From assembly GCA_013373635.1 (NCBI GenBank), contig JABXHN010000019.1, positions 62,001 to 126,000 of the forward strand: 64,000 nt of DNA, read 5' to 3'. Position numbers and translations under genes: made by a program. Below, one piece after another: positions 1-64,000 of this stretch. Under the pieces are notes generated by a model. It had not been told where the DNA came from. It searched no databases and saw only the letters and a program-made list of their open reading frames with translations. Position 1 is the stretch's first letter; each line of letters begins with the position of its first letter. This DNA comes from Flavobacteriaceae bacterium. Its GTDB lineage: Bacteria; Bacteroidota; Bacteroidia; Flavobacteriales; Flavobacteriaceae.

Positions 1-671
1 GTATGTGGAACTGTGTAAAGGTTGCAGATGTCGATCAAAATGGAACCATGGATATCATCGCTGGGAATGCTGGTTTGAATTTAAAATGGAAGGCCTCGAA
101 AGAACACCCCATCCAACTCTACTTAGATGATTACGATGAAAACACCTTTTTAGACCCGATTATTTTTTACAATTTCTTTGGAGAAAACGTCCCTTTTGCT
201 TCAAAAGACAAACTCATTTCTCAGATTCCAGCCCTTAAAAAATACTTTGTTAGATACAGCGATTTTGCTAAGGCTAAAGATATTCACACCCTTACTGGCA
301 AAGACAGTATCATGCAAACCAAAAGCATTAAAGAATTGCGTTCAATGGTCTTCTTAAATGAAAACAACACTAAATACAATGCTGTTCCATTACCTATAGA
401 AGCGCAGCTTTCTACAATAGAAGATGTTTATTTTGACAATGGAGATCTCTACTATGTGGGTAACTACAGTGGATATGTAACTGAATTAGGCCCTTCAAAA
501 TCTAATGCAGGAGGAGTCCTTAGCCATTTTAAAAATGGTAACTTTACCCAGAACAGATCACTTGGACTACCTGCTAATTTAGAAGGTAGAAAGATTGATA
601 AAATTTCAGATAAAACTTTTATAATTTTGACCAATAACGATAGTGCTTATACTATCACCAAAAAGAATTAA
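1..671 (+). CDS. FG-GAP/VCBS repeat protein, C-terminal part (5' end outside window)
   Basis: The reading frame is already open at the window edge, so only the last 223 or so residues are present. It holds one FG-GAP-like calcium-binding motif, VADVDQNGTMDIIAGNAG, close to the edge, followed by a beta-rich tail without a sorting domain. Proteins with several such repeats form extracellular or surface beta-propellers in Bacteroidetes. The next gene begins one base after the stop codon, so the two are very likely cotranscribed; FG-GAP proteins often sit beside vanadium-haloperoxidase-like lipoproteins in this phylum. Substrate or partner unknown. Confidence 0.75.
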   Translation, partial: MWNCVKVADVDQNGTMDIIAGNAGLNLKWKASKEHPIQLYLDDYDENTFLDPIIFYNFFGENVPFASKDKLISQIPALKKYFVRYSDFAKAKDIHTLTGKDSIMQTKSIKELRSMVFLNENNTKYNAVPLPIEAQLSTIEDVYFDNGDLYYVGNYSGYVTELGPSKSNAGGVLSHFKNGNFTQNRSLGLPANLEGRKIDKISDKTFIILTNNDSAYTITKKN

Positions 672-672
672 G

Positions 673-2016
673 ATGAAAATCAAAGCATTTTTCTCCATCC
701 TTACCTTAACAGCCCTAGTGTTATTTAGTAGCTGTGAAGAAAAAACTGAATATAAAGATCACTTAAATGATGCTGCTCTTTTTAGAGAAGTAGAACAAAA
801 ACTCTCAGATGTAATTGTATACGATATCTTTTCACCTCCGATTGCATCAAGAGTTCACGTATATCCATCGATTGCTGCCTATGCCATCATGCAACAGGCG
901 CATCCGGATAAATATCAATCACTACAGGGACAATTAACCGATTACACGGATGTACCCGCCTTAGAGGATCGCAAAGTCATTCCTAACTTAGCTGCTGTTC
1001 ACGCCTTTTTAACAGTGGGTAAGGCTCTTATATTCTCAGAAGAAAAGATAGAAGATTATCAACAACAACTATATGACCAACTTCAGGATGAAGGGTTGTC
1101 AAGTTTGGAATTTAAAGCTTCTATCAAATACGGTGAAGCAGTAGCTGAACACATTTTAAATTGGGCTGATGGTGATTTTTACAAACAGACGAGAACCTTC
1201 CCTAAATATACGATCCAAGAAGAAGATCGCTATTGGAAGCCTACTCCTCCAGACTATATGGAAGGAATTGAACCTCACTGGAACAAGATTCGTCCAATGG
1301 TATTGAAATCAGCAGATCAGTTTCCTCCAGTAGATCCTTATCCTGTAACTATGGATAAAGACTCCCCATTCTACAAAGAATTAATCGAGGTTTATGAAAC
1401 TGGAAATATGATCGCTGAAAATAAAGACAGTGAAGAAGCACAAATTGCTAGCTTTTGGGATTGTAACCCTTACGTTTCTCATCACAAAGGACACGCGATG
1501 TTTGCAACCAAGAAAATTACCCCTGGAGGGCATTGGATTGGAATTGTGAAAATTGCTTCTGAATTAAAAAACGATTCATTTGATCATACAGTTAATGCCT
1601 ATATGATGACATCAATAGCATTATTCGATGGATTTATCTCTTGTTGGGACACCAAGTGGAATACTTTGGTAGTTCGTCCTGAAACATTGATTAACCAGTA
1701 TATTGATGAAGAATGGCTACCACACTTACAAACACCACCATTCCCAGAATATACCTCAGGTCACTCGGTAATCTCCAGAGCTGCAGCAATCGCCCTTACT
1801 GCTGTTTATGGTGATAACTTTGAGTTTTTGGATACTACTGAACGTGTCTACGGATTAGGTGATCGTTCTTTTAAATCGTTCATTGATGCCTCAAACGAAG
1901 CTGCGATGTCCAGACTTTACGGTGGTATTCACTACCGCAGAGCCTGTGAGGAGGGAGTCAAACAGGGTGAAGCAGTAGGAACATATATAGTTAAAAACCT
2001 GATGACCTTAAAATAG
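673..2016 (+). CDS. Vanadium-dependent haloperoxidase / PAP2-superfamily lipoprotein
   Basis: 447 residues from the ATG at 673. An in-frame GTG 30 bases upstream is rejected because the ATG is followed at once by a good lipoprotein signal ending in LVLFSSC (Cys21). The three PAP2/haloperoxidase motifs are present: KWNTLVVRP (about residue 327), EYTSGHS (about 360) and SRLYGGIHYRRACEEG (about 412-427). These residues bind phosphate or vanadate; the last motif holds the catalytic His. The family includes bromo- and iodoperoxidases and acid phosphatases, and motifs alone do not decide between halide oxidation and phosphate hydrolysis. It is predicted to be membrane-anchored and exported. It follows the FG-GAP gene by one base. 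Confidence 0.8.
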   Translation: MKIKAFFSILTLTALVLFSSCEEKTEYKDHLNDAALFREVEQKLSDVIVYDIFSPPIASRVHVYPSIAAYAIMQQAHPDKYQSLQGQLTDYTDVPALEDRKVIPNLAAVHAFLTVGKALIFSEEKIEDYQQQLYDQLQDEGLSSLEFKASIKYGEAVAEHILNWADGDFYKQTRTFPKYTIQEEDRYWKPTPPDYMEGIEPHWNKIRPMVLKSADQFPPVDPYPVTMDKDSPFYKELIEVYETGNMIAENKDSEEAQIASFWDCNPYVSHHKGHAMFATKKITPGGHWIGIVKIASELKNDSFDHTVNAYMMTSIALFDGFISCWDTKWNTLVVRPETLINQYIDEEWLPHLQTPPFPEYTSGHSVISRAAAIALTAVYGDNFEFLDTTERVYGLGDRSFKSFIDASNEAAMSRLYGGIHYRRACEEGVKQGEAVGTYIVKNLMTLK

Positions 2017-2023
2017 AATTAAT

Positions 2024-2039
2024 TCACTATTTTTAGTGA
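2024..2039 (+). promoter_or_regulatory. Inverted repeat with -7-like element before the symporter gene
   Basis: TCACTATTTTTAGTGA is a perfect 6-bp inverted repeat around four T residues. It contains TATTTTTA, a near match to the Bacteroidetes -7 element TAnnTTTG, 22 bases before the symporter ATG. It may be a promoter with an overlapping operator; a weak terminator of the upstream gene is an alternative. Confidence 0.35.
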
Positions 2040-2061
2040 CCAACAACCAAATTACTTTAAC

Positions 2062-3639
2062 ATGATTGGAATCTTATCTTTTATTGGATTTACCCTCTTA
2101 GTAGCGGTTATTTCCTATTTAGCAACCAGAAACACCAATGAACAATCCTCAGATGGCTACTTTCTAGGAGGACGCTCCCTTACAGCAGGTGTCATAGCTG
2201 GTTCTCTTTTGTTAACCAACCTCTCCACCGAACAAATCGTGGGACTCAACGGATCCGCTTATGATAGTGGTTTGTCCGTTATGGCATGGGAAACCTTAGC
2301 CGCTATTACAATGGTTGTCACGGCAATTTTCCTCTTACCACGCTACCTAAAAGGGGGGCTCACAACCGTTCCGCAGTTTCTTGCAAGTCGATTTGACATT
2401 CAAACAAAATCAATTACCTCTGCCCTATTTTTAACGGGTTATGTCGTTGTATTACTTCCTGTGATCTTATACTCTGGTTCCGTAGCGATCAGCGGAATGT
2501 TTAACATCCCAGAACTCTTAGGTGTTTCTCACACGACTTCCATTTGGATCTGTGTTTGGGGAATTGGTATCATTGGATCGATTTATGCTGTTTTTGGAGG
2601 ATTAAAAGCAGTAGCTGTATCGGATTCAATCAATGCGATTGGATTACTTATTGGAGGATTATTAATTCCTGTATTTGGATTACTTCTCATTGGTGATGGT
2701 AGTATCACGCAAGGATTGAACGAACTTATCTCATCCAATCCTGATAAGTTTAAATCGATGGGGAGTGAATCGGATCCCGTTCCGTTTCATACACTTTTTA
2801 CAGGAATGATGCTCATTCAATTGTTCTATTGGGGAACCAATCAACAGATCATTCAAAGAGCTTTGGCGGCTAAAAACTTAGTGGAAGGCCAAAAGGGATT
2901 ACTCCTTGCAGCTTTTATCAAAATTTTAGGTCCTATTATCGTTGTACTTCCTGGTTTGATCGCCTACCATGTATTTAATGGAGGATTGGAAGTTGCTGAT
3001 CAAGCGTATCCAAAATTAGTAGCTGAAGTTCTCCCTAAAGGACTGATTGGTTTTTTTGCTGCGGTACTATTTGGAGCTATTTTAAGTTCCTTTAATTCCG
3101 TATTAAATTCTTCTGTGACACTCTTTGGGATTGACATCTACAAACAACACATCAATAAAGAAGCGGATGAAAAAACCATTGTAAAAAACGGAAAGACCTT
3201 TGGAGTTGTTCTAGCTATTGCTTCGATGTTTATTGCTCCACTGATTGCCAATGCTGGAAATTTATTTGATTATTTACAAGAAGTCAACGGTATTTATTCC
3301 ATTCCAATTCTAACGATTATATTAGTCGGATATACCACAAAACGAGTACCTGCACTTGCAGCTAAAGTCGGATTAATTTCTGGTTCCGTGTTATACATTA
3401 TCAGTCAATTTATTCTTCAACCGAGATTTGAGAACTACCCACACTACATTGATGTGATGGCCATCTTGTTTATTCTCAATGTCATCATCATGCTCGTCAT
3501 TGGAAAAATTTGGCCACGAGCTACTGATTATGTTCAAGAATACACCAAACAAGTCGACATTACGCCTTATTCAAAAGTAAAGCAAGTAGGGTTGGCGATT
3601 TGCGTCATTGTGATACTGATCTATTGGTATTTTGCATAA
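2062..3639 (+). CDS. Sodium:solute symporter (SSS/SLC5 family)
   Basis: 525 residues, all membrane segments, with the SSS-family layout: first helix MIGILSFIGFTLLVAVISYL, the YFLGGRSLTAGVIAGSLLLT signature near residue 35, TNLSTEQIVG and about 13-14 predicted helices. It is closest in style to the vSGLT/YidK group that moves sugars or related solutes with Na+. The substrate cannot be read from sequence. No transport-linked enzyme is beside it; the upstream haloperoxidase-like gene is 45 bases away in the same direction. Confidence 0.85.
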   Translation: MIGILSFIGFTLLVAVISYLATRNTNEQSSDGYFLGGRSLTAGVIAGSLLLTNLSTEQIVGLNGSAYDSGLSVMAWETLAAITMVVTAIFLLPRYLKGGLTTVPQFLASRFDIQTKSITSALFLTGYVVVLLPVILYSGSVAISGMFNIPELLGVSHTTSIWICVWGIGIIGSIYAVFGGLKAVAVSDSINAIGLLIGGLLIPVFGLLLIGDGSITQGLNELISSNPDKFKSMGSESDPVPFHTLFTGMMLIQLFYWGTNQQIIQRALAAKNLVEGQKGLLLAAFIKILGPIIVVLPGLIAYHVFNGGLEVADQAYPKLVAEVLPKGLIGFFAAVLFGAILSSFNSVLNSSVTLFGIDIYKQHINKEADEKTIVKNGKTFGVVLAIASMFIAPLIANAGNLFDYLQEVNGIYSIPILTIILVGYTTKRVPALAAKVGLISGSVLYIISQFILQPRFENYPHYIDVMAILFILNVIIMLVIGKIWPRATDYVQEYTKQVDITPYSKVKQVGLAICVIVILIYWYFA

Positions 3640-3667
3640 AATACTTTAACAAGACCTTAAAACAATT

Positions 3668-3704
3668 GGGCTGTAAGATTTTATATCTTTACAGCCCTTT
3701 TTAG
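3668..3704 (+). terminator. Intrinsic terminator of the symporter gene, overlapping the next promoter
   Basis: GGGCTGTAAGAT pairs with ATCTTTACAGCCC (one bulged T), followed by a T-run. The loop side holds TATCTTTA (3684-3691), a -7-like element 18 bases before the ATG at 3710, so the terminator and the next promoter appear to overlap. Confidence 0.75.
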
Positions 3705-3709
3705 TTGAA

Positions 3710-4348
3710 ATGAGAAGACTTATTTACATACTAATAGCTCTAATAAGCTGTAGCGTATACGCCCAAGAAGACTCTGGGAAACCCATCCCTATTGAAAGTG
3801 GAAAAGGGAACAGCAGTGGAATGCCAAAGATTAGTCCTCTCAAACAAAACAAAAAGAATCCTCTGGAATACAACAAAGAGTTTAAGATTGAATTAGAGCC
3901 CCAAAAGCGTAAAATCAATATGCTTCCCAATAATAATTTAGTTCAAGCTGGCGCGTACTTTGATTTCGACCCAAAGGTTGGTCCTCGTGAAAATGAAGTA
4001 GAAAAAGAAATCTTTGGAGATATGTTTTTAGGCAATGTCAAAGTCTATGACAAATTTGTAGGAGTGGTCTGTAGAGATCACCAAATTGTTGACGGAGATC
4101 GCGTTAAAATACTCCACAATGGAGAAGTCGTTCACGAAAATTTCTATCTGTCTGGTGCCTATAAAGGAGTGAATATCGATTTAGTCAAAGGTTATAATAC
4201 GATCGAATTCGTAGCTCTCAACCAAGGAAGTTCTGGACCCAACACAGCAGAGCTCGGAATCTATGATGCGAAGGGAAACCTTCTCAAAGAAGGGGTTTGG
4301 AATCTCTCCACTGGATCCAAAGGAACTTTAGTTGTAATCAGAGAATAG
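3710..4348 (+). CDS. Secreted protein of unknown function
   Basis: 212 residues with a clear signal peptide (MRRLIYILIALISCSVYAQ). The mature part begins with a Gly/Ser/Pro/Lys-rich low-complexity stretch (residues 20-60). It ends in a predicted beta-sandwich-like domain (residues 100-210) with motifs such as DGDRVKILHNGEVVHENF and LVKGYNTIEFVALNQG. I do not recognise a named family with certainty; similar short secreted proteins are common in flavobacteria. It converges with the penicillin-acylase gene, with only five bases between the stop codons. Confidence 0.7.
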   Translation: MRRLIYILIALISCSVYAQEDSGKPIPIESGKGNSSGMPKISPLKQNKKNPLEYNKEFKIELEPQKRKINMLPNNNLVQAGAYFDFDPKVGPRENEVEKEIFGDMFLGNVKVYDKFVGVVCRDHQIVDGDRVKILHNGEVVHENFYLSGAYKGVNIDLVKGYNTIEFVALNQGSSGPNTAELGIYDAKGNLLKEGVWNLSTGSKGTLVVIRE

Positions 4349-4361
4349 TCAAACTATTCTC
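4341..4361. other. Perfect hairpin spanning two convergent stop codons
   Basis: GAGAATAGT, CAA, ACTATTCTC form a 9-bp perfect inverted repeat with a 3-base loop. Each arm contains the last codons and stop of one of the two convergent genes (both end in a Glu codon, then TAG). It has no T-run on either strand; it may stabilise both 3' ends or stop convergent transcription. Confidence 0.5.
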
Positions 4362-6525
4362 CTGGATGATACTTCTGTTGTTGATCCTTTAAAACATCTT
4401 CTCTATAAAAAAGTACCTCTTTAAAAGTTCCTGTTCTATACAACTGCTCTTGATCTGAAAAGTGCTTGGAATTTGGATCACCACTTTGACCACCTGCGAG
4501 TAAACTCTTTGCTTTTAGTCGCTTTCCAAACTCAACCACGGCAACAAAAGAGTTTCCTCTAGTACCGTAGATCTTTTTAGTATTGTTCGTATAACGAGCA
4601 CCATAGGCAGCAAGTGCACCCCATCTTCCAGAGGCCCATCCAATTGGAATACTCGGTAAGGAATCATTAAATGCCTGACGAGTAGCTCCATCGATACGCT
4701 GGTAGCGATTTATGGCTCCCCAAGGTGTTTTCCAAGTTCCAAAATCAGATTCCAAAACTCCTTTTGCTTTTGTAAAGAGTTCCACTTTCAAATTGTCATC
4801 AGCAGCTGATCCCATATACTGTAAAAATTCCATAAAACTCATTCCTGAAGGACGTTTAACCTCTTCCATAATTTGAATTGCGTAATAACGAGCGAGGCTC
4901 ATAGCAATACTCTCTTCCGAAGTTCTAAAATCCCATTGTTTTAATACTCGAGCAGCCTCAATAATGTTTGGGTCGTTGCTTTTAGTTTCAACAGCAGTAA
5001 CTAAACCAGGTATTAAGTCAGCAAAGGCAGGTAAATAGGTGTCGTAAGCTAAATCGATAAAGCCATCTAAATCAATCTTATCCATTTTTGACAATAATTC
5101 TATGGCGTGTACTCCCCTGTGGTTTTCATCAGCTGTAGCCATATAATAAGGGTAATCTTCTTTCTTTGGGCTGTACTCTTGAGCCGCTGTAAAAGGAGTT
5201 GAATTACAGTTTTGCAGCCAACCATTTGCAGGATTGAGCAGCATAATGGTTTCATCCACCTGGTGGGCTCCTTGCCAATCAGTTTGTGAAGTAGATCCAT
5301 CTACTGCTTTTGAAAAGTCAAAAGCGACATTTCGCTTTGGAATAAAATTTCCATGAAAATAAGCGATGTTTCCATCACTGTCAGCGTAGACGGTGTTATT
5401 AGAAGAGTTTGTTCTCATCTCCATCATTTCTCTAAAGCCTTTATAGCCCTCTTGCTTGGTTCGAATAAAAGATTGTTGGAGTGCATTGACAGGATCCCAC
5501 AGCATGGCCGTTGCAGTCCACTTTCCATCTTCTATTCCTGTAATCGGACCGTGATGGGTTCTGTAGATGGGATAGGTTTTTGATTTTAAACCGCCTTCAG
5601 TGTCTTTATAAGCTAGGGAGATTTCATCCATTTGAACTGCTCTTAACTCATCGTCGTATTGATAGAACAATGAATCTGCTTTTTTAACAATGGTTTCTTT
5701 ATAAAGATCCATCACATCGGTATAGGTAGAAGTATGCATCCACCCCGTATGCTCATTAAAGCCTTGGTAGACAAAAAATTGTCCCCAAGTCACGGCTCCA
5801 TAGGCATTGAGCCCCTGTTTACTAACCACATGAACTTCAGGTCTAAAAAAGAATGAGGTATGAGGATTGATCAGTAGCATGGCATTTCCAGATTTGGTGT
5901 GTGATCCAGCGATTGCGATACCATTTGAACCAGCCGGCTCTTCAAATTCCTTTTCTTTTTGAATTAGTGCAACCTCCTCTGTTGACAAAGGCATTCCCTT
6001 TTCGTAAAACGATTTTATTTTCTGAATCGATACGCGTTCGATATCTCCTCCAATGGATCCCTCTGAGAAATACATCGGCATCCATGGCTCAAAACGAGTC
6101 AGTAATTTAGGAGTGACTTCAGGATGTGTATAGAGGTAATAATTGATTCCATCAGCAAAGGCATCACAGAGCTCTTGAAGCCATTTTGGAGCCGATTGAT
6201 AAGCCTTAATGGCTTCTTCTTCGGTCATAAAGAGTTTTGCTCTAAGATCCGAGTAAATTGCTTCCGCTCCCTGAACCTCTGCCAATCGACCAGTAGCCCA
6301 GATATAATTCTCTTCCACTCTATTAAAATCATCTTCGCATTGTGCGTAGAGAAGACCGAAGACCGCATCGGCATCTGTTTCCCCATAGATGTGTGGAACT
6401 CCATAAGAATCGCGAATAATTTCAATGTTTTTGGATTGTGCTTCCCACTGCTGAACTTCAGTCAGTTCAGAGGTTTGACAAGATAGGAGAACAACTGAGA
6501 ATAATACAGAAAATAAGTACTTCAT
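4354..6525 (-). CDS. Penicillin acylase family (Ntn-hydrolase) lipoprotein
   Basis: 723 residues with lipobox VVLLSCQ (Cys16). The N-terminal alpha-chain region has the family motif RDSYGVPHIYG (residues 38-48). The expected autocleavage site lies at AGSNGIAIAGSHT, with Ser200 as the N-terminal nucleophile, followed by INPHTSFFF and the oxyanion region. The family hydrolyses amide bonds of acyl side chains: penicillins, acyl-homoserine lactones, cyclic lipopeptides, or unknown peptides. Substrate here is unknown. The two chains would form after export on the periplasmic or outer-membrane face. A second, divergent family member lies at 31458-33836. Confidence 0.85.
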   Translation of the reverse strand: MKYLFSVLFSVVLLSCQTSELTEVQQWEAQSKNIEIIRDSYGVPHIYGETDADAVFGLLYAQCEDDFNRVEENYIWATGRLAEVQGAEAIYSDLRAKLFMTEEEAIKAYQSAPKWLQELCDAFADGINYYLYTHPEVTPKLLTRFEPWMPMYFSEGSIGGDIERVSIQKIKSFYEKGMPLSTEEVALIQKEKEFEEPAGSNGIAIAGSHTKSGNAMLLINPHTSFFFRPEVHVVSKQGLNAYGAVTWGQFFVYQGFNEHTGWMHTSTYTDVMDLYKETIVKKADSLFYQYDDELRAVQMDEISLAYKDTEGGLKSKTYPIYRTHHGPITGIEDGKWTATAMLWDPVNALQQSFIRTKQEGYKGFREMMEMRTNSSNNTVYADSDGNIAYFHGNFIPKRNVAFDFSKAVDGSTSQTDWQGAHQVDETIMLLNPANGWLQNCNSTPFTAAQEYSPKKEDYPYYMATADENHRGVHAIELLSKMDKIDLDGFIDLAYDTYLPAFADLIPGLVTAVETKSNDPNIIEAARVLKQWDFRTSEESIAMSLARYYAIQIMEEVKRPSGMSFMEFLQYMGSAADDNLKVELFTKAKGVLESDFGTWKTPWGAINRYQRIDGATRQAFNDSLPSIPIGWASGRWGALAAYGARYTNNTKKIYGTRGNSFVAVVEFGKRLKAKSLLAGGQSGDPNSKHFSDQEQLYRTGTFKEVLFYREDVLKDQQQKYHPGE

Positions 6526-6574
6526 GAGGGTTAAATTTTCTCTAAGATAAGAAATTCAACCAAAGAATTTGAAG

Positions 6575-6811
6575 TTATACTGCAGTCACACTTTCGATCT
6601 GAGGAACGTACTTTTTAATCGTCATTTCAACCCCAGATTTTAAGGTCATCTGATTGATGGAACAACGATCACAGGCTCCTTTAAAAGAAATCGTTACATG
6701 AACACCATCAACAATATCAACAAGGTCGATATCCCCACCATCAGATTGCAAGAAAGGTCTGATTTCCTCAAGTGCTTTTTCAATGTTTATTTTTACTTCT
6801 TCTGGACTCAT
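6575..6811 (-). CDS. NifU-type Fe-S scaffold domain protein
   Basis: 78 residues, equal to a free-standing NifU C-terminal domain. Motifs are EIRPFLQSDGGDIDLVDI and the cluster-binding CxxC in GACDRCSINQMTLKSGVE. Such small proteins assemble or carry [4Fe-4S] clusters to target apoproteins. It starts four bases after the mrp gene ends, so the two are an operon. This pairing supports a joint role in Fe-S delivery, relevant because the Mrp protein upstream lacks its own CxxC motif. Confidence 0.9.
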   Translation of the reverse strand: MSPEEVKINIEKALEEIRPFLQSDGGDIDLVDIVDGVHVTISFKGACDRCSINQMTLKSGVEMTIKKYVPQIESVTAV

Positions 6812-6814
6812 TCT

Positions 6815-7948
6815 TTATTTAGTTGAACAACCAGCCATGGTTGTAATCTTAATTGCCTCAGTCGCTGGCAATTCTTCATTTCTCTTTACTAACTCAGACA
6901 CCATATTTTTGGTCAACTGATCAAATGCCTTATTCAATACCTCATTTTCTTGAAGCGCAGCAGGTCTTCCGACATCTCCAGCTTCACGAATTGATTGAAC
7001 CAGTGGTAACTCACCTAAGAAGGGCGCCTCGATGGTCTCACTTAAATTCTTAGCTCCCTCTTTTCCAAATATATAATATTTATTATTGGGAAGTTCTTCA
7101 GGGGTAAAATAGGCCATATTCTCTATGATACCAAGTACTGGAACTTGAATTGATTCTTGTCTAAACATCGCGATCCCTTTACGAGCATCCGCAAGAGCTA
7201 CCTCTTGTGGAGTACTCACAACAATTGCTCCTGTAATTGGAAGTGCTTGCATAATACTCAAATGAATATCACCTGTTCCTGGAGGTAAATCGATTAATAA
7301 AAAGTCTAATTCTCCCCAATGGGCGTCAAAAATCAATTGATTGAGTGCCTTGGATGCCATAGCTCCTCTCCAGATCACTGCCTGATTCGGCTCTGTAAAA
7401 AATCCAAGTGATAACATCTTAACACCATAGGCCTCTACGGGAACCATTTTGGACTTTCCTTCCACCGTTACTGCTAATGGTTTGTGTCCAACCACATCAA
7501 ACATAGTAGGCATGGATGGACCGTATAAATCCGCATCTAAAACCCCTACTTTAAATCCTTTTTGTTGAAGACTTACCGCAAGGTTTGCGGTGACCGTAGA
7601 TTTACCTACTCCACCCTTACCAGAGGCTACAGCGATGATGTTTTGAATCCCTTCAATTGGTTGACCCTTGATGAGGTTTGGTTTAGGAGCTGAAGCTTTT
7701 TCACTCACCTTTACATTTACCTGCACCTTTGCTTTTTGGTATACCTCGTCGTGAATAATCTTCATGATTTCAACTTCGGTCTTTTTCTTCGCCTGTAGAC
7801 TTGGATTGTCAATTTCAACATCGACAACAACCTCGTCTCCAAAAATCACTACATTTTTAACCGATCCACTTTCGATCAAATTTGTTCCTGCACCAGGAGC
7901 AGAAATCAGTTCGAGAGCCTTGAGTATATCCTTTTTATTAAGAGTCAT
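6815..7948 (-). CDS. Mrp/NBP35-family Fe-S carrier ATPase
   Basis: 377 residues. An N-terminal MIP18/DUF59-like domain (residues 1-90) is followed by a P-loop ATPase with the deviant Walker A ASGKGGVGKST (about residue 107), DADLYGPSMPTMF and LLIDLPPGTGD. The family (ApbC/Mrp, Ind1) transfers Fe-S clusters. The CxxC used by E. coli ApbC, after the VENM motif, is absent: the stretch reads IENMAYFTPEELPNNKYY. The only late cysteine is in the C-terminal MAGCSTK. A TATCTTTA element at 7982-7989 on this strand is its likely promoter. It is followed by the nifU-like gene. Confidence 0.9.
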   Translation of the reverse strand: MTLNKKDILKALELISAPGAGTNLIESGSVKNVVIFGDEVVVDVEIDNPSLQAKKKTEVEIMKIIHDEVYQKAKVQVNVKVSEKASAPKPNLIKGQPIEGIQNIIAVASGKGGVGKSTVTANLAVSLQQKGFKVGVLDADLYGPSMPTMFDVVGHKPLAVTVEGKSKMVPVEAYGVKMLSLGFFTEPNQAVIWRGAMASKALNQLIFDAHWGELDFLLIDLPPGTGDIHLSIMQALPITGAIVVSTPQEVALADARKGIAMFRQESIQVPVLGIIENMAYFTPEELPNNKYYIFGKEGAKNLSETIEAPFLGELPLVQSIREAGDVGRPAALQENEVLNKAFDQLTKNMVSELVKRNEELPATEAIKITTMAGCSTK

Positions 7949-7981
7949 TTTAATGAGATTAAATTTAAATAAATCAGAGTG

Positions 7982-7989
7982 TAAAGATA
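7982..7989 (-). promoter_or_regulatory. -7 element of mrp
   Basis: On the minus strand TATCTTTA, seven of eight positions of the pattern TAnnTTTG, 34 bases upstream of the mrp ATG. It would start the mrp-nifU transcript separately from the upstream two-component operon. Confidence 0.45.
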
Positions 7990-8013
7990 CTGCAACGAGT
8001 TGAATTTAGGAAG

Positions 8014-8346
8014 CTATAACTCCAAATTCGGATCCCAAAATACGACTTTAAAATCCTGTACCTGAGAATCGGTAACTTCGACTCCTTCACTCTCTAAAAG
8101 TTGTTGCATTAGATTCGTTCCTTCGAAGTGATGTTTACCGCTTAGGAGTCCATTTCGGTTGACTACACGATGTGCTGGAACATCCTCTAGTCCATGAGAA
8201 GCATTCATAGCCCAACCAACCATTCGAGCTGAAGATTTAGTTCCTAAATACTGTGCAATTGCTCCATAAGAAGTCACCCTTCCATAGGGTATTTTTCTAC
8301 AGACCTCATATACTCTTTGAAAAAAACCAGTCGTATCCTGTTTCAT
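8014..8346 (-). CDS. Alkyltransferase-like (ATL) MGMT-domain protein
   Basis: 110 residues, only the DNA-binding domain of O6-alkylguanine-DNA alkyltransferases: YGRVTSYGAIAQYLG (helix-turn-helix), ARMVGWAMNAS (arginine finger region) and PAHRVVNRNGLLSG. The active-site motif PCHRV is PAHRV, so the acceptor Cys is replaced by Ala. ATL proteins cannot remove the alkyl group; known ones bind O6-alkylguanine and hand it to nucleotide excision repair. The start directly abuts the stop of the LysE-like gene, so it is the last gene of that operon. Confidence 0.85.
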   Translation of the reverse strand: MKQDTTGFFQRVYEVCRKIPYGRVTSYGAIAQYLGTKSSARMVGWAMNASHGLEDVPAHRVVNRNGLLSGKHHFEGTNLMQQLLESEGVEVTDSQVQDFKVVFWDPNLEL

Positions 8347-8976
8347 CTAACGATAGTATAATCGAATCACAGTAATCATTACCAAAATAACCATTAATGC
8401 AGAAAGCATATAATTCAGACGCTTGCTAAAACGATGCTTTTCAATCTTGACATTCTTAAAATAAAGAACGTAAAAGAGTAAAACAGCAGCCGTACCAAGG
8501 GAAGCTCCCAAAACAAAAACAGTAGTATCAACCGGATTAAACTCTATCCAACCCGAAGAGCGCCACATGGCATTGATCCCTGAATAATAAGGAATCGCTA
8601 ACATATTTAAACTTGCAAGAATCAACCCCTTTAAAAAATCATTTCGTTTTTTATCAGAGGCAATTTTGGTGCGTTCATCCTTGACTTTTTTTGCACTAGC
8701 GTAAAAATAAACACTGAGAATAGCAAAGACTCCGATTGCAATCTTCATCAATAAATCAATCACTTCAGGATGATTGTAAAGGTATTTGGATACCTGAACC
8801 CCTATGAGTGCTTGAATAAGAATGATGATACAAACACCTAGTGTAAACAAATAAGCATTCTTCTTTCCCTTATTCACTCTGATCTTTAAAGCTGTTAAAT
8901 TAAGCATACCTGGAGGCATGGTTCCTAAAAAGGCCGCTGAAAAAGTGATAAAAAATAAGGTGCTGTAATACTCCAT
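8347..8976 (-). CDS. LysE-family exporter
   Basis: 209 residues from the ATG of MEYYSTLFF; an earlier in-frame start would place 15 hydrophilic residues inside trmB and is not favoured. About six membrane helices. The N-terminal AAFLGTMPPGMLNLTALKI resembles the LysE signature (G-x-x-P-G-P). The family exports amino acids or related small molecules; the substrate is unknown. It begins one base after the trmB stop codon and is followed without gap by the ATL gene. Confidence 0.75.
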   Translation of the reverse strand: MEYYSTLFFITFSAAFLGTMPPGMLNLTALKIRVNKGKKNAYLFTLGVCIIILIQALIGVQVSKYLYNHPEVIDLLMKIAIGVFAILSVYFYASAKKVKDERTKIASDKKRNDFLKGLILASLNMLAIPYYSGINAMWRSSGWIEFNPVDTTVFVLGASLGTAAVLLFYVLYFKNVKIEKHRFSKRLNYMLSALMVILVMITVIRLYYR

Positions 8977-8977
8977 C

Positions 8978-9646
8978 CTAAGGTTTAAATCGCATATAGG
9001 TGATTGGTTTTCCTTGTTCAAGATACTGTTTTTCGTAGAAAGTTTGAATAGTTAACACTTCAGAGGGTGCTCCTTCGTTTTTATAGACATTGTGATTGGC
9101 GTACTGCACCTCTAGTCCAAGGCCGTGACAGAGTCCTAAGGTATAGCCGTGCATGAATTCGGAATCGGTCTTTAAATGCACTACTCCAGTGTCATTTAGG
9201 ATATTTCGATAACGGTCCAAAAACACCTGATTGGTCATACGGTGTTTGGTTCTCTTGTATTTGATTTGAGGGTCTGGAAAGGTGATCCAAATTTCAGATA
9301 CTTCTTTTGCATCAAAGAGATGATCGACGAGTTCTATTTGAGTTCGAACAAAACACACATTGCTAAGTCCTTCATCAATAGCAGTCTTGGCACCTCTCCA
9401 AAAGCGTGCCCCCTTGATATCAATTCCAATATAATTGACATTGGGATTTAAACGAGCGAGTCCTATGGTGTATTCTCCTTTTCCACATCCTAATTCTAGA
9501 ACGATGGGGTTGTCATTGCCAAATTTAGCTTTCCAATTTCCTTTGAGATCAAGACCATTGGTCACTACTTCTTCCCTAGTAGGCTGAATGACATTGGAAA
9601 AAGTTTCGTTTTCTTTAAATCGCTTTAGCTTATTCTTGCTCCCCAT
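8978..9646 (-). CDS. trmB: tRNA (guanine-N7-)-methyltransferase TrmB
   Basis: 222 residues. It has the SAM-binding motif VLELGCGKGEYTIGLA (residues 51-66), IGIDIKGARFWRGA, and the signature ITFPDPQIKYKRTKHRMTN containing the catalytic Asp region, plus LKTDSEFMHGY. TrmB makes m7G46 in the tRNA variable loop from S-adenosylmethionine. The start overlaps the end of the histidine-kinase gene by 17 bases, which places it in the two-component operon. Confidence 0.95.
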   Translation of the reverse strand: MGSKNKLKRFKENETFSNVIQPTREEVVTNGLDLKGNWKAKFGNDNPIVLELGCGKGEYTIGLARLNPNVNYIGIDIKGARFWRGAKTAIDEGLSNVCFVRTQIELVDHLFDAKEVSEIWITFPDPQIKYKRTKHRMTNQVFLDRYRNILNDTGVVHLKTDSEFMHGYTLGLCHGLGLEVQYANHNVYKNEGAPSEVLTIQTFYEKQYLEQGKPITYMRFKP

Positions 9647-10700
9647 TTGGATGTAGATCTTTAGATTTTTGCAAAGTAAAGGAAAATTCAGAACCTATTT
9701 CCTTTGTACTCTCAACAAATATCTTTTGATCGTGAGCTTCGATGATGTGTTTTACAATAGATAAGCCCAATCCTGAACCACCTTGCTTGCGATTTCCACT
9801 TTTATCGACCCTGTAAAATCGCTCAAAAAGTCTCGGTAAATCTTCTTTTGGTATTCCCTCACCATTATCGGTAACTCTTAATAAGATTTTTTTCTTACTA
9901 ATGCTTTGAATACTGATCTCTACAGTTCCATCTTCCTTGCCGTATTTAATAGCATTGTCCACCAAATTAGTAACGACTTGTCTAATTTTTTCTTGATCTC
10001 CATACACATTGACACCAGCAGAATAGTTCGTGTCAAAGGTCAAGGTTATTTTCTTTTTGGCAGCTCTCATTTCCATCATTTCAAAGACAGCTTCCACTAC
10101 CTGAACGATATCAAAATTGATAGGTTCCAATTGCAATTCACCCATTTCAAGTTTGGTAATCAAATCGAGATCTTTGATAATATAAGTAAGACGGTCAGCA
10201 GCTTTTGAAGCTCTTTCAAGGTATTTCACACGAAGTTTTTCATTATCAGCTGCACCTTCAAGTAAGGTATCTATATAGCCCTGAATGGTAAAAAGTGGTG
10301 TTTTTAATTCATGGGATACATTCCCAATAAACTCCCTTCTAAAATCATCTCTTCCCTTGAGACTTTCCAATTCAATCTTCTTGTTGATGGCATAAGTCTC
10401 AATTTCTTCTGTTAAGGATTTTACATTTGTAGTGATAATATCTCTTTTGACAGGGCTCGATTCTAAAAGTTTTAGCGTATCTCTTAAGTGCTTTATACTC
10501 CTGTAGATGACTCGTTCAATTCTAAATTGAATGACTCCAAATGAAACAACAAATGAAATCGAAAAATAAAGCAGTGAAAATCCAATGTCAAAATTTCCTT
10601 GGCCAACCAAAAAAAGGGTCGTTATAACAGTTAAAAGACCAGAAATTGCCAATGAGGTTAGCAGGGCAAATTTGTAGGATTTTTTTTCTTTAGGTTCCAT
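9630..10700 (-). CDS. Sensor histidine kinase, PhoR-like
   Basis: 356 residues. It has two membrane helices (residues 10-33 and 37-60) with almost no periplasmic loop, no PAS domain, a HisKA domain with phospho-acceptor His130 in NVSHELKTPL, then an HATPase domain (TNLVDNAIKYGKE, VTDNGEGIP, GGSGLGLSIVKHIIEAH). The short loop argues against direct ligand sensing outside the cell and fits PhoR-type kinases, which sense through a transporter. The ATG overlaps the regulator stop codon (TAATG). The signal is inferred as phosphate only from the nearby phosphate genes. Confidence 0.9.
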   Translation of the reverse strand: MEPKEKKSYKFALLTSLAISGLLTVITTLFLVGQGNFDIGFSLLYFSISFVVSFGVIQFRIERVIYRSIKHLRDTLKLLESSPVKRDIITTNVKSLTEEIETYAINKKIELESLKGRDDFRREFIGNVSHELKTPLFTIQGYIDTLLEGAADNEKLRVKYLERASKAADRLTYIIKDLDLITKLEMGELQLEPINFDIVQVVEAVFEMMEMRAAKKKITLTFDTNYSAGVNVYGDQEKIRQVVTNLVDNAIKYGKEDGTVEISIQSISKKKILLRVTDNGEGIPKEDLPRLFERFYRVDKSGNRKQGGSGLGLSIVKHIIEAHDQKIFVESTKEIGSEFSFTLQKSKDLHPNGEQE

Positions 10701-11383
10701 TATTTCTCAACAAACTTATACCCTACTCCTTTGACGGTTTTAAAACGCTTGTCACCTATTTTTTCACGAAGTTTTCGAATGTGAACGTCTATGGTACGAC
10801 CTCCAACAACAACATCATTTCCCCAAACGTGATCAAGTATCGCTTCTCTAGTAAATACTTTATTGGGTTTTGAAGCCAATAAGGCTAATAATTCAAATTC
10901 TTTTCTAGGAAGATTAATCACCTTTCCTTTTAATTTGATTTCATATTGTTCTCTATCGATTTCTAAATTGGATAATTGAATGCTTTCGATAGAAGATTCT
11001 TCTTTCTGTTCCGAAGTATTAAATCTTCGTAAAAGTGATTTCACCTTACTGACAAGAATCTTAGGTTTGATGGGCTTAGTTATATAATCATCCGCACCCG
11101 CCTCAAATCCAGCCATTTGCGAATAATCTTCTCCTCTTGCGGTAAAAAAAGCTATAATAGTTTGATCCAGTTGAGGTAGTGCTCTTAACTTTTCACAAGT
11201 TTCGATACCATCCATGCCTGGCATCATTACATCCAAAATGATTAATTGAGGTTGCTGTTCTTTCGCCAATGCTATTCCTTCAATTCCATTACTAGCTGTA
11301 TAGACCTCATATCCAGCAGATTCTAAATTGTAAGAAACAATTTCAAGAATATCAGATTCATCATCTACAATTAATACCTTCAT
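10700..11383 (-). CDS. OmpR/PhoB-family response regulator
   Basis: 227 residues from the ATG at 11383. A TTG start further upstream is rejected because it lies inside the -7 element at 11414-11421. Receiver domain: VDDES, phospho-acceptor Asp51 (ILDVMMPGMDG), conserved Lys in ITKPIKP. Winged-helix DNA-binding domain: VINLPRKEFELLALLAS, VGGRTIDVHIRKLREKIG. OmpR/PhoB proteins bind tandem direct repeats about 11 bp apart, the exact spacing of the TAAC arrays seen at 12064-12110, 12549-12618, 15485-15521 and 24255-24280. It is first gene of a likely five-gene operon. Confidence 0.93.
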   Translation of the reverse strand: MKVLIVDDESDILEIVSYNLESAGYEVYTASNGIEGIALAKEQQPQLIILDVMMPGMDGIETCEKLRALPQLDQTIIAFFTARGEDYSQMAGFEAGADDYITKPIKPKILVSKVKSLLRRFNTSEQKEESSIESIQLSNLEIDREQYEIKLKGKVINLPRKEFELLALLASKPNKVFTREAILDHVWGNDVVVGGRTIDVHIRKLREKIGDKRFKTVKGVGYKFVEK

Positions 11384-11413
11384 TAATTTAAAATTATTAT
11401 TAAGATAATGCTT

Positions 11414-11421
11414 CAAATTTA
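11414..11421 (-). promoter_or_regulatory. -7 element of the two-component operon
   Basis: On the minus strand TAAATTTG, a full match to TAnnTTTG. Transcription would start near 11407, about 24 bases before the regulator ATG at 11383. Confidence 0.6.
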
Positions 11422-11459
11422 GTGATTAATAAGCATATAGGACTTTTTATACAGAATCA

Positions 11460-11485
11460 TAAACTTAAATTAACTTTAAGATAAC
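11460..11485 (+). promoter_or_regulatory. Short TAAC-type repeat array upstream of the two-component operon
   Basis: TAAA (11460), TAAC (11471) and TAAC (11482) lie 11 bp apart on the plus strand, opposite to the operon's direction, about 40-65 bp upstream of its -7 element. This is possible autoregulation, but with only two exact copies in AT-rich DNA it is weak. Confidence 0.3.
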
Positions 11486-11488
11486 ATC

Positions 11489-11521
11489 AAAAAAAAAGCT
11501 CCTTCAGACTTGAGGAGCTTT
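11489..11521 (-). terminator. Intrinsic terminator after the MORN-repeat gene
   Basis: On the minus strand AAAGCTCCT pairs with AGGAGCTTT (9 bp, one-turn loop) and is followed by a run of T. It lies 24 bases past the end of the gene at 11545. Confidence 0.8.
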
Positions 11522-11544
11522 GAAACACTTAGTTAATTCTAATT

Positions 11545-11892
11545 TCATCTATTGACAATCGCTTCTTTTTGATCCCAAAGAATGTGATTTACAATTTTAT
11601 TATCAATATAATCTACCTCATTGAGTTTTCCATTTTCCCAAATAAACCATTTTCCTGTTTTCTTACCATTAGCATAATATCCTTGAGCAATTTTTTCTCC
11701 ATCTTCATTATACATCATCCACAATCCACTGAGTTTTCCATCCTTGAAAAATCCTTGTTGAGAAACTTGACCATTTGAATGATAATAAACTGCTTCAACT
11801 CGATCACCATCCTTGGTATATTTGGGGTTAGTTTCTTGTGCAAACACTCCAGTGCTTAACATACAAATCACAAGGCTTAATACTATTTTCAT
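11545..11892 (-). CDS. Secreted MORN-repeat (YwqK-type) protein
   Basis: 115 residues with a signal peptide ending at GVFAQ (about residue 19). The rest consists of about four MORN-2-like beta-hairpin repeats (YHSNGQVSQQGFFKDGKLSGLW, MYNEDGEKIAQGYYANGKKTGKW, IWENGKLNEVDYIDNK). Databases often name these 'YwqK antitoxin' proteins, but no toxin gene is beside it, so I do not assign that role. It is divergent from the receptor-domain gene at 12156 across a 263-base region holding two TAAC arrays. Confidence 0.8.
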   Translation of the reverse strand: MKIVLSLVICMLSTGVFAQETNPKYTKDGDRVEAVYYHSNGQVSQQGFFKDGKLSGLWMMYNEDGEKIAQGYYANGKKTGKWFIWENGKLNEVDYIDNKIVNHILWDQKEAIVNR

Positions 11893-11950
11893 CTTATTTC
11901 ATTTTTAATATAGTATAAAATTACAAATTAATCATTTGGAAACATTGGCT

Positions 11951-11976
11951 TAACAATTTGGTAACCTTAATTTAAC
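11951..11976 (+). promoter_or_regulatory. TAAC array 1 (three copies, 11-bp spacing)
   Basis: TAAC occurs at 11951, 11962 and 11973, exactly 11 bp apart, each with a preceding T or G. No -7 element lies at the spacing seen in the other arrays. It may be an upstream activator site of the gene at 12156, or act on the divergent gene at 11892, whose possible -7 element (minus strand TTAATTTG) is at 11924-11931. Confidence 0.45.
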
Positions 11977-12063
11977 ATAGGCGTTTTTAATGTCTGTTTA
12001 TCAGTTATATATGCAACTATATTTTTATTTAAAATTAACTAGTATTCGCATTTTTTATGAGCT

Positions 12064-12110
12064 TAACACAATCATAACATCAAATAACGAATTGATAATA
12101 CTGACTTAAC
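12064..12110 (+). promoter_or_regulatory. TAAC array 2, operator of the gene at 12156
   Basis: TAAC at 12064, 12075 and 12085, TAAT at 12096 and TAAC at 12107: five copies with steps of 11, 10, 11 and 11 bp. The last copy sits where a -33 element would be, 25 bases before the start of the -7 element TATTTTTG. This is the architecture of an activator-dependent PhoB/PhoP promoter; the name Pho box is inference. Confidence 0.6.
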
Positions 12111-12131
12111 AGTACCATTGTACTTGTAGGA

Positions 12132-12139
12132 TATTTTTG
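12132..12139 (+). promoter_or_regulatory. -7 element of the gene at 12156
   Basis: TATTTTTG matches TAnnTTTG fully. The start of transcription would be near 12145, leaving a leader of about 11 bases. Its TTTG is 29 bases after the last TAAC of array 2. Confidence 0.65.
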
Positions 12140-12155
12140 CAATAAAATTAAATCG

Positions 12156-12491
12156 ATGAAAAAAATAAGTTTACTAATTGCCTTATGTGTGTCTGCTATA
12201 AGCTTTGCTCAAATGGCAAATGATAAAGGATCCATCGCTGGAACAATTTTAGACCTTGAAGCTGACAACAGTCCTCTTGCATTTGCAACAGTAGAGGTAG
12301 TAGATACCAATAAAACTGCAACTACTGATTTTGATGGCAACTTTACTGTCATTGGTTTAGAGCCTGGAACTTACAAATTAAAAGTTCGCTTTTTAGGATA
12401 CCAAGATTTATACACCAAAGACCTCATTGTGGAAGCTGATCACACTAACAATATTAGCTATTCATTGAAAGCAATTCACATAGAAGAATAA
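12156..12491 (+). CDS. Free-standing carboxypeptidase-regulatory-like domain protein
   Basis: 111 residues: signal peptide (to about residue 19, SFAQ) and one CarboxypepD_reg-like beta-sandwich (residues 25-105; GSIAGTILDLEADNSPLAFA, TDFDGNFTVIGLEPGTY, LKVRFLGYQD). It closely parallels the first 115 residues of the TonB receptor encoded next, including the same length, signal peptide style and ending (HIEE versus ALEEV), but has no plug or barrel. A terminator and a second TAAC promoter separate the two genes. It may be a soluble periplasmic partner or decoy of the receptor domain; the function is unknown. Confidence 0.75.
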   Translation: MKKISLLIALCVSAISFAQMANDKGSIAGTILDLEADNSPLAFATVEVVDTNKTATTDFDGNFTVIGLEPGTYKLKVRFLGYQDLYTKDLIVEADHTNNISYSLKAIHIEE

Positions 12492-12510
12492 CTTTTATCA
12501 AGACTCTATA

Positions 12511-12537
12511 AAACCTCCTTTTCAAGGGGGTTTTTTT
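12511..12537 (+). terminator. Intrinsic terminator after the receptor-domain gene
   Basis: AACCTCCTT, TTC loop, AAGGGGGTT (one G-T pair) and a run of T. It ends the 12156 transcript before the receptor gene's own promoter. Confidence 0.8.
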
Positions 12538-12548
12538 ATGGCTTAATT

Positions 12549-12618
12549 TAAGATTCTCTTAACCTAAGCATAACTTTAATATAGAAGTTTAGTAAAGTTT
12601 TGCTAACCTTTTTATAAG
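12549..12618 (+). promoter_or_regulatory. TAAC array 3, operator of the TonB receptor gene
   Basis: Seven tetramers in strict 11-bp phase: TAAG 12549, TAAC 12560, TAAC 12571, TAGA 12582, TAAA 12593, TAAC 12604, TAAG 12615. The -7 region GTTATTTG follows at 12629-12636, so its TTTG is 29 bases after the TAAC at 12604, as in array 2. The sequence directly shows the repeats; binding by the neighbouring PhoB-like regulator is inference. Confidence 0.6.
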
Positions 12619-12628
12619 GCTTGCACAC

Positions 12629-12636
12629 GTTATTTG
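12629..12636 (+). promoter_or_regulatory. -7 element of the TonB receptor gene
   Basis: GTTATTTG keeps the TTTG half of TAnnTTTG but not the TA half, as expected for a promoter that depends on an activator. It is 21 bases before the receptor ATG. Confidence 0.4.
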
Positions 12637-12657
12637 CACAAAATTTAACGATTCGAA

Positions 12658-15483
12658 ATGAAAAAAATTTACCTAGCATTATTTGTACTTGCAACTGCGA
12701 TTTCATTCGCTCAAGAAACAGGAACAATTCAAGGAAAACTTACCGACAAAGAGCTCAATGACGAGCCTTTAGTGTTTGGGAACATCCTCATCAAAGGAAC
12801 TTCACTGGGAACCACGTCAGATTTTGATGGCCTTTATGAGTTCAACAATCTAGAACCTGGAACTTATACCTTAGAGATAAGCTTCTTAGGATATGAAACC
12901 ATCACGGCCGAAAACATAGTAGTAAAAGCTGGAGAGATCACTAAAGCAGACTTTTCATTAGGAGCCTCTCAAGGAATGGCTCTAGAAGAAGTAGTTGTCG
13001 TAACAACGACTTCAAAAGAATCAGAAGCGGCACTTTTAGTAGAACAAAAAAATGCTGTGGCAATGTCTACAGCCATTGGATCGCAAGAACTTGCAAAAAA
13101 AGGGGTTGGCGATGCAGCCACTGCGGTTACAAAGACTACTGGGGTATCAAAACAAGAAGGTAGCGGAACCATCTTTGTTAGAGGATTGGGTGATCGCTAC
13201 AATATGACCACACTGAATAAACTTCCTTTACCTTCAAACAATCCTTCTAGAAAGAATATCGAACTGGGAATGTTCACCACTGATATAGTAGAATATATTG
13301 GAATCGACAAAACATTTATCGCTTCCAATTACGGAGATTTTTCTGGTGCGAATATCAATATTAAAACTAAAGATTTTAAAGGAACATCATTTATTGATAT
13401 TTCTTTAGGATCAGGAGTTAACACGGAAGTGTCAAAAGCAGACACCTTTTACCTAAACGACGGTCCTAACAAATCAGGATTTTATTATCAATCCTACCCT
13501 TTATTTCCGTTAAACAATTACAACTTCACAACGAGTTGGGACCGAACTATTGAGAATAACCCTATCAATAGAAACGCTTCTTTAAAAGGAGGTTTATCAT
13601 TTTATTTAGGAGAAAACACCAAGGTGAATATCTTTGGAATGGCTTCTCATGACAATAATTTCAGTTATCAAAACGGAATCGTTAGAGGAGGTATTACTGT
13701 CTCTGGTTTAGCTAGAAGAGATTTCACCTACGACTCCTTCAAGTACAACACCAACTCTACAGCAATGGGAACTATCGGTGTTCGTCACTTAAATCACTTC
13801 TTACAGTTTAACAGCTTGTATACCAATACTTCTTCACAATCTCAAAATGAGTACTATGGGGTCGTAGACGCATTTGATTACGCACCTGAAGGAGGAGCTG
13901 TTGTACAACGTTCTGTATTTGATCGTACTGTACTACTAGTAAATCAATTGTTAGGGGAGCATCAACTGAGCGACACTTTCGCTGTAAATTGGGGTACTTC
14001 TTTTAACATCACTCAAAATGTGATTCCTGACAGAAGACAAACAATGATTTCTCCTGATAATTGGGATAATCCAGAAGGTCCAAAGTCTTTTCAACAAACA
14101 TTGAACAGCTCAGACAACCACCGCTTTTTTCAAAACTTAAGTGAAGAAGAATTTGCTGCAAACTTTGAAGCAGCGTACAAATTCAAGAAAAATGAGGATG
14201 ATTTATACGATGGTATTCTCACTTTTGGGTACAACGGACGTATGAAATCGGTAGACTTTAAAGCGACTCAATTCAACTTTAGAATTACAAGACGTCTTTA
14301 TGGATCAGTTGTTGACCAGCCTATTGTTGAGGATGTTCACAATCTCGACAGCTATTTCAACTTAGAAAACAGAAACGCTGGATTGTTCTCTATCGAAACC
14401 TTTAGAGGGAATTTAAACACCCCCTCTGCTCTTGTTCCACAAACGTATGACGGAACTCAAAATATCCATGCTGCCTATACCAATTTGACCTACAAATTAT
14501 CAGACAAAACAACTGCAGTAGTAGGATTAAGAGCTGAAAAAATAGATCAGACGATTAACTGGAGTACTTCTTTAGATCCAACTGGGGGCACTGCTTCTTT
14601 TAATGCTACTGAATTCTTACCAACAGCAAGTATCAAAGTTGCTTTGAAAGAAGATCAAAACTTAAAATTAGCAGCGAGTAAGACCTATACACTTCCTCAA
14701 TTTAAAGAACGCGCATTATTCCAATACGAAGATGTGACTCAGGTATCATTTGGAAACCCATCCCTATACGCATCGACAGATTACAACTTTGATGCAAAGT
14801 GGGAACTCTTTCCAAAGCGTTCAGAGCTTATCTCTGTAGGAGGTTTTGCAAAATACATTCAAAACCCCATCAACGATGTAACGGTTAACTCTGCTACTAA
14901 TGATTTAAGTTATGTCAACACAGGAGATAGTGCTACGGTATTTGGTGTCGAATTCGAAACACGAAAAGATCTGATCAATCACGAAACTGAAACAGAATCT
15001 GGATTCTTAAAAACCTTATTGACATTTGGTTTTAATGCTTCGTATTTGATATCCAATCAAGAACTCGATGCTCAAAAAGTAATCGATGAAACCACTGCTG
15101 CTGGAATCTTACCCCTTAGTGTGGATTTCACCAATAGTTCTGATAAACTTACTGGAGCATCCGATTTACTACTCAACGCTGATATCAGTTTTTCTAAAGA
15201 ATTTGAAAAAGATCGCAATTTAAGTGCTACTGCTGCATACAACTATTACTCAGATCGAATCTATGCCTTAGGAACAGAAGGAAAAGGAAATTTAGTCGAC
15301 AAAGGATTAGGAAGCTTGGATCTCATTGTTAAATCGGATCTCACAAAAAACCTAAGTCTTGGATTGAGCGCTAAAAACATCTTAAATCCAGAAGTTCTGA
15401 GAATTCAAGATATTCAAAATATTGAAGTCCTTTCTTATAAGCGAGGAGCTACTGTTAAGCTTTCTTTATCCTATAACTTTTAG
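12658..15483 (+). CDS. TonB-dependent outer-membrane receptor
   Basis: 941 residues: signal peptide (to about residue 19), carboxypeptidase-regulatory-like domain (about 24-108), plug domain (about 140-250, with GTIFVRGLGDRYNMTTLN and SNYGDFSGANINIKTKDF), then a beta-barrel ending in the aromatic VKLSLSYNF. No SusD partner follows; instead there is a large lipoprotein (15589), which probably takes the partner role. The substrate is not evident. The TAAC array before it and the phosphate transport genes nearby suggest a phosphorus-containing molecule. A terminator at 15519-15549 ends or attenuates the transcript. Confidence 0.9.
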   Translation: MKKIYLALFVLATAISFAQETGTIQGKLTDKELNDEPLVFGNILIKGTSLGTTSDFDGLYEFNNLEPGTYTLEISFLGYETITAENIVVKAGEITKADFSLGASQGMALEEVVVVTTTSKESEAALLVEQKNAVAMSTAIGSQELAKKGVGDAATAVTKTTGVSKQEGSGTIFVRGLGDRYNMTTLNKLPLPSNNPSRKNIELGMFTTDIVEYIGIDKTFIASNYGDFSGANINIKTKDFKGTSFIDISLGSGVNTEVSKADTFYLNDGPNKSGFYYQSYPLFPLNNYNFTTSWDRTIENNPINRNASLKGGLSFYLGENTKVNIFGMASHDNNFSYQNGIVRGGITVSGLARRDFTYDSFKYNTNSTAMGTIGVRHLNHFLQFNSLYTNTSSQSQNEYYGVVDAFDYAPEGGAVVQRSVFDRTVLLVNQLLGEHQLSDTFAVNWGTSFNITQNVIPDRRQTMISPDNWDNPEGPKSFQQTLNSSDNHRFFQNLSEEEFAANFEAAYKFKKNEDDLYDGILTFGYNGRMKSVDFKATQFNFRITRRLYGSVVDQPIVEDVHNLDSYFNLENRNAGLFSIETFRGNLNTPSALVPQTYDGTQNIHAAYTNLTYKLSDKTTAVVGLRAEKIDQTINWSTSLDPTGGTASFNATEFLPTASIKVALKEDQNLKLAASKTYTLPQFKERALFQYEDVTQVSFGNPSLYASTDYNFDAKWELFPKRSELISVGGFAKYIQNPINDVTVNSATNDLSYVNTGDSATVFGVEFETRKDLINHETETESGFLKTLLTFGFNASYLISNQELDAQKVIDETTAAGILPLSVDFTNSSDKLTGASDLLLNADISFSKEFEKDRNLSATAAYNYYSDRIYALGTEGKGNLVDKGLGSLDLIVKSDLTKNLSLGLSAKNILNPEVLRIQDIQNIEVLSYKRGATVKLSLSYNF

Positions 15484-15484
15484 T

Positions 15485-15521
15485 TAATACAAGCATTACA
15501 TAAAGGTAAATTATCACTAAC
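15485..15521 (+). promoter_or_regulatory. Degenerate TAAC array 4 before the lipoprotein gene
   Basis: TAAT 15485, TTAC 15496, TAAA 15507 and TAAC 15518 are spaced by exactly 11 bp. The TTTG of a -7-like TTTTTTTG (15543-15550) lies 29 bases after the last TAAC, identical to arrays 2 and 3. The copies are weaker and the -7 element overlaps the T-tract of a terminator, so this could be coincidence. Confidence 0.4.
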
Positions 15522-15549
15522 GCTTAGTTTAAATACTAGGCGTTTTTTT
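15519..15549 (+). terminator. Intrinsic terminator after the TonB receptor gene
   Basis: AACGCTTAGT pairs with ACTAGGCGTT (one G-T pair), followed by seven T. It probably lowers expression of the lipoprotein gene relative to the receptor unless the promoter at 15543-15550 is used. Confidence 0.75.
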
Positions 15550-15588
15550 GTGTCAGAATTTAAAACATAAATCAATTAAAATTAAATA

Positions 15589-17799
15589 ATGAAAAAATCA
15601 ATTTTAAAATTTGCTTTACTATCATTAGTACTTACAGCGAGTTCTTGTATTAAAGATGAAACTCCTGTAGTAGATATTCATTCCAATGGAATTCAAGATG
15701 GAGATGAGACTGGAATCGATTGTGGAGGTTCTTCTGGAAATGAATGTCCTGTTAACAATGAATTATCAGGTGATATTTCAGATGCAGTAGTTTTAGATGC
15801 ATCTATTGAATACGATTTAACTGGAGCTTTAGTCGTACGTGAAGGAGGATCTTTAACCATCCCTGCTGGAACAGTAATTAAAGCATCAGGGGGAACTTCT
15901 TCTTATATTGCTGTTGCGCAAGGAGGACTCATTTATGTGAACGGTACTTCTTCAAATCCAGTAGTAATGACTTCAGCTTCAGAAACACCAGCTGCAGGTG
16001 ACTGGGGAGGATTAGTGCTATGTGGAAAAGCTCCTACAAACGTAGGTGCGACAGCTACTTCTGAAGTTGCTGATTTAACTTATGGAGGTACTGATGCGAA
16101 CGATTCTTCTGGAGTATTAAAGTATTTAAGAGTAGAGTATACTGGTGCGACTTTCAACTCTTCAAAAGAATTTAACGGTGTATCATTCTTTGGAGTGGGT
16201 GCTGGAACAACAGTTGACTACGTTCAATCTTATGAAGGTGGAGATGATGGTTTAGAGTTCTTCGGTGGAACAGTAAATCCAACACATTTAGTTTCTGTTA
16301 ACTCAGGAGATGATTCCATCGACTTTGCAGATGGATGGTCTGGAAATGGTTCCTACTGGTACATCTTAGGAGGTGCTAAGGCTGGAATTGAAGGCTCAAA
16401 CAACGGTGATAACGGTGCTGCGACTCCAATGACAACTGCTACCCTATCAAACATCTCAGTTGTTGGTCCTGTAACTGAAGGAGCTCTTTATTTCAAAGAA
16501 GGTGGAGGAAAATTCACTATCGACAATTTCTACGCTAAAGGTGTTAACTTAGGTGTCAAAGTAAAAAGTACAGACACCAATGCTTCTGATCGTATTGAAG
16601 CTGGTGATCTTGTAATGACTAACGTACAATTTGCTGATTCAGCAGAAGGATTTGTAGCTCATGACTATACAGGAGCAACTCAATCCTTCATTTCTGAAGG
16701 AATCACTACAGGAGCTGGATCTGGAGCTGCTGCTCCAAGTTGGACTCAAGGTTGGACTATTGGACTTGACAACACTACAGCTGCAACTACTGAAAATATT
16801 CAAGGAGAAATCACTACAGATATCAGCTTAGATGCTTCAATCGAGTACTACTTATCTGGATCTCTTGTAATTAAAGACGGTGGTTCATTAACCATCCCTG
16901 CAGGTACTATCATCAAAGCTACTGGTGGAACCTCTTCTTATATCGCAGTGGCTCAGGGTGGACAAATTTTCGTCAATGGAACTGCAGATGCTCCAGTTAT
17001 TATGACTTCTAGTGCAAGTACTCCTGCTGCAGGTGACTGGGGAGGATTAGTGCTTTGCGGAAAAGCTCCAACTAACGTAGGTGCTACTGCTACTTCTGAA
17101 GTTGCTGATTTGACTTACGGAGGAACAGTTACAGATGATAACTCTGGTGTTTTAAAATACTTAAGAGTAGAATACACAGGGGCTACTTTTAACTCTTCAA
17201 AAGAATTCAACGGAGTATCATTCTTTGGAGTTGGTTCTAGAACTACAGTTGATTATGTTCAATCTTATGAAGGTGGAGATGACGGAATTGAGTTCTTTGG
17301 AGGTACCGTAAATGCAACTCACTTAGTATCGATCAACTCAGGTGATGATTCAATCGATTTTGCTGACGGATGGAACGGTACTGGATCTCATTGGTATATC
17401 AAAGGAGGTGCTAAAGCAGGTATTGAAGGATCTAATAACGGTGACAACGGTGCTGCAACACCTATGACCACTACAACACTTTCAAACATTACTGTAGTAG
17501 GTCCTGTAACCGAAGGAGCTCTTTACTTCAAAGAAGGAGGAGGAAAATTCACTATCGACAATTTCTATACTACTGGAATTGACAAAGCGGTTAAGGTTAA
17601 AACTGCAGACACCAATTCCATTGCAAGAATCGATGGTGGTGATTTAACAATTACCAATATGCAATTCGACAATAAAGCTGAAGGATTTGTAATATCAGAT
17701 TACGCTGCTGTCTCTGATCATCTGACAGAAGGGACAACTACAGGTGCTGGAAATGGAGCCGCTATTCCTGATTGGGCAGCGTCTTGGATAAAGCAATAA
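15589..17799 (+). CDS. Lipoprotein with two 345-residue beta-helix-like repeats
   Basis: 736 residues with lipobox LTASSC (Cys20). A short linker (IQDGDETGIDCGGSSGNECP) is followed by two tandem copies of one domain (about residues 61-405 and 406-736). Each has the markers LDASIEY, GGSLTIPAGT, GDWGGLVLCGKAPTNVG, LKYLRVEYTGA, QSYEGGDDG, FFGGTVN and GDDSIDFADGW. The short, regularly spaced, Gly/Asp-rich beta turns suggest a right-handed parallel beta-helix, a fold used to bind or cleave polymers. I know no activity for it. Position directly after the receptor suggests a surface partner. No T9SS sorting domain is present. Confidence 0.8.
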   Translation: MKKSILKFALLSLVLTASSCIKDETPVVDIHSNGIQDGDETGIDCGGSSGNECPVNNELSGDISDAVVLDASIEYDLTGALVVREGGSLTIPAGTVIKASGGTSSYIAVAQGGLIYVNGTSSNPVVMTSASETPAAGDWGGLVLCGKAPTNVGATATSEVADLTYGGTDANDSSGVLKYLRVEYTGATFNSSKEFNGVSFFGVGAGTTVDYVQSYEGGDDGLEFFGGTVNPTHLVSVNSGDDSIDFADGWSGNGSYWYILGGAKAGIEGSNNGDNGAATPMTTATLSNISVVGPVTEGALYFKEGGGKFTIDNFYAKGVNLGVKVKSTDTNASDRIEAGDLVMTNVQFADSAEGFVAHDYTGATQSFISEGITTGAGSGAAAPSWTQGWTIGLDNTTAATTENIQGEITTDISLDASIEYYLSGSLVIKDGGSLTIPAGTIIKATGGTSSYIAVAQGGQIFVNGTADAPVIMTSSASTPAAGDWGGLVLCGKAPTNVGATATSEVADLTYGGTVTDDNSGVLKYLRVEYTGATFNSSKEFNGVSFFGVGSRTTVDYVQSYEGGDDGIEFFGGTVNATHLVSINSGDDSIDFADGWNGTGSHWYIKGGAKAGIEGSNNGDNGAATPMTTTTLSNITVVGPVTEGALYFKEGGGKFTIDNFYTTGIDKAVKVKTADTNSIARIDGGDLTITNMQFDNKAEGFVISDYAAVSDHLTEGTTTGAGNGAAIPDWAASWIKQ
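15769..17796 (+). repeat. Tandem intragenic duplication, 1035-bp period
   Basis: Unit 1 is 15769-16803 and unit 2 is 16804-17796. For example GCTGCAGGTG at 15991 recurs at 17026, and the Asp codon of DASIEY at 15796 recurs at 16831, both 1035 bp apart. There are no gaps in the inner part of the unit. The copies keep stretches of near-identical DNA, which points to recent duplication or gene conversion. Confidence 0.9.
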
Positions 17800-17827
17800 G
17801 CTACTTTTAGTGATTTTCAATAAATAG

Positions 17828-17851
17828 AGCCCCTTTATGGGGCTTTTTTTT
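17828..17851 (+). terminator. Intrinsic terminator after the duplicated lipoprotein gene
   Basis: AGCCCC, loop TTTAT, GGGGCT and an eight-T run, 29 bases after the stop codon. Confidence 0.9.
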
Positions 17852-17886
17852 ATGTTTTATTTGAAGTTTTATTGGCTTTTATTTTT

Positions 17887-17894
17887 TATCTTTA
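17887..17894 (+). promoter_or_regulatory. -7 element of the sorting-domain gene
   Basis: TATCTTTA, one mismatch from TAnnTTTG, with TTTG at 17860-17863 as a possible -33 element. No TAAC array lies in the phase seen upstream of the three preceding genes. Confidence 0.45.
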
Positions 17895-17938
17895 GCTAAC
17901 TAAACTTTTTAACAAACAACTCACTCACTCGTCTCACG

Positions 17939-18241
17939 ATGAAAAAATGGTATTTCATATTGTTTTTCATTGCAGCTATAGGTATCTCTGTAGCTCAAGA
18001 GACTAATGAAGTACCAGGACTCAACATCTACCCAAACCCCGTTACTCAAGGAGTTGTTTATATAGCCACCGACAGCAATCAAACTAAAGAAATTGTCATC
18101 TATGATGTGTTTGGAGCTATGAAGCTTAGAACCACTCTCGATCAAGAAGCACTTTATCTACAAAATTTAGAAGCTGGAATCTACGTGATTCGAGTAACTG
18201 AAAACAATCGTACTTCTACCAGAAAATTGATTGTGAAGTAG
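17939..18241 (+). CDS. Bare T9SS type A sorting-domain protein
   Basis: 100 residues: a signal peptide (to about residue 19, SVAQ), five or so linker residues, then a complete Por_Secre_tail/T9SS type A domain (NIYPNPVTQG, IVIYDVFGAMKL, LEAGIYVIRVTENNRTSTRKLIVK). In this family the domain normally follows a large cargo and directs it through the type IX secretion system. Here no cargo remains. It may be a decayed gene, or a small protein that occupies or tests the secretion machinery; the intact frame and own promoter favour a functional gene. Confidence 0.85.
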   Translation: MKKWYFILFFIAAIGISVAQETNEVPGLNIYPNPVTQGVVYIATDSNQTKEIVIYDVFGAMKLRTTLDQEALYLQNLEAGIYVIRVTENNRTSTRKLIVK

Positions 18242-18255
18242 CAGTTCTAATGATG

Positions 18256-18263
18256 TATCTTTG
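18256..18263 (+). promoter_or_regulatory. -7 element of the LuxE-like gene
   Basis: TATCTTTG is a full match to TAnnTTTG, only eight bases before the ATG at 18272. The transcript would have almost no leader. Confidence 0.65.
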
Positions 18264-18271
18264 TATTAAAG

Positions 18272-19249
18272 ATGCGCGATCCCTTTAACATACAAACCGA
18301 AAAAGAATTTAAGGCTTATGCCTTAGAGTTATTTGCGTATCAACATCAAAACAACAAGGTCTATCGTCAGTTTTGTGATTTATTAAAAGTGGATCCCTCA
18401 AAAGTTCAACGTCTTGAGCACATCCCCTATTTACCCATAGAGTTCTTTAAACTCAAAGAGGTGTATTGTGGTACTCCTGGAGATTTTTACTTTAGTTCGA
18501 GTGGAACCACTTCCAGTGTCAACTCAAAACACTATATCGAAGACTTAAATCACTACACCAAGAGTTTTAGAACTGCTTTTAATCACTTTTATGGACCTAT
18601 TAATGATTATTGCGTCCTAGCACTCCTTCCTTCTTATTTAGAACGTGAAGGCTCCTCATTGATCTATATGGCAGAAGATCTCATTAAAGAGAGCAAGCAT
18701 CCTCAATCAGGTTTCTATCTCAATGAATTTGATTCCTTAGCTAAAACTTTAAAAGAATTAGAATCCAAAAACACCAAAACCTTACTTATTGGAGTCTCCT
18801 TTGCGCTATTGGATTTTGTTGAAGAATATCAAATAGAGCTACATAACACCCTCGTTATGGAAACTGGAGGTATGAAAGGTAGACGTAAAGAACTCATTAG
18901 AGCAGAGCTTCACGAATTACTTAAAGAAGGATTTGGAGTCAACGCCATTCACTCTGAATACGGAATGACCGAACTTCTTTCACAGGCTTATTCCAAAGGA
19001 AACGGACTGTTTAAAACACCTCCCTGGATGAAGATCTCTATTCGTGACACTAGAGATCCCTTATCGCTCATTGGAACGCATAAAACAGGTGGAATTAACA
19101 TCATTGACTTGGCGAACAAAGAGAGTTGTGCTTTTATCGCAACCGAAGATTTAGGAAAAGTATATCCCGATGGCTCTTTTGAAGTTTTAGGTCGATTTGA
19201 CAAGTCTGCCATTAGAGGATGCAACCTAATGGTAATGGATCCTGCATAA
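18272..19249 (+). CDS. LuxE/PaaK-like acyl-activating protein
   Basis: 325 residues. It resembles acyl-protein synthetase LuxE and the phenylacetate-CoA ligase core: the Ser/Thr/Gly-rich phosphate loop YFSSSGTTSSVNSKHY (about residues 73-88), ETGGMKGRRKELIR and HSEYGMTELLSQAYS (about 232-246). These proteins activate a carboxylate with ATP. Flavobacteria carry such a gene without luciferase genes, so a light-related role is unlikely; the substrate is unknown. It is followed by tyrS with a separate promoter. Confidence 0.8.
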   Translation: MRDPFNIQTEKEFKAYALELFAYQHQNNKVYRQFCDLLKVDPSKVQRLEHIPYLPIEFFKLKEVYCGTPGDFYFSSSGTTSSVNSKHYIEDLNHYTKSFRTAFNHFYGPINDYCVLALLPSYLEREGSSLIYMAEDLIKESKHPQSGFYLNEFDSLAKTLKELESKNTKTLLIGVSFALLDFVEEYQIELHNTLVMETGGMKGRRKELIRAELHELLKEGFGVNAIHSEYGMTELLSQAYSKGNGLFKTPPWMKISIRDTRDPLSLIGTHKTGGINIIDLANKESCAFIATEDLGKVYPDGSFEVLGRFDKSAIRGCNLMVMDPA

Positions 19250-19297
19250 GCTTTGAACTTCTTTAGAAGTGAGCTACAATTCTTATAAAATCATCCT

Positions 19298-19305
19298 TAT
19301 ATTTG
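19298..19305 (+). promoter_or_regulatory. -7 element of tyrS
   Basis: TATATTTG is a full match to TAnnTTTG. It decides the tyrS start: the in-frame TTG at 19303 lies inside this element and cannot be translated from this transcript, leaving the GTG at 19324. Confidence 0.7.
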
Positions 19306-19323
19306 CCACAAATACGATATCTA

Positions 19324-20616
19324 GTGAAAAACTTTGTAGAAGAACTCAAATGGAGAGGCATGATACACGATGTGATGCCTGAAACAGAAGAACACTTACT
19401 CAGCGGAATGCAATCAGCCTATGTTGGAATTGATCCTACGGCTGACTCCTTACATATTGGACACCTTGTCGGAGTGATGATGCTCAAGCATTTTCAACTA
19501 TCGGGACACAAGCCTTTTGCACTTATTGGTGGAGCAACTGGAATGATTGGAGATCCTTCTGGAAAATCACAAGAACGCAATCTTCTCGATGAAGCTACCC
19601 TACGTCACAATGAAAATGCACTTAAGGAACAATTATCGCGTTTCTTAGATTTTGATGCTCATCAAGATAATGCTGCAGTATTGGTTAACAACTACGACTG
19701 GATGAAGGATTTTAGTTTCCTAGCATTTATTCGCGATGTTGGAAAACACATCACAGTTAATTATATGATGGCTAAGGATTCTGTAAAGAAAAGACTCTCT
19801 TCTGAAGCAAAAGAAGGTATGTCTTTTACTGAGTTTACCTATCAACTCGTTCAGGGATACGATTTCTTACACCTTTTTAAAGAGCACAATTGCACCCTTC
19901 AAATGGGCGGTTCAGACCAGTGGGGAAACATCACCACCGGAACGGAACTTATCAGAAGAATTGGAGGCGGAAAAGGATATGCTTTAACTTGTCCACTGAT
20001 TACCAAAGCAGATGGAACGAAGTTTGGAAAAACTGAAGGAGGAAATATCTGGCTCGATGAAAACAGAACTTCTCCATATGCTTTTTACCAGTATTGGTTA
20101 AATACTTCTGATGAAGATGCTGAGAAATACATCAAAATCTTTACGCTTTTAGGAAAAGATGCGATTGAAGGATTGATTGAATCACACCGAGAAGCACCTC
20201 ATCAAAGAGCACTTCAAAGAAGATTGGCCGAAGAAGTTACCGTGATGGTTCACTCACAGGAAGCCCTAGACAATGCCGTGAAAGCCAGTGAGATTCTCTT
20301 TGGTAAATCAACCGCTGAAGATGTCAAAGGGCTTAATTCGAGAACCTTTTTAGAAATTTTTGAAGGTGTACCTCAGGCAGTTCTCTCAAAAGAGGAATTA
20401 GCAGAAGGTTTGGACATGATTGGAGCTCTTGCTGCTAAAACAAATTTCTTAAGCTCCAACGGAGAAGCCAGAAGAGAGCTCAAACAAAATTCCATAGCAC
20501 TCAATAAAGAAAAGGTTGGTGAAGAATACACCATAAGCGAACAAGATCTTATCGACGGAAGCTATGTACTCCTTCAAAGAGGTAAGAAAAAGTATTTCAT
20601 TATTCGATTCGAATAG
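19324..20616 (+). CDS. tyrS: Tyrosyl-tRNA synthetase
   Basis: 430 residues from a GTG start that gives [13 protein letters not shown]. Class I synthetase signatures: HIGH at residues 44-47, KFGKT (KMSKS equivalent) at 233-237, and tyrosine-pocket residues in GYDFLHLF and MGGSDQWGN. The C-terminal part (about 360-430) is an S4-like RNA-binding domain ([21 protein letters not shown]). It charges tRNA-Tyr with tyrosine. It is a single gene with its own promoter, ending at a bidirectional terminator. Confidence 0.97.
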
Positions 20617-20644
20617 TAAAACCTTTTATTTATTATTTAAGCAT

Positions 20645-20680
20645 AAAAAAAACCGAGTAAGTTATTTACTCGGTTTTTTA
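20645..20680. terminator. Bidirectional intrinsic terminator between tyrS and the PiT gene
   Basis: AACCGAGTAA and TTACTCGGTT form a 10-bp perfect stem, with A-tracts on one side and T-tracts on the other, so it can end transcription from both convergent genes. Confidence 0.92.
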
Positions 20681-20699
20681 TTTATGACGCTTCTACGAA

Positions 20700-22940
20700 T
20701 TAATTCTTAGCAGAAGTGTGATATTCTTCACTTACATTCATCACAGACTTCACCAAGTCTTTAGTCTCTAACAAGAGGTTGAAATAAAGCGTTGTGTTCT
20801 TTGGAGAAGACTCCTCAGTTCTCGTTCTAGAGATCTGCTCATCAATTTTTGTTGAAATTAAATCAAGAGCTTCTTTTCTAGATTGAAGAACCAATTCTAA
20901 TTGCTTGAAATCTTTATCACTAAAGATCTTTTCAATTTTAATAAGCAATTCAGATATGAATGCTTGAATCTCTTGAAGATCTTTAATTTGATTGTATCGG
21001 AGTGGTTTGTGGTTGTGATCCACATGCTTATAACTCTTTTTGGCAATGTATTCCAAAGATTGAGCAACATCAGTTAGATAAGCGAGAACAGTGATGTAGA
21101 AGTTACTACCTCTAACACTAGTCTCATGTAAATTCTTAATAAAATAGAATAAGTGATTACGAAGGTCCTCAACTTCTGCTTCAAGCTTCGCAATTTGCTT
21201 CTTACTCTTTTTGAGCTTTTGAGCATCTTGTTTTGCCAATCCTGAAATTACACTTTCATAAATCTTTGATGTTCTTTTCATTACATCAGCGATATTGTCT
21301 GAAGATTCACTGATAATTCCTTGAACTGTTTTACTTTCAGACTTCTTTAATCCCGCTGGCAATAATTTTTCAGCAGCTGCTTTTTTATATGAAAGGTAGT
21401 TTCTTACTAGAAGACCTGCAGCAACTAATAAAAGAACCGCAACAGCAGCACCCTTTCCTAAGTAGATTAAATACGTAATTACACCAGCAAAGATAAAGGC
21501 AGAAATCGCCGTAAAGAACCATCCTCCAATGACGTTTACTACACCAGCTACGCGGTATACTGCCGATTCTCTTCCCCAAGCCTTATCAGCAAGTGAGGTA
21601 CCCATAGCAACCATGAAAGTCACATAAGTAGTCGAGAGTGGTAATTTCATCGAAGTTGCAATAGATATCAAAATACCAGCAACTGTTAAATTGATCGAAG
21701 CACGAATTAAGTCAAACGCTGGTAAATCTTTAGCTTTATCTGCTGAAATATGATTGATAGGTTGTTCGAAACTATTGCTTATTTTTTCTTGAACAGCAGT
21801 AGGAAGGGCCGCCCCAAGAAGATTTGCTAATTTTGAACTTCCTTTTACTAATGCCTTCGATAAGGCATTTGGCTCAAATTTTTCATTTCCTTCACCTTGT
21901 CTTGAAAGACCAATTTCAGTTTCAGTAACATTTTTGGCCTTTTTAGATAACCAAAGAGTAGCGACCATGATACCTCCAGCAATAACAAGTAGTAATGGTT
22001 CTGCAGGAACTTTCTTAGCTAAAACTTCCATTGAAAATTCAGTAGCAGGAACTCCAGATGCTGACCAAGCTTCAAATGAGTGATATGCAGCCATCGGCAC
22101 CCCAATGAAATTTACTAAATCGTTTCCTGAGAAAGCTAACGCTAAACCAAAGGTCCCAATTGCAATTACTAGGGTGAGTACATTTTTCTTTAAAACTTTG
22201 TCAATAAATAATGAGATTAGAGACCAAAAAACAAACATCGCCCCAATCACAATCATTCCATTTTCAGCAAGGACTCCTTTAATGTCATTGTAATAAGGGG
22301 TTCCTTTTAAACCTTTGAAAAAGATGAAATATCCGATCCCTGTCAAACAGATTCCCGCAAAAACAAAACCGAAATTTTTGATTTTTTTCTCGTATTGAAA
22401 TGAAAACACCAAACGTGACAACCATTGGACTATAGCTCCAATAGTGAATGCTATCACAACTGACAAAAGAATACCTGTAATAATTTCAATTGCCTTTTGT
22501 GTATTGATATAGGTTCCTAAATCAGCAAGTGTTTGAGCTTCATCAGCACCAATTTTAATCAATGACATAGCAACAGCAGCTCCTAATAAGTTAAATACAA
22601 TCGAAACTGTAGTTGATGTAGGCATTCCTAGGGTATTGAAGAAGTCTAGTAGAAGAATGTCTCCAATCATTACCGCCATAAAGATGTACATGATTTCATC
22701 AAAGTAAAATTCGCCAGGCATAAAAATACCTTTACGAGCAACCTCCATCATACCGCTAGAAAAAACGGCTCCAATAAAAATACCCAAACTGGCAATGATC
22801 AAAATCTTTTTAAAAGAAATTGCTTTAGAACCAATTGCAGAGTTCAAAAAGTTCACTGCATCATTACTTACCCCTACAACTAAGTCAACAACGGCAAGCA
22901 CTGCTAGTGCGAAAATCATTAAGAAATAAATATTATCCAT
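20700..22940 (-). CDS. PiT-family inorganic phosphate transporter with PhoU-like tail
   Basis: 746 residues. The membrane part (about 1-515) has the two PHO4/PiT signature repeats, here VSNDAVNFLNSAIGSKA (residues 24-40) and GNDLVNFIGVPMA (about 271). This cation-coupled family imports phosphate. The extra 200 residues at the C-terminus (about 540-746, KIYESVISGLAKQDAQKL and following) are helical and coiled-coil rich, like DUF47/PhoU proteins that control phosphate transporters; in many bacteria the two are separate genes. It follows the porin gene by 64 bases without a terminator, so it probably shares its TAAC-array promoter. Confidence 0.9.
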   Translation of the reverse strand: MDNIYFLMIFALAVLAVVDLVVGVSNDAVNFLNSAIGSKAISFKKILIIASLGIFIGAVFSSGMMEVARKGIFMPGEFYFDEIMYIFMAVMIGDILLLDFFNTLGMPTSTTVSIVFNLLGAAVAMSLIKIGADEAQTLADLGTYINTQKAIEIITGILLSVVIAFTIGAIVQWLSRLVFSFQYEKKIKNFGFVFAGICLTGIGYFIFFKGLKGTPYYNDIKGVLAENGMIVIGAMFVFWSLISLFIDKVLKKNVLTLVIAIGTFGLALAFSGNDLVNFIGVPMAAYHSFEAWSASGVPATEFSMEVLAKKVPAEPLLLVIAGGIMVATLWLSKKAKNVTETEIGLSRQGEGNEKFEPNALSKALVKGSSKLANLLGAALPTAVQEKISNSFEQPINHISADKAKDLPAFDLIRASINLTVAGILISIATSMKLPLSTTYVTFMVAMGTSLADKAWGRESAVYRVAGVVNVIGGWFFTAISAFIFAGVITYLIYLGKGAAVAVLLLVAAGLLVRNYLSYKKAAAEKLLPAGLKKSESKTVQGIISESSDNIADVMKRTSKIYESVISGLAKQDAQKLKKSKKQIAKLEAEVEDLRNHLFYFIKNLHETSVRGSNFYITVLAYLTDVAQSLEYIAKKSYKHVDHNHKPLRYNQIKDLQEIQAFISELLIKIEKIFSDKDFKQLELVLQSRKEALDLISTKIDEQISRTRTEESSPKNTTLYFNLLLETKDLVKSVMNVSEEYHTSAKN

Positions 22941-22944
22941 AATT

Positions 22945-22952
22945 CAAAATTA
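22945..22952 (-). promoter_or_regulatory. Possible internal -7 element before the PiT gene
   Basis: On the minus strand TAATTTTG matches TAnnTTTG, but it ends only four bases before the ATG, which would give a leaderless transcript. No TAAC array is in phase with it, so readthrough from the porin promoter is more likely. Confidence 0.3.
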
Positions 22953-23004
22953 ATAGGTGCTAAAGTAATTAAATTGCACAATTGCTAGATTAACAAAATG
23001 TTAT

Positions 23005-24210
23005 TTAAAAATGTAATTCAAATCCTGATCTAAATTGAATATTGTCGTTTTCACCGCCAACAAACGTTTTAACTAAATCCGATTGAACCTTTAATTTATG
23101 GCCAACAATATACTTAGAAATTCCTATTGTATATTGTTTTTCGTCAGCTTTAGAAGTTACTTCAGCATAATCGACAGAAGTATAACGTCCTACAAGCTCA
23201 ACATTGTTTTTAAATAGGTATCCTATTTGAGCATTTACTGCAGATCCGTCCCATACAACAGTTCCTGTTGCAGAACCGTTAGGATTGACAGCAATTGGAT
23301 CATCGGAAACGCGTTTTGCATACTCAGCCATAACAGAAATACCGTTGTACTTAAACATGGCATCAACAAAAGTCGTATTGATATCTGTTTGGTAGAGTGA
23401 TCCATCAGAAAGTTGCATGTACGAGCCTAATCCCGAACGTGTTTTTACCGCATTGTTATTGTGATTGTAGGTATAAGTCAACATTAACTTTGGTGACTGT
23501 TCACGAGCTAAATCGGCATTGGAATAATCTCCTTTTTTGGTAAATTCACCAAATGGCAATACCTCAAAACGAGCCGTGTATTGTAACCCTCCCTCATTAC
23601 CACTTGTAACATTTCTACCTTCTCCTTGAGAAAGGGCAAATTTTTCACGAGTGATAAAGTTATCAGACCACTTTGATTTATGTCTCAATTGAATTCCTAA
23701 GTCTCGGTCTATGTTAAATCTGGAGTTTAATAAAGAGCGATCAATCAATTGTAAATTGGCAGATGACACCACGCGCTCCACGTTTCCAGGGAGCTTCGTT
23801 TGTCCTGCCCACAATTCCCAATTTTTAGCAAAAGTCCACATGATCACTGCATCGAGTATCTGATTGGGAGCATTTTTTGTGTAGGGATTGGAACCAGACA
23901 AGTCATTGTTCGATAGCCCTAATTCAATTTTGTACTTGAGGTTTTTAGAATATGCAAATCCATCAAATTTCAAACGTGCTCTTCTTACCAAGAATCCGTG
24001 TTCTGCTTTGTCGTATCCAGAACCATTGGCATCCCAAGAGGAGTATTGTCTAACTTGAAAACGTGGAGCAAATTTAACGCTGAATGAATTGTCTTTTGCA
24101 GTGAAATTTAACAATCCTTTTCCAAATGAAGTTTCATCAACTCCTTGTTGTGCATGTGCACTAAATACAAAAGCAACAAGTGCTATTGCAGCTAAAAAAT
24201 AATTTTTCAT
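23005..24210 (-). CDS. OprP/OprO-type porin
   Basis: 401 residues with a signal peptide (to about residue 20, SAHAQ). The mature protein is a beta-barrel with alternating strands (FSVKFAPRFQVRQYSSW, GFLVRRARLKFDGFAYSKNL, ELWAGQTKLPGNVERVVSS, RFNIDRDLGIQLRHK) and a final aromatic residue, FRSGFELHF. The layout is that of the Porin_O_P family, whose Pseudomonas members are phosphate- and polyphosphate-selective. Adjacency to the PiT transporter and the TAAC array supports phosphate passage. It is first gene of the porin-PiT pair. Confidence 0.88.
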   Translation of the reverse strand: MKNYFLAAIALVAFVFSAHAQQGVDETSFGKGLLNFTAKDNSFSVKFAPRFQVRQYSSWDANGSGYDKAEHGFLVRRARLKFDGFAYSKNLKYKIELGLSNNDLSGSNPYTKNAPNQILDAVIMWTFAKNWELWAGQTKLPGNVERVVSSANLQLIDRSLLNSRFNIDRDLGIQLRHKSKWSDNFITREKFALSQGEGRNVTSGNEGGLQYTARFEVLPFGEFTKKGDYSNADLAREQSPKLMLTYTYNHNNNAVKTRSGLGSYMQLSDGSLYQTDINTTFVDAMFKYNGISVMAEYAKRVSDDPIAVNPNGSATGTVVWDGSAVNAQIGYLFKNNVELVGRYTSVDYAEVTSKADEKQYTIGISKYIVGHKLKVQSDLVKTFVGGENDNIQFRSGFELHF

Positions 24211-24236
24211 AATTTTCGAATCTGTTTTTGTCGCTG

Positions 24237-24244
24237 CAAAAGTC
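24237..24244 (-). promoter_or_regulatory. -7 element of the porin gene
   Basis: On the minus strand GACTTTTG, seven of eight positions of TAnnTTTG. It lies 26 bases before the ATG. Its first base is 14 bases after the first base of the nearest TAAC, against 25 in arrays 2 and 3, that is, exactly one 11-bp unit closer. Confidence 0.5.
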
Positions 24245-24254
24245 GATAAGCAAT

Positions 24255-24280
24255 GTTAACTTAATGTTAAGACTAGGTTA
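24255..24280 (-). promoter_or_regulatory. TAAC array 5, operator of the porin-PiT operon
   Basis: On the minus strand three TAAC copies begin at 24280, 24269 and 24258, with perfect 11-bp spacing; the last two read TTAACA, N5, TTAACA. The same rule as the repeat bound by Bacillus PhoP (TTAACA-like, about 5-bp spacers) applies. The array faces the porin gene and ends 11 bases before its -7 element. Confidence 0.65.
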
Positions 24281-24290
24281 TGTTCAGATG

Positions 24291-24321
24291 AAAAAAAAGA
24301 GGAGCAACTAAATTGCTCCTC
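24291..24321 (-). terminator. Intrinsic terminator after the M20 hydrolase gene
   Basis: On the minus strand GAGGAGCAA pairs with TTGCTCCTC across a five-base loop and is followed by eight T. It insulates the porin promoter from the upstream gene, 130 bases past its stop. Confidence 0.9.
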
Positions 24322-24450
24322 AACACTAAAAAATGTTTGACAAAAACGATTCGAATTTTAGCGGTCTATAAAGACATTACAAATATGACCTCTAAACGAT
24401 ATCAAAAAGTAAAGACATTATTATCTAATTGTTAATTTTAGTCTTCACTA

Positions 24451-25740
24451 TTACAGAGACTTCTTGTCCAATTCCAAAATCGTTTCAAGCAACAATTGCA
24501 CCCCATTTGCCATATCTTCAAACGATGAATATTCATCTGGAGCATGAGAAATTCCTCCTCTACTAGGGATGAAAATCATCCCTGTTGGAGCTATATGGGA
24601 CATCTCTTGAGCATCGTGACCAGCTCCTGATGGCATGCGTTGATTTGAATATCCAAGTTTATTTGCACTGGCTTCAATCACATCTTGGATTCTAGGATCA
24701 GTAAGCGCTGCTTTTCCAGTTGCACTGATGGGTTTAAATTCAAAACGCACCCCAGACTCTTTACCTATTAAATGTGCTTTCCTTTCAATTTCAGCAAAGA
24801 GCATGTCAATTTTATCCTCACTGAGGTCTCTGAGTTCTATGGAGAGTTCTACTCGACCAGGCACCACATTTGGTGCTCCTGGAAATGCTTGAATTCGACC
24901 AACAGTACCCACCTGTGTTCCTGGATGTGAGTTCACTACCTCATTGATCATTTGAGTAAACTTTGCTGCAGCTAATAAGGCATCATATCGTTTGTTCATT
25001 GGGGTAGTTCCTCCGTGATTGGCAACTCCCTTAACAGTCACATCCCACCAACGTAGGCCCACTATTCCTTGTACTACTCCAATATTTAATCCTTTTTCTT
25101 CGAGAAATCCACCCTGTTCAATATGCAATTCTAAGAATGCATGAAGACTTCCGTGTTCTCGAGCAATAGAAAGTACTTTTGATGCATCTCCACCTAATCG
25201 TTCAATTCCTTCTGCATTGCTATAGCCTGATTTGGTCATGACCTCTAAAGAAGAGGGAGTCAATGCACCTGCCAGTGCTCTCGACCCAAATACGCCACTC
25301 TCTTCATTTGAAAAAATGATGAGTTGTAAGGGGTGTTTTGTAGTATATTTTTTTTCGACTAAGGTTTCGATTACCTCAATCGCACCTATCGTTCCTACTT
25401 GTCCATCGTAATGTCCGCCGTTGGGTACACAGTCAATATGAGAACCAAAAGCGATGGGCTTGAGTTTATTATTTTTTCCTTTGCGATCAGCGATTAAATT
25501 TCCAGCAGCATCTCGATGAACTTGCATTCCAAGTCCTTCCAATTTGTCTTGTAGCATTTGCAGTGCCTTAACATTGTAATCACTGAATGCAATACGATCA
25601 TTACCCAGGGTTTCTGAATTGTGACCATAGGATTTAAGAGTCTTCCAACTCTGTTCTAGACGATCTTGATCAATTTGCAATGATTGTGCAGCAGCTACAT
25701 TTAGTATGACACTTATAAGAATAAAGAAAAATGATCTCAT
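24451..25740 (-). CDS. Secreted M20-family amidohydrolase (carbamoylase/allantoate type)
   Basis: 429 residues with a signal peptide (to about residue 18, NVAAA). Metal-site motifs of the hydantoinase/carbamoylase branch: GSHIDCVPNGGHYDGQVG, IFSNEESGVFGSRA, LELHIEQG, HGGTTPM and SGAGHDAQEM. This branch hydrolyses N-carbamoyl amino acids, allantoate or ureidoglycolate with two Zn or Mn ions. Export is unusual for those enzymes, so the substrate may be an N-acylated or carbamoylated peptide product. A TATCTTTA element at 25762-25769 on this strand is the likely promoter. Confidence 0.88.
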   Translation of the reverse strand: MRSFFFILISVILNVAAAQSLQIDQDRLEQSWKTLKSYGHNSETLGNDRIAFSDYNVKALQMLQDKLEGLGMQVHRDAAGNLIADRKGKNNKLKPIAFGSHIDCVPNGGHYDGQVGTIGAIEVIETLVEKKYTTKHPLQLIIFSNEESGVFGSRALAGALTPSSLEVMTKSGYSNAEGIERLGGDASKVLSIAREHGSLHAFLELHIEQGGFLEEKGLNIGVVQGIVGLRWWDVTVKGVANHGGTTPMNKRYDALLAAAKFTQMINEVVNSHPGTQVGTVGRIQAFPGAPNVVPGRVELSIELRDLSEDKIDMLFAEIERKAHLIGKESGVRFEFKPISATGKAALTDPRIQDVIEASANKLGYSNQRMPSGAGHDAQEMSHIAPTGMIFIPSRGGISHAPDEYSSFEDMANGVQLLLETILELDKKSL

Positions 25741-25761
25741 CGTATCTTGTATTAGGTTCTC

Positions 25762-25769
25762 TAAAGATA
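25762..25769 (-). promoter_or_regulatory. -7 element of the M20 hydrolase gene
   Basis: On the minus strand TATCTTTA, 22 bases before the ATG at 25740. Confidence 0.45.
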
Positions 25770-25834
25770 CTAATTACTAGAAACCATCAATGGTAAAGAT
25801 TTAAAAAATTAATGCAGTGGACTAATGCTGAATG

Positions 25835-26065
25835 CTAAACCAATTTAGTAGAAATTATTTTAACGGGGCAGGCTTCTTGAGCTTTTACACAGTCTTCAAA
25901 GATGTGATTTTCAGCAGATTTAAGGGTGTGAAAGCCCTTTTTGTCTGTAGAATTTAAAAGGACACTCTTACCGTCTTTTTTGGACATACGAAATTGTCCT
26001 GGGGCCATTTCAACACAGTAGTTGCACCCGATACACTTTTTTCGTTGTAGTGTGATAACGACCAT
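25835..26065 (-). CDS. Single-cluster 4Fe-4S ferredoxin
   Basis: 76 residues. Cysteines 11, 14 and 17 (KKCIGCNYCVEMAP) plus Cys66 in QEACPVKII can ligate one [4Fe-4S] cluster; the fourth Cys of the first motif is Met20, so a second cluster is not possible. The start codon overlaps the stop of the U32 gene (TAATG), so the two are translationally coupled. It may supply electrons to the U32-family protein or its product. Confidence 0.88.
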   Translation of the reverse strand: MVVITLQRKKCIGCNYCVEMAPGQFRMSKKDGKSVLLNSTDKKGFHTLKSAENHIFEDCVKAQEACPVKIISTKLV

Positions 26066-27306
26066 TAAGCTGGTACGTATTTGTAAAGTTTGTCAGAAGC
26101 TCGAACTCTGAAGTCAAGTTTAATTGTTACCTCATCTCCTTTTTTAGCAGAATCTGAAGGTTTGTCATTAACCATCATTTCAGTTAGGTCAAACTCTTTT
26201 ACTCCTGTACTAGGTCCTGTGATGAGCAGTTGGTCTCCGATATTGATATCGAAGGCTTCCATTTTAAATTGAGCGACATTGGCTTTTGGGAAGTAGTGTA
26301 CTCCTTTTCCTACGTAGAGTTTCTTTTGAGTTGCAGCAGATCCAGAAATATCACTCCATTCTCCGAGCTTTTGTCCTAAATAATAGCCCGACCAGAAGCC
26401 TCTGTTATAGACCTTTTTGAGTTCTTCCATCCATCCCGCTACCTTTTCTTGATTAAACGTACCAGCATCAATGGCATCGATGGCTTCTCTATAAGAGCGA
26501 ATTACTTTTGCTACATATTCTGGAGCTCTCCCTCTACCTTCAATTTTAAGAACTTTGATTCCAGCATCAGCTACTTGATCTAAAAAATCTAAAGTACACA
26601 GATCCTTTGGAGACATCATATACTCATTGTCTAGTTCGATTTCAAAACCGGTTTCTTGCTCAATTACGGTGTATTTCTTTCTGCAATTTTGCTTACAAGC
26701 TCCTCTGTTTGCAGAAGAGTTCTTAGAATGTAAACTCAAATAACACTTACCTGAAACTGCCATACAAAGTGCTCCGTGACCAAAGATTTCAATTTCAACA
26801 AGTCTCCCAGATGGGCCTTTGATCTCTTCTTTTTTAATCTGCTCAACAATCTTCTTTACCTGATTTAACGAAAGTTCTCTTGAGAGTACCATCGTATCGG
26901 CAAACATGGCATAGAATTTTACTGTTTCAATATTGGTAATATTAATCTGAGTAGAGATATGCACTTCCATGTCGATTTGACGAGCGTAAGCAATGACCGC
27001 TTGATCCATTGCGATTACTGCAGTAATCCCTGCTTTTTTAGCTGCGTCGAGAAGTGTTTTAATAATCGATAAATCGTGATCGTAAATGATGGTATTCAAT
27101 GTCAAATAGGTTCTGACATTCTTTTCTTTAGATCGCCTAGAGATTTCTTCCAAATCGTCCAGCGTAAAATTAATACTTGCTCTAGCACGCATGTTGAGTT
27201 GCTCTACTCCAAAGTAGACAGAGTCGGCACCGTTGTCTAAAGCAGCTTGCAGCGATTCGAAATTCCCTGCTGGAGCCATTAATTCTATTGAACCACGTGA
27301 TGTCAT
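26065..27306 (-). CDS. Peptidase U32-family protein (RNA hydroxylation type)
   Basis: 413 residues. It has the U32 signature: MAPAGNFESLQAALDNGADSVYFG at the start, EIFGHGALCMAVSGKCYLS, RGACKQNCRKKY (Cys motif), and KIEGRGRAPEYVAKVI. The C-terminal 70 residues form a small beta domain. Although named collagenase-like peptidases, characterised members such as E. coli TrhP and RlhA hydroxylate tRNA or rRNA and need Fe-S cluster supply. The overlapping ferredoxin gene fits that role. The promoter -7 element is at 27324-27331. Confidence 0.9.
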   Translation of the reverse strand: MTSRGSIELMAPAGNFESLQAALDNGADSVYFGVEQLNMRARASINFTLDDLEEISRRSKEKNVRTYLTLNTIIYDHDLSIIKTLLDAAKKAGITAVIAMDQAVIAYARQIDMEVHISTQINITNIETVKFYAMFADTMVLSRELSLNQVKKIVEQIKKEEIKGPSGRLVEIEIFGHGALCMAVSGKCYLSLHSKNSSANRGACKQNCRKKYTVIEQETGFEIELDNEYMMSPKDLCTLDFLDQVADAGIKVLKIEGRGRAPEYVAKVIRSYREAIDAIDAGTFNQEKVAGWMEELKKVYNRGFWSGYYLGQKLGEWSDISGSAATQKKLYVGKGVHYFPKANVAQFKMEAFDINIGDQLLITGPSTGVKEFDLTEMMVNDKPSDSAKKGDEVTIKLDFRVRASDKLYKYVPA

Positions 27307-27323
27307 CGATTAAATTTTTTTTG

Positions 27324-27331
27324 CAAATATA
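27324..27331 (-). promoter_or_regulatory. -7 element of the U32-ferredoxin operon
   Basis: On the minus strand TATATTTG matches TAnnTTTG fully, 17 bases before the ATG at 27306. Confidence 0.65.
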
Positions 27332-27482
27332 CCATTTTAAGTGGGATAACTATAATATCAATAGTCATAACAAAATGATAAAATATTGCAATTTATCTAT
27401 TAAAGATGTCGTTAATCGAAAATTAAAAAATTGTTGAGTTGTTCTAATTACATTGGCTTAGTAATTTAAAATTTAACTTGTT

Positions 27483-27908
27483 ATGAAAACTTTAATTCCA
27501 CTATTGTCTTTTTTTCTTCTATTAGTTAGTTGCCAGAAGGAAAGAACAGATCATGAAACAATTGTATCAATTGTTAGTGTAGAATCAAATACTGATGTAG
27601 CAAAAAACGCTCAAAATGTATTGCAATATTTTTATTTTGATAATGTTCCTGCAATAAAATTTATTAAAGTAAATAATATTAATGAAGTTAAATTATTAGA
27701 ACTCATTGATCAAAAGTTAAAGGACTTTAACTATCTTAATGAAAATATTTCTTCTTCATCCAAAGAAGTAACTTGTGAAGATGTGAGAGACGCAATGTTA
27801 GAAGAAAGTGACAATGGGTACTGTTGTGGTCTTGCTCAAGCTTGTTCAATTGCAGTTAAAGTAGCGTATCATTACAATAAAATATTAGGAAAATGCAAAT
27901 CAGAATAA
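27483..27908 (+). CDS. Small cysteine-rich lipoprotein, unknown function
   Basis: 141 residues with lipobox LLLVSC (Cys17). The middle is charged and AT-biased in its codons (many Asn, Ile, Lys). The last 45 residues hold five Cys (CEDVRDAM, YCCGLAQACSIAV, GKCKSE), probably disulphide-bonded outside the cytoplasm. No family recognised. Its base composition looks more AT-rich than the flanking genes, which may point to a recently gained gene. The next small gene overlaps its end by 16 bases. Confidence 0.65.
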   Translation: MKTLIPLLSFFLLLVSCQKERTDHETIVSIVSVESNTDVAKNAQNVLQYFYFDNVPAIKFIKVNNINEVKLLELIDQKLKDFNYLNENISSSSKEVTCEDVRDAMLEESDNGYCCGLAQACSIAVKVAYHYNKILGKCKSE

Positions 27909-28060
27909 ACAAAAAAACGTTTCAAGCTATAATTCTTCTGACTTTTATTTATCTAAGTTTTGGGATTATTTTTGCCTTAGTATACTTAAGTCTTTATCTA
28001 TTAAATAATCGATTCAGAAGTTTAAAATTCGATCCTTTTAATAAAACCAATCATCTTTAA
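27893..28060 (+). CDS. Putative 55-residue single-span membrane protein
   Basis: ATG at 27893 in a different frame from the lipoprotein; the two overlap by 16 bases. The product begins MQIRINKKTFQ, has one strong hydrophobic segment of about 25 residues (AIILLTFIYLSFGIIFALVY, continuing LSLYLL), and ends with a basic tail (NNRFRSLKFDPFNKTNHL). A positive N-terminus, one helix and a basic tail fit a real small membrane protein. Its stop overlaps the stop of the amidohydrolase on the other strand. No family is recognised, and it may be spurious. Confidence 0.45.
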   Translation: MQIRINKKTFQAIILLTFIYLSFGIIFALVYLSLYLLNNRFRSLKFDPFNKTNHL

Positions 28061-29307
28061 TCTTTGTAAACTTTACCCTCTTTCATCACCCAAAGCACTG
28101 ATCTCATTTGATGAATATCTTTTGAAGGATCTCCATTAACGATAATGATGTCAGCTTTAAAACCTTCTTTTAACTGGCCTAAATTATGAAGATTAAATGC
28201 TTTTGCATTGAGACTTGTAGTAGATTTTAACACTTCTAAGGATTTCATTCCGTATTCCTGCATGAGTTCCATTTCTAAAGCGTTTTCACCATGAGGATAA
28301 ACTCCAACATCTCCACCCATTCCAATTGAAACACCCTCTTTTAAGGCTATTGAAAAACTATTTTTCTTCTTTTTAAGTCGCTCGGTTTCTTTTTGGCTTT
28401 CTTTGTTCCACCCTCTATAGGATTCGATGGATTCCACTGCTGCAAGGGTAGGGTAAAAATACACTCCTCTTTCTCGCATCAATTGGGCTGTAGAACGATC
28501 GAGTTCATCTCCGTGTTCAATGGTTTGGACTCCAGCTTCAATAGCTCTTCGAATAGCTTCTAGACTACTCGCATGAGCCACCACAGATCTTCCACTACTA
28601 TGAGCTACCTCACAGATCAGTTTTAGTTCTTGTAGAGTAAAAGTAGGTTTGGCCTCACCATTAGGACCCCATCTGTAATCAGCATAGACTTTTATTACAT
28701 CAGCTCCTTTTCCAATTTGATCCCTTACGGTACGTATGAGATCATTCCCGTCTGAAGCTTCAGCTCCTAACATCAATTCTTGATCTCTATCAAAACCCTT
28801 GGGTCCATAAGAACCTGTTGCGACAATAGCTCTTCCTGCTACCAACATTCTAGGACCGGGAACAATTCCATCATTGATTGCCTTTTTTAAATCGACATCA
28901 GCATAGCCAGCTCCCTCTGATCCTAAATCTCTCACAGTTGTAAAGCCAGCTTGAAGGGTATTCTCAGCATGGACTACTCCTCGAATTGCTCTATAGGTAT
29001 CTGCTTCTTTTAATACTTGGGTATTCCAATCGGTTTGATTGTATGGATACAAAAGCAAATGTGAATGCCCTTCAATAAGTCCTGGACTGATGGTGCTATT
29101 GGGATATGAAACAGTATTATTGACCTCAATTGAATTTAATTCACTGATTGGTCCAACTTTTTCGATTTGTGAACCACTTACAATGACGCCCCAATTGTAG
29201 TGAAGTTGCACCCCATCAAATAATCGATCGGCTTTAACAAGAGTTCGCTCTTGAGCTTGAATCATCAAACTAACAATAAAGAGCAGTAGGCTAAGTAGTG
29301 GTTTCAT
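28057..29307 (-). CDS. Secreted metal-dependent amidohydrolase
   Basis: 416 residues, signal peptide to about residue 19 (MIQAQ). Amidohydrolase-superfamily metal motifs: GLIEGHSHLLLY (HxH), IKVYADYR (Lys position), VVAHASS, IEHGDEL and GGDVGVYPHG (final Asp). Sequence style is that of the imidazolonepropionase/prolidase-like group that hydrolyses dipeptides or cyclic amides. It converges with the small membrane-protein gene and is divergent from arsR. Confidence 0.87.
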   Translation of the reverse strand: MKPLLSLLLFIVSLMIQAQERTLVKADRLFDGVQLHYNWGVIVSGSQIEKVGPISELNSIEVNNTVSYPNSTISPGLIEGHSHLLLYPYNQTDWNTQVLKEADTYRAIRGVVHAENTLQAGFTTVRDLGSEGAGYADVDLKKAINDGIVPGPRMLVAGRAIVATGSYGPKGFDRDQELMLGAEASDGNDLIRTVRDQIGKGADVIKVYADYRWGPNGEAKPTFTLQELKLICEVAHSSGRSVVAHASSLEAIRRAIEAGVQTIEHGDELDRSTAQLMRERGVYFYPTLAAVESIESYRGWNKESQKETERLKKKKNSFSIALKEGVSIGMGGDVGVYPHGENALEMELMQEYGMKSLEVLKSTTSLNAKAFNLHNLGQLKEGFKADIIIVNGDPSKDIHQMRSVLWVMKEGKVYKD

Positions 29308-29322
29308 CTGAAAAATTTTGAA

Positions 29323-29330
29323 TATTAAAT
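29323..29330 (+). promoter_or_regulatory. Possible -7 element of the arsenic operon
   Basis: AAATTTTG, seven of eight positions of TAnnTTTG, 51 bases before the arsR ATG and 31 bases before the operator. Weak evidence because the DNA is AT-rich. Confidence 0.35.
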
Positions 29331-29360
29331 ATACAAATAATGTGGAGATGAAAATATATT

Positions 29361-29376
29361 ATCGTAATATTGCGAT
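29361..29376 (+). promoter_or_regulatory. ArsR operator
   Basis: ATCGTAATATTGCGAT is a 16-bp dyad with one mismatched pair, of the type bound by ArsR/SmtB repressors. It lies 4 bases before the arsR ATG at 29381 and downstream of a -7-like AAATTTTG (29323-29330), so bound repressor would block the start of transcription of the whole arsenic operon. Confidence 0.7.
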
Positions 29377-29380
29377 TATT

Positions 29381-29722
29381 ATGGGAACAACAAAAACAAC
29401 AGATTATATTGAGGAGCATCTCCAATTAGCTGACTGGATGAAAGCCTTGGCACATCCAGCTCGAATAGCAATTGTGAGTTATTTATCAAAGAGAAATAGC
29501 TGTGTTTGTGGAGAATTAGTAGACTTTTTACCACTCTCTCAAGCAACTGTTTCACAACATCTCAAAGCCTTAAAAGAAGCTGGTATTATTCAAGGTGAAG
29601 TGGAGGGCACCAAGAGTTGTTATTGTTTAAACCCTAAAAAGTTAAATCACATTCAAAAAGTTCTGGGGGACTATTTACAGTCACTTCGTACTGATCTAAA
29701 CAATTGTTGCAGTAATGAATAA
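29381..29722 (+). CDS. arsR: ArsR-family arsenic-responsive repressor
   Basis: 113 residues from the ATG at 29381; a longer in-frame start at 29318 would put the operator inside the gene and is rejected. Winged helix: [36 protein letters not shown] metal site like that of ArsR is present as CVCGEL, plus CC near the C-terminus (NNCCSNE). As(III) binding would release it from the dyad at 29361-29376. It overlaps the transporter gene by eight bases and is the first gene of a three-gene operon. Confidence 0.92.
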
Positions 29723-30797
29723 ATCAGAATTAACTACAGAAGACATTTCCTGTAAATCAGCTCAAGAGCGAAAAAAATTAAGCTTTTTAGACCGCTATTT
29801 AACCCTGTGGATCTTTTTAGCGATGGGAATTGGAGTTGGACTAGGATATTTCTTACCACAGAGTTCAGGATTCATCAACTCACTTTCGAGTGGAACAACG
29901 AATATTCCTATAGCGATAGGACTCATCCTTATGATGTACCCACCTTTTGCAAAAGTAGAGTACGAGAATATGAAAGAGGTGTTTAAGAACACCAAGGTCC
30001 TTTCGATTTCACTGCTCATCAATTGGATCATCGGTCCCATTTTGATGTTCGTGTTAGCGATTGTTTTTCTAAAAGACGAGCCTGAATATATGATGGGACT
30101 CATCTTGATTGGACTGGCTCGTTGTATTGCCATGGTTATTGTTTGGAATGAACTCGCTGAAGGGAGCAGAGAATACGCTGCCGGTTTAGTGGCCTTAAAC
30201 AGTATTTTTCAAGTACTCCTCTATTCGGTTTATGCCTATGTTTTTATCACCGTACTTCCTCCCTATTTCGGACTAGAAGGAGTGACTGTTGATCTTTCCA
30301 TGGGAGAAATTGCCAAAAGTGTGGGAATCTATTTGGGTATTCCCTTTGCTGCAGGATATTTTACAAGAAGAATACTTCTTAATGCAAAAGGAAAAGAATG
30401 GTATCAAGAACAGTTTGTTCCTAGAGTTTCAAAAATTACGTTAATAGCACTACTTGCGACCATCATTTTAATGTTTAGTCTCAAAGGGGAAATCATCGTT
30501 GAACTTCCATTGGATGTTGTTCGAATTGCTATTCCACTACTGATCTATTTTGTACTCATGTTCTTTGTGAGTTTTCTGGTTGCTAAAAAACTTGGAGCTG
30601 ATTACAGCACCAATGCAGCAATCTCATTTACAGCTGCAGGAAATAATTTTGAGCTAGCAATTGCAGTTGCCATCGGAGTATTTGGACTCAATTCTGGACA
30701 GGCTTTTACAGGAGTCATCGGTCCTTTAGTTGAAGTTCCTGCCTTAATCTTATTAGTACAAGCCGCCTTTTGGTTAAAAAAGAAATTATACCACTAA
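29715..30797 (+). CDS. Acr3-family arsenite efflux transporter
   Basis: 360 residues, ten predicted helices. Acr3 hallmarks: [24 protein letters not shown] with the conserved Cys needed for As(III) transport, [15 protein letters not shown], and [18 protein letters not shown] followed by GPLVEVPAL. It expels arsenite (perhaps antimonite) using the proton gradient. Translation of the next gene is coupled by the overlapping TAATG. Confidence 0.93.
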
Positions 30798-31399
30798 TGA
30801 ACACTCAATTGCAAAACAACATTCAGTCATTAGACATTACTTCAATTAGCGAGGAGCGAAAGGAAGTTTTGACCGATCTTATCAATTATATCAAAGAGAA
30901 GATTGAGCATCAAAAACCGATCAATTTAAACTTTATCTGTACCCATAATTCTAGAAGAAGTCAATTTTCTCAAGCCTGGACATTTGTACTTGGACATCAT
31001 TATAAACTCCCTGTAAACTCCTATTCTGGTGGTGTGGAAATCACTGCTTGTAATGAGCGAACTGTTGCTTCATTAAAACGTATGGGATTTGAAATTACGG
31101 AGCAAGCCAATGGAACTAATCCTATCTACACACTTCATCTAGAAGACACTTCATTAGAATTGTATTCCAAACTCTACGACGACTCGAACAATCCACAAAG
31201 TGATTTTGCTGCAATCTTGACCTGTTCTTCTGCCGATGAAGGTTGTCCTTTTATTCCAGGTGCTGAAAAAAGGCTTCCTATTCGATACGAAGACCCCAAA
31301 GCTTTTGACGATACGGATTTAGAATCTAAAATGTATGACGAGCGCTCTTTGAACATCGCTTCTGAACTCAATTATGTGTTTGCAAAGGCTCTGGAGTAA
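30797..31399 (+). CDS. Low-molecular-weight-phosphatase-type arsenate reductase
   Basis: 200 residues from the ATG at 30797, which overlaps the transporter stop. The active-site loop is CTHNSRRSQ (CX5R), close to the CxxN-S-x-R pattern of ArsC enzymes of the phosphatase fold. Other conserved Cys lie in EITACNER and LTCSSADEGCPF; a second and third Cys are needed in thioredoxin-coupled arsenate reductases. Operon position after the arsenite pump supports reduction of arsenate. A plain tyrosine phosphatase is less likely. Confidence 0.85.
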   Translation: MNTQLQNNIQSLDITSISEERKEVLTDLINYIKEKIEHQKPINLNFICTHNSRRSQFSQAWTFVLGHHYKLPVNSYSGGVEITACNERTVASLKRMGFEITEQANGTNPIYTLHLEDTSLELYSKLYDDSNNPQSDFAAILTCSSADEGCPFIPGAEKRLPIRYEDPKAFDDTDLESKMYDERSLNIASELNYVFAKALE

Positions 31400-31457
31400 G
31401 ACTGTTTTTCATTCTCAGTTTTTTGTATCTTGGATAGCAACAAAATGAGAACCCCTT

Positions 31458-33836
31458 ATGAAAAACCTCTTTTTAGGCTGTCTTTTGATTGGATTCATCA
31501 GCTGTCAATCGTCTTCAACTGAACCTTTAAGCGTACAAGGACTACATGATTCTGTGGAGATCTATAGAGATTCCTATGGAATGAATCACATCTACGCCAA
31601 CAATCAACACGATTTGTTTTTTGCTCAAGGCTATGCGGCAGCAAAAGATCGACTCTTTCAATTTGAAATATGGAGGAGACAGGCTACTGGAACTAGTGCT
31701 GAACTTTTAGGAGAACGACAATTAAAAAGAGATATCGGGACTCGACTCTTTAAATACAGAGGAGATTTAGAAGAAGAGTTTAATTATTATCACGAAGATG
31801 GTTCTCAAATTATCAGTGCCTATACTGATGGTGTGAATGCTTATATCGAAGAAGCTTTAAAGGATCCTGAATCACTTCCTCTCGAATTTAAAGCCTTGGG
31901 AATGTTGCCTGAGAAATGGACTCCTGAGGTAGTTATTTCAAGACACCAAGGATTACTGGGAAACATCAATGATGAATTAGCTGTAGGAAGAGCTGTTGCA
32001 ACTATTGGAGAAGAAAAGGTTAAGGAGTTGATGTGGTTTCATCCAAAAGAACCCAAACTAACATTGGATAAAAGTATCAGTAAAGAACTCTTAAATCAAG
32101 ATATTTTAGAACTCTATAACGCCTATCGCAAACCCTTAGATTTTAAAGCTCAAGATTTGGTTCCTAAGTATCGATCCAAAGAAAATTTAGCAATAGTTCA
32201 ACCACATCAATCTGCTTATAACGACAGTTTATCCCTTGGATCCAATAACTGGGTCATCAAGGGAGAAAAAACTAAAAGTGGACATCCTATTATGGCTAAT
32301 GATCCGCATCGCACCATCGCTGTACCATCGCTTCGATATATGGTTCATTTAGTTGCCCCAGGTTGGGATGTGATTGGCGGTGGAGAACCTGAAATTCCAG
32401 GCATTTCTATTGGACACAATCAATACGGAGCTTGGGGTCTAACTGTTTTTAGAACCGATGGAGAAGACTTGATGGTTTATGATATCAATCCAAAAAATAC
32501 AAATCAATATCGCTATAAAGGAGAATGGTTAGAAATGAAAACCATTAAAGAGACCATTCCTGTTAAAGGGCAAAATGCTGTTGAGGTAGACTTACAATAC
32601 ACCAAACACGGTCCTGTGGTATTTAAAGATTCACTTAGAAACAAAGCCTTTGCTATGAGAACCGCTTGGTCAGAACCTGGAGGTGCGCCTTATTTAGCAT
32701 CGCTTCGAATGGATCAGGCAAAGGATTGGGAATCCTTTAGAAAGGCCTGTGAGTACTCACATATTCCAGGAGAGAATATGATTTGGGCAGGTACTGACGG
32801 AACTATAGGATGGCAAGCCGTTGGTATCGCTCCTATTCGAAAAAACTTTTCTGGAATGGTTCCCGTTCCTGGAGATGGTTCCTATGAATGGGAAGGATAT
32901 TTGCCAATTAAAGACAAACCTTATTCGGTAAATCCACCAAAAGGATTTATCGCTACTGCCAATCAAAATGTCACTCCAGAGGAGTACACCCATTGGGATG
33001 CTATTGGCTTTTCTTGGGCTGATTCGTTTAGAGGAGAACGCATCGAAGAAGTATTAACTTCAAAAGATTCATTCTCACTCGAAGAAATGAAATCCCTTCA
33101 AGTTGACGAACTCTCTGTTCCTGCTCGAAAACTAGTGCCCTATTTAAATAACTTGTCATTAGACACCTATGAAGAGGACAAAAATCGATTGCTCAATTGG
33201 GACTTTGTTCTCAATACTTCCTCAATCGAAGCTTCTATCTATGTTTTTTGGGAACGTGCCCTATCACAAAGTGCTGCAGATCGTTTTATTCCTACTGAAG
33301 TTCGATCTTCTATTCGAAGTATTCAATTGGAAAAACTCATTGGGTGGATCGAAAATGTCGAGCAATTTGAATCTGCATTAGATCGCGATCAATTCTTAGC
33401 AAATGCTTTTATAGCAGCAATAAAAAAACTCGAAGAACAATTAGGTGCCGATCGATCAAATTGGGCTTACGGTCAAGCAGCATTAAAACACTCAAAGATG
33501 ACGCATCCATTGAGCAATGCTATTGATGAATCCTATAGATCTATTTTAGATGTTGGACCTCATAAACGAGGCGGAAATGCCTATACGGTTGGATCAACTG
33601 GCAATAATTTAAATCAAAGTAGTGGTGCCTCATTTAAAGTCATCATTCCTATCGGTGATTGGGAAAAGGCCATTGGAATGAATGCTCCAGGACAGTCTGG
33701 TGATCCACAGAGTCCCTATTACAATAATCTATTTAAACAATGGGCTGACAATCAATACTTCCCTTTGCTATACGACAAAACTAAAATAGTTGAATCAGCG
33801 GATTCAAAAGAAGTCTTAGTTCCTATGAGCAGATAA
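31458..33836 (+). CDS. Penicillin acylase family (Ntn-hydrolase) lipoprotein
   Basis: 792 residues with lipobox IGFISCQSS (Cys16). It shares RDSYGMNHIYA (about residues 38-48) with the other family member at 4354-6525. The autocleavage site is SLGSNNWVIKG with Ser262 as nucleophile, then HPIMANDPH, the GISIGHNQYGAWGLT strand and NQNV. This member is of the classic cephalosporin/penicillin acylase length, with both chains. Substrate unknown; candidates are acylated peptides or acyl-homoserine lactones. Confidence 0.9.
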   Translation: MKNLFLGCLLIGFISCQSSSTEPLSVQGLHDSVEIYRDSYGMNHIYANNQHDLFFAQGYAAAKDRLFQFEIWRRQATGTSAELLGERQLKRDIGTRLFKYRGDLEEEFNYYHEDGSQIISAYTDGVNAYIEEALKDPESLPLEFKALGMLPEKWTPEVVISRHQGLLGNINDELAVGRAVATIGEEKVKELMWFHPKEPKLTLDKSISKELLNQDILELYNAYRKPLDFKAQDLVPKYRSKENLAIVQPHQSAYNDSLSLGSNNWVIKGEKTKSGHPIMANDPHRTIAVPSLRYMVHLVAPGWDVIGGGEPEIPGISIGHNQYGAWGLTVFRTDGEDLMVYDINPKNTNQYRYKGEWLEMKTIKETIPVKGQNAVEVDLQYTKHGPVVFKDSLRNKAFAMRTAWSEPGGAPYLASLRMDQAKDWESFRKACEYSHIPGENMIWAGTDGTIGWQAVGIAPIRKNFSGMVPVPGDGSYEWEGYLPIKDKPYSVNPPKGFIATANQNVTPEEYTHWDAIGFSWADSFRGERIEEVLTSKDSFSLEEMKSLQVDELSVPARKLVPYLNNLSLDTYEEDKNRLLNWDFVLNTSSIEASIYVFWERALSQSAADRFIPTEVRSSIRSIQLEKLIGWIENVEQFESALDRDQFLANAFIAAIKKLEEQLGADRSNWAYGQAALKHSKMTHPLSNAIDESYRSILDVGPHKRGGNAYTVGSTGNNLNQSSGASFKVIIPIGDWEKAIGMNAPGQSGDPQSPYYNNLFKQWADNQYFPLLYDKTKIVESADSKEVLVPMSR

Positions 33837-33847
33837 TTTAAGTAGCC

Positions 33848-34327
33848 TTAGAAAGTTACAGTGATGATATTCCCTTCTAATGAGGCTCCAAATTGTTTGA
33901 GGTTGCCCATGATGGTATTGGAATTGCAATTGGCAACAGAGCCGGATCCTATCCCATAGGAGTTTCCGTGATTATTGCATCGAAAGTTACTACCATTAAA
34001 GGTCCATCGATTCGTTGTTCCCTGATGAGGGCAACAGTTGTCAAATGCCAAGACCGTAGTGGCATCTTTTCTTAAGATTAAAACTCCTTGAGGCAAATGA
34101 TTGACAAAGGACCCTGAACTTTTTAATTCTGAAAAATTAGCATTGTCTATATGGACCATAAGCGTGTTATCCGAGTAGTAAAAACCTGATTCTCCAATTA
34201 AATCCGAAGGATCATCTCCTTTGGGTTCTGGATCAGGCTCTTTCGTACACGAGATCAATAATGGTGAATTCATCATTGCCAGTACTAAAACAGGACATGC
34301 CTTCCCTAAAAATTCTTTGCGTTTCAT
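33848..34327 (-). CDS. Rieske [2Fe-2S] lipoprotein
   Basis: 159 residues. The signal has twin-arginine-like MKRKEFLGKA and a lipobox (LLISC, Cys27). The Rieske pair is complete: CCPHQG and, about 17 residues on, FRCNNHGNSYG (C-x-H and C-x-x-H). Such proteins carry electrons to a partner, yet no oxygenase or cytochrome bc complex is nearby. It faces away from the DUF1800 gene with 61 bases between, so a common promoter region is possible. Confidence 0.88.
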   Translation of the reverse strand: MKRKEFLGKACPVLVLAMMNSPLLISCTKEPDPEPKGDDPSDLIGESGFYYSDNTLMVHIDNANFSELKSSGSFVNHLPQGVLILRKDATTVLAFDNCCPHQGTTNRWTFNGSNFRCNNHGNSYGIGSGSVANCNSNTIMGNLKQFGASLEGNIITVTF

Positions 34328-34388
34328 TAAGGTTAAATTTACTAATTAAATAATTTAAATATTCTTAAATTTAGACAGATTCAATTTT

Positions 34389-36143
34389 ATGCCACAAAAA
34401 TCACCCTATAAACCCATTGATTTAGTAGATCTTTTCTACAAGGAAAATGTCGATCTCAAATCAATCTTAAATTCCAGAAAAACTAAAGTTGTAGTGAGTT
34501 CTGGAATTACTCCCTATGGTGGTATTTGGGGAAAAGAACAAAAAAAGCATTTGTTGAATCGAACGCTTATGGGTTATGCTTACAGGCATCTTAAAGATCT
34601 TGAAAATTTAAGTATGGATCAAGCCATCGATTTGATCTTTACTCCAGATGCAAAACCTGATCCCCCTGTAAACGATTACTTTAATGAAATTACCAGAGAA
34701 GAGGTAGAGAGTTCAGGTCATATTTATGTTCCTCCAGGAGAACCCTATGTGGAGGTTGGTGAACCAAGTGGATCACCCTGGCCCAGACATCAATCCTTAT
34801 ACGCGTGGATCTTTAAGCAAAATATTGAGCAAAAAACTTCCATTCACTGGAAAATGGTTTTCTTTTTACACAACTTACTCGCCACTGGTAGAGGAAGTGT
34901 AAAAATGCAGTTCCAACATATGGACATGCTCTTTGATTCCGTCTATAGAGGCTATAAAGAAACCATAAAGGCGCTAACACTCGATCCGATGATGTTGGAT
35001 TACTTAAACCTACAGGGGAGTCAAAAGGACAATCCCGATGAGAATTACGCTCGTGAACTTCAAGAATTATTCACAGTTGGTAAGGGACCCAACTCCAAGT
35101 TTACAGAAGAGGATGTAGTTGCCGCTGCTAGAGTTTTGGTAGGTTGGCGTTTTTCCTGGGAAACTAAGAACAAGCAAGGAAAAATTCAAACCTATTTCGA
35201 ACCTTGGAATCACGACAAAGAAGACAAGCAATTTTCAGCATTTTACAACCATACGCTCATTAAAGGAAAAACTGGAAATGATGGTGCTACTGAACTCGAC
35301 GAGCTCTTAGATATGATTTTTAACACGGAAGAATGCGCCCTCTATCTCTGTAGAAGACTCTATCAGTTTTTTGTATATCCGGTTTTAAACGAAACGGTTG
35401 AAGCAAATGTGATTACCCCCTTAGCAGAAATCCTTAGGGCAAGCAATTACGATTTAATGGCTCCGTTAAAAGTGCTTCTCAAAAGCGAGCATTTTTACGA
35501 CACCTCATTTTACAATGCAATGATCAAAGCACCTACTGAGTTTGTATTTGGATTGATGAAAGAATTTAGTTTTGATCTTAGAAATTATCAAAACGAAACA
35601 GATATTCCATCAAAAGTGACCGATGCTGCTACAGCTGACTTTTACAAATACAGACCCATTGATTGGAACATCAACAACCAAGGATTGAATTATATGGAGC
35701 CTCCATCTGTATCTGGATGGCCTGCCTATTATCAGGCTCCAGTTTACGACTTATTTTGGATCAACTCCTATACGATTTCACAGCGGACTCAGTTTGGAAA
35801 TTCATTTGGACGCTGGGGTTATGGACTGGTTTCTGGTGACATTGAAGGCTGGGTTCAACTGGTCATCAACCGAGCAGACTATCTTCTAACATTTGAAGAT
35901 CCGGAAAATATTGACCGTGTGATCGATGAGATTTCGGATCGATTATTAGGAGCTCCGATACAGGATAGAGCTAAAGCTCGCATCAAAAATCAAGTCCTTC
36001 AAGGAGCAAGTGAAAACTATTACGCTCAACTGGTAAGGACCTATATGAATACCCCTACTGAGGAGCATAAGAACACCTTATCGAACCGAATTGAAAACCT
36101 CTTTGGAGCCTTATTTCAATTAGGTGAAATCCATTTATTCTAA
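34389..36143 (+). CDS. DUF1800 family protein
   Basis: 584 residues without a clear signal peptide. The family signature is present: KHLLNRTLMGYAYRHL (about residues 53-68), DENYARELQELFTVG (about 218-232), VVAAARVLVGWRF and the RRLYQFFVYP region. Proteins of this family pair with DUF1501 proteins in planctomycetes and Bacteroidetes, but the activity is unknown. The stop codon overlaps the next ATG (TAATG). Confidence 0.88.
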   Translation: MPQKSPYKPIDLVDLFYKENVDLKSILNSRKTKVVVSSGITPYGGIWGKEQKKHLLNRTLMGYAYRHLKDLENLSMDQAIDLIFTPDAKPDPPVNDYFNEITREEVESSGHIYVPPGEPYVEVGEPSGSPWPRHQSLYAWIFKQNIEQKTSIHWKMVFFLHNLLATGRGSVKMQFQHMDMLFDSVYRGYKETIKALTLDPMMLDYLNLQGSQKDNPDENYARELQELFTVGKGPNSKFTEEDVVAAARVLVGWRFSWETKNKQGKIQTYFEPWNHDKEDKQFSAFYNHTLIKGKTGNDGATELDELLDMIFNTEECALYLCRRLYQFFVYPVLNETVEANVITPLAEILRASNYDLMAPLKVLLKSEHFYDTSFYNAMIKAPTEFVFGLMKEFSFDLRNYQNETDIPSKVTDAATADFYKYRPIDWNINNQGLNYMEPPSVSGWPAYYQAPVYDLFWINSYTISQRTQFGNSFGRWGYGLVSGDIEGWVQLVINRADYLLTFEDPENIDRVIDEISDRLLGAPIQDRAKARIKNQVLQGASENYYAQLVRTYMNTPTEEHKNTLSNRIENLFGALFQLGEIHLF

Positions 36144-38242
36144 TGAAGAGAAGAACATTCATACATCAATTGACTCATGCTGCAGCAATGCCAGCACTCT
36201 TTTCTAGTTTTGGAATCAATCCCCTCAACCTTTCTTCTTATTCACTGCTTTCAAATACCTTACAAGAAGGTAATATTTTAATCATCCTGTTGCTCAACGG
36301 CGGTAACGATGGACTCAATATGGTGATCCCTTTGAATATGAAATCCAACTTACATGCTGTACGTCCACAAGTAGTGCTTCCGGATAATAAAATCTTGTCT
36401 TTGGGAACAAACGATTTAGGGCTGCACCACTCTATGTCTTTTTTTAAATCCCTTCACGATGAAAGTAGGCTTAAAATTGTACACTCTGTAGGTTATCAAA
36501 ATCCGAGTTATTCTCACTTTCGATCGATGGATATTTGGCAAACAGGTTCAGAATCCAATCAATATCTGACCAGTGGTTGGTTGGGTCGTTATTTAGAAAA
36601 TAGACATCCTGAATTCCCAGAGGCTTATCCTTCTGATAGCTATCCACACCCTCTTGCTCTTGAAATGGGTTGGAATTCCTCCCTGCAATTCACGGGAAAC
36701 AGATCCTTTACCAGTATCGTTTCCTCCAATCCTGATAACTTTTTTGAAATCATCAATGAGTTTAACAATGAGTACCCTTCTACCAATGTAGGAGAAAAAT
36801 TAAAGTACTTACAACTCATGGCAAAACAATCCAATTCTTATGGTGAAGTTTTAAAAGACGCCTACAACAAAGGAGAGCTTGCTGGAATTGATTTTCCGAG
36901 ATCCAATTTAGCAGATCAATTTAAAATCATTGCCAAACTAATTTCAGGTGGATTAAACACCCGTATTTACAAGGTTGAAATAGGAGGTTTTGATACCCAC
37001 GGAAATCAGGTGGACACCAATGATCACTCCAAAGGAGAACACGCAAATCTACTGGGCCAAATTAACGATGCTGTTCAAGCTTTTATGCAAGTGATGGATG
37101 CCCAAAAGAAAAGTGATCGAATTTTGGGAATGACCCTGACTGAATTTGGGAGAACGGTTCACTCCAATGGAACGAATGGTACTGATCACGGCACTGTTGC
37201 TCCAATGTTGTTTTTTGGAAACAAACTCGATACCACTGTACTTGGAACCAATCCAGTCATCCCCAGTAGCATTGAAGGTCAATTCGACTTAGAACGGCAA
37301 TTTGATTACAGACAAATGTATCAAGCGGTGATCAACCAATGGCTAGGTGGCACTAGCACAACTAGTACTGATGTTCTTTATAAAGACTTTGAAAATGTTC
37401 AAATTATCGCAAAAGATTACGCTGATTTAGACGGAGATGGAGTCGGCGATGTATACGATCTGTGTAATGATACTGCAGCAGGAGCTATCGTCGATTTCAA
37501 TGGATGTGAAATCTTCACCTTGCCTGCAGATAATTACCAGATTCACACCAAATCACTGAGCTGTATCGATTCCAACAACGGAGCGATGACCATAAGAGCA
37601 ATCGATACATCTTATGAGTACTCAATTGCTATCAGTGTGATCGATAAAATAGCCGCCTTAAATCATGAGAACGAGCACCAAATCACCTTTAGTGATTTAG
37701 AGGTAGGAACCTATCACATCAGTATTACCATTGATGAGAAGCCAAATTACAATCAGATATTTGATATCAAAATAGTAGAGCCTGCACCTCTTGAAGCTGC
37801 TGCATTAATAGATTTAACTGCAAAAACGGCCACTCTTCACTTATCGGGGTCTGAGCAGTATACAGTAACACTCAATGGAGTCTCTCAAGAGATCAAAAGT
37901 CAAGAAATCAAACTTGAATTAAGCAGTGGGACGAATCGACTTCAAGTCCACACTCCTCTTAGTTGCCAAGGTATGTTTGAAAAAGAAGTGTTTGTTTCAG
38001 AGAAGGTAGTATTCTATCCCAACCCTATAAGAGATGAGTTATACCTATTGCTTCCTGGGAGTGATGCGACCACACAAATTAGCATCTATAACGAACAGGG
38101 AATCGAACTTTTTGATAAAGAGCTAAGTATCCCCCTTTCCCGTACGGTAAAATTAAGTTCAGAAGCATTTACGAAAGGCTTAATTATCGTTCGCGCAAAA
38201 GGAAAAACCATTGACAAAACCTTTAAGGTTATCAAGCAATAA
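36143..38242 (+). CDS. DUF1501 family protein with T9SS sorting domain
   Basis: 699 residues. The N-terminus MKRRTFIHQLTHAAAMPALF has twin-arginine-like features. The DUF1501 core (about 35-420; LLNGGNDGLNMVIP, EFGRTVHSNGTNGTDHGT) belongs to a fold related to alkaline-phosphatase-like hydrolases. A thrombospondin-type-3-like Ca-binding loop (DLDGDGVGDVYDLC) follows, then two beta-sandwich-like segments and a C-terminal T9SS type A tail (FYPNPIRDELYLL, ISIYNEQGIELF). It is probably exported and secreted as a surface protein. The reaction is unknown; it is coupled to DUF1800. Confidence 0.85.
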   Translation: MKRRTFIHQLTHAAAMPALFSSFGINPLNLSSYSLLSNTLQEGNILIILLLNGGNDGLNMVIPLNMKSNLHAVRPQVVLPDNKILSLGTNDLGLHHSMSFFKSLHDESRLKIVHSVGYQNPSYSHFRSMDIWQTGSESNQYLTSGWLGRYLENRHPEFPEAYPSDSYPHPLALEMGWNSSLQFTGNRSFTSIVSSNPDNFFEIINEFNNEYPSTNVGEKLKYLQLMAKQSNSYGEVLKDAYNKGELAGIDFPRSNLADQFKIIAKLISGGLNTRIYKVEIGGFDTHGNQVDTNDHSKGEHANLLGQINDAVQAFMQVMDAQKKSDRILGMTLTEFGRTVHSNGTNGTDHGTVAPMLFFGNKLDTTVLGTNPVIPSSIEGQFDLERQFDYRQMYQAVINQWLGGTSTTSTDVLYKDFENVQIIAKDYADLDGDGVGDVYDLCNDTAAGAIVDFNGCEIFTLPADNYQIHTKSLSCIDSNNGAMTIRAIDTSYEYSIAISVIDKIAALNHENEHQITFSDLEVGTYHISITIDEKPNYNQIFDIKIVEPAPLEAAALIDLTAKTATLHLSGSEQYTVTLNGVSQEIKSQEIKLELSSGTNRLQVHTPLSCQGMFEKEVFVSEKVVFYPNPIRDELYLLLPGSDATTQISIYNEQGIELFDKELSIPLSRTVKLSSEAFTKGLIIVRAKGKTIDKTFKVIKQ

Positions 38243-38270
38243 AAAAACCTCAACACTATTGTATTGAGGT
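38241..38270 (-). terminator. Intrinsic terminator after the rhodanese gene
   Basis: On the minus strand ACCTCAA pairs with TTGAGGT and runs into seven T. The plus strand lacks a T-run, so the DUF1501 gene is not clearly terminated here. Confidence 0.75.
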
Positions 38271-38298
38271 CAATTATTTGTTTTGATACTTATTAAAC

Positions 38299-38634
38299 CT
38301 AGTACCCAAGGATACCTCCTCTTAAGTCATATATTTCTTTAAAACCCATGCCTACAAGAATACTAGAAGCTGTTTTACTTCTGTTTCCTGATTGACAATA
38401 TAAGTAAATTGGTTTTTCAATATCAAATTTTGAAACAACTTGCTTAAACTGAACCTGACTGAATAAATCAGCATTCTTAGCCCCTTTAATATGTCCCATT
38501 TGATATTCTCCAGCAGTTCGTACATCTATTAATTGTACCTTACCTTTACTGACGCGTTCTCTGTATTCTTCAGCATCTAATACGGTAACAAACTCAGAAT
38601 TACCTCCTCCAAATAAACTTCCTAATCCAAACAT
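38299..38634 (-). CDS. Single-domain rhodanese
   Basis: 111 residues. The active-site loop is YCQSGNRSKTA with the catalytic Cys, and a substrate-pocket VRTAGEYQMGHIKGA segment precedes it. These cytosolic proteins transfer or carry sulfane sulfur. The first 12 residues include MFGLGSLFGGG, a short hydrophobic start, not a strong signal peptide. It is a stand-alone gene. Confidence 0.9.
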   Translation of the reverse strand: MFGLGSLFGGGNSEFVTVLDAEEYRERVSKGKVQLIDVRTAGEYQMGHIKGAKNADLFSQVQFKQVVSKFDIEKPIYLYCQSGNRSKTASSILVGMGFKEIYDLRGGILGY

Positions 38635-38701
38635 TGATTATATTTTTAAAATTAACAGTAACAAAAATAGAGTGATTCACAAAGACCCAATGTGATTTTA
38701 G

Positions 38702-39316
38702 TTACACAAGATCTTTAGAAGCCACTACAAACAAATAAGGCTGTTCTCCTCCAGTCGGAGTGATGTGAACTGGTCGGTCGCTCTCCATAATTTTAAAATT
38801 GGCTTGATCTAAGGCGCTACTCATCTTCTTTTCATCGTATTGTGTAATCGGTAAACCGCTACACATGGTAGGCCCTATATCTGAAAATGTTCCAATGATA
38901 ACGTATTGAGAAGCAAACTGATTGAGTAATTTCAAATAACTGTTAATGTCTTGCTCTTGAATTAAGAAGTGAAATGCCGCTCGATCGTGCCAAATTTCGT
39001 AGGAGCGTTCCGGTTTAAAATCAATGATATCAGCTACAATCCAGTGTATTTCATTTGCTCGATCACCTAGTTTCTGTTTAGCTCTTTCAATAGCAGCAGC
39101 AGAGATATCCAAAACAGTAATATCCGTATAACCGTGCTCCAATAGAATTTTAGCTAAGTCACTATCGCCACCACCTATATCGATAATCGAAGCTGATTTT
39201 GATAGCCCAGTTGCTTCAATCCGCTTTATTGAATCTTCTGGATAGGGCTGAGTCCAACCAACTTGCTGGGGTGTTTTAGTGGTGTATACTGTATTCCAGT
39301 GTTCTTGTTTTGACAT
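38702..39316 (-). CDS. Class I SAM-dependent methyltransferase
   Basis: 204 residues: WNTVYTTKTPQQVGWTQPYP, then the SAM-binding motif IIDIGGGDSDLAKILLEHGY (about residues 46-65), VLDISAAAIERAKQKL and WHDRAAFHFL. This form is frequent in Bacteroidetes and related to thiopurine or small-molecule methyltransferases; the acceptor is unknown. It lies five bases after the metalloprotease gene in the same direction, so they likely form an operon. Confidence 0.82.
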   Translation of the reverse strand: MSKQEHWNTVYTTKTPQQVGWTQPYPEDSIKRIEATGLSKSASIIDIGGGDSDLAKILLEHGYTDITVLDISAAAIERAKQKLGDRANEIHWIVADIIDFKPERSYEIWHDRAAFHFLIQEQDINSYLKLLNQFASQYVIIGTFSDIGPTMCSGLPITQYDEKKMSSALDQANFKIMESDRPVHITPTGGEQPYLFVVASKDLV

Positions 39317-39321
39317 AATTG

Positions 39322-41673
39322 TTATTGATCGAGATCCGATGTTAAATGATATCCGTAACGATAATGGTTTTGCTGTAGCTTAGTCCCTTTAGTTCTTCGA
39401 GCCTTAAAGTATTTATGAGCATCCTCTAAAGAAACCATTAGTAGGGCTGCTACTTCAGGCTTGAGCTTTTCATCCTTCAAAAGCTCCTGAAGTCTTAGCA
39501 CCCAATTGATTTGAAGATTGCGCTCCAAAAGATCAGGATTGTTTTTGGAGGTGAGCAGATCACTTTTTAGCTGCATCAAAAGCTCCTCAACAGTTAATGG
39601 GACACCAACTAAGGTTGATTGAGTTGAGATCATTTCGTTTAATTTTGAAGTAGAAAGGATTCTGTTTAACACAGCCCTTTGAGTATTGGATACTCGGTCC
39701 ATTGCTCCCTTTGATGAGAATTTTGAAACAATGCTAGGATCCAACAACCAAGTTGGACTGGTCCATAAATTGACGTTTAAGGAATTGAGTGCCTCGAGTT
39801 GTTTTACTCTTGGAACCGTTTGATAAGGAACAGCTTCTTGACCTTTGTTGATTCTTGTCTCATATACTCCACCGATGATTGTTCTTACGTGATTGATATA
39901 ACGACTATACACTGACAATAGTTCAGAATAGAGCTCTTCTAAATCATCATAGGTCGCCCCATCTTTGGTGGTCCACTCATCTAAATGTTGAGCGACAATT
40001 TTTAGGTTTTTTAAACCATAGGCTGTCGCCTTTACTGGATCATCGCCAATATTTTCAGTTTGAGAATTAGGATCAGATCCATAGCCTCCAAACATATAAA
40101 CTGGATCTAAAGATTTCTTATCGACCATCTCTTTTAAAAGCTCTTTGATTTGCTCTGGTGATTGATCTTCAAAATAGCGATAGCCCCACTCGATTGCATA
40201 TTCATCATAGGGTCCTAACTGCCTTACAAATCGGATATTTTCATCTCCTGGTTGGGCTACATAATTGTACCTAGCATAATCCATGATCGTCGTGGCAATT
40301 CCCATTTTTTGAGTAAAAGTTCCAGATCGAAGTGAATCTACTGGATAAGCAGAACTCGCTTTCATATTGTGTGGTAATCCAAGGGCATGGCCTATCTCAT
40401 GAGAAATAACTCTTCTCATCATTTCTCCGATTTCCTCTTCTGGTGTCTCTAGAGATCTCGCTTTGGGGTTGGCTGCTCCAGTTTCCAGTAGGTATCGATT
40501 TCGATAGGATCTCAAATGGTTGTGATACCAAATAATATCACTCTCTAAAATCTCACCCGTTCTAGGGTCAGATACTGAAGGTCCAACAGCATTTCTAGTG
40601 GTAGAAGCTACGTATCGAACGGTTGAATAGCGTACGTCTTCAGGAGAGAAATCTGGATCTTCTTCCTTTGAAGGAGGGTCTTTTGCGAGGATCGCATTTT
40701 TAAAACCTGCCTTCTCAAAAGCCGCATTCCAGTCTTCGATCCCCTTTTTAAAATAAGGCCTCCACTTTAAAGGGGTTGCAGGGTCTAAATAATAAACAAT
40801 AGGCTTGATCGGCTCTACCAATTCTCCTCTTTTATAAGCCTCTGGATCTTTAGGTTCCAAACGCCACCTTCTTGCAATTTTATAATTATCCGATTTTAGG
40901 GCCTGAGATGAATAATTGTATTTTTCTAGTGAAAACCATCCGACACGTTGATCAGCATATCGAATCTCCATGGGGTTTTCTGGAAGTAATACTATGGAAT
41001 GATTGACCTGAAAACTCAAGGTCTTTGTTTGATTTGCTCTAGGCAATTTTGAAGCTGAAAAGGTCAACGTATGGGTAATCTCCATATTTTGCTCAAAACT
41101 CTTCACAGAATCGATCCAACTGCGAGACTTGTCAACAGAGGTGATACCGTAATTCTTTTTATCGGTACTGGAGACCGTATTAAACCCTGGAGAATCATCA
41201 GAAAAATAATCCTTTGCATCAAACAGATAGCTGTCATTTTCCTCATTCTTAATCTCAAAACTGGCCAAAATTGGCTCAAAGTTATTCTCTACTACGGATT
41301 GGTATATAGGGTCGTTCTCTTGAGCAATAGAAACATAAGAAATTTGTTTGAGAACAATTTTATTAGCAAGTTTTTCGAATCGAATCACCGATTCCGAAGT
41401 TTTAGAACCTGCATTGATATATGGATTGTAATTCGAAGGTAATTTCACATAACGACTCACCATTAAGAAGTCTTTTCCGAGTTGTTCTTTTGAAATTCTC
41501 AGCATTAACTTCTGATCGTTTATATCGAAATAAGAATCGACAACTCCTTTGTCAACCTCAAGATTTTTTACAATAGAATCTAATGGTTTCTGTTCATCTT
41601 TACTTTTATTCTGAGACCATCCACTTAAAGACAGTATCATAAAGGCAAGTACTAGGGATATTTTACTTTTCAT
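39322..41673 (-). CDS. Secreted zinc metalloprotease of DUF5117 type
   Basis: 783 residues with a signal peptide (to about residue 20, GWSQ). The zinc motif HEIGHALGLPHN lies near residue 425. Around it are an N-terminal beta-rich region typical of DUF5117/DUF5118 proteins and a C-terminal helical region of about 200 residues. Secreted peptidase activity is expected but unproven. A TATCTTTA -7 element on the minus strand lies at 41693-41700. The next gene, five bases downstream, is a methyltransferase. Confidence 0.85.
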   Translation of the reverse strand: MKSKISLVLAFMILSLSGWSQNKSKDEQKPLDSIVKNLEVDKGVVDSYFDINDQKLMLRISKEQLGKDFLMVSRYVKLPSNYNPYINAGSKTSESVIRFEKLANKIVLKQISYVSIAQENDPIYQSVVENNFEPILASFEIKNEENDSYLFDAKDYFSDDSPGFNTVSSTDKKNYGITSVDKSRSWIDSVKSFEQNMEITHTLTFSASKLPRANQTKTLSFQVNHSIVLLPENPMEIRYADQRVGWFSLEKYNYSSQALKSDNYKIARRWRLEPKDPEAYKRGELVEPIKPIVYYLDPATPLKWRPYFKKGIEDWNAAFEKAGFKNAILAKDPPSKEEDPDFSPEDVRYSTVRYVASTTRNAVGPSVSDPRTGEILESDIIWYHNHLRSYRNRYLLETGAANPKARSLETPEEEIGEMMRRVISHEIGHALGLPHNMKASSAYPVDSLRSGTFTQKMGIATTIMDYARYNYVAQPGDENIRFVRQLGPYDEYAIEWGYRYFEDQSPEQIKELLKEMVDKKSLDPVYMFGGYGSDPNSQTENIGDDPVKATAYGLKNLKIVAQHLDEWTTKDGATYDDLEELYSELLSVYSRYINHVRTIIGGVYETRINKGQEAVPYQTVPRVKQLEALNSLNVNLWTSPTWLLDPSIVSKFSSKGAMDRVSNTQRAVLNRILSTSKLNEMISTQSTLVGVPLTVEELLMQLKSDLLTSKNNPDLLERNLQINWVLRLQELLKDEKLKPEVAALLMVSLEDAHKYFKARRTKGTKLQQNHYRYGYHLTSDLDQ

Positions 41674-41692
41674 TTGATTTAATTTTATCCCT

Positions 41693-41700
41693 TAAAGATA
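41693..41700 (-). promoter_or_regulatory. -7 element of the metalloprotease gene
   Basis: On the minus strand TATCTTTA, 20 bases before the ATG at 41673. It sits in the 40-base gap after oadB and gives the protease a transcript separate from the decarboxylase operon. Confidence 0.4.
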
Positions 41701-41713
41701 GTAAAACTAAGAC

Positions 41714-42925
41714 TTATCCTAAAAAGGAAATCAAGACTCCAGCAGCAACTGCAGAACCGATGACACCCGAAATATTACTCGACATACAATACTGCAAGAG
41801 GTGATTCGATGGATCGTATTTAATCGCTAATTCATTCGCAACACGCGAGGCCATTGGAACGGCACTGAGTCCAGTTGCTCCGACCAGTGGATTGATTTTT
41901 TTCTTGGCGAATAAATTGACAATTTTCACAGCGAGAATTCCTCCAAAAATGGAAATTGCAAAGGCGATAAATCCACCAACAACAATTAATATGGTATCCC
42001 ATTTTAGAAATACATCTGCAGTCATGGTAGCTCCAACGGTAAGACCTAAAAAGATTGTAGAAGTGTTGAGAACGGTCCCTGTTGCAGCATCTGTCAATCG
42101 TCCAACGGTCGATCCAATTTCTTTGAGTAAATTACCAAAGAGCAACATCCCTAAAAGCGGAGTCGACGAAGGAACAAAAATACTGATCACTATTCCCAAT
42201 ACGATGGGGAAGATAATTTTAACAGCCGTTAAATTCTTAATCTTGTAGGTGGCAGGATAGAGCTTATCCATTTTTTTCATGTTGATGGATAATTCTTTTT
42301 TTGAACAGGTCAATTTAGCCACAAAGGGAATAATCACAGGAACTAAAGCCATATACGAATAGGCGGCAATGGCGATTGGCCCTAAGAGATGAGGAGCTAA
42401 CTTAATGGTTGTGTAAATGGCTGTTGGACCGTCTGCTCCTCCAATAATTCCGAGCGAAGCCGCTTCTTTTGCAGTAAAACCAATTAAAATTGCAGAAATT
42501 AAAACGATGAAAATCCCCAACTGTGCAGCAGCTCCAAAAAAGGCCAATCGAAGGTTTCTAAGCATTGGACCAAAATCTGTTAAAGCTCCAATACCCATAA
42601 AAATCAAGGGAGGTAAAAATCCTGTTTTTAAGAGTGCGTAATAGAGGTAATTCATAATTCCGTATTCATAGGCTATCTCAAGCAGATTCATATAACGATG
42701 CTCGTCTACTTTGATCAAATCAACTGGAACTACAGCCATTTCACCTCCAGGTAAATTCGCTAAGATGACCCCAAAAGCAATGGGCAATAACAGCAATGGC
42801 TCATACTTTTTAACAATTCCCAAATAGAGAAGAAATGCACCGATAAGTAGCATTAATAAATATCCAGGATTATTAAATAGCTCCTGAAAAGCCGTCATTT
42901 CAAAAAGGGTCTTTAAGATATCCAT
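41714..42925 (-). CDS. oadB: Sodium-pumping decarboxylase beta subunit
   Basis: 403 residues, nine or so membrane helices. It has the beta-subunit hallmarks GGADGPTAIYTT (essential Asp), SAVPMASRVANE and MLLFGNLLKEIG. It couples decarboxylation of carboxy-biotin to Na+ export. The gene follows the alpha-subunit gene by two bases. This operon layout (gamma, alpha, beta) is that of oxaloacetate or related decarboxylases. Confidence 0.93.
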   Translation of the reverse strand: MDILKTLFEMTAFQELFNNPGYLLMLLIGAFLLYLGIVKKYEPLLLLPIAFGVILANLPGGEMAVVPVDLIKVDEHRYMNLLEIAYEYGIMNYLYYALLKTGFLPPLIFMGIGALTDFGPMLRNLRLAFFGAAAQLGIFIVLISAILIGFTAKEAASLGIIGGADGPTAIYTTIKLAPHLLGPIAIAAYSYMALVPVIIPFVAKLTCSKKELSINMKKMDKLYPATYKIKNLTAVKIIFPIVLGIVISIFVPSSTPLLGMLLFGNLLKEIGSTVGRLTDAATGTVLNTSTIFLGLTVGATMTADVFLKWDTILIVVGGFIAFAISIFGGILAVKIVNLFAKKKINPLVGATGLSAVPMASRVANELAIKYDPSNHLLQYCMSSNISGVIGSAVAAGVLISFLG

Positions 42926-42927
42926 GC

Positions 42928-44799
42928 TTATGAGAGTATTACTAATACATCATCTTCATCTACATCAGCTCCACTGTCTATTACAATTTCAACAACAGTT
43001 CCCGAGTGTTCTGATTTGATAGCATTAAAGGTTTTCATCGCCTCTACATAACCGATTAAATCACCCTCAGCAATTTGGTCTCCCACCTTTATTGGAGTCT
43101 CCGTATTGTCAACAGTCAAATAGAATTTTCCTTCTAAAGGAGCGATAACTTCAATTCCTCCTTCAGCTTTAGTAGCTGCTACAGCCTCAGGTTTTGGTGC
43201 TGGTGCAGCTGCTTTTGAAGCATCTGGTGCCTCGTATGAAACTGAAACTTTGTAGGATTCTCCCTCTACATCAACATAGAGTATTTCTGGATCTGGAACA
43301 ACAATAGCTTTTGGTTGATCGACAGAAATTAAACCTGCCCCTTTGCTTCTTTTATTTGCTAAATCTACTTCAAAAGCCTTCTTCGCTTCACCAGACTTAT
43401 AGGCTCTGTATTGTTGTGGATGCATGGCGAGTTCAAAGAGTTCTTCTTGGTCCTGACCTTGATCCCATCCCATTTCTTTCATTTCTTTTTCAAAGACTTC
43501 AAGCCCGTCCGGATAAAGTGTTTGAGGTTTATCAGTAAATGGTTCTTTTCCGTTTTTTTTAGCTAACTCTTGTAGTTCAGGAGCTAAAGGTCCAGGTAAT
43601 TTACCACCTCTTCCCATGAGCATATCCCATATATTATCAGCAATCATTCCCCAGCGTTCTTTACCTTTCTCCAAGGCCATCACATTCATCATGGCGAGGT
43701 TTTTAACATACTGACTGTAAGGAGTCACCAGTGGTGGATATCCAACTAAAGGCCAGATATATTCTACTTCATCGAATAACTTAACTAATAATTCTCCTTG
43801 TGTAAGTTCTTCTTGATTTTTTTTCTTTTTCCATTTATTGATACTCTCTAGATTACTAGCTAAATCAGCCATCAAGGATCCCATCATCCCTCCTGGAAGT
43901 CCAGGACCAATCAAGAGTGAATTCATCAGGCGGTTTTGAGGATTGATATAGTATCCCAAAAAGTCGTCTATAAAACTTTGAGTAAGTCTACGCACCTTCA
44001 TATAGGCTTTCATATTGATATCAGGAACATCAAATCCAGCATCTTTCAACATCGCGTGAACTGCAATTAAATCGACATGACCGGTACCCCAGGAAAGTGG
44101 TTCCATAGCCACATCTACGTATTCAACTCCTGCCTTGCAAACTTCTAATATCGAAGCCATTGCAAATCCAGGGCCAGAGTGAGAGTGGTATTGTAAAGGA
44201 ATATTGGGATGCATTTCCTTGATTCCTTTTACAATTTTTCCAAGCCATACAGGACGTCCAATACCTGCCATATCTTTTAAACAGATTTCATCGGCTCCAC
44301 CCTTGATCAATTGATCCGCTAAATCGACATAAAAGTCAACCGTATGTATTTTGGAATAGGTTAAACTAAGTGCTGCCTGAGCAATCATCCCAGCTTCTTT
44401 CGCATAGGTAATCGAATCAATGATATTTCTAGGATCGTTTAATCCACAGAATGGTCTAGTGATATCTGTTCCCTGAGCTTTTTTAACCTTGTACATTAAT
44501 TTTCTAACATCTGCTGGTACAGGACTCATACGAAGTCCGTTCAAAGATCGATCTAACATATGGGTTTGAATCCCTGCATCATTGAATGGTTGAGTCCATT
44601 CTCGAACAGCCTTATTGGGATTTTCTCCAAAGAGCAAATTGATTTGTTCAAATCCTCCTCCATTGGTCTCTACTCTAGCAAAACAACCCATATCGATAAT
44701 ATGAGGTGCTACTTTTACTAATTGATCAACTCTTGGCAGATATTTACCTGAAGACTGCCACATATCCCTGTAAACGAGTGAAAACTTTACTTGTTGCAT
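42928..44799 (-). CDS. oadA: Biotin-dependent decarboxylase alpha subunit
   Basis: 623 residues. An N-terminal carboxyltransferase domain (HSH metal ligands, CLKDMAGIG, about residues 200-240), a conserved middle domain (KVRRLTQSFIDDFLGYY), an Ala/Pro-rich linker (about 515-545) and a C-terminal biotinyl domain with Lys589 in VEAMKTFNA. The motif reads MKT and not the usual MKM, and the first motif reads YRDMWQS in place of the usual RDxxQS form, so this is a divergent branch. Oxaloacetate decarboxylase is the best guess, with methylmalonyl-CoA or other substrates possible. Confidence 0.85.
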   Translation of the reverse strand: MQQVKFSLVYRDMWQSSGKYLPRVDQLVKVAPHIIDMGCFARVETNGGGFEQINLLFGENPNKAVREWTQPFNDAGIQTHMLDRSLNGLRMSPVPADVRKLMYKVKKAQGTDITRPFCGLNDPRNIIDSITYAKEAGMIAQAALSLTYSKIHTVDFYVDLADQLIKGGADEICLKDMAGIGRPVWLGKIVKGIKEMHPNIPLQYHSHSGPGFAMASILEVCKAGVEYVDVAMEPLSWGTGHVDLIAVHAMLKDAGFDVPDINMKAYMKVRRLTQSFIDDFLGYYINPQNRLMNSLLIGPGLPGGMMGSLMADLASNLESINKWKKKKNQEELTQGELLVKLFDEVEYIWPLVGYPPLVTPYSQYVKNLAMMNVMALEKGKERWGMIADNIWDMLMGRGGKLPGPLAPELQELAKKNGKEPFTDKPQTLYPDGLEVFEKEMKEMGWDQGQDQEELFELAMHPQQYRAYKSGEAKKAFEVDLANKRSKGAGLISVDQPKAIVVPDPEILYVDVEGESYKVSVSYEAPDASKAAAPAPKPEAVAATKAEGGIEVIAPLEGKFYLTVDNTETPIKVGDQIAEGDLIGYVEAMKTFNAIKSEHSGTVVEIVIDSGADVDEDDVLVILS

Positions 44800-44805
44800 G
44801 TTTGA

Positions 44806-45069
44806 TTATTTTTTGATTTTCTCTATATGAGAAGGATGACCCTTCCCCATAGTCACTTTACTTACTACTGCGGTTATTGCTGCAATGTGTTTTTTGGAAA
44901 TTGATGAGACTGAATCTGCTGATTTTTTGAGAACAACAGGGGCTTCTGGAAGGTAACGATTCACTATTAAAATAATAAAACGACCTAACAAAAACACCAA
45001 GGTTAAAATTGTAAAGACCGTAATCATTCCGACTGCTAATAGTTCAAATGCTTTACTAATGTCATTCAT
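44806..45069 (-). CDS. oadG: OadG-type decarboxylase gamma subunit
   Basis: 87 residues from the ATG at 45069; an upstream in-frame TTG is rejected because it lies near the expected transcript start. One membrane helix (LLAVGMITVFTILTLVFLLG), then a short cytoplasmic tail ending in SHIEKIKK. The gamma subunit anchors the complex and binds zinc in better known enzymes. It lies six bases before the alpha gene and is the first gene of the operon. Confidence 0.85.
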   Translation of the reverse strand: MNDISKAFELLAVGMITVFTILTLVFLLGRFIILIVNRYLPEAPVVLKKSADSVSSISKKHIAAITAVVSKVTMGKGHPSHIEKIKK

Positions 45070-45086
45070 ATAATTCAATTTCTATT

Positions 45087-45094
45087 CAAATGTA
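45087..45094 (-). promoter_or_regulatory. -7 element of the decarboxylase operon
   Basis: On the minus strand TACATTTG, a full match to TAnnTTTG, 17 bases before the gamma ATG. Confidence 0.65.
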
Positions 45095-45164
45095 GTCCTA
45101 ATTAGAACTGATAAATATGACAAATGTTATGATTTTAAGTGACAATTGTTACAAACATCACCCT

Positions 45165-47060
45165 CTAAGATAAGGATTCGAGATAAAAGTGTTCAAAATC
45201 ATCTAATGAAGATGGATTTTTCATCGCATCGACTGTTGCTGCTTTGTTCTTAGCAACCCCCATTAAAATTTTCTTAACAGGAACTTCCATTTTTTTACCA
45301 CTGATTGTATACGGGATTTCAGAAACTTTGACAATCATATCTGGAATATGTCGAGGAGAGCAATTCTTTCTAAGTGCTGTATTGATTTTTTGAATCATGG
45401 AATCGTTTAAATCACCATCGAGAGTGACAAACAAAGGCATCGTAGAACTTCCATCTTCTTGTTCTATGTTGACAATGAGTGCGTCCTTAATTTCACTGAG
45501 ATCATCTAAGGTATTATAGATTTCAGCAGTACCGATTCGCACCCCATTTTTATTGAGCGTTGCATCTGATCTTCCGTAAATAATGACCCCATTTCTCTTA
45601 GTGATTTTGATATAATCTCCATGACACCATACCCCATCATATTTGTCAAAATAACTACTGTAATAGCGCTTGTGATCCTGATCATTCCAGAAATATATCG
45701 GCATTGACGGCATTGGTTTTGCAACTACTAATTCTCCTAAAGCATCAAACACTTCATTCCCCGTCTCATCATATGCTTTTAAATCAACTCCAAGGGTTGC
45801 ACACTGAATTTCTCCTGTATATACTGGCTTTGTGGGACATCCTCCAACAAAGGCCGTACATACATCGGTCCCTCCGCTTAGCGAAACCATTTGCACCTTT
45901 GGCAATTGTTCAAAATACCAATCAAAAGCTTGAGCTGAGAGCGGTGAGCCTGTGGATCCAATCGTCTTCAATGAAGATAAATCAATTTCCTTGAGAGCAT
46001 CTTTGAGCATACAGTGAATAAAGTATGCCGCTCCTCCTCCAAAGTGATTGATCTTCGCCTTGGAGGCAAACTCCCACAAACTATTTGTTTTAGGATAGGT
46101 TGCTGAACCGTTGTAGAGACAAAGCGTCGCACCACAGGCCAATGATGATAAGGCGTAATTCCACATCATCCAACCTGTTGTCGAATACCAAAAATAGCGC
46201 TCTCCTTCTTTGAGGTTTTGATGTAGTGCAAGACCTTTTAAATGTTCCAATAGAATTCCTCCACAACCATGTGTGATTGCCTTAGGGGTCCCTGTTGTAC
46301 CTGATGAATACAAGACCCAAATAGGGTGATCAAAAGCTAGCTGTTCAAAAAAGATTTCAGTTGCAGATGTAGCATAACAAAGTTCTTCATTTAATTCAAT
46401 CACTGAAATTAAAGTAGGTAGCTCATTTTTAATTGCAGCGACCTTATCATAGAGATCATATTCTTTTCCGTGGTATTGATAGCTATTATGTGCAAAAAAC
46501 ACCTTAGGCTCAATTTGTTGAAATCGATCGACAACGGATTGCACTCCAAAATCGGGAGAACAAGAGGACCAAATAGCTCCTAGTGAATTGGCCGCTAAAA
46601 ACGCAATAATGGTTTCTGGAGTATTGAGTGCATAAGCTACAACCCGATCTCCTTTTTGAACTCCAAGAGTTTTAAGACGTTCTTGCAAAGACGCTACTGA
46701 ATTCTTTAATTGAACCCAAGAAATTTCTTTAAGATCCCCTGATTCAGATTGATAACATATGGCTGCTCTTTGATCAGAAGCTTTTTGAAAAACATACTGA
46801 GAATAATTCAACTGAGCCCCCTCAAACCATTTGGTGTTGTAAAATGGAGTTCCAGGTTGATAAGGCAAACAGTCAGAATCTAAATCCACATTAAAATAGG
46901 CTGCAATGGAACTCCAAAAGCTGCCTATATGAGTAATAGACCAATTGTGTAACGCCTCATAATTTTCAAATTCAAGTTGATAGTTCTTCTTCAAAAACAA
47001 CTGATAATCAGCCATATTTGATTGAAAAATTTCATCTTTCGAGGGAGTCCAAAGCTTCAT
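45165..47060 (-). CDS. Acetoacetyl-CoA synthetase
   Basis: 631 residues, an ANL-superfamily ligase of acetyl-CoA-synthetase size. Motifs: LYSSGTTGTPKAITHG (AMP loop), GWMMWNYALSSLACGATLCLYNG, LSGGTDVC and, near the end, PYTISGKKMEVPVKKIL with the catalytic Lys. The WYSTTGWMMWNY block and the GGTD motif are typical of acetoacetate-CoA ligases. It activates acetoacetate with ATP and CoA. It precedes the Na+ decarboxylase operon by 96 bases, so it may feed the same carbon pool; that link is inference. Confidence 0.9.
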   Translation of the reverse strand: MKLWTPSKDEIFQSNMADYQLFLKKNYQLEFENYEALHNWSITHIGSFWSSIAAYFNVDLDSDCLPYQPGTPFYNTKWFEGAQLNYSQYVFQKASDQRAAICYQSESGDLKEISWVQLKNSVASLQERLKTLGVQKGDRVVAYALNTPETIIAFLAANSLGAIWSSCSPDFGVQSVVDRFQQIEPKVFFAHNSYQYHGKEYDLYDKVAAIKNELPTLISVIELNEELCYATSATEIFFEQLAFDHPIWVLYSSGTTGTPKAITHGCGGILLEHLKGLALHQNLKEGERYFWYSTTGWMMWNYALSSLACGATLCLYNGSATYPKTNSLWEFASKAKINHFGGGAAYFIHCMLKDALKEIDLSSLKTIGSTGSPLSAQAFDWYFEQLPKVQMVSLSGGTDVCTAFVGGCPTKPVYTGEIQCATLGVDLKAYDETGNEVFDALGELVVAKPMPSMPIYFWNDQDHKRYYSSYFDKYDGVWCHGDYIKITKRNGVIIYGRSDATLNKNGVRIGTAEIYNTLDDLSEIKDALIVNIEQEDGSSTMPLFVTLDGDLNDSMIQKINTALRKNCSPRHIPDMIVKVSEIPYTISGKKMEVPVKKILMGVAKNKAATVDAMKNPSSLDDFEHFYLESLS

Positions 47061-47132
47061 GGATTTTCTTTTAAAGTTACAAATCCAAAAAAATACAGCC
47101 TATATATTTTCATTTTTTAATAGAATCCAACC

Positions 47133-47150
47133 CTCTATCGCTTCATAGAG
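47133..47150 (+). other. Short hairpin upstream of the propeller amidohydrolase gene
   Basis: CTCTAT and ATAGAG pair (6 bp) around CGCTTC in the 144-base divergent gap. No T-run. It may be an operator half or a weak terminator; nothing else supports it. Confidence 0.25.
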
Positions 47151-47204
47151 CGCCAGTGTATTTAATTTATTTGTATCTTTTTTCCTCTTTTTAAAACCCC
47201 TATT

Positions 47205-50200
47205 ATGAAAAAGCACTTGTTTTCTAAAACTTTAGCATTTAGCATATTACTAATTACTATAACTGTTAATGCCCAAGAAAAAGAATCAACCGCCAATGAC
47301 ACCATCAAAAAAGCAACCAAAGAACTGCCTTTAGAACCAGAGCGAACGATTTCTTTTACGACCAATGAAGGAACCTGGATTTCTGTAGACGTCAGTCCAG
47401 ATGGTCAAAAGATCGCTTTCGATATGATGGGAGATATCTACGAAATGTCAATAAGTGGAGGAACAGCAAAACGTATCACAAATGGAATGCCTTACGACGT
47501 TCATCCTAGATATAGTCCGGATGGAAAATCGATTCTCTATATTTCTGACAAGAGTGGATCCGATAATATTTGGATCAAAAAATTAGATTCTGATGAGGAT
47601 GACACTCAGCTGACCAAAAGCACTGATCAACACTATTTTTCAGCTGATTGGAGTCCAGACGGAAACTACATCGTTGGCACCCATGGAAGAAGAAACATCA
47701 AACCTTATATCTATCACAAAGATGGTGGCTCAGGTGCTCAACTTATAAAAGAGCCTAAAAACATGAAGACCATTGATCCAGCATTTAGTGCCGATGGAAA
47801 TACCATTTACTTCTCGACAAGAACTTCTGCATGGAATTACAACGCTCAATTACCTCAATATCGAATCATGAGCTTTGATAGAGAAGATGGAAGCACTTTT
47901 ACCGTTAGTAGTCGTTATGGATCTTCCTTTACTCCTACCCTTTCACAGGATGGAAAATGGATGGTATACGGATCTCGTTTCGAAGAAAAAACAGGTTTGA
48001 TCTTAAGAGATTTAAAGACTGGAAAGGAACGCTGGTTGGCCTATCCTGTTCAACGTGATGAACAAGAATCAATTGCCCCCTTAGGAGTTTTACCAGCAAT
48101 GTCATTTACACCAGACAGTAAAAATCTCATTGCTTCTTATGGCGGAAAGATTTATTCCATCTCAATAGACAACAATGCTGCTACTGAAATCCCTTTTGAA
48201 GTAGAAGTTGAATTAGACCTCGGTCCTCAATTGGATTTTAGTTACCCAATCGAAGATAGCGCAACCGCTAAAGTCACTCAAATCAGAGATGCTGTAGCTT
48301 CACCAGATGGAAGTCAATTAGCTTTTACCGCTTTGAACCGACTCTATGTGATGAACTTTTCGGATAGCATCCCTCAGCGTATTACTCAAAACAATTTTGT
48401 TGAGGCAATGCCCGATTGGTCTCCTGATGGTAAGTCACTCGTATTCACTAGTTGGAAACACGGAGGCGGACACCTTTATCGAGTTGATTTTGGTAAAAAG
48501 AATTGGAAAATTAAACAACTAACTCAATCACCAGGCTTTTATTTTGATCCTGCATGGTCGTATCAATCGAATCGTATTGCGTTTATTAGAGGTTCTGCTC
48601 AGGCTCAAGACGATGCCATCGATATGTTGTCTAGTAGATCTTTTGAAGATTTAGCATGGATCGATGCCAATGGTGGAGCGGTTCAAATCATAGACGAAAC
48701 GAAGGGTAGAGATAACCTTCATTTTACAAAGGTTGACGATCGTATTTATCTCAACCATGGGTCTAAAGGATTAATCTCTATTCGTTGGGATGGAACGGAT
48801 GAAAAAGCTCACCTAAAACTAACTGGAATTAAAACCTATGGTTCTTCAGATGTATTTGGAAAAGATCATTCTGTATCTCTCTTACCTTCTGCTGAGAACG
48901 AGCGAGAAAACAATACTGCTTCTCGCCCTTCTGAAATAAAAATTTCTCCTAATGGAGAAAAGGCTTTAGCTAAAATCAACAATGACATCTACTCAGTTCT
49001 CATTCCTAAAATTGGATCAACACCAAGTATTTCTTTAGCAAAGGCGGATAAGGCTGCCTTCCCTGCAGAAAAATTAACGGTGATGGGTGGAGAATTTCCA
49101 CATTGGTCTTCTAAGAGCAATCAAGTAAACTGGTCCTTAGGCGCTAGTTATTTTAGCTTTAATTTAGACAGACACCAACAGTTTAAAGACTCATTGGATT
49201 TAGCTAAAAAGAAGGAAAAGGATCTAGCTAAAAACGACAAAAAGGAAGAGAAGGAAAAGGATAAAAAAGAGAAAAAGGAAGATCCAACTTTTAAGGCAGA
49301 TGAATACGCTGTAAAGGTGCTCTACAACAGAGCGATTCCTAAGGGGTACACCCTTTTAAAAGGCGGTCGTATCATTACAATGGAGAACGATCAAGTCATT
49401 GAGAATGGTGATATTCTAATCAAAGACAACCGCATTGAAGCCATCGGAACCTCAGGAAGTTTAACCCTACCAAAAGGAACCAAAACTATCGATGTAAGTG
49501 GTAAAACCATCACTCCTGGTTTTGTGGATACTCATGCTCATATGTGGCCCAATTGGAGTCTTCACAAAAACCAAGTTTGGATCTATTCCGCAAACTTAGC
49601 CTATGGGGTTACAACCACTAGAGATCCTCAGACTGCGACTACTGATGTATTGACTTATTCCGATATGGTTGAAGCTGGAATGATTCACGGACCTAGAGTA
49701 TACTCTACAGGGCCTGGAGTTGGATATTGGCAGTACAAAATCGAGAGTCTTGATCACGCTAAGAATGTATTGAAACAATATTCAGATTACTATCATACCA
49801 AGTATATTAAAATGTACTTAGTTGGAAATCGTCAACAGCGTCAGTGGGTCATTATGGCTTCGAAAGAGCTCGGATTACTTCCTACAACAGAAGGTGGCTT
49901 AGACTTTAAGAGTAATATGAAAAACATGATCGATGGCTATCCTGGTCATGAACACGCCCTGCCTATTTATCCAATTTACAAGGATGTTGTTCAGTCTGCT
50001 GCTGAGTCTCAGATGGCCATTACTCCAACGCTATTAGTTTCGTACGGTGGTCCATGGGCTGAAAACTACTTTTACTCAAGAGAAAATCCATATCATGATC
50101 AAAAGATGCAGTATTTTACTCCATACGATGAGTTAGCACCAAAATCAAGAAGAAGACCGGGTTGGTTTATGGATGACGAGCACGTGTTCACCAAGCATGC

Positions 50201-50600
50201 TGAATTTATGAATGATCTAGTCAATGCAGGAGGAATCGGTGGAGTTGGTTCTCATGGACAACTTCAAGGATTGGGATTCCACTGGGAACTATGGTCAATA
50301 GCGAGTGGAGGAATGAGTGAGATGAATGCTCTTAAGACAGCTACCCTATTAGGAGCCAAAGCGCTCGGTTTTGAAAATGATTTAGGTTCAATTAAATCGG
50401 GTAAATTGGCTGATCTTATTATTCTACATCACAATCCATTAGAAAACATTAGAAATACGAATAGCATCCAATATGTAGTTAAAAACGGAGTGGTATACGA
50501 CGCCAACACCTTAGATGAAATTGCTCCTGTTGCTAAAAAAGCTCCAGAATTTCATTGGCAAACAAAAAAACCTGCCGGAATCCCAGGAATTAAAGAATAG
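47205..50600 (+). CDS. Secreted beta-propeller amidohydrolase
   Basis: 1131 residues with a signal peptide (to about residue 23, VNAQ). The N-terminal half (about 45-650) contains PD40/TolB-like repeats (DVSPDGQKIAF, RYSPDGKSILY, DWSPDGNYIV, SFTPDSKNLI, DWSPDGKSLVF). A Lys/Glu-rich linker (about 660-700) joins an amidohydrolase domain (about 720-1110) with HxH in GFVDTHAHMW, GHEHALPIYP and GSHGQLQGLG. Such fusions are common in Bacteroidetes and probably cleave peptides or cyclic amides outside the cell. It is monocistronic, with a TATCTTTT element near 47174. Confidence 0.9.
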   Translation: MKKHLFSKTLAFSILLITITVNAQEKESTANDTIKKATKELPLEPERTISFTTNEGTWISVDVSPDGQKIAFDMMGDIYEMSISGGTAKRITNGMPYDVHPRYSPDGKSILYISDKSGSDNIWIKKLDSDEDDTQLTKSTDQHYFSADWSPDGNYIVGTHGRRNIKPYIYHKDGGSGAQLIKEPKNMKTIDPAFSADGNTIYFSTRTSAWNYNAQLPQYRIMSFDREDGSTFTVSSRYGSSFTPTLSQDGKWMVYGSRFEEKTGLILRDLKTGKERWLAYPVQRDEQESIAPLGVLPAMSFTPDSKNLIASYGGKIYSISIDNNAATEIPFEVEVELDLGPQLDFSYPIEDSATAKVTQIRDAVASPDGSQLAFTALNRLYVMNFSDSIPQRITQNNFVEAMPDWSPDGKSLVFTSWKHGGGHLYRVDFGKKNWKIKQLTQSPGFYFDPAWSYQSNRIAFIRGSAQAQDDAIDMLSSRSFEDLAWIDANGGAVQIIDETKGRDNLHFTKVDDRIYLNHGSKGLISIRWDGTDEKAHLKLTGIKTYGSSDVFGKDHSVSLLPSAENERENNTASRPSEIKISPNGEKALAKINNDIYSVLIPKIGSTPSISLAKADKAAFPAEKLTVMGGEFPHWSSKSNQVNWSLGASYFSFNLDRHQQFKDSLDLAKKKEKDLAKNDKKEEKEKDKKEKKEDPTFKADEYAVKVLYNRAIPKGYTLLKGGRIITMENDQVIENGDILIKDNRIEAIGTSGSLTLPKGTKTIDVSGKTITPGFVDTHAHMWPNWSLHKNQVWIYSANLAYGVTTTRDPQTATTDVLTYSDMVEAGMIHGPRVYSTGPGVGYWQYKIESLDHAKNVLKQYSDYYHTKYIKMYLVGNRQQRQWVIMASKELGLLPTTEGGLDFKSNMKNMIDGYPGHEHALPIYPIYKDVVQSAAESQMAITPTLLVSYGGPWAENYFYSRENPYHDQKMQYFTPYDELAPKSRRRPGWFMDDEHVFTKHAEFMNDLVNAGGIGGVGSHGQLQGLGFHWELWSIASGGMSEMNALKTATLLGAKALGFENDLGSIKSGKLADLIILHHNPLENIRNTNSIQYVVKNGVVYDANTLDEIAPVAKKAPEFHWQTKKPAGIPGIKE

Positions 50601-50620
50601 TCCGTATTTAAATTCATCTT

Positions 50621-50664
50621 AAGCGTCGGTCTGGTTTCGTTTCAAACGAACCAAATCGACGCTT
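50621..50664. other. Long imperfect hairpin between convergent genes
   Basis: AAGCGTCG (50621-50628) pairs with CGACGCTT (50657-50664), and inside them GGTTTCGTTT pairs with AAACGAACC with one bulge. There is no T-run. It resembles an intergenic REP-like or 3'-end-stabilising element. The GGGCGTTACC just after it (about 50679) recalls the core of REP elements common in Bacteroidetes. Confidence 0.4.
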
Positions 50665-50713
50665 GTGGATTACTATAGGGCGTTACCTTCTTTTGAAGTT
50701 GCTTGCCAACGGC

Positions 50714-52288
50714 TTACTCACTATCGTTTGCTCTAAATGTAGGAACGATACGCTCTTTGGAATGCTGTTCAAATCCATAGGCTATTTCGATGAGCTGAGG
50801 CTCTGACCACGCTCTTCCGAAAAATGACATCCCAAGTGGTAGACCGTGAATAGCTCCCATGGGGATGGTAATGTTTGGGTAACCAGCCCAAGCAGCCGAC
50901 GAAGAACTTCCTATATGGTAATTATCTCCGTTAAGCCAATCAGTATTCCAAGCAGGTCCACCAGTGGGTGCAATGATAGCATCGAGATGTAACTCATCCA
51001 TCACTCGATCGATTCCCTGGTCTTGACTTCCTTCTTTTAAGGCTTTTAGATGATCCTCATATGTTTTTGAATTCATTCCTTCGGTAGCTAAGGCCATTTT
51101 TAAATACGCTTGATTAAAGAACTTAAGCTCGATGGAATCCTTCTCATTAAAGGCGATGAGCTCTTCAAGACTTTTGATTGGAGCATTGTCCCCCAAGGAA
51201 GCAAAATAATCGTTTAATCCATCTTTGTATTCGTGAAGCATTACCTGAAAGGAATGAGAACCTGTTCCTCTTGGGGCTATCGATTCAATCTCGATGATTT
51301 CAGCTCCTTTTGATTTCATGAGCTCGATTGCCTTTGAAGTAACCTCATCTACCTTGTCAAAATCACCAAAAGAAGCTTTATACCATCCAATGCGTTTTCC
51401 TTTGAGACCATCCTCTTTTAAAAAAGGAGTATAATCAGTTAAGAAGTGATCCTTACTCTCTAAAGTTTTTGAATCTGAAGCATCGATTCCAACCATGGCT
51501 CCAAGTGCGATGGTTGCATCTTTGAGTGTTCTCGCCATAGGTCCTGGGGTGTCTTGTGTAAATGATATTGGAATGATTCCCGAACGGCTCAATAAACCCA
51601 CAGTCGGTTTAATTCCGACGATTCCGTTATTGTTAGAAGGGCAGACGATCGAACCATTGGTCTCCGTTCCAATTGCCAAAACGGTTAAATTCGCTGAGAC
51701 TGCGACTCCTGAACCAGAACTAGACCCACAAGGATTTCTAGTGAGAACATAAGGGTTTTTTGTTTGACCGACGATTCCACTCCAACCACTTGAAGAATGT
51801 TCTCCTCTAAAATTAGCCCATTCGCTGAGGTTTGCTTTTCCTAAGATAACAGCTCCAGCCTCTCTGAGTTTAGTAGCAATATAACTGTCGTTAAGAGGAT
51901 ATGAATTCATTAAAGCCCTGGATCCTGCAGTAGTAGGCATCTTATCGGCTGTGTCAATATTGTCTTTTAAGAGAACTGGCACTCCAAAAAGAGGTCCTCT
52001 TTGAGCAGTGTCTAAGGCATCCAACTCAGCTGCAATAGCTAGGGCATCAGGATTGGTGATAATTACTGAATTTAATTCTGGGCCGTTGTGATCAATCTGA
52101 TCGATACGCTCCAAATAGGCCTGAACTACTTCGGCAACTGTGTAGTTTTGATTTACGTACCCTTCTTGGAGTTGTTCAATATCAAATTCCAAATAGGCAA
52201 AGTCGTTGTAATCAACCACCTGTTGCTTCGAAGATTGACAAGACAAAACTAATAAACTTACTACTACTAAAATTCTTAAGGCTTTCAT
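50714..52288 (-). CDS. Amidase-signature lipoprotein
   Basis: 524 residues with lipobox LLVLSCQSS (Cys17). Amidase signature catalytic triad: Lys108 (PVLLKDN), cis-Ser in CGSSSGSGVAV (residues 187-197) and nucleophile Ser213 in GTETNGSIV. Exported and lipid-anchored, it could hydrolyse amides such as peptide or amino-sugar amides. It is not GatA of the cytosolic transamidosome, because of the export signal and the absence of GatB/GatC. It is divergent from the amidohydrolase gene at 52342. Confidence 0.9.
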   Translation of the reverse strand: MKALRILVVVSLLVLSCQSSKQQVVDYNDFAYLEFDIEQLQEGYVNQNYTVAEVVQAYLERIDQIDHNGPELNSVIITNPDALAIAAELDALDTAQRGPLFGVPVLLKDNIDTADKMPTTAGSRALMNSYPLNDSYIATKLREAGAVILGKANLSEWANFRGEHSSSGWSGIVGQTKNPYVLTRNPCGSSSGSGVAVSANLTVLAIGTETNGSIVCPSNNNGIVGIKPTVGLLSRSGIIPISFTQDTPGPMARTLKDATIALGAMVGIDASDSKTLESKDHFLTDYTPFLKEDGLKGKRIGWYKASFGDFDKVDEVTSKAIELMKSKGAEIIEIESIAPRGTGSHSFQVMLHEYKDGLNDYFASLGDNAPIKSLEELIAFNEKDSIELKFFNQAYLKMALATEGMNSKTYEDHLKALKEGSQDQGIDRVMDELHLDAIIAPTGGPAWNTDWLNGDNYHIGSSSSAAWAGYPNITIPMGAIHGLPLGMSFFGRAWSEPQLIEIAYGFEQHSKERIVPTFRANDSE

Positions 52289-52341
52289 AGAGGTTCTTTT
52301 TATTTAAAAGTATAAAAACTATTTATTATTACCTTAGGCTT

Positions 52342-53745
52342 ATGAAAAAGCTTTTAACCCTCAGTCTAGTTTGGTTCAGTATAATTTCTTGTCAAAAGAA
52401 TCCTGATTTTGACCTTTTAATTGCAAATGGCAATCTTATTAATCTTGAAACTCAAGATATAACTAAAAGTGATATTTACATCAATAATGATCGAATTGTA
52501 ACAATTAATGCTGCGAAAGAAGCAGATCGATATGCAAAGACTATCATTGATGCTACTGATAAATTTCTCATTCCTGGGCTTTGGGACAATCACGTTCACT
52601 TCAGAGGTGGAGAACAGCTTATCAAAGACAATGAGTGGTTTTTATCTCAATACATCGCCAACGGTATTACCGTTGTTAGAGATGCTGGTGGAGATCTCAC
52701 CCCATGGGTTAAAAAATGGCAACAAGAAATAGAAGATGGTGAGAGAGTTGGTCCGACAATTTTTACTTCTGGACCAAAAATCGATGGACTTCATCCAACT
52801 TGGGCTGGTTCCTTAGAAGTCGATGGAAAGGAGAGTATCGATAGGGCTTTGGACAGTTTAGAGGCCATTGGAGTCGATTTTGTAAAACTCTACGACAGTA
52901 CCATAAGTCCCGCTGCTTATATTTCAACGCTTCAAAAAGCAGAAGAAAGAGGAATGATCTCCTCAGGACACATGCCTTTTACCGTGACTCTTGACCAAAC
53001 CATCGATGCAGGAATTGATGCTGTAGAACATTTGTACTACATCCTCAAGGGATGCTCCAGTATGGAAGCAGAAATTACTCGAGGATTACAAGAGGGAAGC
53101 TTCGGGTTTTGGGATGCCCTTCCTCAACTACAAAACACATACGACCGTGATGTCGCCTATACGACTTTTTCGAAACTCAAAAACAATAGTGTTTTTGTAG
53201 TACCTACCCTTCACATTGGAAAAACACTTAGCTATTTAGATGAACAAGACCACAATAAAGATTCGTACTTATCAAAATTAAGTGATGAATTTAAAGAGAC
53301 TTACAAAGGTAGAATTAAACGATTTGAAAATTCCTCCCAAAAGGCAAGAGATGACCGAAAGCAATTGGATCAATTCTTTGTAAAACTGGCCCATGAACTC
53401 AATAAGGCAGGAGTATCGCTACTTGCTGGTTCTGATGCTGGGGCCTACAACTCCTACGTTTATCCAGGCCCTTCACTCATCGGAGAATTAAAGGCGTTAG
53501 TCAATGCTGGTTTAACTCCTGCAGAGGCCCTTCAAACAGCAACTGTAAATGGAGCAAAATTTTTAAACAAAGAAACTGATTACGGGACTATTGAAGAAAA
53601 AAAGATGGCCTCGATTCTCATTCTCGAGGCCAATCCCTTACATCACATTAACAATATTCAACGTATTCATACGCTCATTCATTTAGGAACAGTATATCCT
53701 AAAAAATCTCTGGATTCTTTAAAAAACTCTAAACAAATTCAATGA
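52342..53745 (+). CDS. Amidohydrolase-family lipoprotein
   Basis: 467 residues with lipobox WFSIISCQ (Cys17). Motifs: GLWDNHVHFRGG (HxH), VDFVKLYDS (Lys position), SSGHMPF, VEHLYYIL, and LLAGSDAGAYN (final Asp), all metal ligands of the superfamily. It probably cleaves cyclic amides or dipeptides on the outside of the inner membrane. It is adjacent to an amidase on the opposite strand. It overlaps the small gene at 53739 by seven bases in convergent orientation. Confidence 0.87.
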   Translation: MKKLLTLSLVWFSIISCQKNPDFDLLIANGNLINLETQDITKSDIYINNDRIVTINAAKEADRYAKTIIDATDKFLIPGLWDNHVHFRGGEQLIKDNEWFLSQYIANGITVVRDAGGDLTPWVKKWQQEIEDGERVGPTIFTSGPKIDGLHPTWAGSLEVDGKESIDRALDSLEAIGVDFVKLYDSTISPAAYISTLQKAEERGMISSGHMPFTVTLDQTIDAGIDAVEHLYYILKGCSSMEAEITRGLQEGSFGFWDALPQLQNTYDRDVAYTTFSKLKNNSVFVVPTLHIGKTLSYLDEQDHNKDSYLSKLSDEFKETYKGRIKRFENSSQKARDDRKQLDQFFVKLAHELNKAGVSLLAGSDAGAYNSYVYPGPSLIGELKALVNAGLTPAEALQTATVNGAKFLNKETDYGTIEEKKMASILILEANPLHHINNIQRIHTLIHLGTVYPKKSLDSLKNSKQIQ

Positions 53746-53930
53746 TTTTCCGATTCCACTACCAATTCATAAAACTCAGGAGTCACCGTGAACCAGTAGC
53801 CGTTTTCTTCATGCAGGGAATTATCTCCTTTTCCATTTCTAGAATGAAAATCGATCAAATGTTGTTTAAAACGATCAAGATCCTTTACTACATATGATTT
53901 ACCTAGATCATCTTTTAGCTTAAGACTCAT
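53739..53930 (-). CDS. Small conserved-looking protein, unknown function
   Basis: 63 residues, soluble, acidic/basic mixed (LKDDLGKSYVVKDLDRFKQH, WFTVTPEFYELVVES). No known family. It begins two bases after the small membrane-protein gene and shares its operon, which supports a real gene. Its end overlaps the amidohydrolase gene by seven bases. Confidence 0.55.
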   Translation of the reverse strand: MSLKLKDDLGKSYVVKDLDRFKQHLIDFHSRNGKGDNSLHEENGYWFTVTPEFYELVVESENH

Positions 53931-53932
53931 CT

Positions 53933-54166
53933 CTACATATTTGAAAATGCGATTAGGGCTCCGAGAATCGTACTAAAAAACAATCCTGCAATGATTAATC
54001 CTGCAACCATAAAAATTAAATAAGCTTTAGCCCAATTTTGTTTAGAAGGATGGGTGTCTGAACTAAAAGCCCAAACAATTAATAAAATAAATCCAACTAG
54101 TGGAATCGCTGTGAGTAATAATGTGATGACCCAGTCACCTACTGACATTGGTTTTTGTTCGTTCAT
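53933..54166 (-). CDS. Small two-helix membrane protein
   Basis: 77 residues from the ATG at 54166 (MNEQKPMSVGDWV), 16 bases after the M14 gene. Two helices: VITLLLTAIPLVGFILLIVW and YLIFMVAGLIIAGLFF, with a polar loop SSDTHPSKQNW. This is a widespread type of small membrane protein without assigned function. Confidence 0.7.
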   Translation of the reverse strand: MNEQKPMSVGDWVITLLLTAIPLVGFILLIVWAFSSDTHPSKQNWAKAYLIFMVAGLIIAGLFFSTILGALIAFSNM

Positions 54167-54182
54167 AGTGTTGAGTTTGATA

Positions 54183-56696
54183 TTATGGTAATTTAATTTG
54201 ACTTCCGTAAAAAATAGCATTTAAAAACAACTTGTTTGATCCGTAACTGGTTGCTCTAAAATTTGGATTAAATCCAAATAACACCACGGTTCCTCTTCCG
54301 AGAGAACTCGTAATAATAGGAGCAGACTTATCAAAATAGTAGTCTAAGTTTTCTTGACTTACGTAACCATCTATATGTGGATTTGCAAGGTATTTTGAAA
54401 CTGTCGCATAGGGATTTTTACTCGGTTGAATAAATACGTTGTTGTTTTTATACACTGGTAGTTCAGATCGAGTATATCCAAAAGCTATGGGGTGTGAAAG
54501 GTCTAAATCTGCTTTAAAAAAAGCTCCGCCAATTTCTTTTTTACCCTCGTGTTCAGATGCATCCACATAGGCCAATCGTTTTACAACTTCGTCATTTTTG
54601 GGTTTTTCAACCAATGCCTCTTTGACTAATTTCTTGTCAATAGCCCATTTCGAGGCTCCAGCTATAGTGATTAGCGTATTGCCTTTTTTAACCCATTCTG
54701 CTATTTTTTGTTGCTGAATGGAATCGAGATTCGAATAGGAACCAGATACCATAATCAGTGTGTTGTATGGGTCTAATGAATAGCGACTGAAACGTTCCAT
54801 TCTAAGTTTAGATATCGGCATCTTTACGCGAGTATCCAACAAATGCCATACTTCTCCTGCCTCATAGGAGCGAACTCCCTCTCCGACTAGCAAGGCAACC
54901 TTGGGAGTTTTTGCAACTATAAAATTTCGAGATCCTAAATCAATTCCCTGAAGGCTAAATCCTGTAGATGTTCCCCATACTGACACTGGATACTTCTTTT
55001 GAGCCCCTGAAATAATATCAAAAACTTCATCAGCTGTTTCGTCTTGAACACTGACAGGAACAAGTAGTGTTCCATAACCAAAATTGACTGCTCCACTTGA
55101 GGTTTCTGCTTTAAAAGGTTTATGAGCAACTGATACTTTTAATCCATTGGATTGTAAATCATATAAAAAAGAAGAGGTCAAATAATCCTCCCCAGAAATT
55201 AAGTAGGCATAAGATGACTTTTCTGCTTTATGAATTTCAACTAATTCGCTTGAAGAATTTACTTTGTCACCTAGTGAATATTTAGTTAGTGCTCTGTAAT
55301 TCATATTGTAAAAATTAGCCGTACTCCAAGCAGAAGCATCGTAAAATACAGAGTCACGATATTGTGAATAGGTCTCAAATATATTTTGAATCATTCTTCT
55401 TTGAGGCTGCTTCATAGGAACCACTAGCTTATTGTTGTTCTTGTAAACTTCAATTTTATGAGACAGTAAATGATCGACAAAAGCTTTGGTTCTCGACTGA
55501 TCTTTTTCAATATCAAAACTATAGGCAGCTACTCCTGTGATAGGCTTTTCATTTACTGCTGATCTAAAGAAATCCTGCTGATAAGCCCTTAGTAATTTTC
55601 TGTTTTCAACTGCTGCTCTAATGGTAGCCATACTCGATGTAAATTGATTGCGTATGGTAAAAGCAAAGGTGATTTTACCGTAATCCGTCTTTTGTAGGTG
55701 CCCTCTAGAGCTCGCTTGTTCAAATAAGAGGGCTAATCCTCCTTGAAGATCTGGATAGGATGATCCATATCCAGGATAAGTTCCATCAAAGGCTTCTTTT
55801 GTGAAATACAAGGATCCGATGGAATCCAAATCCTTTCTAAAGTAAGTCGCAAACAAATCGTTTAAATCCTCGTAATTCTCCTTAGGCATAATGGGGTCTT
55901 TGGATCCTATAGGTTTCATAGGTTCGAAAAAGTGAGTTGAATTGGTCCCCATCTCATGAAAATCAGTAACCACATTTGGATACCACTGATGATACCATTC
56001 TAATTTAGCAACACTTTCAGGCTGTGTTCCAAGAAACCAATCCCTGTTTAAATCAAACCAATAATGATTGGTTCTTCCTCCTGGCCAGGCTTCGTTGTGC
56101 TCCGCTTCATTGGGATCATCACTAAGAGTTTTGGCTCGCATTACATTAGCCCAATGCGTATGACGATCTCTACCGTCTGGATTGATAGCGGGATCAATCA
56201 TAAAGACAGCATTGTCGATATAATTTTCGATTTTTGAATTCGTTGAAGCCGTCAACACATAGGCTGTGAGCATGGCAGCCTCAGAGGAAGAAGGTTCGTT
56301 TCCGTGAACGTTATATCCGAGTTGTACAAAGACCGGTACGTCAGAGTCTTTAGAAGAGGCTTTTAATTGAACGAGTTCTAAATGCTTCTTCTGAAGGTCC
56401 TCTAAATTGCGCTGATTCTCAGCAGAGGTCACCGTAAAAATTACGAGTTTTCTTCCTTCATGAGTTTTTCCGTAGGTTTCAATAGATGCTCTATCAGATA
56501 CTTCTGCAAGCTTTGTCAAATAAGCTACTATGAGATCATGTCTAGTGTGATAGCTTCCAATGCCGTATTCCAAAAAGGCTTCTGGAGCGGGAATTTTTTG
56601 ATCAAAGGGGGCGAAATCTTTGTAGTAGTAATCCTGTGAGTAAGACCACTGAAAAGTACTTATTAGAGTAATTAATAGAAGGACTATTTTTTTCAT
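54183..56696 (-). CDS. Secreted M14 zinc carboxypeptidase
   Basis: 837 residues from the ATG at 56696; an in-frame start further upstream would add 15 residues before a good signal peptide (MKKIVLLLITLIST, to SYSQ). Zinc ligands: HGNEPSSSE (H-x-x-E, about residue 128) and the later His in the NPDGRDRHTHW region; WFDLNRDWF, TDFHEMG and the catalytic Glu region follow. The C-terminal 400 residues include a domain like GATase1/LpqB-type beta sheets. It trims peptides outside the cell. The DUF5916 gene is 25 bases upstream. Confidence 0.88.
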   Translation of the reverse strand: MKKIVLLLITLISTFQWSYSQDYYYKDFAPFDQKIPAPEAFLEYGIGSYHTRHDLIVAYLTKLAEVSDRASIETYGKTHEGRKLVIFTVTSAENQRNLEDLQKKHLELVQLKASSKDSDVPVFVQLGYNVHGNEPSSSEAAMLTAYVLTASTNSKIENYIDNAVFMIDPAINPDGRDRHTHWANVMRAKTLSDDPNEAEHNEAWPGGRTNHYWFDLNRDWFLGTQPESVAKLEWYHQWYPNVVTDFHEMGTNSTHFFEPMKPIGSKDPIMPKENYEDLNDLFATYFRKDLDSIGSLYFTKEAFDGTYPGYGSSYPDLQGGLALLFEQASSRGHLQKTDYGKITFAFTIRNQFTSSMATIRAAVENRKLLRAYQQDFFRSAVNEKPITGVAAYSFDIEKDQSRTKAFVDHLLSHKIEVYKNNNKLVVPMKQPQRRMIQNIFETYSQYRDSVFYDASAWSTANFYNMNYRALTKYSLGDKVNSSSELVEIHKAEKSSYAYLISGEDYLTSSFLYDLQSNGLKVSVAHKPFKAETSSGAVNFGYGTLLVPVSVQDETADEVFDIISGAQKKYPVSVWGTSTGFSLQGIDLGSRNFIVAKTPKVALLVGEGVRSYEAGEVWHLLDTRVKMPISKLRMERFSRYSLDPYNTLIMVSGSYSNLDSIQQQKIAEWVKKGNTLITIAGASKWAIDKKLVKEALVEKPKNDEVVKRLAYVDASEHEGKKEIGGAFFKADLDLSHPIAFGYTRSELPVYKNNNVFIQPSKNPYATVSKYLANPHIDGYVSQENLDYYFDKSAPIITSSLGRGTVVLFGFNPNFRATSYGSNKLFLNAIFYGSQIKLP

Positions 56697-56721
56697 GACT
56701 AAGAATTTATTAATAGGTGTT

Positions 56722-58929
56722 TTAGTTTCCAAAAACATCAAAGTTGTGGGTGTATTTTACAGTGAATATTTGATTGTTCATCGGATTAAATAAATCCTGA
56801 TCTCGAATGATATTAAATACTACAAAGAGCCCAGTATTGGCATCTCTTAGCAATCCAAATCGCGTATTGACCGAAGTGATTTCAGTGACGTTATTGTATT
56901 GAATTAAACTTTGCAAAAACATTCTAGGAGTAAAAGAATAGGCCAGTTTAGCTCCAGTTACTACAATTGTAGCATCTCCATTAGGAAGCTTTAAATCGTT
57001 ATAGCTGATATTGAGTTCCGAATTAAACTTATCTCCCATACGCAGTTTAAAAGTATTTAAAGAGGTGACTCTAGTTCCACCAAAATAACCCCCAATTTTG
57101 GTATAGGTTCTATAATAGAAGGGTTTGTTCGCATTGGTATTGTAGACAATTTGAGCTTCTCCGTGATGATACGTTCCTGGAGCCACTTCTACATCTGAAA
57201 TACGAAATGCATCATATACCCCCTCTCCTGTCGCATTGTATCCTGTGTGTAATTCCGCTCCACTATTCCAAACCCAGTGATTGTCAATATGCAAAAAGCT
57301 ACTCTGCATTCTGTTTTGAAAATCATTGTAAACCCGATAGGCAATATGTGGTCTGATCTCCATCATTGTTCCCATATTTTTTAAACGAATACTTCTAAAT
57401 ACTAAAACTTCAGGTTTTTTAAAAGAGGAACGTTGTAAGAATCCAACCTCAGGGTTAAAATCTTCTCCAACCTCCGTATAGGCAGCGTTTAGTCGCCATC
57501 CATCCCATTCATATGACCAAGATAATTTAAAGGCGTGATTATTTCTGTATGAGGGCGCACCAACTAATGACTCCATACTTTTAGCGTAAAATCCAGTAAG
57601 TTGTGCTTTTTTTCCAAAACCTAACTTGCCATCTAATGCAGCCACATTATTATAACTCGAACCTCCATAAGAGGATCGACCCACAAAAATTCCTCCGATG
57701 GAAGATCTTGTCCCTAAAAATTCGTGATTCACTCTTGCTACTCTATAAGATGTTTTTTCGATTACATCTCCCACAGCATCAGTCATCATATTGAGTAATC
57801 CGACATTGGTATTACCAACTTTACCGGAGAGGCGTGCTCCTCCAATGATGGGCACTAGTTCACCTTCAGATCCAATTCCAATTCTTCTTGAAAAGAATAA
57901 GTCAACTTCACCAGGAGATCCTACTGAAAATTGTCCGGCATTTTCTAAAAAGAAAGCTCTCTTTTCAGGAAAGAAGAGATTAAATCGATCTAAATTAACC
58001 TGTTGTTCATCCACCTCTACTTGTGCAAAGTCGGTATTGTATGTCAAGTCCAAAGTAAGCGCTGGTGTAAGTGAATACTTAAGATCGATACCGGCATCTG
58101 TTTTTGACTCATTAATATTCTCAATCTTATCTCTGGAGGCTTGAACGAGTCCGTAAGGCATTATTCTGAGGTTTTTAGGATTCTTAAGGTCAAAACCTGT
58201 GACGCTCCCTGCTATGGAAAGTCTCTTGATATCAAAACCTAGTGGTAATGAAGCCCAATAGGCAACTTCAGATGTCTTCGCAATATTTCTTTGAAAGTTA
58301 ACGCCCCATGATTTGTCTTTACCAGAGCTAAATCGAATCGAACGAAGAGGAATTCTAAACTCTGCACTCCATCCAAAATCACCTTTGAGTGTTTGAACAT
58401 CCCAAGCGGCATCCCAGTTGATATTAGTACCTCCAATGACTCCTCCCTGTTGGCGATTGGCACTTAAATTACCAACACCTTCGTTGTTAATTTGAGCATC
58501 GAACTCCATCCCTTCGGCATTGGTGCCGAAAAGAAATCCGTTTTGACCATCGTGATAGGTATCGATAATAAATTGAAAACTGTCGGAATCACCTAAATCA
58601 GCATCTCTTCTTGAATCAGACACCACTATTTTACCTGGCTGAGAATCAAAACACACTACAGAAACATAGAGTGTCTTATCGTCATAGGCCATTCGAACAT
58701 GAGTATCTTCTGATACTGCTTGACCAATTTTGGGCTTTAATTGAACGAAATTAGAAATCGGGTCTATGGCATTCCATACAGCATCATTAATGACATCTCC
58801 ATCTACTATTGGAGCTTGTTCTAAATAGGTTATTTTAAATTCGGGGCGCTCTAAATTTTTGGTTGGAGTTTGAGCAAAAGAAAGGGTCGTTGCAAGAGCA
58901 AAGACCCCTAATAAAGATAGGTTTTTCAT
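56722..58929 (-). CDS. DUF5916 outer-membrane barrel protein with CBM9-like domain
   Basis: 735 residues. Signal peptide to about residue 19 (SFAQ). Residues 35-210 form a carbohydrate-binding family 9-like domain (PIVDGDVINDAVWNAIDP, VRMAYDDKTLYVSVVC, DSFQFIIDTYHDGQNGFLF). From about 240 to the end is a beta-barrel (DUF5916) ending in KYTHNFDVFGN. Such proteins are thought to sit in the outer membrane and often accompany amidohydrolases and peptidases in Bacteroidetes; the function is unproven. Confidence 0.85.
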   Translation of the reverse strand: MKNLSLLGVFALATTLSFAQTPTKNLERPEFKITYLEQAPIVDGDVINDAVWNAIDPISNFVQLKPKIGQAVSEDTHVRMAYDDKTLYVSVVCFDSQPGKIVVSDSRRDADLGDSDSFQFIIDTYHDGQNGFLFGTNAEGMEFDAQINNEGVGNLSANRQQGGVIGGTNINWDAAWDVQTLKGDFGWSAEFRIPLRSIRFSSGKDKSWGVNFQRNIAKTSEVAYWASLPLGFDIKRLSIAGSVTGFDLKNPKNLRIMPYGLVQASRDKIENINESKTDAGIDLKYSLTPALTLDLTYNTDFAQVEVDEQQVNLDRFNLFFPEKRAFFLENAGQFSVGSPGEVDLFFSRRIGIGSEGELVPIIGGARLSGKVGNTNVGLLNMMTDAVGDVIEKTSYRVARVNHEFLGTRSSIGGIFVGRSSYGGSSYNNVAALDGKLGFGKKAQLTGFYAKSMESLVGAPSYRNNHAFKLSWSYEWDGWRLNAAYTEVGEDFNPEVGFLQRSSFKKPEVLVFRSIRLKNMGTMMEIRPHIAYRVYNDFQNRMQSSFLHIDNHWVWNSGAELHTGYNATGEGVYDAFRISDVEVAPGTYHHGEAQIVYNTNANKPFYYRTYTKIGGYFGGTRVTSLNTFKLRMGDKFNSELNISYNDLKLPNGDATIVVTGAKLAYSFTPRMFLQSLIQYNNVTEITSVNTRFGLLRDANTGLFVVFNIIRDQDLFNPMNNQIFTVKYTHNFDVFGN

Positions 58930-58987
58930 ATTGAGGGCTTAAAGTCCTCTAAAAATAAGAATTTTGTATTTAATAACAGTAACTTAT

Positions 58988-61255
58988 TTAATCTTCCAAT
59001 GTAACTATTTTTTCAAGTAATTGATCAGAACTCAATCCAACCATCACAGAAAAAACACCAGGCTCTAATAAAAGCTCTCCATCAGGTCCGAAGAACGATA
59101 AATCTTCTTTATCGACAACCATACGAACCGTTTTAGAGGCTCCAGCTTTTAAAGACACTTTTGTGAAATCTTTAAGCTCTTTAACTGGTCTCACATAAGA
59201 GGCTGCATGATCTCTGATATAAAGCTGAAGGAATTGTGAACCATCGATATCAGAATTGTTTTTTAAAGTAACTTTCACTTCAATTGTACCCTCTTTTGTC
59301 ATCGAATCTGATGAAATTTCAAAGGATTCGATTTGAATATCCGAATAACTAAGTCCGTGTCCGAAGGCAAAAAGAGGAGTTTCTTCCTCATCCATATAAT
59401 GTGACCAAAAAACAAGATCATTTCCGGGATTGGTTGGTCTCCCGGTACTGTAATGATTGTAATAAATCGGTAGTTGCCCTACAGATCTCGGAAATGAAAC
59501 TGGAAGTTTTCCTGTTGGATTATAGGCGCCATAAAGCACATCGACGATTGCATTACCACTCTCAGTTCCCAGGTGCCACGCTTGAACCACTGCTTTTGAT
59601 AGGGCTGTTTCTTTGGTAAGATCAAGGGGACGTCCACTGTGATTGACTAAAATAATATTCTCATTGACTTTAGAAACGGCCTCAACGAGTTCTTTTTGTA
59701 ATCCAGGTAAATCGATGTAAGCTCGAGATCGTCCTTCTCCAGCTTGAAACCCATCTTCACCAACAGCTAAGACGACCACATCAACTTCTTTTGCCAATTT
59801 CACAGCCTCTTCAATTCCAGTGAGATCGGTCGTATTTAACTGAACTTCAAAAGGAAAACTAACTTGTTTCTCAACCAATCGAACTCCTTGAGCGTGTTGG
59901 AATTTAATTTTTTTGGCTTTTAATGCTTCTAAGATCGACACTGCACTGTTATCTTCTCCTTGCAATCGCCAGTTTCCTAAAGAAATGTTTTTATCATCGA
60001 CCATCGGACCAATAAAAGCTACCTTTTGACTTTTATTTAAAGGTAGTATGGACGCTTCGTTCTTAAGTAATACAATAGATTTTACCGCAGACTCGTAAGC
60101 AATAGATCTGTTTTCTTTAGTTCCAATTAGTTCTTTTTCTCTTTGTTCGTCACAATACAGATAAGGATTGTCAAATAAACCCAAGTCAAACTTTACCTTG
60201 AGAATTCTTCGAACGGCATCATCTACATATTCCATTGCTACAGTGCCATTTTGAACGAGTTCTTCGATGTGATTGCTAAAAAATTTCGCTTCCATATCCA
60301 TATCCGTTCCTGCCACAATTGCTTTTTCAGTCGCAAATTTCGCGTCAGGAGCATATCCATGAACGATCATCTCGGCAAAGGAACCCCAATCCGACACCAC
60401 GAATCCTTCAAATCCCCAGCGATCTTTCAGAAGATCCCTAATGAGGTATTGGTTAGCAGTTGCAGGTACTCCTTGAATAATATTAAAAGAGGTCATAAAG
60501 GTACTTGCACCCGCATCGACCGCTGCTTTAAAGGGAGGTAATACAAAATTGTGCAAGGTGAGATCACTGATATCTACGGTGTTGTAATCTTTTCCGGATT
60601 CAGAAAAGCCATAAGCTGCAAAGTGTTTCGCACAAGCAGCTAAGGTATGTGGACTGGTGAGATCATCACCTTGAAAACCATGAACTCTTGCTTTTGCGAT
60701 CTGTGCACTCAAAAAAGGATCTTCACCGGATCCTTCCATGATTCTCCCCCAACGAGCATCTCTTGAAACATCGACCATTGGAGCAAAAGTCCAGTTGATT
60801 CCTGCAGCAGTCGCTTCCTTAGCAGCCAAAGCAGCTCCTTTTTTAATGACTTCCATATCCCAACTTGCAGATTCAGCTAGCGGCTCTGGTAAAATCGTTT
60901 TGAATCCGTGGATCACATCCTGTCCAAAAATTAAAGGAATTCCCAAACGGGTTTCTTCAACAGCGATCTTTTGAATTGCTCTCACTTCTTTGACACTGGT
61001 AATATTGAGCATGGAACCCACTTCTCCATTTCTGAGTTGTTGGTATTTCGCTTTGGAATCACCATCAGCTGGTACAGGTCCTGTAACATCCCAAAAACCA
61101 GTTAATTGATGCATTTGACCAATCTTTTCTTTGAGAGTCATTTTAGACAATAAAGATTCAATTTTTTGACTTGTATCATCTTGCGCATGAGATACACTGC
61201 TAAAAAGGAGTGTGAGTAGAAGTAAAAAACTGAGGTTAGAATAGGAAAATTTCAT
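58988..61255 (-). CDS. bglX: Glycoside hydrolase family 3 beta-glucosidase
   Basis: 755 residues with a signal peptide (to about residue 24, VSHAQ). GH3 N-terminal TIM barrel with nucleophile Asp288 in GFVVSDWGSF, KHFAAYG and FAPMVDVSRDARWGR; a five-stranded sandwich domain (VVLAVGEDGFQAGEGRSR); and a C-terminal fibronectin-III-like domain (from about 640). The layout equals periplasmic beta-glucosidase BglX. It removes glucose or other sugars from oligosaccharide ends. It is the first gene of a likely five-gene operon. Confidence 0.93.
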   Translation of the reverse strand: MKFSYSNLSFLLLLTLLFSSVSHAQDDTSQKIESLLSKMTLKEKIGQMHQLTGFWDVTGPVPADGDSKAKYQQLRNGEVGSMLNITSVKEVRAIQKIAVEETRLGIPLIFGQDVIHGFKTILPEPLAESASWDMEVIKKGAALAAKEATAAGINWTFAPMVDVSRDARWGRIMEGSGEDPFLSAQIAKARVHGFQGDDLTSPHTLAACAKHFAAYGFSESGKDYNTVDISDLTLHNFVLPPFKAAVDAGASTFMTSFNIIQGVPATANQYLIRDLLKDRWGFEGFVVSDWGSFAEMIVHGYAPDAKFATEKAIVAGTDMDMEAKFFSNHIEELVQNGTVAMEYVDDAVRRILKVKFDLGLFDNPYLYCDEQREKELIGTKENRSIAYESAVKSIVLLKNEASILPLNKSQKVAFIGPMVDDKNISLGNWRLQGEDNSAVSILEALKAKKIKFQHAQGVRLVEKQVSFPFEVQLNTTDLTGIEEAVKLAKEVDVVVLAVGEDGFQAGEGRSRAYIDLPGLQKELVEAVSKVNENIILVNHSGRPLDLTKETALSKAVVQAWHLGTESGNAIVDVLYGAYNPTGKLPVSFPRSVGQLPIYYNHYSTGRPTNPGNDLVFWSHYMDEEETPLFAFGHGLSYSDIQIESFEISSDSMTKEGTIEVKVTLKNNSDIDGSQFLQLYIRDHAASYVRPVKELKDFTKVSLKAGASKTVRMVVDKEDLSFFGPDGELLLEPGVFSVMVGLSSDQLLEKIVTLED

Positions 61256-61349
61256 AGTTTAAAGTTTAGTGAGAATTTGTGAATCATTGAACCGTAAATT
61301 TAATTAATAGATCTTGATCTCTCTATGATATTCATTAAAATTTCAATTA

Positions 61350-61365
61350 TTTATCCTAGGATAAA
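61350..61365. promoter_or_regulatory. Perfect 16-bp palindrome in the divergent promoter region
   Basis: TTTATCCTAGGATAAA, the same on both strands, midway between the GH3 gene (61255, minus) and the D-aminoacylase-like gene (61418, plus). A likely operator for a dimeric repressor or activator of one or both; no regulator gene is nearby. Confidence 0.5.
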
Positions 61366-61384
61366 ATTTAGAATTAATCAAGAT

Positions 61385-61402
61385 TTTGTATCTTAATACA
61401 AA
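61385..61402 (+). promoter_or_regulatory. Second dyad next to the D-aminoacylase-like gene
   Basis: TTTGTATCTTAATACAAA, a perfect 7-bp inverted repeat around CTTA, 15 bases before the ATG. It holds a -7-like TATCTTAA, so a bound protein would overlap the promoter. Confidence 0.45.
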
Positions 61403-61417
61403 CCTAATCAACTCTCT

Positions 61418-63034
61418 ATGAAAACCACATTTCACTTTTCAAGCCTTTTAGTTTTACTCTTATTGATTTTTTCATGTAAAAAGGAGATGGAGTCAGTAGA
61501 TGTTCTCATCGAAAATGGAATTATCTATGATGGAACTGGAACAGAATCCTATAAAGGAGTCATTGCAATTAATGCAGATACTATCTACTACATAGGGACT
61601 CAAAAAAACTTTAGTGCAAAAACCAATATTGACGCCCAAGGAAAAGCTGTAAGTCCGGGATTTATCAATATGCTTAGTTGGGGATATAGCTCCCTAATGC
61701 AAGATGGAAGATCCCTAAGCGATTTAAAACAAGGAGTCACTCTCGAAGTCTTTGGCGAAGGAACTTCTCCAGGTCCTAGTGGAAGTGAACAAAATGGAGA
61801 TTACCAGTCCTTTGGAGCAGCCATGACCGCATTAGAAACCAAAGGTATATCAACAAATATCGCCTCCTATTTAGGAGCAGCCTCAGTTCGAATCCAAACC
61901 ATTGGCTATGACGATCGAAAAGCTACTGAGAAAGAATTAGAACAAATGCGAAACTTAGTTGAGACCTCCATGGAAGAAGGGGCAATCGGCATCGGATCTT
62001 CATTAATATATGCGCCTGGAGACTATGCAGACACCGAAGAATTAATTGAGTTATGTAAAGTTGCATCAAAATATAACGGTCGGTATATATCTCATATAAG
62101 AAACGAAGACAATCGAGTTATGGAGGCTTTAGATGAACTCATCACGATCGCTAAAGAAGCCAGTGTTCCAGCTGAAATCTACCACCTTAAAACCTCTAGA
62201 AAACCCAATTGGCACATGCTCGATTCGGTAATCAAAGTAGTAAATGAGGCTCGTGAAAACGGGCTTCAAATTACAGCCGATATGTACACTTATAATGCGA
62301 GCTCTACAGGACTTACTGGAGTAATGCCTACCTGGGTACAAGCAGGAGGTCACAAGGCTTGGATTGATCGAATGAAAAAACCAGAGATTCGAAAAAGACT
62401 TTTTGCTGATATCAGAAAAGAACTCTCAGAACAAGAACCTGAAGGAATATTGATGGTCGGTTTTAAAAAGGATTCTATGGCTCAAATATACCAAGGTAAA
62501 ACTATTGCACAGGCTGCCCAAATGAGAGGACAGTCTCCAGAGGAAACCATTGTTGATTTAATTATCGAAGACGACAATCGAATCCAATGCATCTACTTTA
62601 GTATGAGTGAAGAAAACATTCAAAAGAAAATTCAGATTCCATGGGTATCCTTCTGTTCTGATGCGGGATCCTATTCCGATATCTCTAAAAACTTTAGAAC
62701 ACACCCTAGAGCCTTTGGAAGCTTTATCCGTGTCTTAGGAAAATTCTCTAGAGATGAAGGACTCCTATCCTTGGAAGAAGCTGTTCGCAAACTAAGCGGG
62801 TTGCCAGCTACAAATTTAGGATTGACCAACAGAGGGTTTTTAAAGGCTGGTTATGCTGCAGATATTGTCATATTTGATCCAAATACCGTAGCTGATCACG
62901 CCACTTTTGAAGATCCGCTTCAGTTTGCCACTGGAGTCGACAAAGTGCTGGTTAATGGTGTTCTTGTCCTAGATCAAGGAGCGCATACCGGTAACTTTCC
63001 TGGAGTATTTGTCAAAGGATCAGGGGCCTTATAA
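61418..63034 (+). CDS. N-acyl-D-amino-acid deacylase-like lipoprotein
   Basis: 538 residues with lipobox LIFSCKK (Cys20). It is homologous to the D-aminoacylase branch of the amidohydrolase superfamily: GGGD-like DQQGVTLEVFGEG region, YISHIRNED (His), YHLKTS (His), CSDAGSYS (Asp). The usual HxH after strand 1 is replaced by GFINMLSW, and the Cys ligand by Glu in EVFGEG. This fits the known one-metal form of the enzyme, in which the beta site alone is needed. It would release D-amino acids from N-acyl or dipeptide forms, perhaps from peptidoglycan. Confidence 0.8.
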   Translation: MKTTFHFSSLLVLLLLIFSCKKEMESVDVLIENGIIYDGTGTESYKGVIAINADTIYYIGTQKNFSAKTNIDAQGKAVSPGFINMLSWGYSSLMQDGRSLSDLKQGVTLEVFGEGTSPGPSGSEQNGDYQSFGAAMTALETKGISTNIASYLGAASVRIQTIGYDDRKATEKELEQMRNLVETSMEEGAIGIGSSLIYAPGDYADTEELIELCKVASKYNGRYISHIRNEDNRVMEALDELITIAKEASVPAEIYHLKTSRKPNWHMLDSVIKVVNEARENGLQITADMYTYNASSTGLTGVMPTWVQAGGHKAWIDRMKKPEIRKRLFADIRKELSEQEPEGILMVGFKKDSMAQIYQGKTIAQAAQMRGQSPEETIVDLIIEDDNRIQCIYFSMSEENIQKKIQIPWVSFCSDAGSYSDISKNFRTHPRAFGSFIRVLGKFSRDEGLLSLEEAVRKLSGLPATNLGLTNRGFLKAGYAADIVIFDPNTVADHATFEDPLQFATGVDKVLVNGVLVLDQGAHTGNFPGVFVKGSGAL

Positions 63035-63053
63035 AGACCTAATTCTTACTTTT

Positions 63054-63314
63054 ATGAATTCGGCATTTAAAACAAACGAACGATGGAAAAAGAGATGGTT
63101 TACCATTGGGATGATATTGTTTATCCTTGGAACTATTGATCCATTGGAGGGGTCTCCTCTTCTTTTGACAGGAAGTTTTTTAATGGCTCGAATGAAATAC
63201 CTGTCAAAAGAAAATTATTGGAAACACTATAAACTCGGAGCTCTTTTAATAGCGATTGGATTTGTCAGTTTGCACATCTCTTCGTATTTAGGAGGGTTTG
63301 GTCCAGATGATTAA
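63054..63314 (+). CDS. Small two-helix membrane protein
   Basis: 86 residues from the ATG at 63054, 19 bases after the stop of the deacylase-like gene; an earlier in-frame start would overlap that gene. Two helices (FTIGMILFILGTI and LGALLIAIGFVSLHI), basic loop between. No family assigned. It is probably cotranscribed with the upstream gene. Confidence 0.65.
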   Translation: MNSAFKTNERWKKRWFTIGMILFILGTIDPLEGSPLLLTGSFLMARMKYLSKENYWKHYKLGALLIAIGFVSLHISSYLGGFGPDD

Positions 63315-63340
63315 TCTTGGTGGTGGTCCGTTTTTCTAGT

Positions 63341-63368
63341 ACCATACCCATTAGGATGGTTGTTTTTT
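63341..63368 (+). terminator. Possible intrinsic terminator
   Basis: CCATACC and GGATGG can pair (one bulged base), followed by TTGTTTTTT. Moderate stability only. Confidence 0.4.
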
Positions 63369-63412
63369 GTATTTTTCTTCTTCAAATGGGTATTCCGTAT
63401 CAATAGCAACTT

Positions 63413-64000
63413 ATGAAACAAGAATTAATAAAAGCTCAAAAAGAAAATTGTTTAAACTGTGGCTCTCCACTTCAAGGAACTTATTGTCACATGTGTGGAC
63501 AAAAGAGCAAGGACATTCAACTGAGTTTTTTTAAAATCCTAAAAAACTTCTTTGACGAGGTTACTTTTTTTGACAATAAAATCTTCGCTACCTTAAAACT
63601 ATTAGTATACCATCCTGCAAAACTTACTCAAGAGTATATCGATGGAAGGCGGATGAGTTATGTTCCTCCATTTAGAATATACCTGTTTTTGTCGTCAGTT
63701 TATTTCATTTTTGCAATAAGTAATCTTAAGGAAGGTATCGACAAGATCGCACTCAAAGACAACCCAGAATTGGTTAGTGTTATGAATGATTCTACACTGA
63801 CAAAGGATTTGGATCTCAAATTTGACCTTCAACAAAAGGACAGTATTCAGTTATCCAATGATGACTGGCTCAATAAAAAATGGAATGGAATTACAACTCA
63901 AATTAAAAATAACCCACAAGAGTCTCTAAATAAATTAACCACAGCTTTTTCTGAAAAGCTCCCTTATTTACTGTACCTCTCCTTACCAGCATTAGCCTTT
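63413..64000 (+). CDS. DUF3667 family membrane protein, N-terminal part (3' end outside window)
   Basis: 196 residues before the window edge. A zinc-ribbon-like start has Cys13, Cys16, Cys25 and Cys28 (CLNCGSPL, YCHMCGQ), followed by KILKNFFDEVTFFDNK, LKLLVYHPAKLTQEYIDGRR and the helix YLFLSSVYFIFAI, the typical DUF3667 layout of Bacteroidetes. Function unknown. The frame is open to the last base. Confidence 0.85.
   Translation, partial: MKQELIKAQKENCLNCGSPLQGTYCHMCGQKSKDIQLSFFKILKNFFDEVTFFDNKIFATLKLLVYHPAKLTQEYIDGRRMSYVPPFRIYLFLSSVYFIFAISNLKEGIDKIALKDNPELVSVMNDSTLTKDLDLKFDLQQKDSIQLSNDDWLNKKWNGITTQIKNNPQESLNKLTTAFSEKLPYLLYLSLPALAF

Follow-up and report, generated by a model that had tools for sequence, protein, structure and literature searches.

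The window, as we call the whole 64-kb stretch of Flavobacteriaceae DNA analysed here, carries on its minus strand a gene for a PhoB-like OmpR-family response regulator (phoB, 10700..11383) and one for a PhoR-like histidine kinase with HisKA and HATPase_c domains (9630..10700). The regulator, the presumed binder of the arrays described below, has the receiver (Response_reg) and winged-helix (Trans_reg_C) domains expected of PhoB. Its best NCBIfam matches are PhoB models, both under the curated cut-off; since it misses the PhoB equivalog score (215.7 bits versus 270, and 214.8 versus 296.2), we name it PhoB-like. As would be expected of a PhoB, it is paired with a PhoR-type kinase and adjoins phosphate genes, the best NCBIfam matches of the kinase (PnpS/PhoR) also lying below cut-off. 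At E <= 1e-60, the regulator has a single match per genome in 68 of 80 genomes, its own genome counted.

The plus strand carries genes for a 111-aa CarboxypepD_reg-domain protein (12156..12491), similar to the N-terminal domain of the receptor, for a 941-aa TonB-dependent receptor (12658..15483), both assigned by domain search, and for a 736-aa lipoprotein (15589..17799). Also on the minus strand are a phosphate-selective porin O/P gene (PF07396; 23005..24210) and, downstream of it, a PHO4-family phosphate transporter gene (PF01384; 20700..22940). By gene set alone, the locus can be likened to the PUSIV (phoBR) locus of Flavobacterium johnsoniae, which comprises phoR, phoB, a TonB receptor, an FII lipoprotein and OprP in the available sections of the report (PMC8115612). 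The 736-aa lipoprotein gene occupies, by position alone, the place of the FII lipoprotein gene, whereas the F. johnsoniae receptor bears other barrel Pfam labels than the receptor of the window. In low phosphate, the receptor transcript is given there a fold change, which we take as log2, of 8.02, the lipoprotein transcript one of 9.91 and that of PhoB one of 3.06 (PMC8115612); the main text of that paper uses none of the terms motif, promoter or Pho box.

TAAC arrays in the window

A first-pass annotation of this DNA had described TAAC-like tetramers in 11-bp phase before three successive genes, and every tetramer and all three TTTG sites that it listed are present. The last TAAC lies 29 nt from the TTTG in each case, as it had claimed (12107 to 12136, 12604 to 12633 and 15518 to 15547). 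The 11-bp phase holds in general, save for a 10-bp step from 12075 to 12085 in array 1, and the proposed TAnnTTTG element is a full match at array 1 and not at arrays 2 and 3. Array 1 (12063..12111, plus strand) has units in register at TTTG-29, -40 and -51, and two outer units that are 1 bp out of register; after it comes the sequence TATTTTTG (12132..12139, plus strand), a TAnnTTTG match that forms the -7 element for the gene of the 111-aa protein. Array 2 (12548..12619, plus strand) fills slots from TTTG-18 to TTTG-84, with exact TAAC at -29, -62 and -73 from the TTTG of the receptor promoter (GTTATTTG; 12633..12636, plus strand), and this -29/-62/-73 layout recurs in several relatives, for example at loci L107, L109, L115 and L025.

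Array 3 (15485..15521, plus strand) consists of the weak units TAAT, TTAC, TAAA and TAAC, in a register that is kept in same-genus relatives. A promoter at this position is doubtful, because the array overlaps a terminator-like hairpin with a T-run (15519..15551, plus strand) that takes in its last unit and its TTTG. The hairpin proper (15519-15544) has 10 bp and a fold z of -5.5, holds the TTTG in its T-run, and is preserved in same-genus relatives with two double changes; the terminator scan overall found 13 in 9600-25000 versus 9.6 in shuffles. In two same-genus relatives, 0 of 9 or 10 substitutions fall within the 16 tetramer columns (P 0.004 and 0.002), with the minimum at exactly the register of array 3, although the two are closely akin and so amount to about one independent comparison.

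Three better arrays are absent from the first-pass annotation. A two-unit TAAC array (11471 and 11482; 11470..11487, plus strand) lies upstream of phoB and is directed away from it; across 76 phoB upstream regions, near-duplicate L105 included, an 11-bp TAAC pair is directed away from phoB in 45 and towards it in five. A three-unit array, TTAAC/GTAAC/TTAAC (11951, 11962 and 11973; 11950..11977, plus strand), is out of phase with the TTTG at 12136. The best array in the window precedes the porin gene (24255..24281, minus strand), with TAAC at TTTG-40, -29 and -18 (24280, 24269 and 24258) from the TTTG of the porin promoter (24237..24240, minus strand). Its position contrasts with F. johnsoniae OprP, which is given as uninduced (-1.3) in the sections available (PMC8115612).

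Exact TAAC-N7-TAAC pairs number seven in the 64 kb, versus about 1.2 expected by arithmetic from 223 and 157 TAACs, and all seven lie beside phoB, receptor genes or the porin. Looser array patterns showed no enrichment in the window's own genome, either in one scan (24 places versus 32 in the reversed control) or in a second (22 versus 59); the evidence for the arrays comes from comparing genomes. A scan for sigma70-type promoters was at chance level (40 versus 46).

Repeat word and phase in homologous promoters

Conservation in relatives had been proposed as a check, and arrays do recur upstream of homologous genes. In these upstream regions, TAACA at 11 bp ranks first among all 5-mers and spacings (17 pairs versus 0.13 in shuffles), and the distances from TAAC to TTTG show peaks at 29, 40, 51, 62 and 73. 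Across 55 regions, 103 of 171 distances fall in one of 11 phases; phases 6 and 5 are raised too, with 18 and 15 distances where 3.2 are expected, and TAAC at 18, 29 or 40 is absent from 18 of the 55. The near-duplicate L105 was left out of the 5-mer scan, the 55-region count, and the 644- and 735-region controls below. The expected phase accounts for 25 of 49 distances at PiT genes and 17 of 38 at porin genes, counts that keep both members of the close pairs L215/L216 and L229/L238, and for 21 of 39 at pstS class-wide (30 loci in 119 Bacteroidia genomes, 30 of 34 matches inspected). Thus, the fixed phase to TTTG proposed from the window is found across homologous, PiT, porin and pstS promoters.

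Exact units are sparser at some phosphate genes. At least two stand in phase at just 2 of 11 pstS genes of relatives and at 7 of 30 pstS loci class-wide; a further pstS locus in relatives, L262, scored 0. Among PhoX genes, with start codons picked mechanically, 1 of 19 has at least two exact in-phase units and most are without an array. This scarcity contrasts with the strong induction of a PhoX-like gene in F. johnsoniae, listed among the most induced there with a fold change of 12.5 (PMC8115612, sections available).

TAACA at 11 bp also shows in a control set (13 versus 0.6), because regions beside phoB remained in it. With genes excluded whose start lies no more than 700 bases from that of phoB, the expected phase stayed mildly raised (56 of 277 distances in 644 regions). 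Of 735 other upstream regions, 10 have at least two units in the expected phase and eight have at least two in phase 4. Four of the ten expected-phase genes encode a Na/Pi cotransporter, a PhoU_div protein, a PhoX and, with BBP2 below cut-off, a possible porin; the products of the other six have no Pfam family. Six of the eight phase-4 genes are divergent from phoB and have their upstream region in common with it, and we therefore ascribe them to the second array beside phoB.

We conclude that putative (T)TAACA half-sites recur at 11-bp intervals along a single strand, each lying 11n+7 (18, 29, 40, 51, 62 or 73) from the TTTG in the -7 element. Direct repeats of 11 bp, with at least two units in fixed register to a downstream element, are features of a Pho box; overlap with -33 is suggested by the spacing and the published position of TAnnTTTG.

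Genes and genomes carrying the sites

In 80 related genomes, we found 38 in-phase (-40/-29) sites, versus three with the spacing shifted by 5 bases, for a pattern whose choice was guided by loci in these very genomes, so that several of the 38 sites were already known beforehand. With the spacer left free, 30 of the 150 matches listed have spacing 29, while spacings 30, 32, 35 and 28 count 14, 11, 9 and 7 among them. Among relatives, 25 of 30 inspected sites (from the 38) precede Pi transporters, Pi porins or the receptor/lipoprotein system. Class-wide, with the reversed pattern as control, 11 of 30 inspected sites (from 53) lie before phosphate-named genes and six more before receptors, and the array signal reaches other families of Bacteroidia, and pstS. 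Phosphate genes thus dominate the genome-wide list, one of the outcomes that the first-pass annotation had named as support. The candidate sites are concentrated upstream of phosphate transporter and phosphate porin genes, of the receptor/lipoprotein system next to phoB, and of part of the pstS genes; presence at phosphate-uptake genes, as for a Pho box, holds with PhoX mostly excepted.

Of the 68 genomes with the regulator, 34 have the -40/-29 pattern, whereas none of the 12 genomes lacking the regulator has it (Fisher P 0.0009); this co-occurrence is confounded by the regulator-less genomes being often small or incomplete. One regulator-less genome, G034, matches the wider pattern, including one match at 18.

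The arrays as a candidate Pho box

Judged from sequence, the arrays very probably constitute a Pho box for the PhoB-like regulator encoded nearby, set at the -33 position of Bacteroidia promoters. The earlier suggestion of a Bacteroidetes Pho-type box controlling the receptor/lipoprotein system is supported, the sequence checks run having come out in its favour. In low phosphate, the PhoR-like kinase would phosphorylate the PhoB-like regulator, which would bind the half-sites head-to-tail, like E. coli PhoB. Given the published position of TAnnTTTG (-12 to -5), the unit at -29 would lie at about -37 to -34 from the start and coincide with -33, so that a bound activator would take over the role of the -33 element and make contact with RNA polymerase; units further upstream would add cooperativity.

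The E. coli PhoB Pho box likewise has at least two 11-nt direct-repeat units, with head-to-tail binding and sigma contact, in the part of the source consulted (PMC4415409). Its core, CTGTCAT, differs from the TTAACA of the Bacteroidia arrays. E. coli Pho box promoters are of the sigma70 type, not TAnnTTTG, and the Bacillus subtilis PhoP box has TTAACA-like repeats with about 5-bp spacers in a Gram-positive sigmaA promoter. Cyanobacterial SphR boxes consist of three or more tandem copies of an 8-bp repeat, CTTAACCT, separated by 3-bp linkers, which gives a period of 11 bp, and their core is TTAAC; however, they belong to another phylum and regulator, and the accessible text describes no fixed TAnnTTTG register (PMC1906773). 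Within the Bacteroidetes, EMSA shows binding of PhoB to the pst promoter in Bacteroides fragilis, where the phosphate permease BF3715 is PhoB-dependent, according to the portion available (PMC3547664). Searches of open-licence PubMed Central papers yielded no Bacteroidetes Pho-box consensus; a marine lipid study refers to plcP clusters with putative Pho boxes but, in the portion consulted, gives no sequence for them.

The PhoP motif of Riemerella anatipestifer, from the wider flavobacterial group, resembles the window arrays by motif core alone: DAP-seq gave the core TTTAACA, with a 35-nt EMSA target, and the available sections describe no 11-bp array or promoter phase (PMC9603813). There, the authors call the motif ArcA-like and tie it to aerotolerance, and the system is said to rise in phosphate starvation; pstS is up 8-fold in a kinase/regulator mutant, as given in part of a second report (PMC5399024). 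Another OmpR-family regulator, such as a global one like this 'PhoP' with hundreds of sites, might bind the arrays, since that core goes with 583 peaks and 50 direct targets that name no phosphate transporter in the sections available (PMC9603813), and the window regulator falls short of PhoB cut-offs. However, the arrays adjoin phoB and phosphate genes and the -40/-29 pattern is confined, among the 80 genomes, to those with the regulator, making a different regulator unlikely. Phased A/T-rich words might instead need no dedicated regulator and merely bend DNA or serve as an UP-like element, which would fit repeats that track the helical period just upstream of the core promoter; the specificity for TAACA among all 5-mers and the prevalence of phosphate genes render this very improbable. 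Chance in A+T-rich DNA, with which the unenriched mismatched patterns in the window's own genome agree, is contradicted by the 38-to-3 excess for identical letters, and by recurrence in homologous promoters with conserved tetramers, and has next to no likelihood.

Beyond the Pho box of the PhoB-like regulator, the chances are about even that a single code operates throughout the Bacteroidia, in which multi-unit PhoB arrays, with about six half-sites at most and degenerate ones among them, placed 11n+7 from TTTG, replace -33, the Riemerella PhoP/ArcA-like motif being the same box. If the reading of the arrays is true, they would provide a cis-element for the phosphate-induced receptor/lipoprotein systems of Flavobacterium and a rule for the spacing in TAnnTTTG promoters that are activated, and the Riemerella PhoP motif would be open to re-reading. 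In the Bacteroidia, a major class of gut, soil and marine bacteria, phosphate regulons would then be readable from promoter sequence.

Arrays at the receptor and lipoprotein locus

The first-pass annotation had described TAAC tetramers at 11-bp steps before the genes at 12156 (array 1), 12658 (a receptor gene; array 2) and 15589 (a lipoprotein gene; array 3), the last TAAC lying 29 nt from the TTTG of the -7 element. A sequence check confirmed the tetramers and TTTGs at their positions and the 29-nt distance at all three sites; one step of array 1 is 10 bp. Better arrays exist in the window: the whole genome (GCA_013373635.1) has 3 places where TTAAC occurs three times in 11-bp steps, allowing a single mismatch, and 2 of these belong to this locus, at 11950-11976 (+) and 24255-24281 (-). 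The 64-kb window contains seven exact TAAC-N7-TAAC pairs, every one within the locus (11471, 11951, 11962, 12064 and 12560 on the + strand; 24280 and 24269 on the - strand). Looser array patterns showed no excess in this genome over reversed controls (24 versus 32 and 22 versus 59); hence, a regulon could not be established from this genome by itself.

The gene at 12156-12491, which has an array of its own, encodes a 111-aa protein with a CarboxypepD_reg domain, as at the N-terminus of the downstream receptor. Gene and array are possibly a partial duplication of the receptor start and promoter.

At the third site, a hairpin (15519-15544) follows the receptor stop codon and is kept in same-genus relatives with two double, compensating changes. 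Lying between the two genes, this strong terminator candidate could determine how much lipoprotein is made relative to receptor. None of the four array 3 tetramers has a substitution in two same-genus relatives in which other positions have changed, roughly one independent comparison since these relatives are close to each other. Array 3 is a probable binding site; its promoter is doubtful.

Recurrence in related genomes

We compared 80 related genomes, a group that we take to be Flavobacteriaceae-like (class Bacteroidia) judging by named PhoB homologues, which came from Flavobacteriaceae bacterium, Salegentibacter, Christiangramia and Tenacibaculum, followed by Bacteroidales and others. Of the 80 genomes, 68, our own included, each have one PhoB match at E ≤ 1e-60. 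We used 60 of the 67 other PhoB loci and 17 loci of named homologues, and labelled receptor and lipoprotein genes by tblastn at median identities of 32% and 36%, so that these are homologues, not proven orthologues. This comparison, proposed with the original description, bore it out. Across 51 upstream regions (9,804 bases, 3 regions from the window), TAACA at 11 bp ranked first among all 5-mers at spacings of 5-40, with 17 pairs versus 0.13 in 30 shuffles, followed by TAACA at 33, 20 and 19. TAAC-to-TTTG distances in 55 regions were most often 29 (30 pairs), 40 (19), 73 (17), 62 (16), 51 (13), 18 (8) and 71 (8), against an expectation of 0.54 per bin. One of 11 phases (11n+7) takes 103 of the 171 distances, and the adjoining phases 6 and 5 take 18 and 15. 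No TAAC stood at 18, 29 or 40 from TTTG in 18 of the 55 regions. In control upstream regions of phoB loci, CCCTC, TCGTT, CTCGT and others recur at 21-bp spacing.

The proposed genome-wide scan was also favourable. TAACA-N6-TAAC-N25-TTTGC matched 38 sites in 34 of the 80 genomes, several of them seen before since the pattern derives from promoters of these genomes; its reversed form matched 1. A control with TTTGC five bases nearer matched 3 sites in 3 genomes, and its reversed form 8. We opened 30 of the 38 sites, assigning the longest ORF starting at most 400 bases away: 25 preceded PiT transporter (16), receptor (6), lipoprotein (1), Na/Pi cotransporter (1) or porin O/P (1) genes, and the other five a HAD hydrolase, a DUF4440 protein, a protein without a Pfam family, a 67-aa ORF and no ORF. 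With the spacer free (8-38), spacings of 29, 40 and 18 accounted for 30, 12 and 7 of the 150 matches listed, and 30, 32, 35 and 28 for 14, 11, 9 and 7; by eye, some listed matches at 32 and 35 are a single sequence repeated in several genomes. Class-wide, in genomes almost wholly new relative to the 80, the pattern matched 53 sites in 46 of 198 genomes versus 13 for its reverse. Among 30 of these sites opened, 11 preceded PHO4, PhoU_div, porin O/P or PstS-type genes (the last also matching TIGR02136), 6 preceded TonB receptors, and at the remaining 13 there was another gene or none that was identified.

Four loci (L156, L157, L158 and L160) encode a 380-aa protein without a Pfam family, with TAAC units upstream of its gene at 29, 51 and 62 from a TTTG; it is a candidate new phosphate-regulated protein. 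Locus L300, from another class member, has an in-phase array before a gene whose product scores slightly under the cut-off for a lamin tail domain; the low-phosphate nucleases of F. johnsoniae are likewise listed with this domain.

Phosphate genes and the PhoB-like regulator

The arrays neighbour genes for a PhoR-like kinase (9630-10700, -), a PhoB-like regulator (10700-11383, -), a TonB receptor, a lipoprotein, a phosphate-selective porin and a PHO4 transporter. The regulator's top curated matches are PhoB models, at scores below cut-off. The locus is alike in gene content to the F. johnsoniae phoBR locus, described as phoR, phoB, TonB receptor, lipoprotein FII and OprP (PMC8115612). At low phosphate, transcripts there change by 8.02 (receptor), 9.91 (lipoprotein), 3.06 (PhoB) and -1.3 (OprP), values we take as log2 because the paper gives its threshold in log2FC (PMC8115612).

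The -40/-29 pattern occurs in 34 of 68 genomes with a PhoB match versus 0 of 12 without (Fisher P = 0.0009), a comparison confounded by small or incomplete genomes. One genome without a match (G034) keeps a PiT gene with one in-phase unit upstream, and carries other matches of the free-spacer pattern. Of 76 regions upstream of phoB, 45 have a TAAC pair at 11 bp directed away from the gene, and 5 have one directed towards it. Relatives (for example L107, L109, L129, L122 and L131) have a second TAAC array on the phoB side of the intergenic region shared with the divergent neighbour, not in step with the promoter array (gaps of 19 bp) and near a recurring CAAAAGTAAA block, which may be the phoB promoter.

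PHO4 genes are present in 37 of the 80 genomes. The expected phase takes 25 of 49 distances upstream of PiT genes (25 regions) and 17 of 38 upstream of porins (14 regions). At least two exact in-phase units precede only 1 of 19 PhoX genes and 2 of 11 pstS genes in relatives. Class-wide (30 pstS loci out of 34 matches in 119 genomes), 21 of 39 distances are in phase, and 7 of 30 loci have at least two units in the expected phase versus 2 for the remaining ten phases combined.

Promoter position and known Pho boxes

The -33 element is placed by its consensus spacing. In Flavobacterium psychrophilum, TAnnTTTG lies at -12 to -5 (PMC9723704), so a TAAC 29 before TTTG occupies roughly -37 to -34, which coincides with the -33 position. 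By inference, this arrangement would match that of E. coli in kind.

Pho boxes of 11-nt units are described in several bacteria (review PMC4415409), those of cyanobacteria having a TTAAC core (PMC1906773). In Bacteroides fragilis, EMSA shows binding of PhoB to the pst promoter; with high-phosphate wild type as the reference, the phosphate permease BF3715 is 52-fold down in the low-phosphate phoB mutant, whereas it is unchanged in wild type (PMC3547664). The Riemerella PhoP motif has the core TTTAACA (PMC9603813); in an earlier study, pstS is up 8-fold in the Riemerella kinase/regulator mutant (PMC5399024), which is at odds with a simple activator. Our searches of the open-licence literature found no Pho-box consensus for Bacteroidetes. 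Pho boxes are thus already known as a kind, whereas this member appears to be new, as do its rule of spacing and the range over which it is spread.
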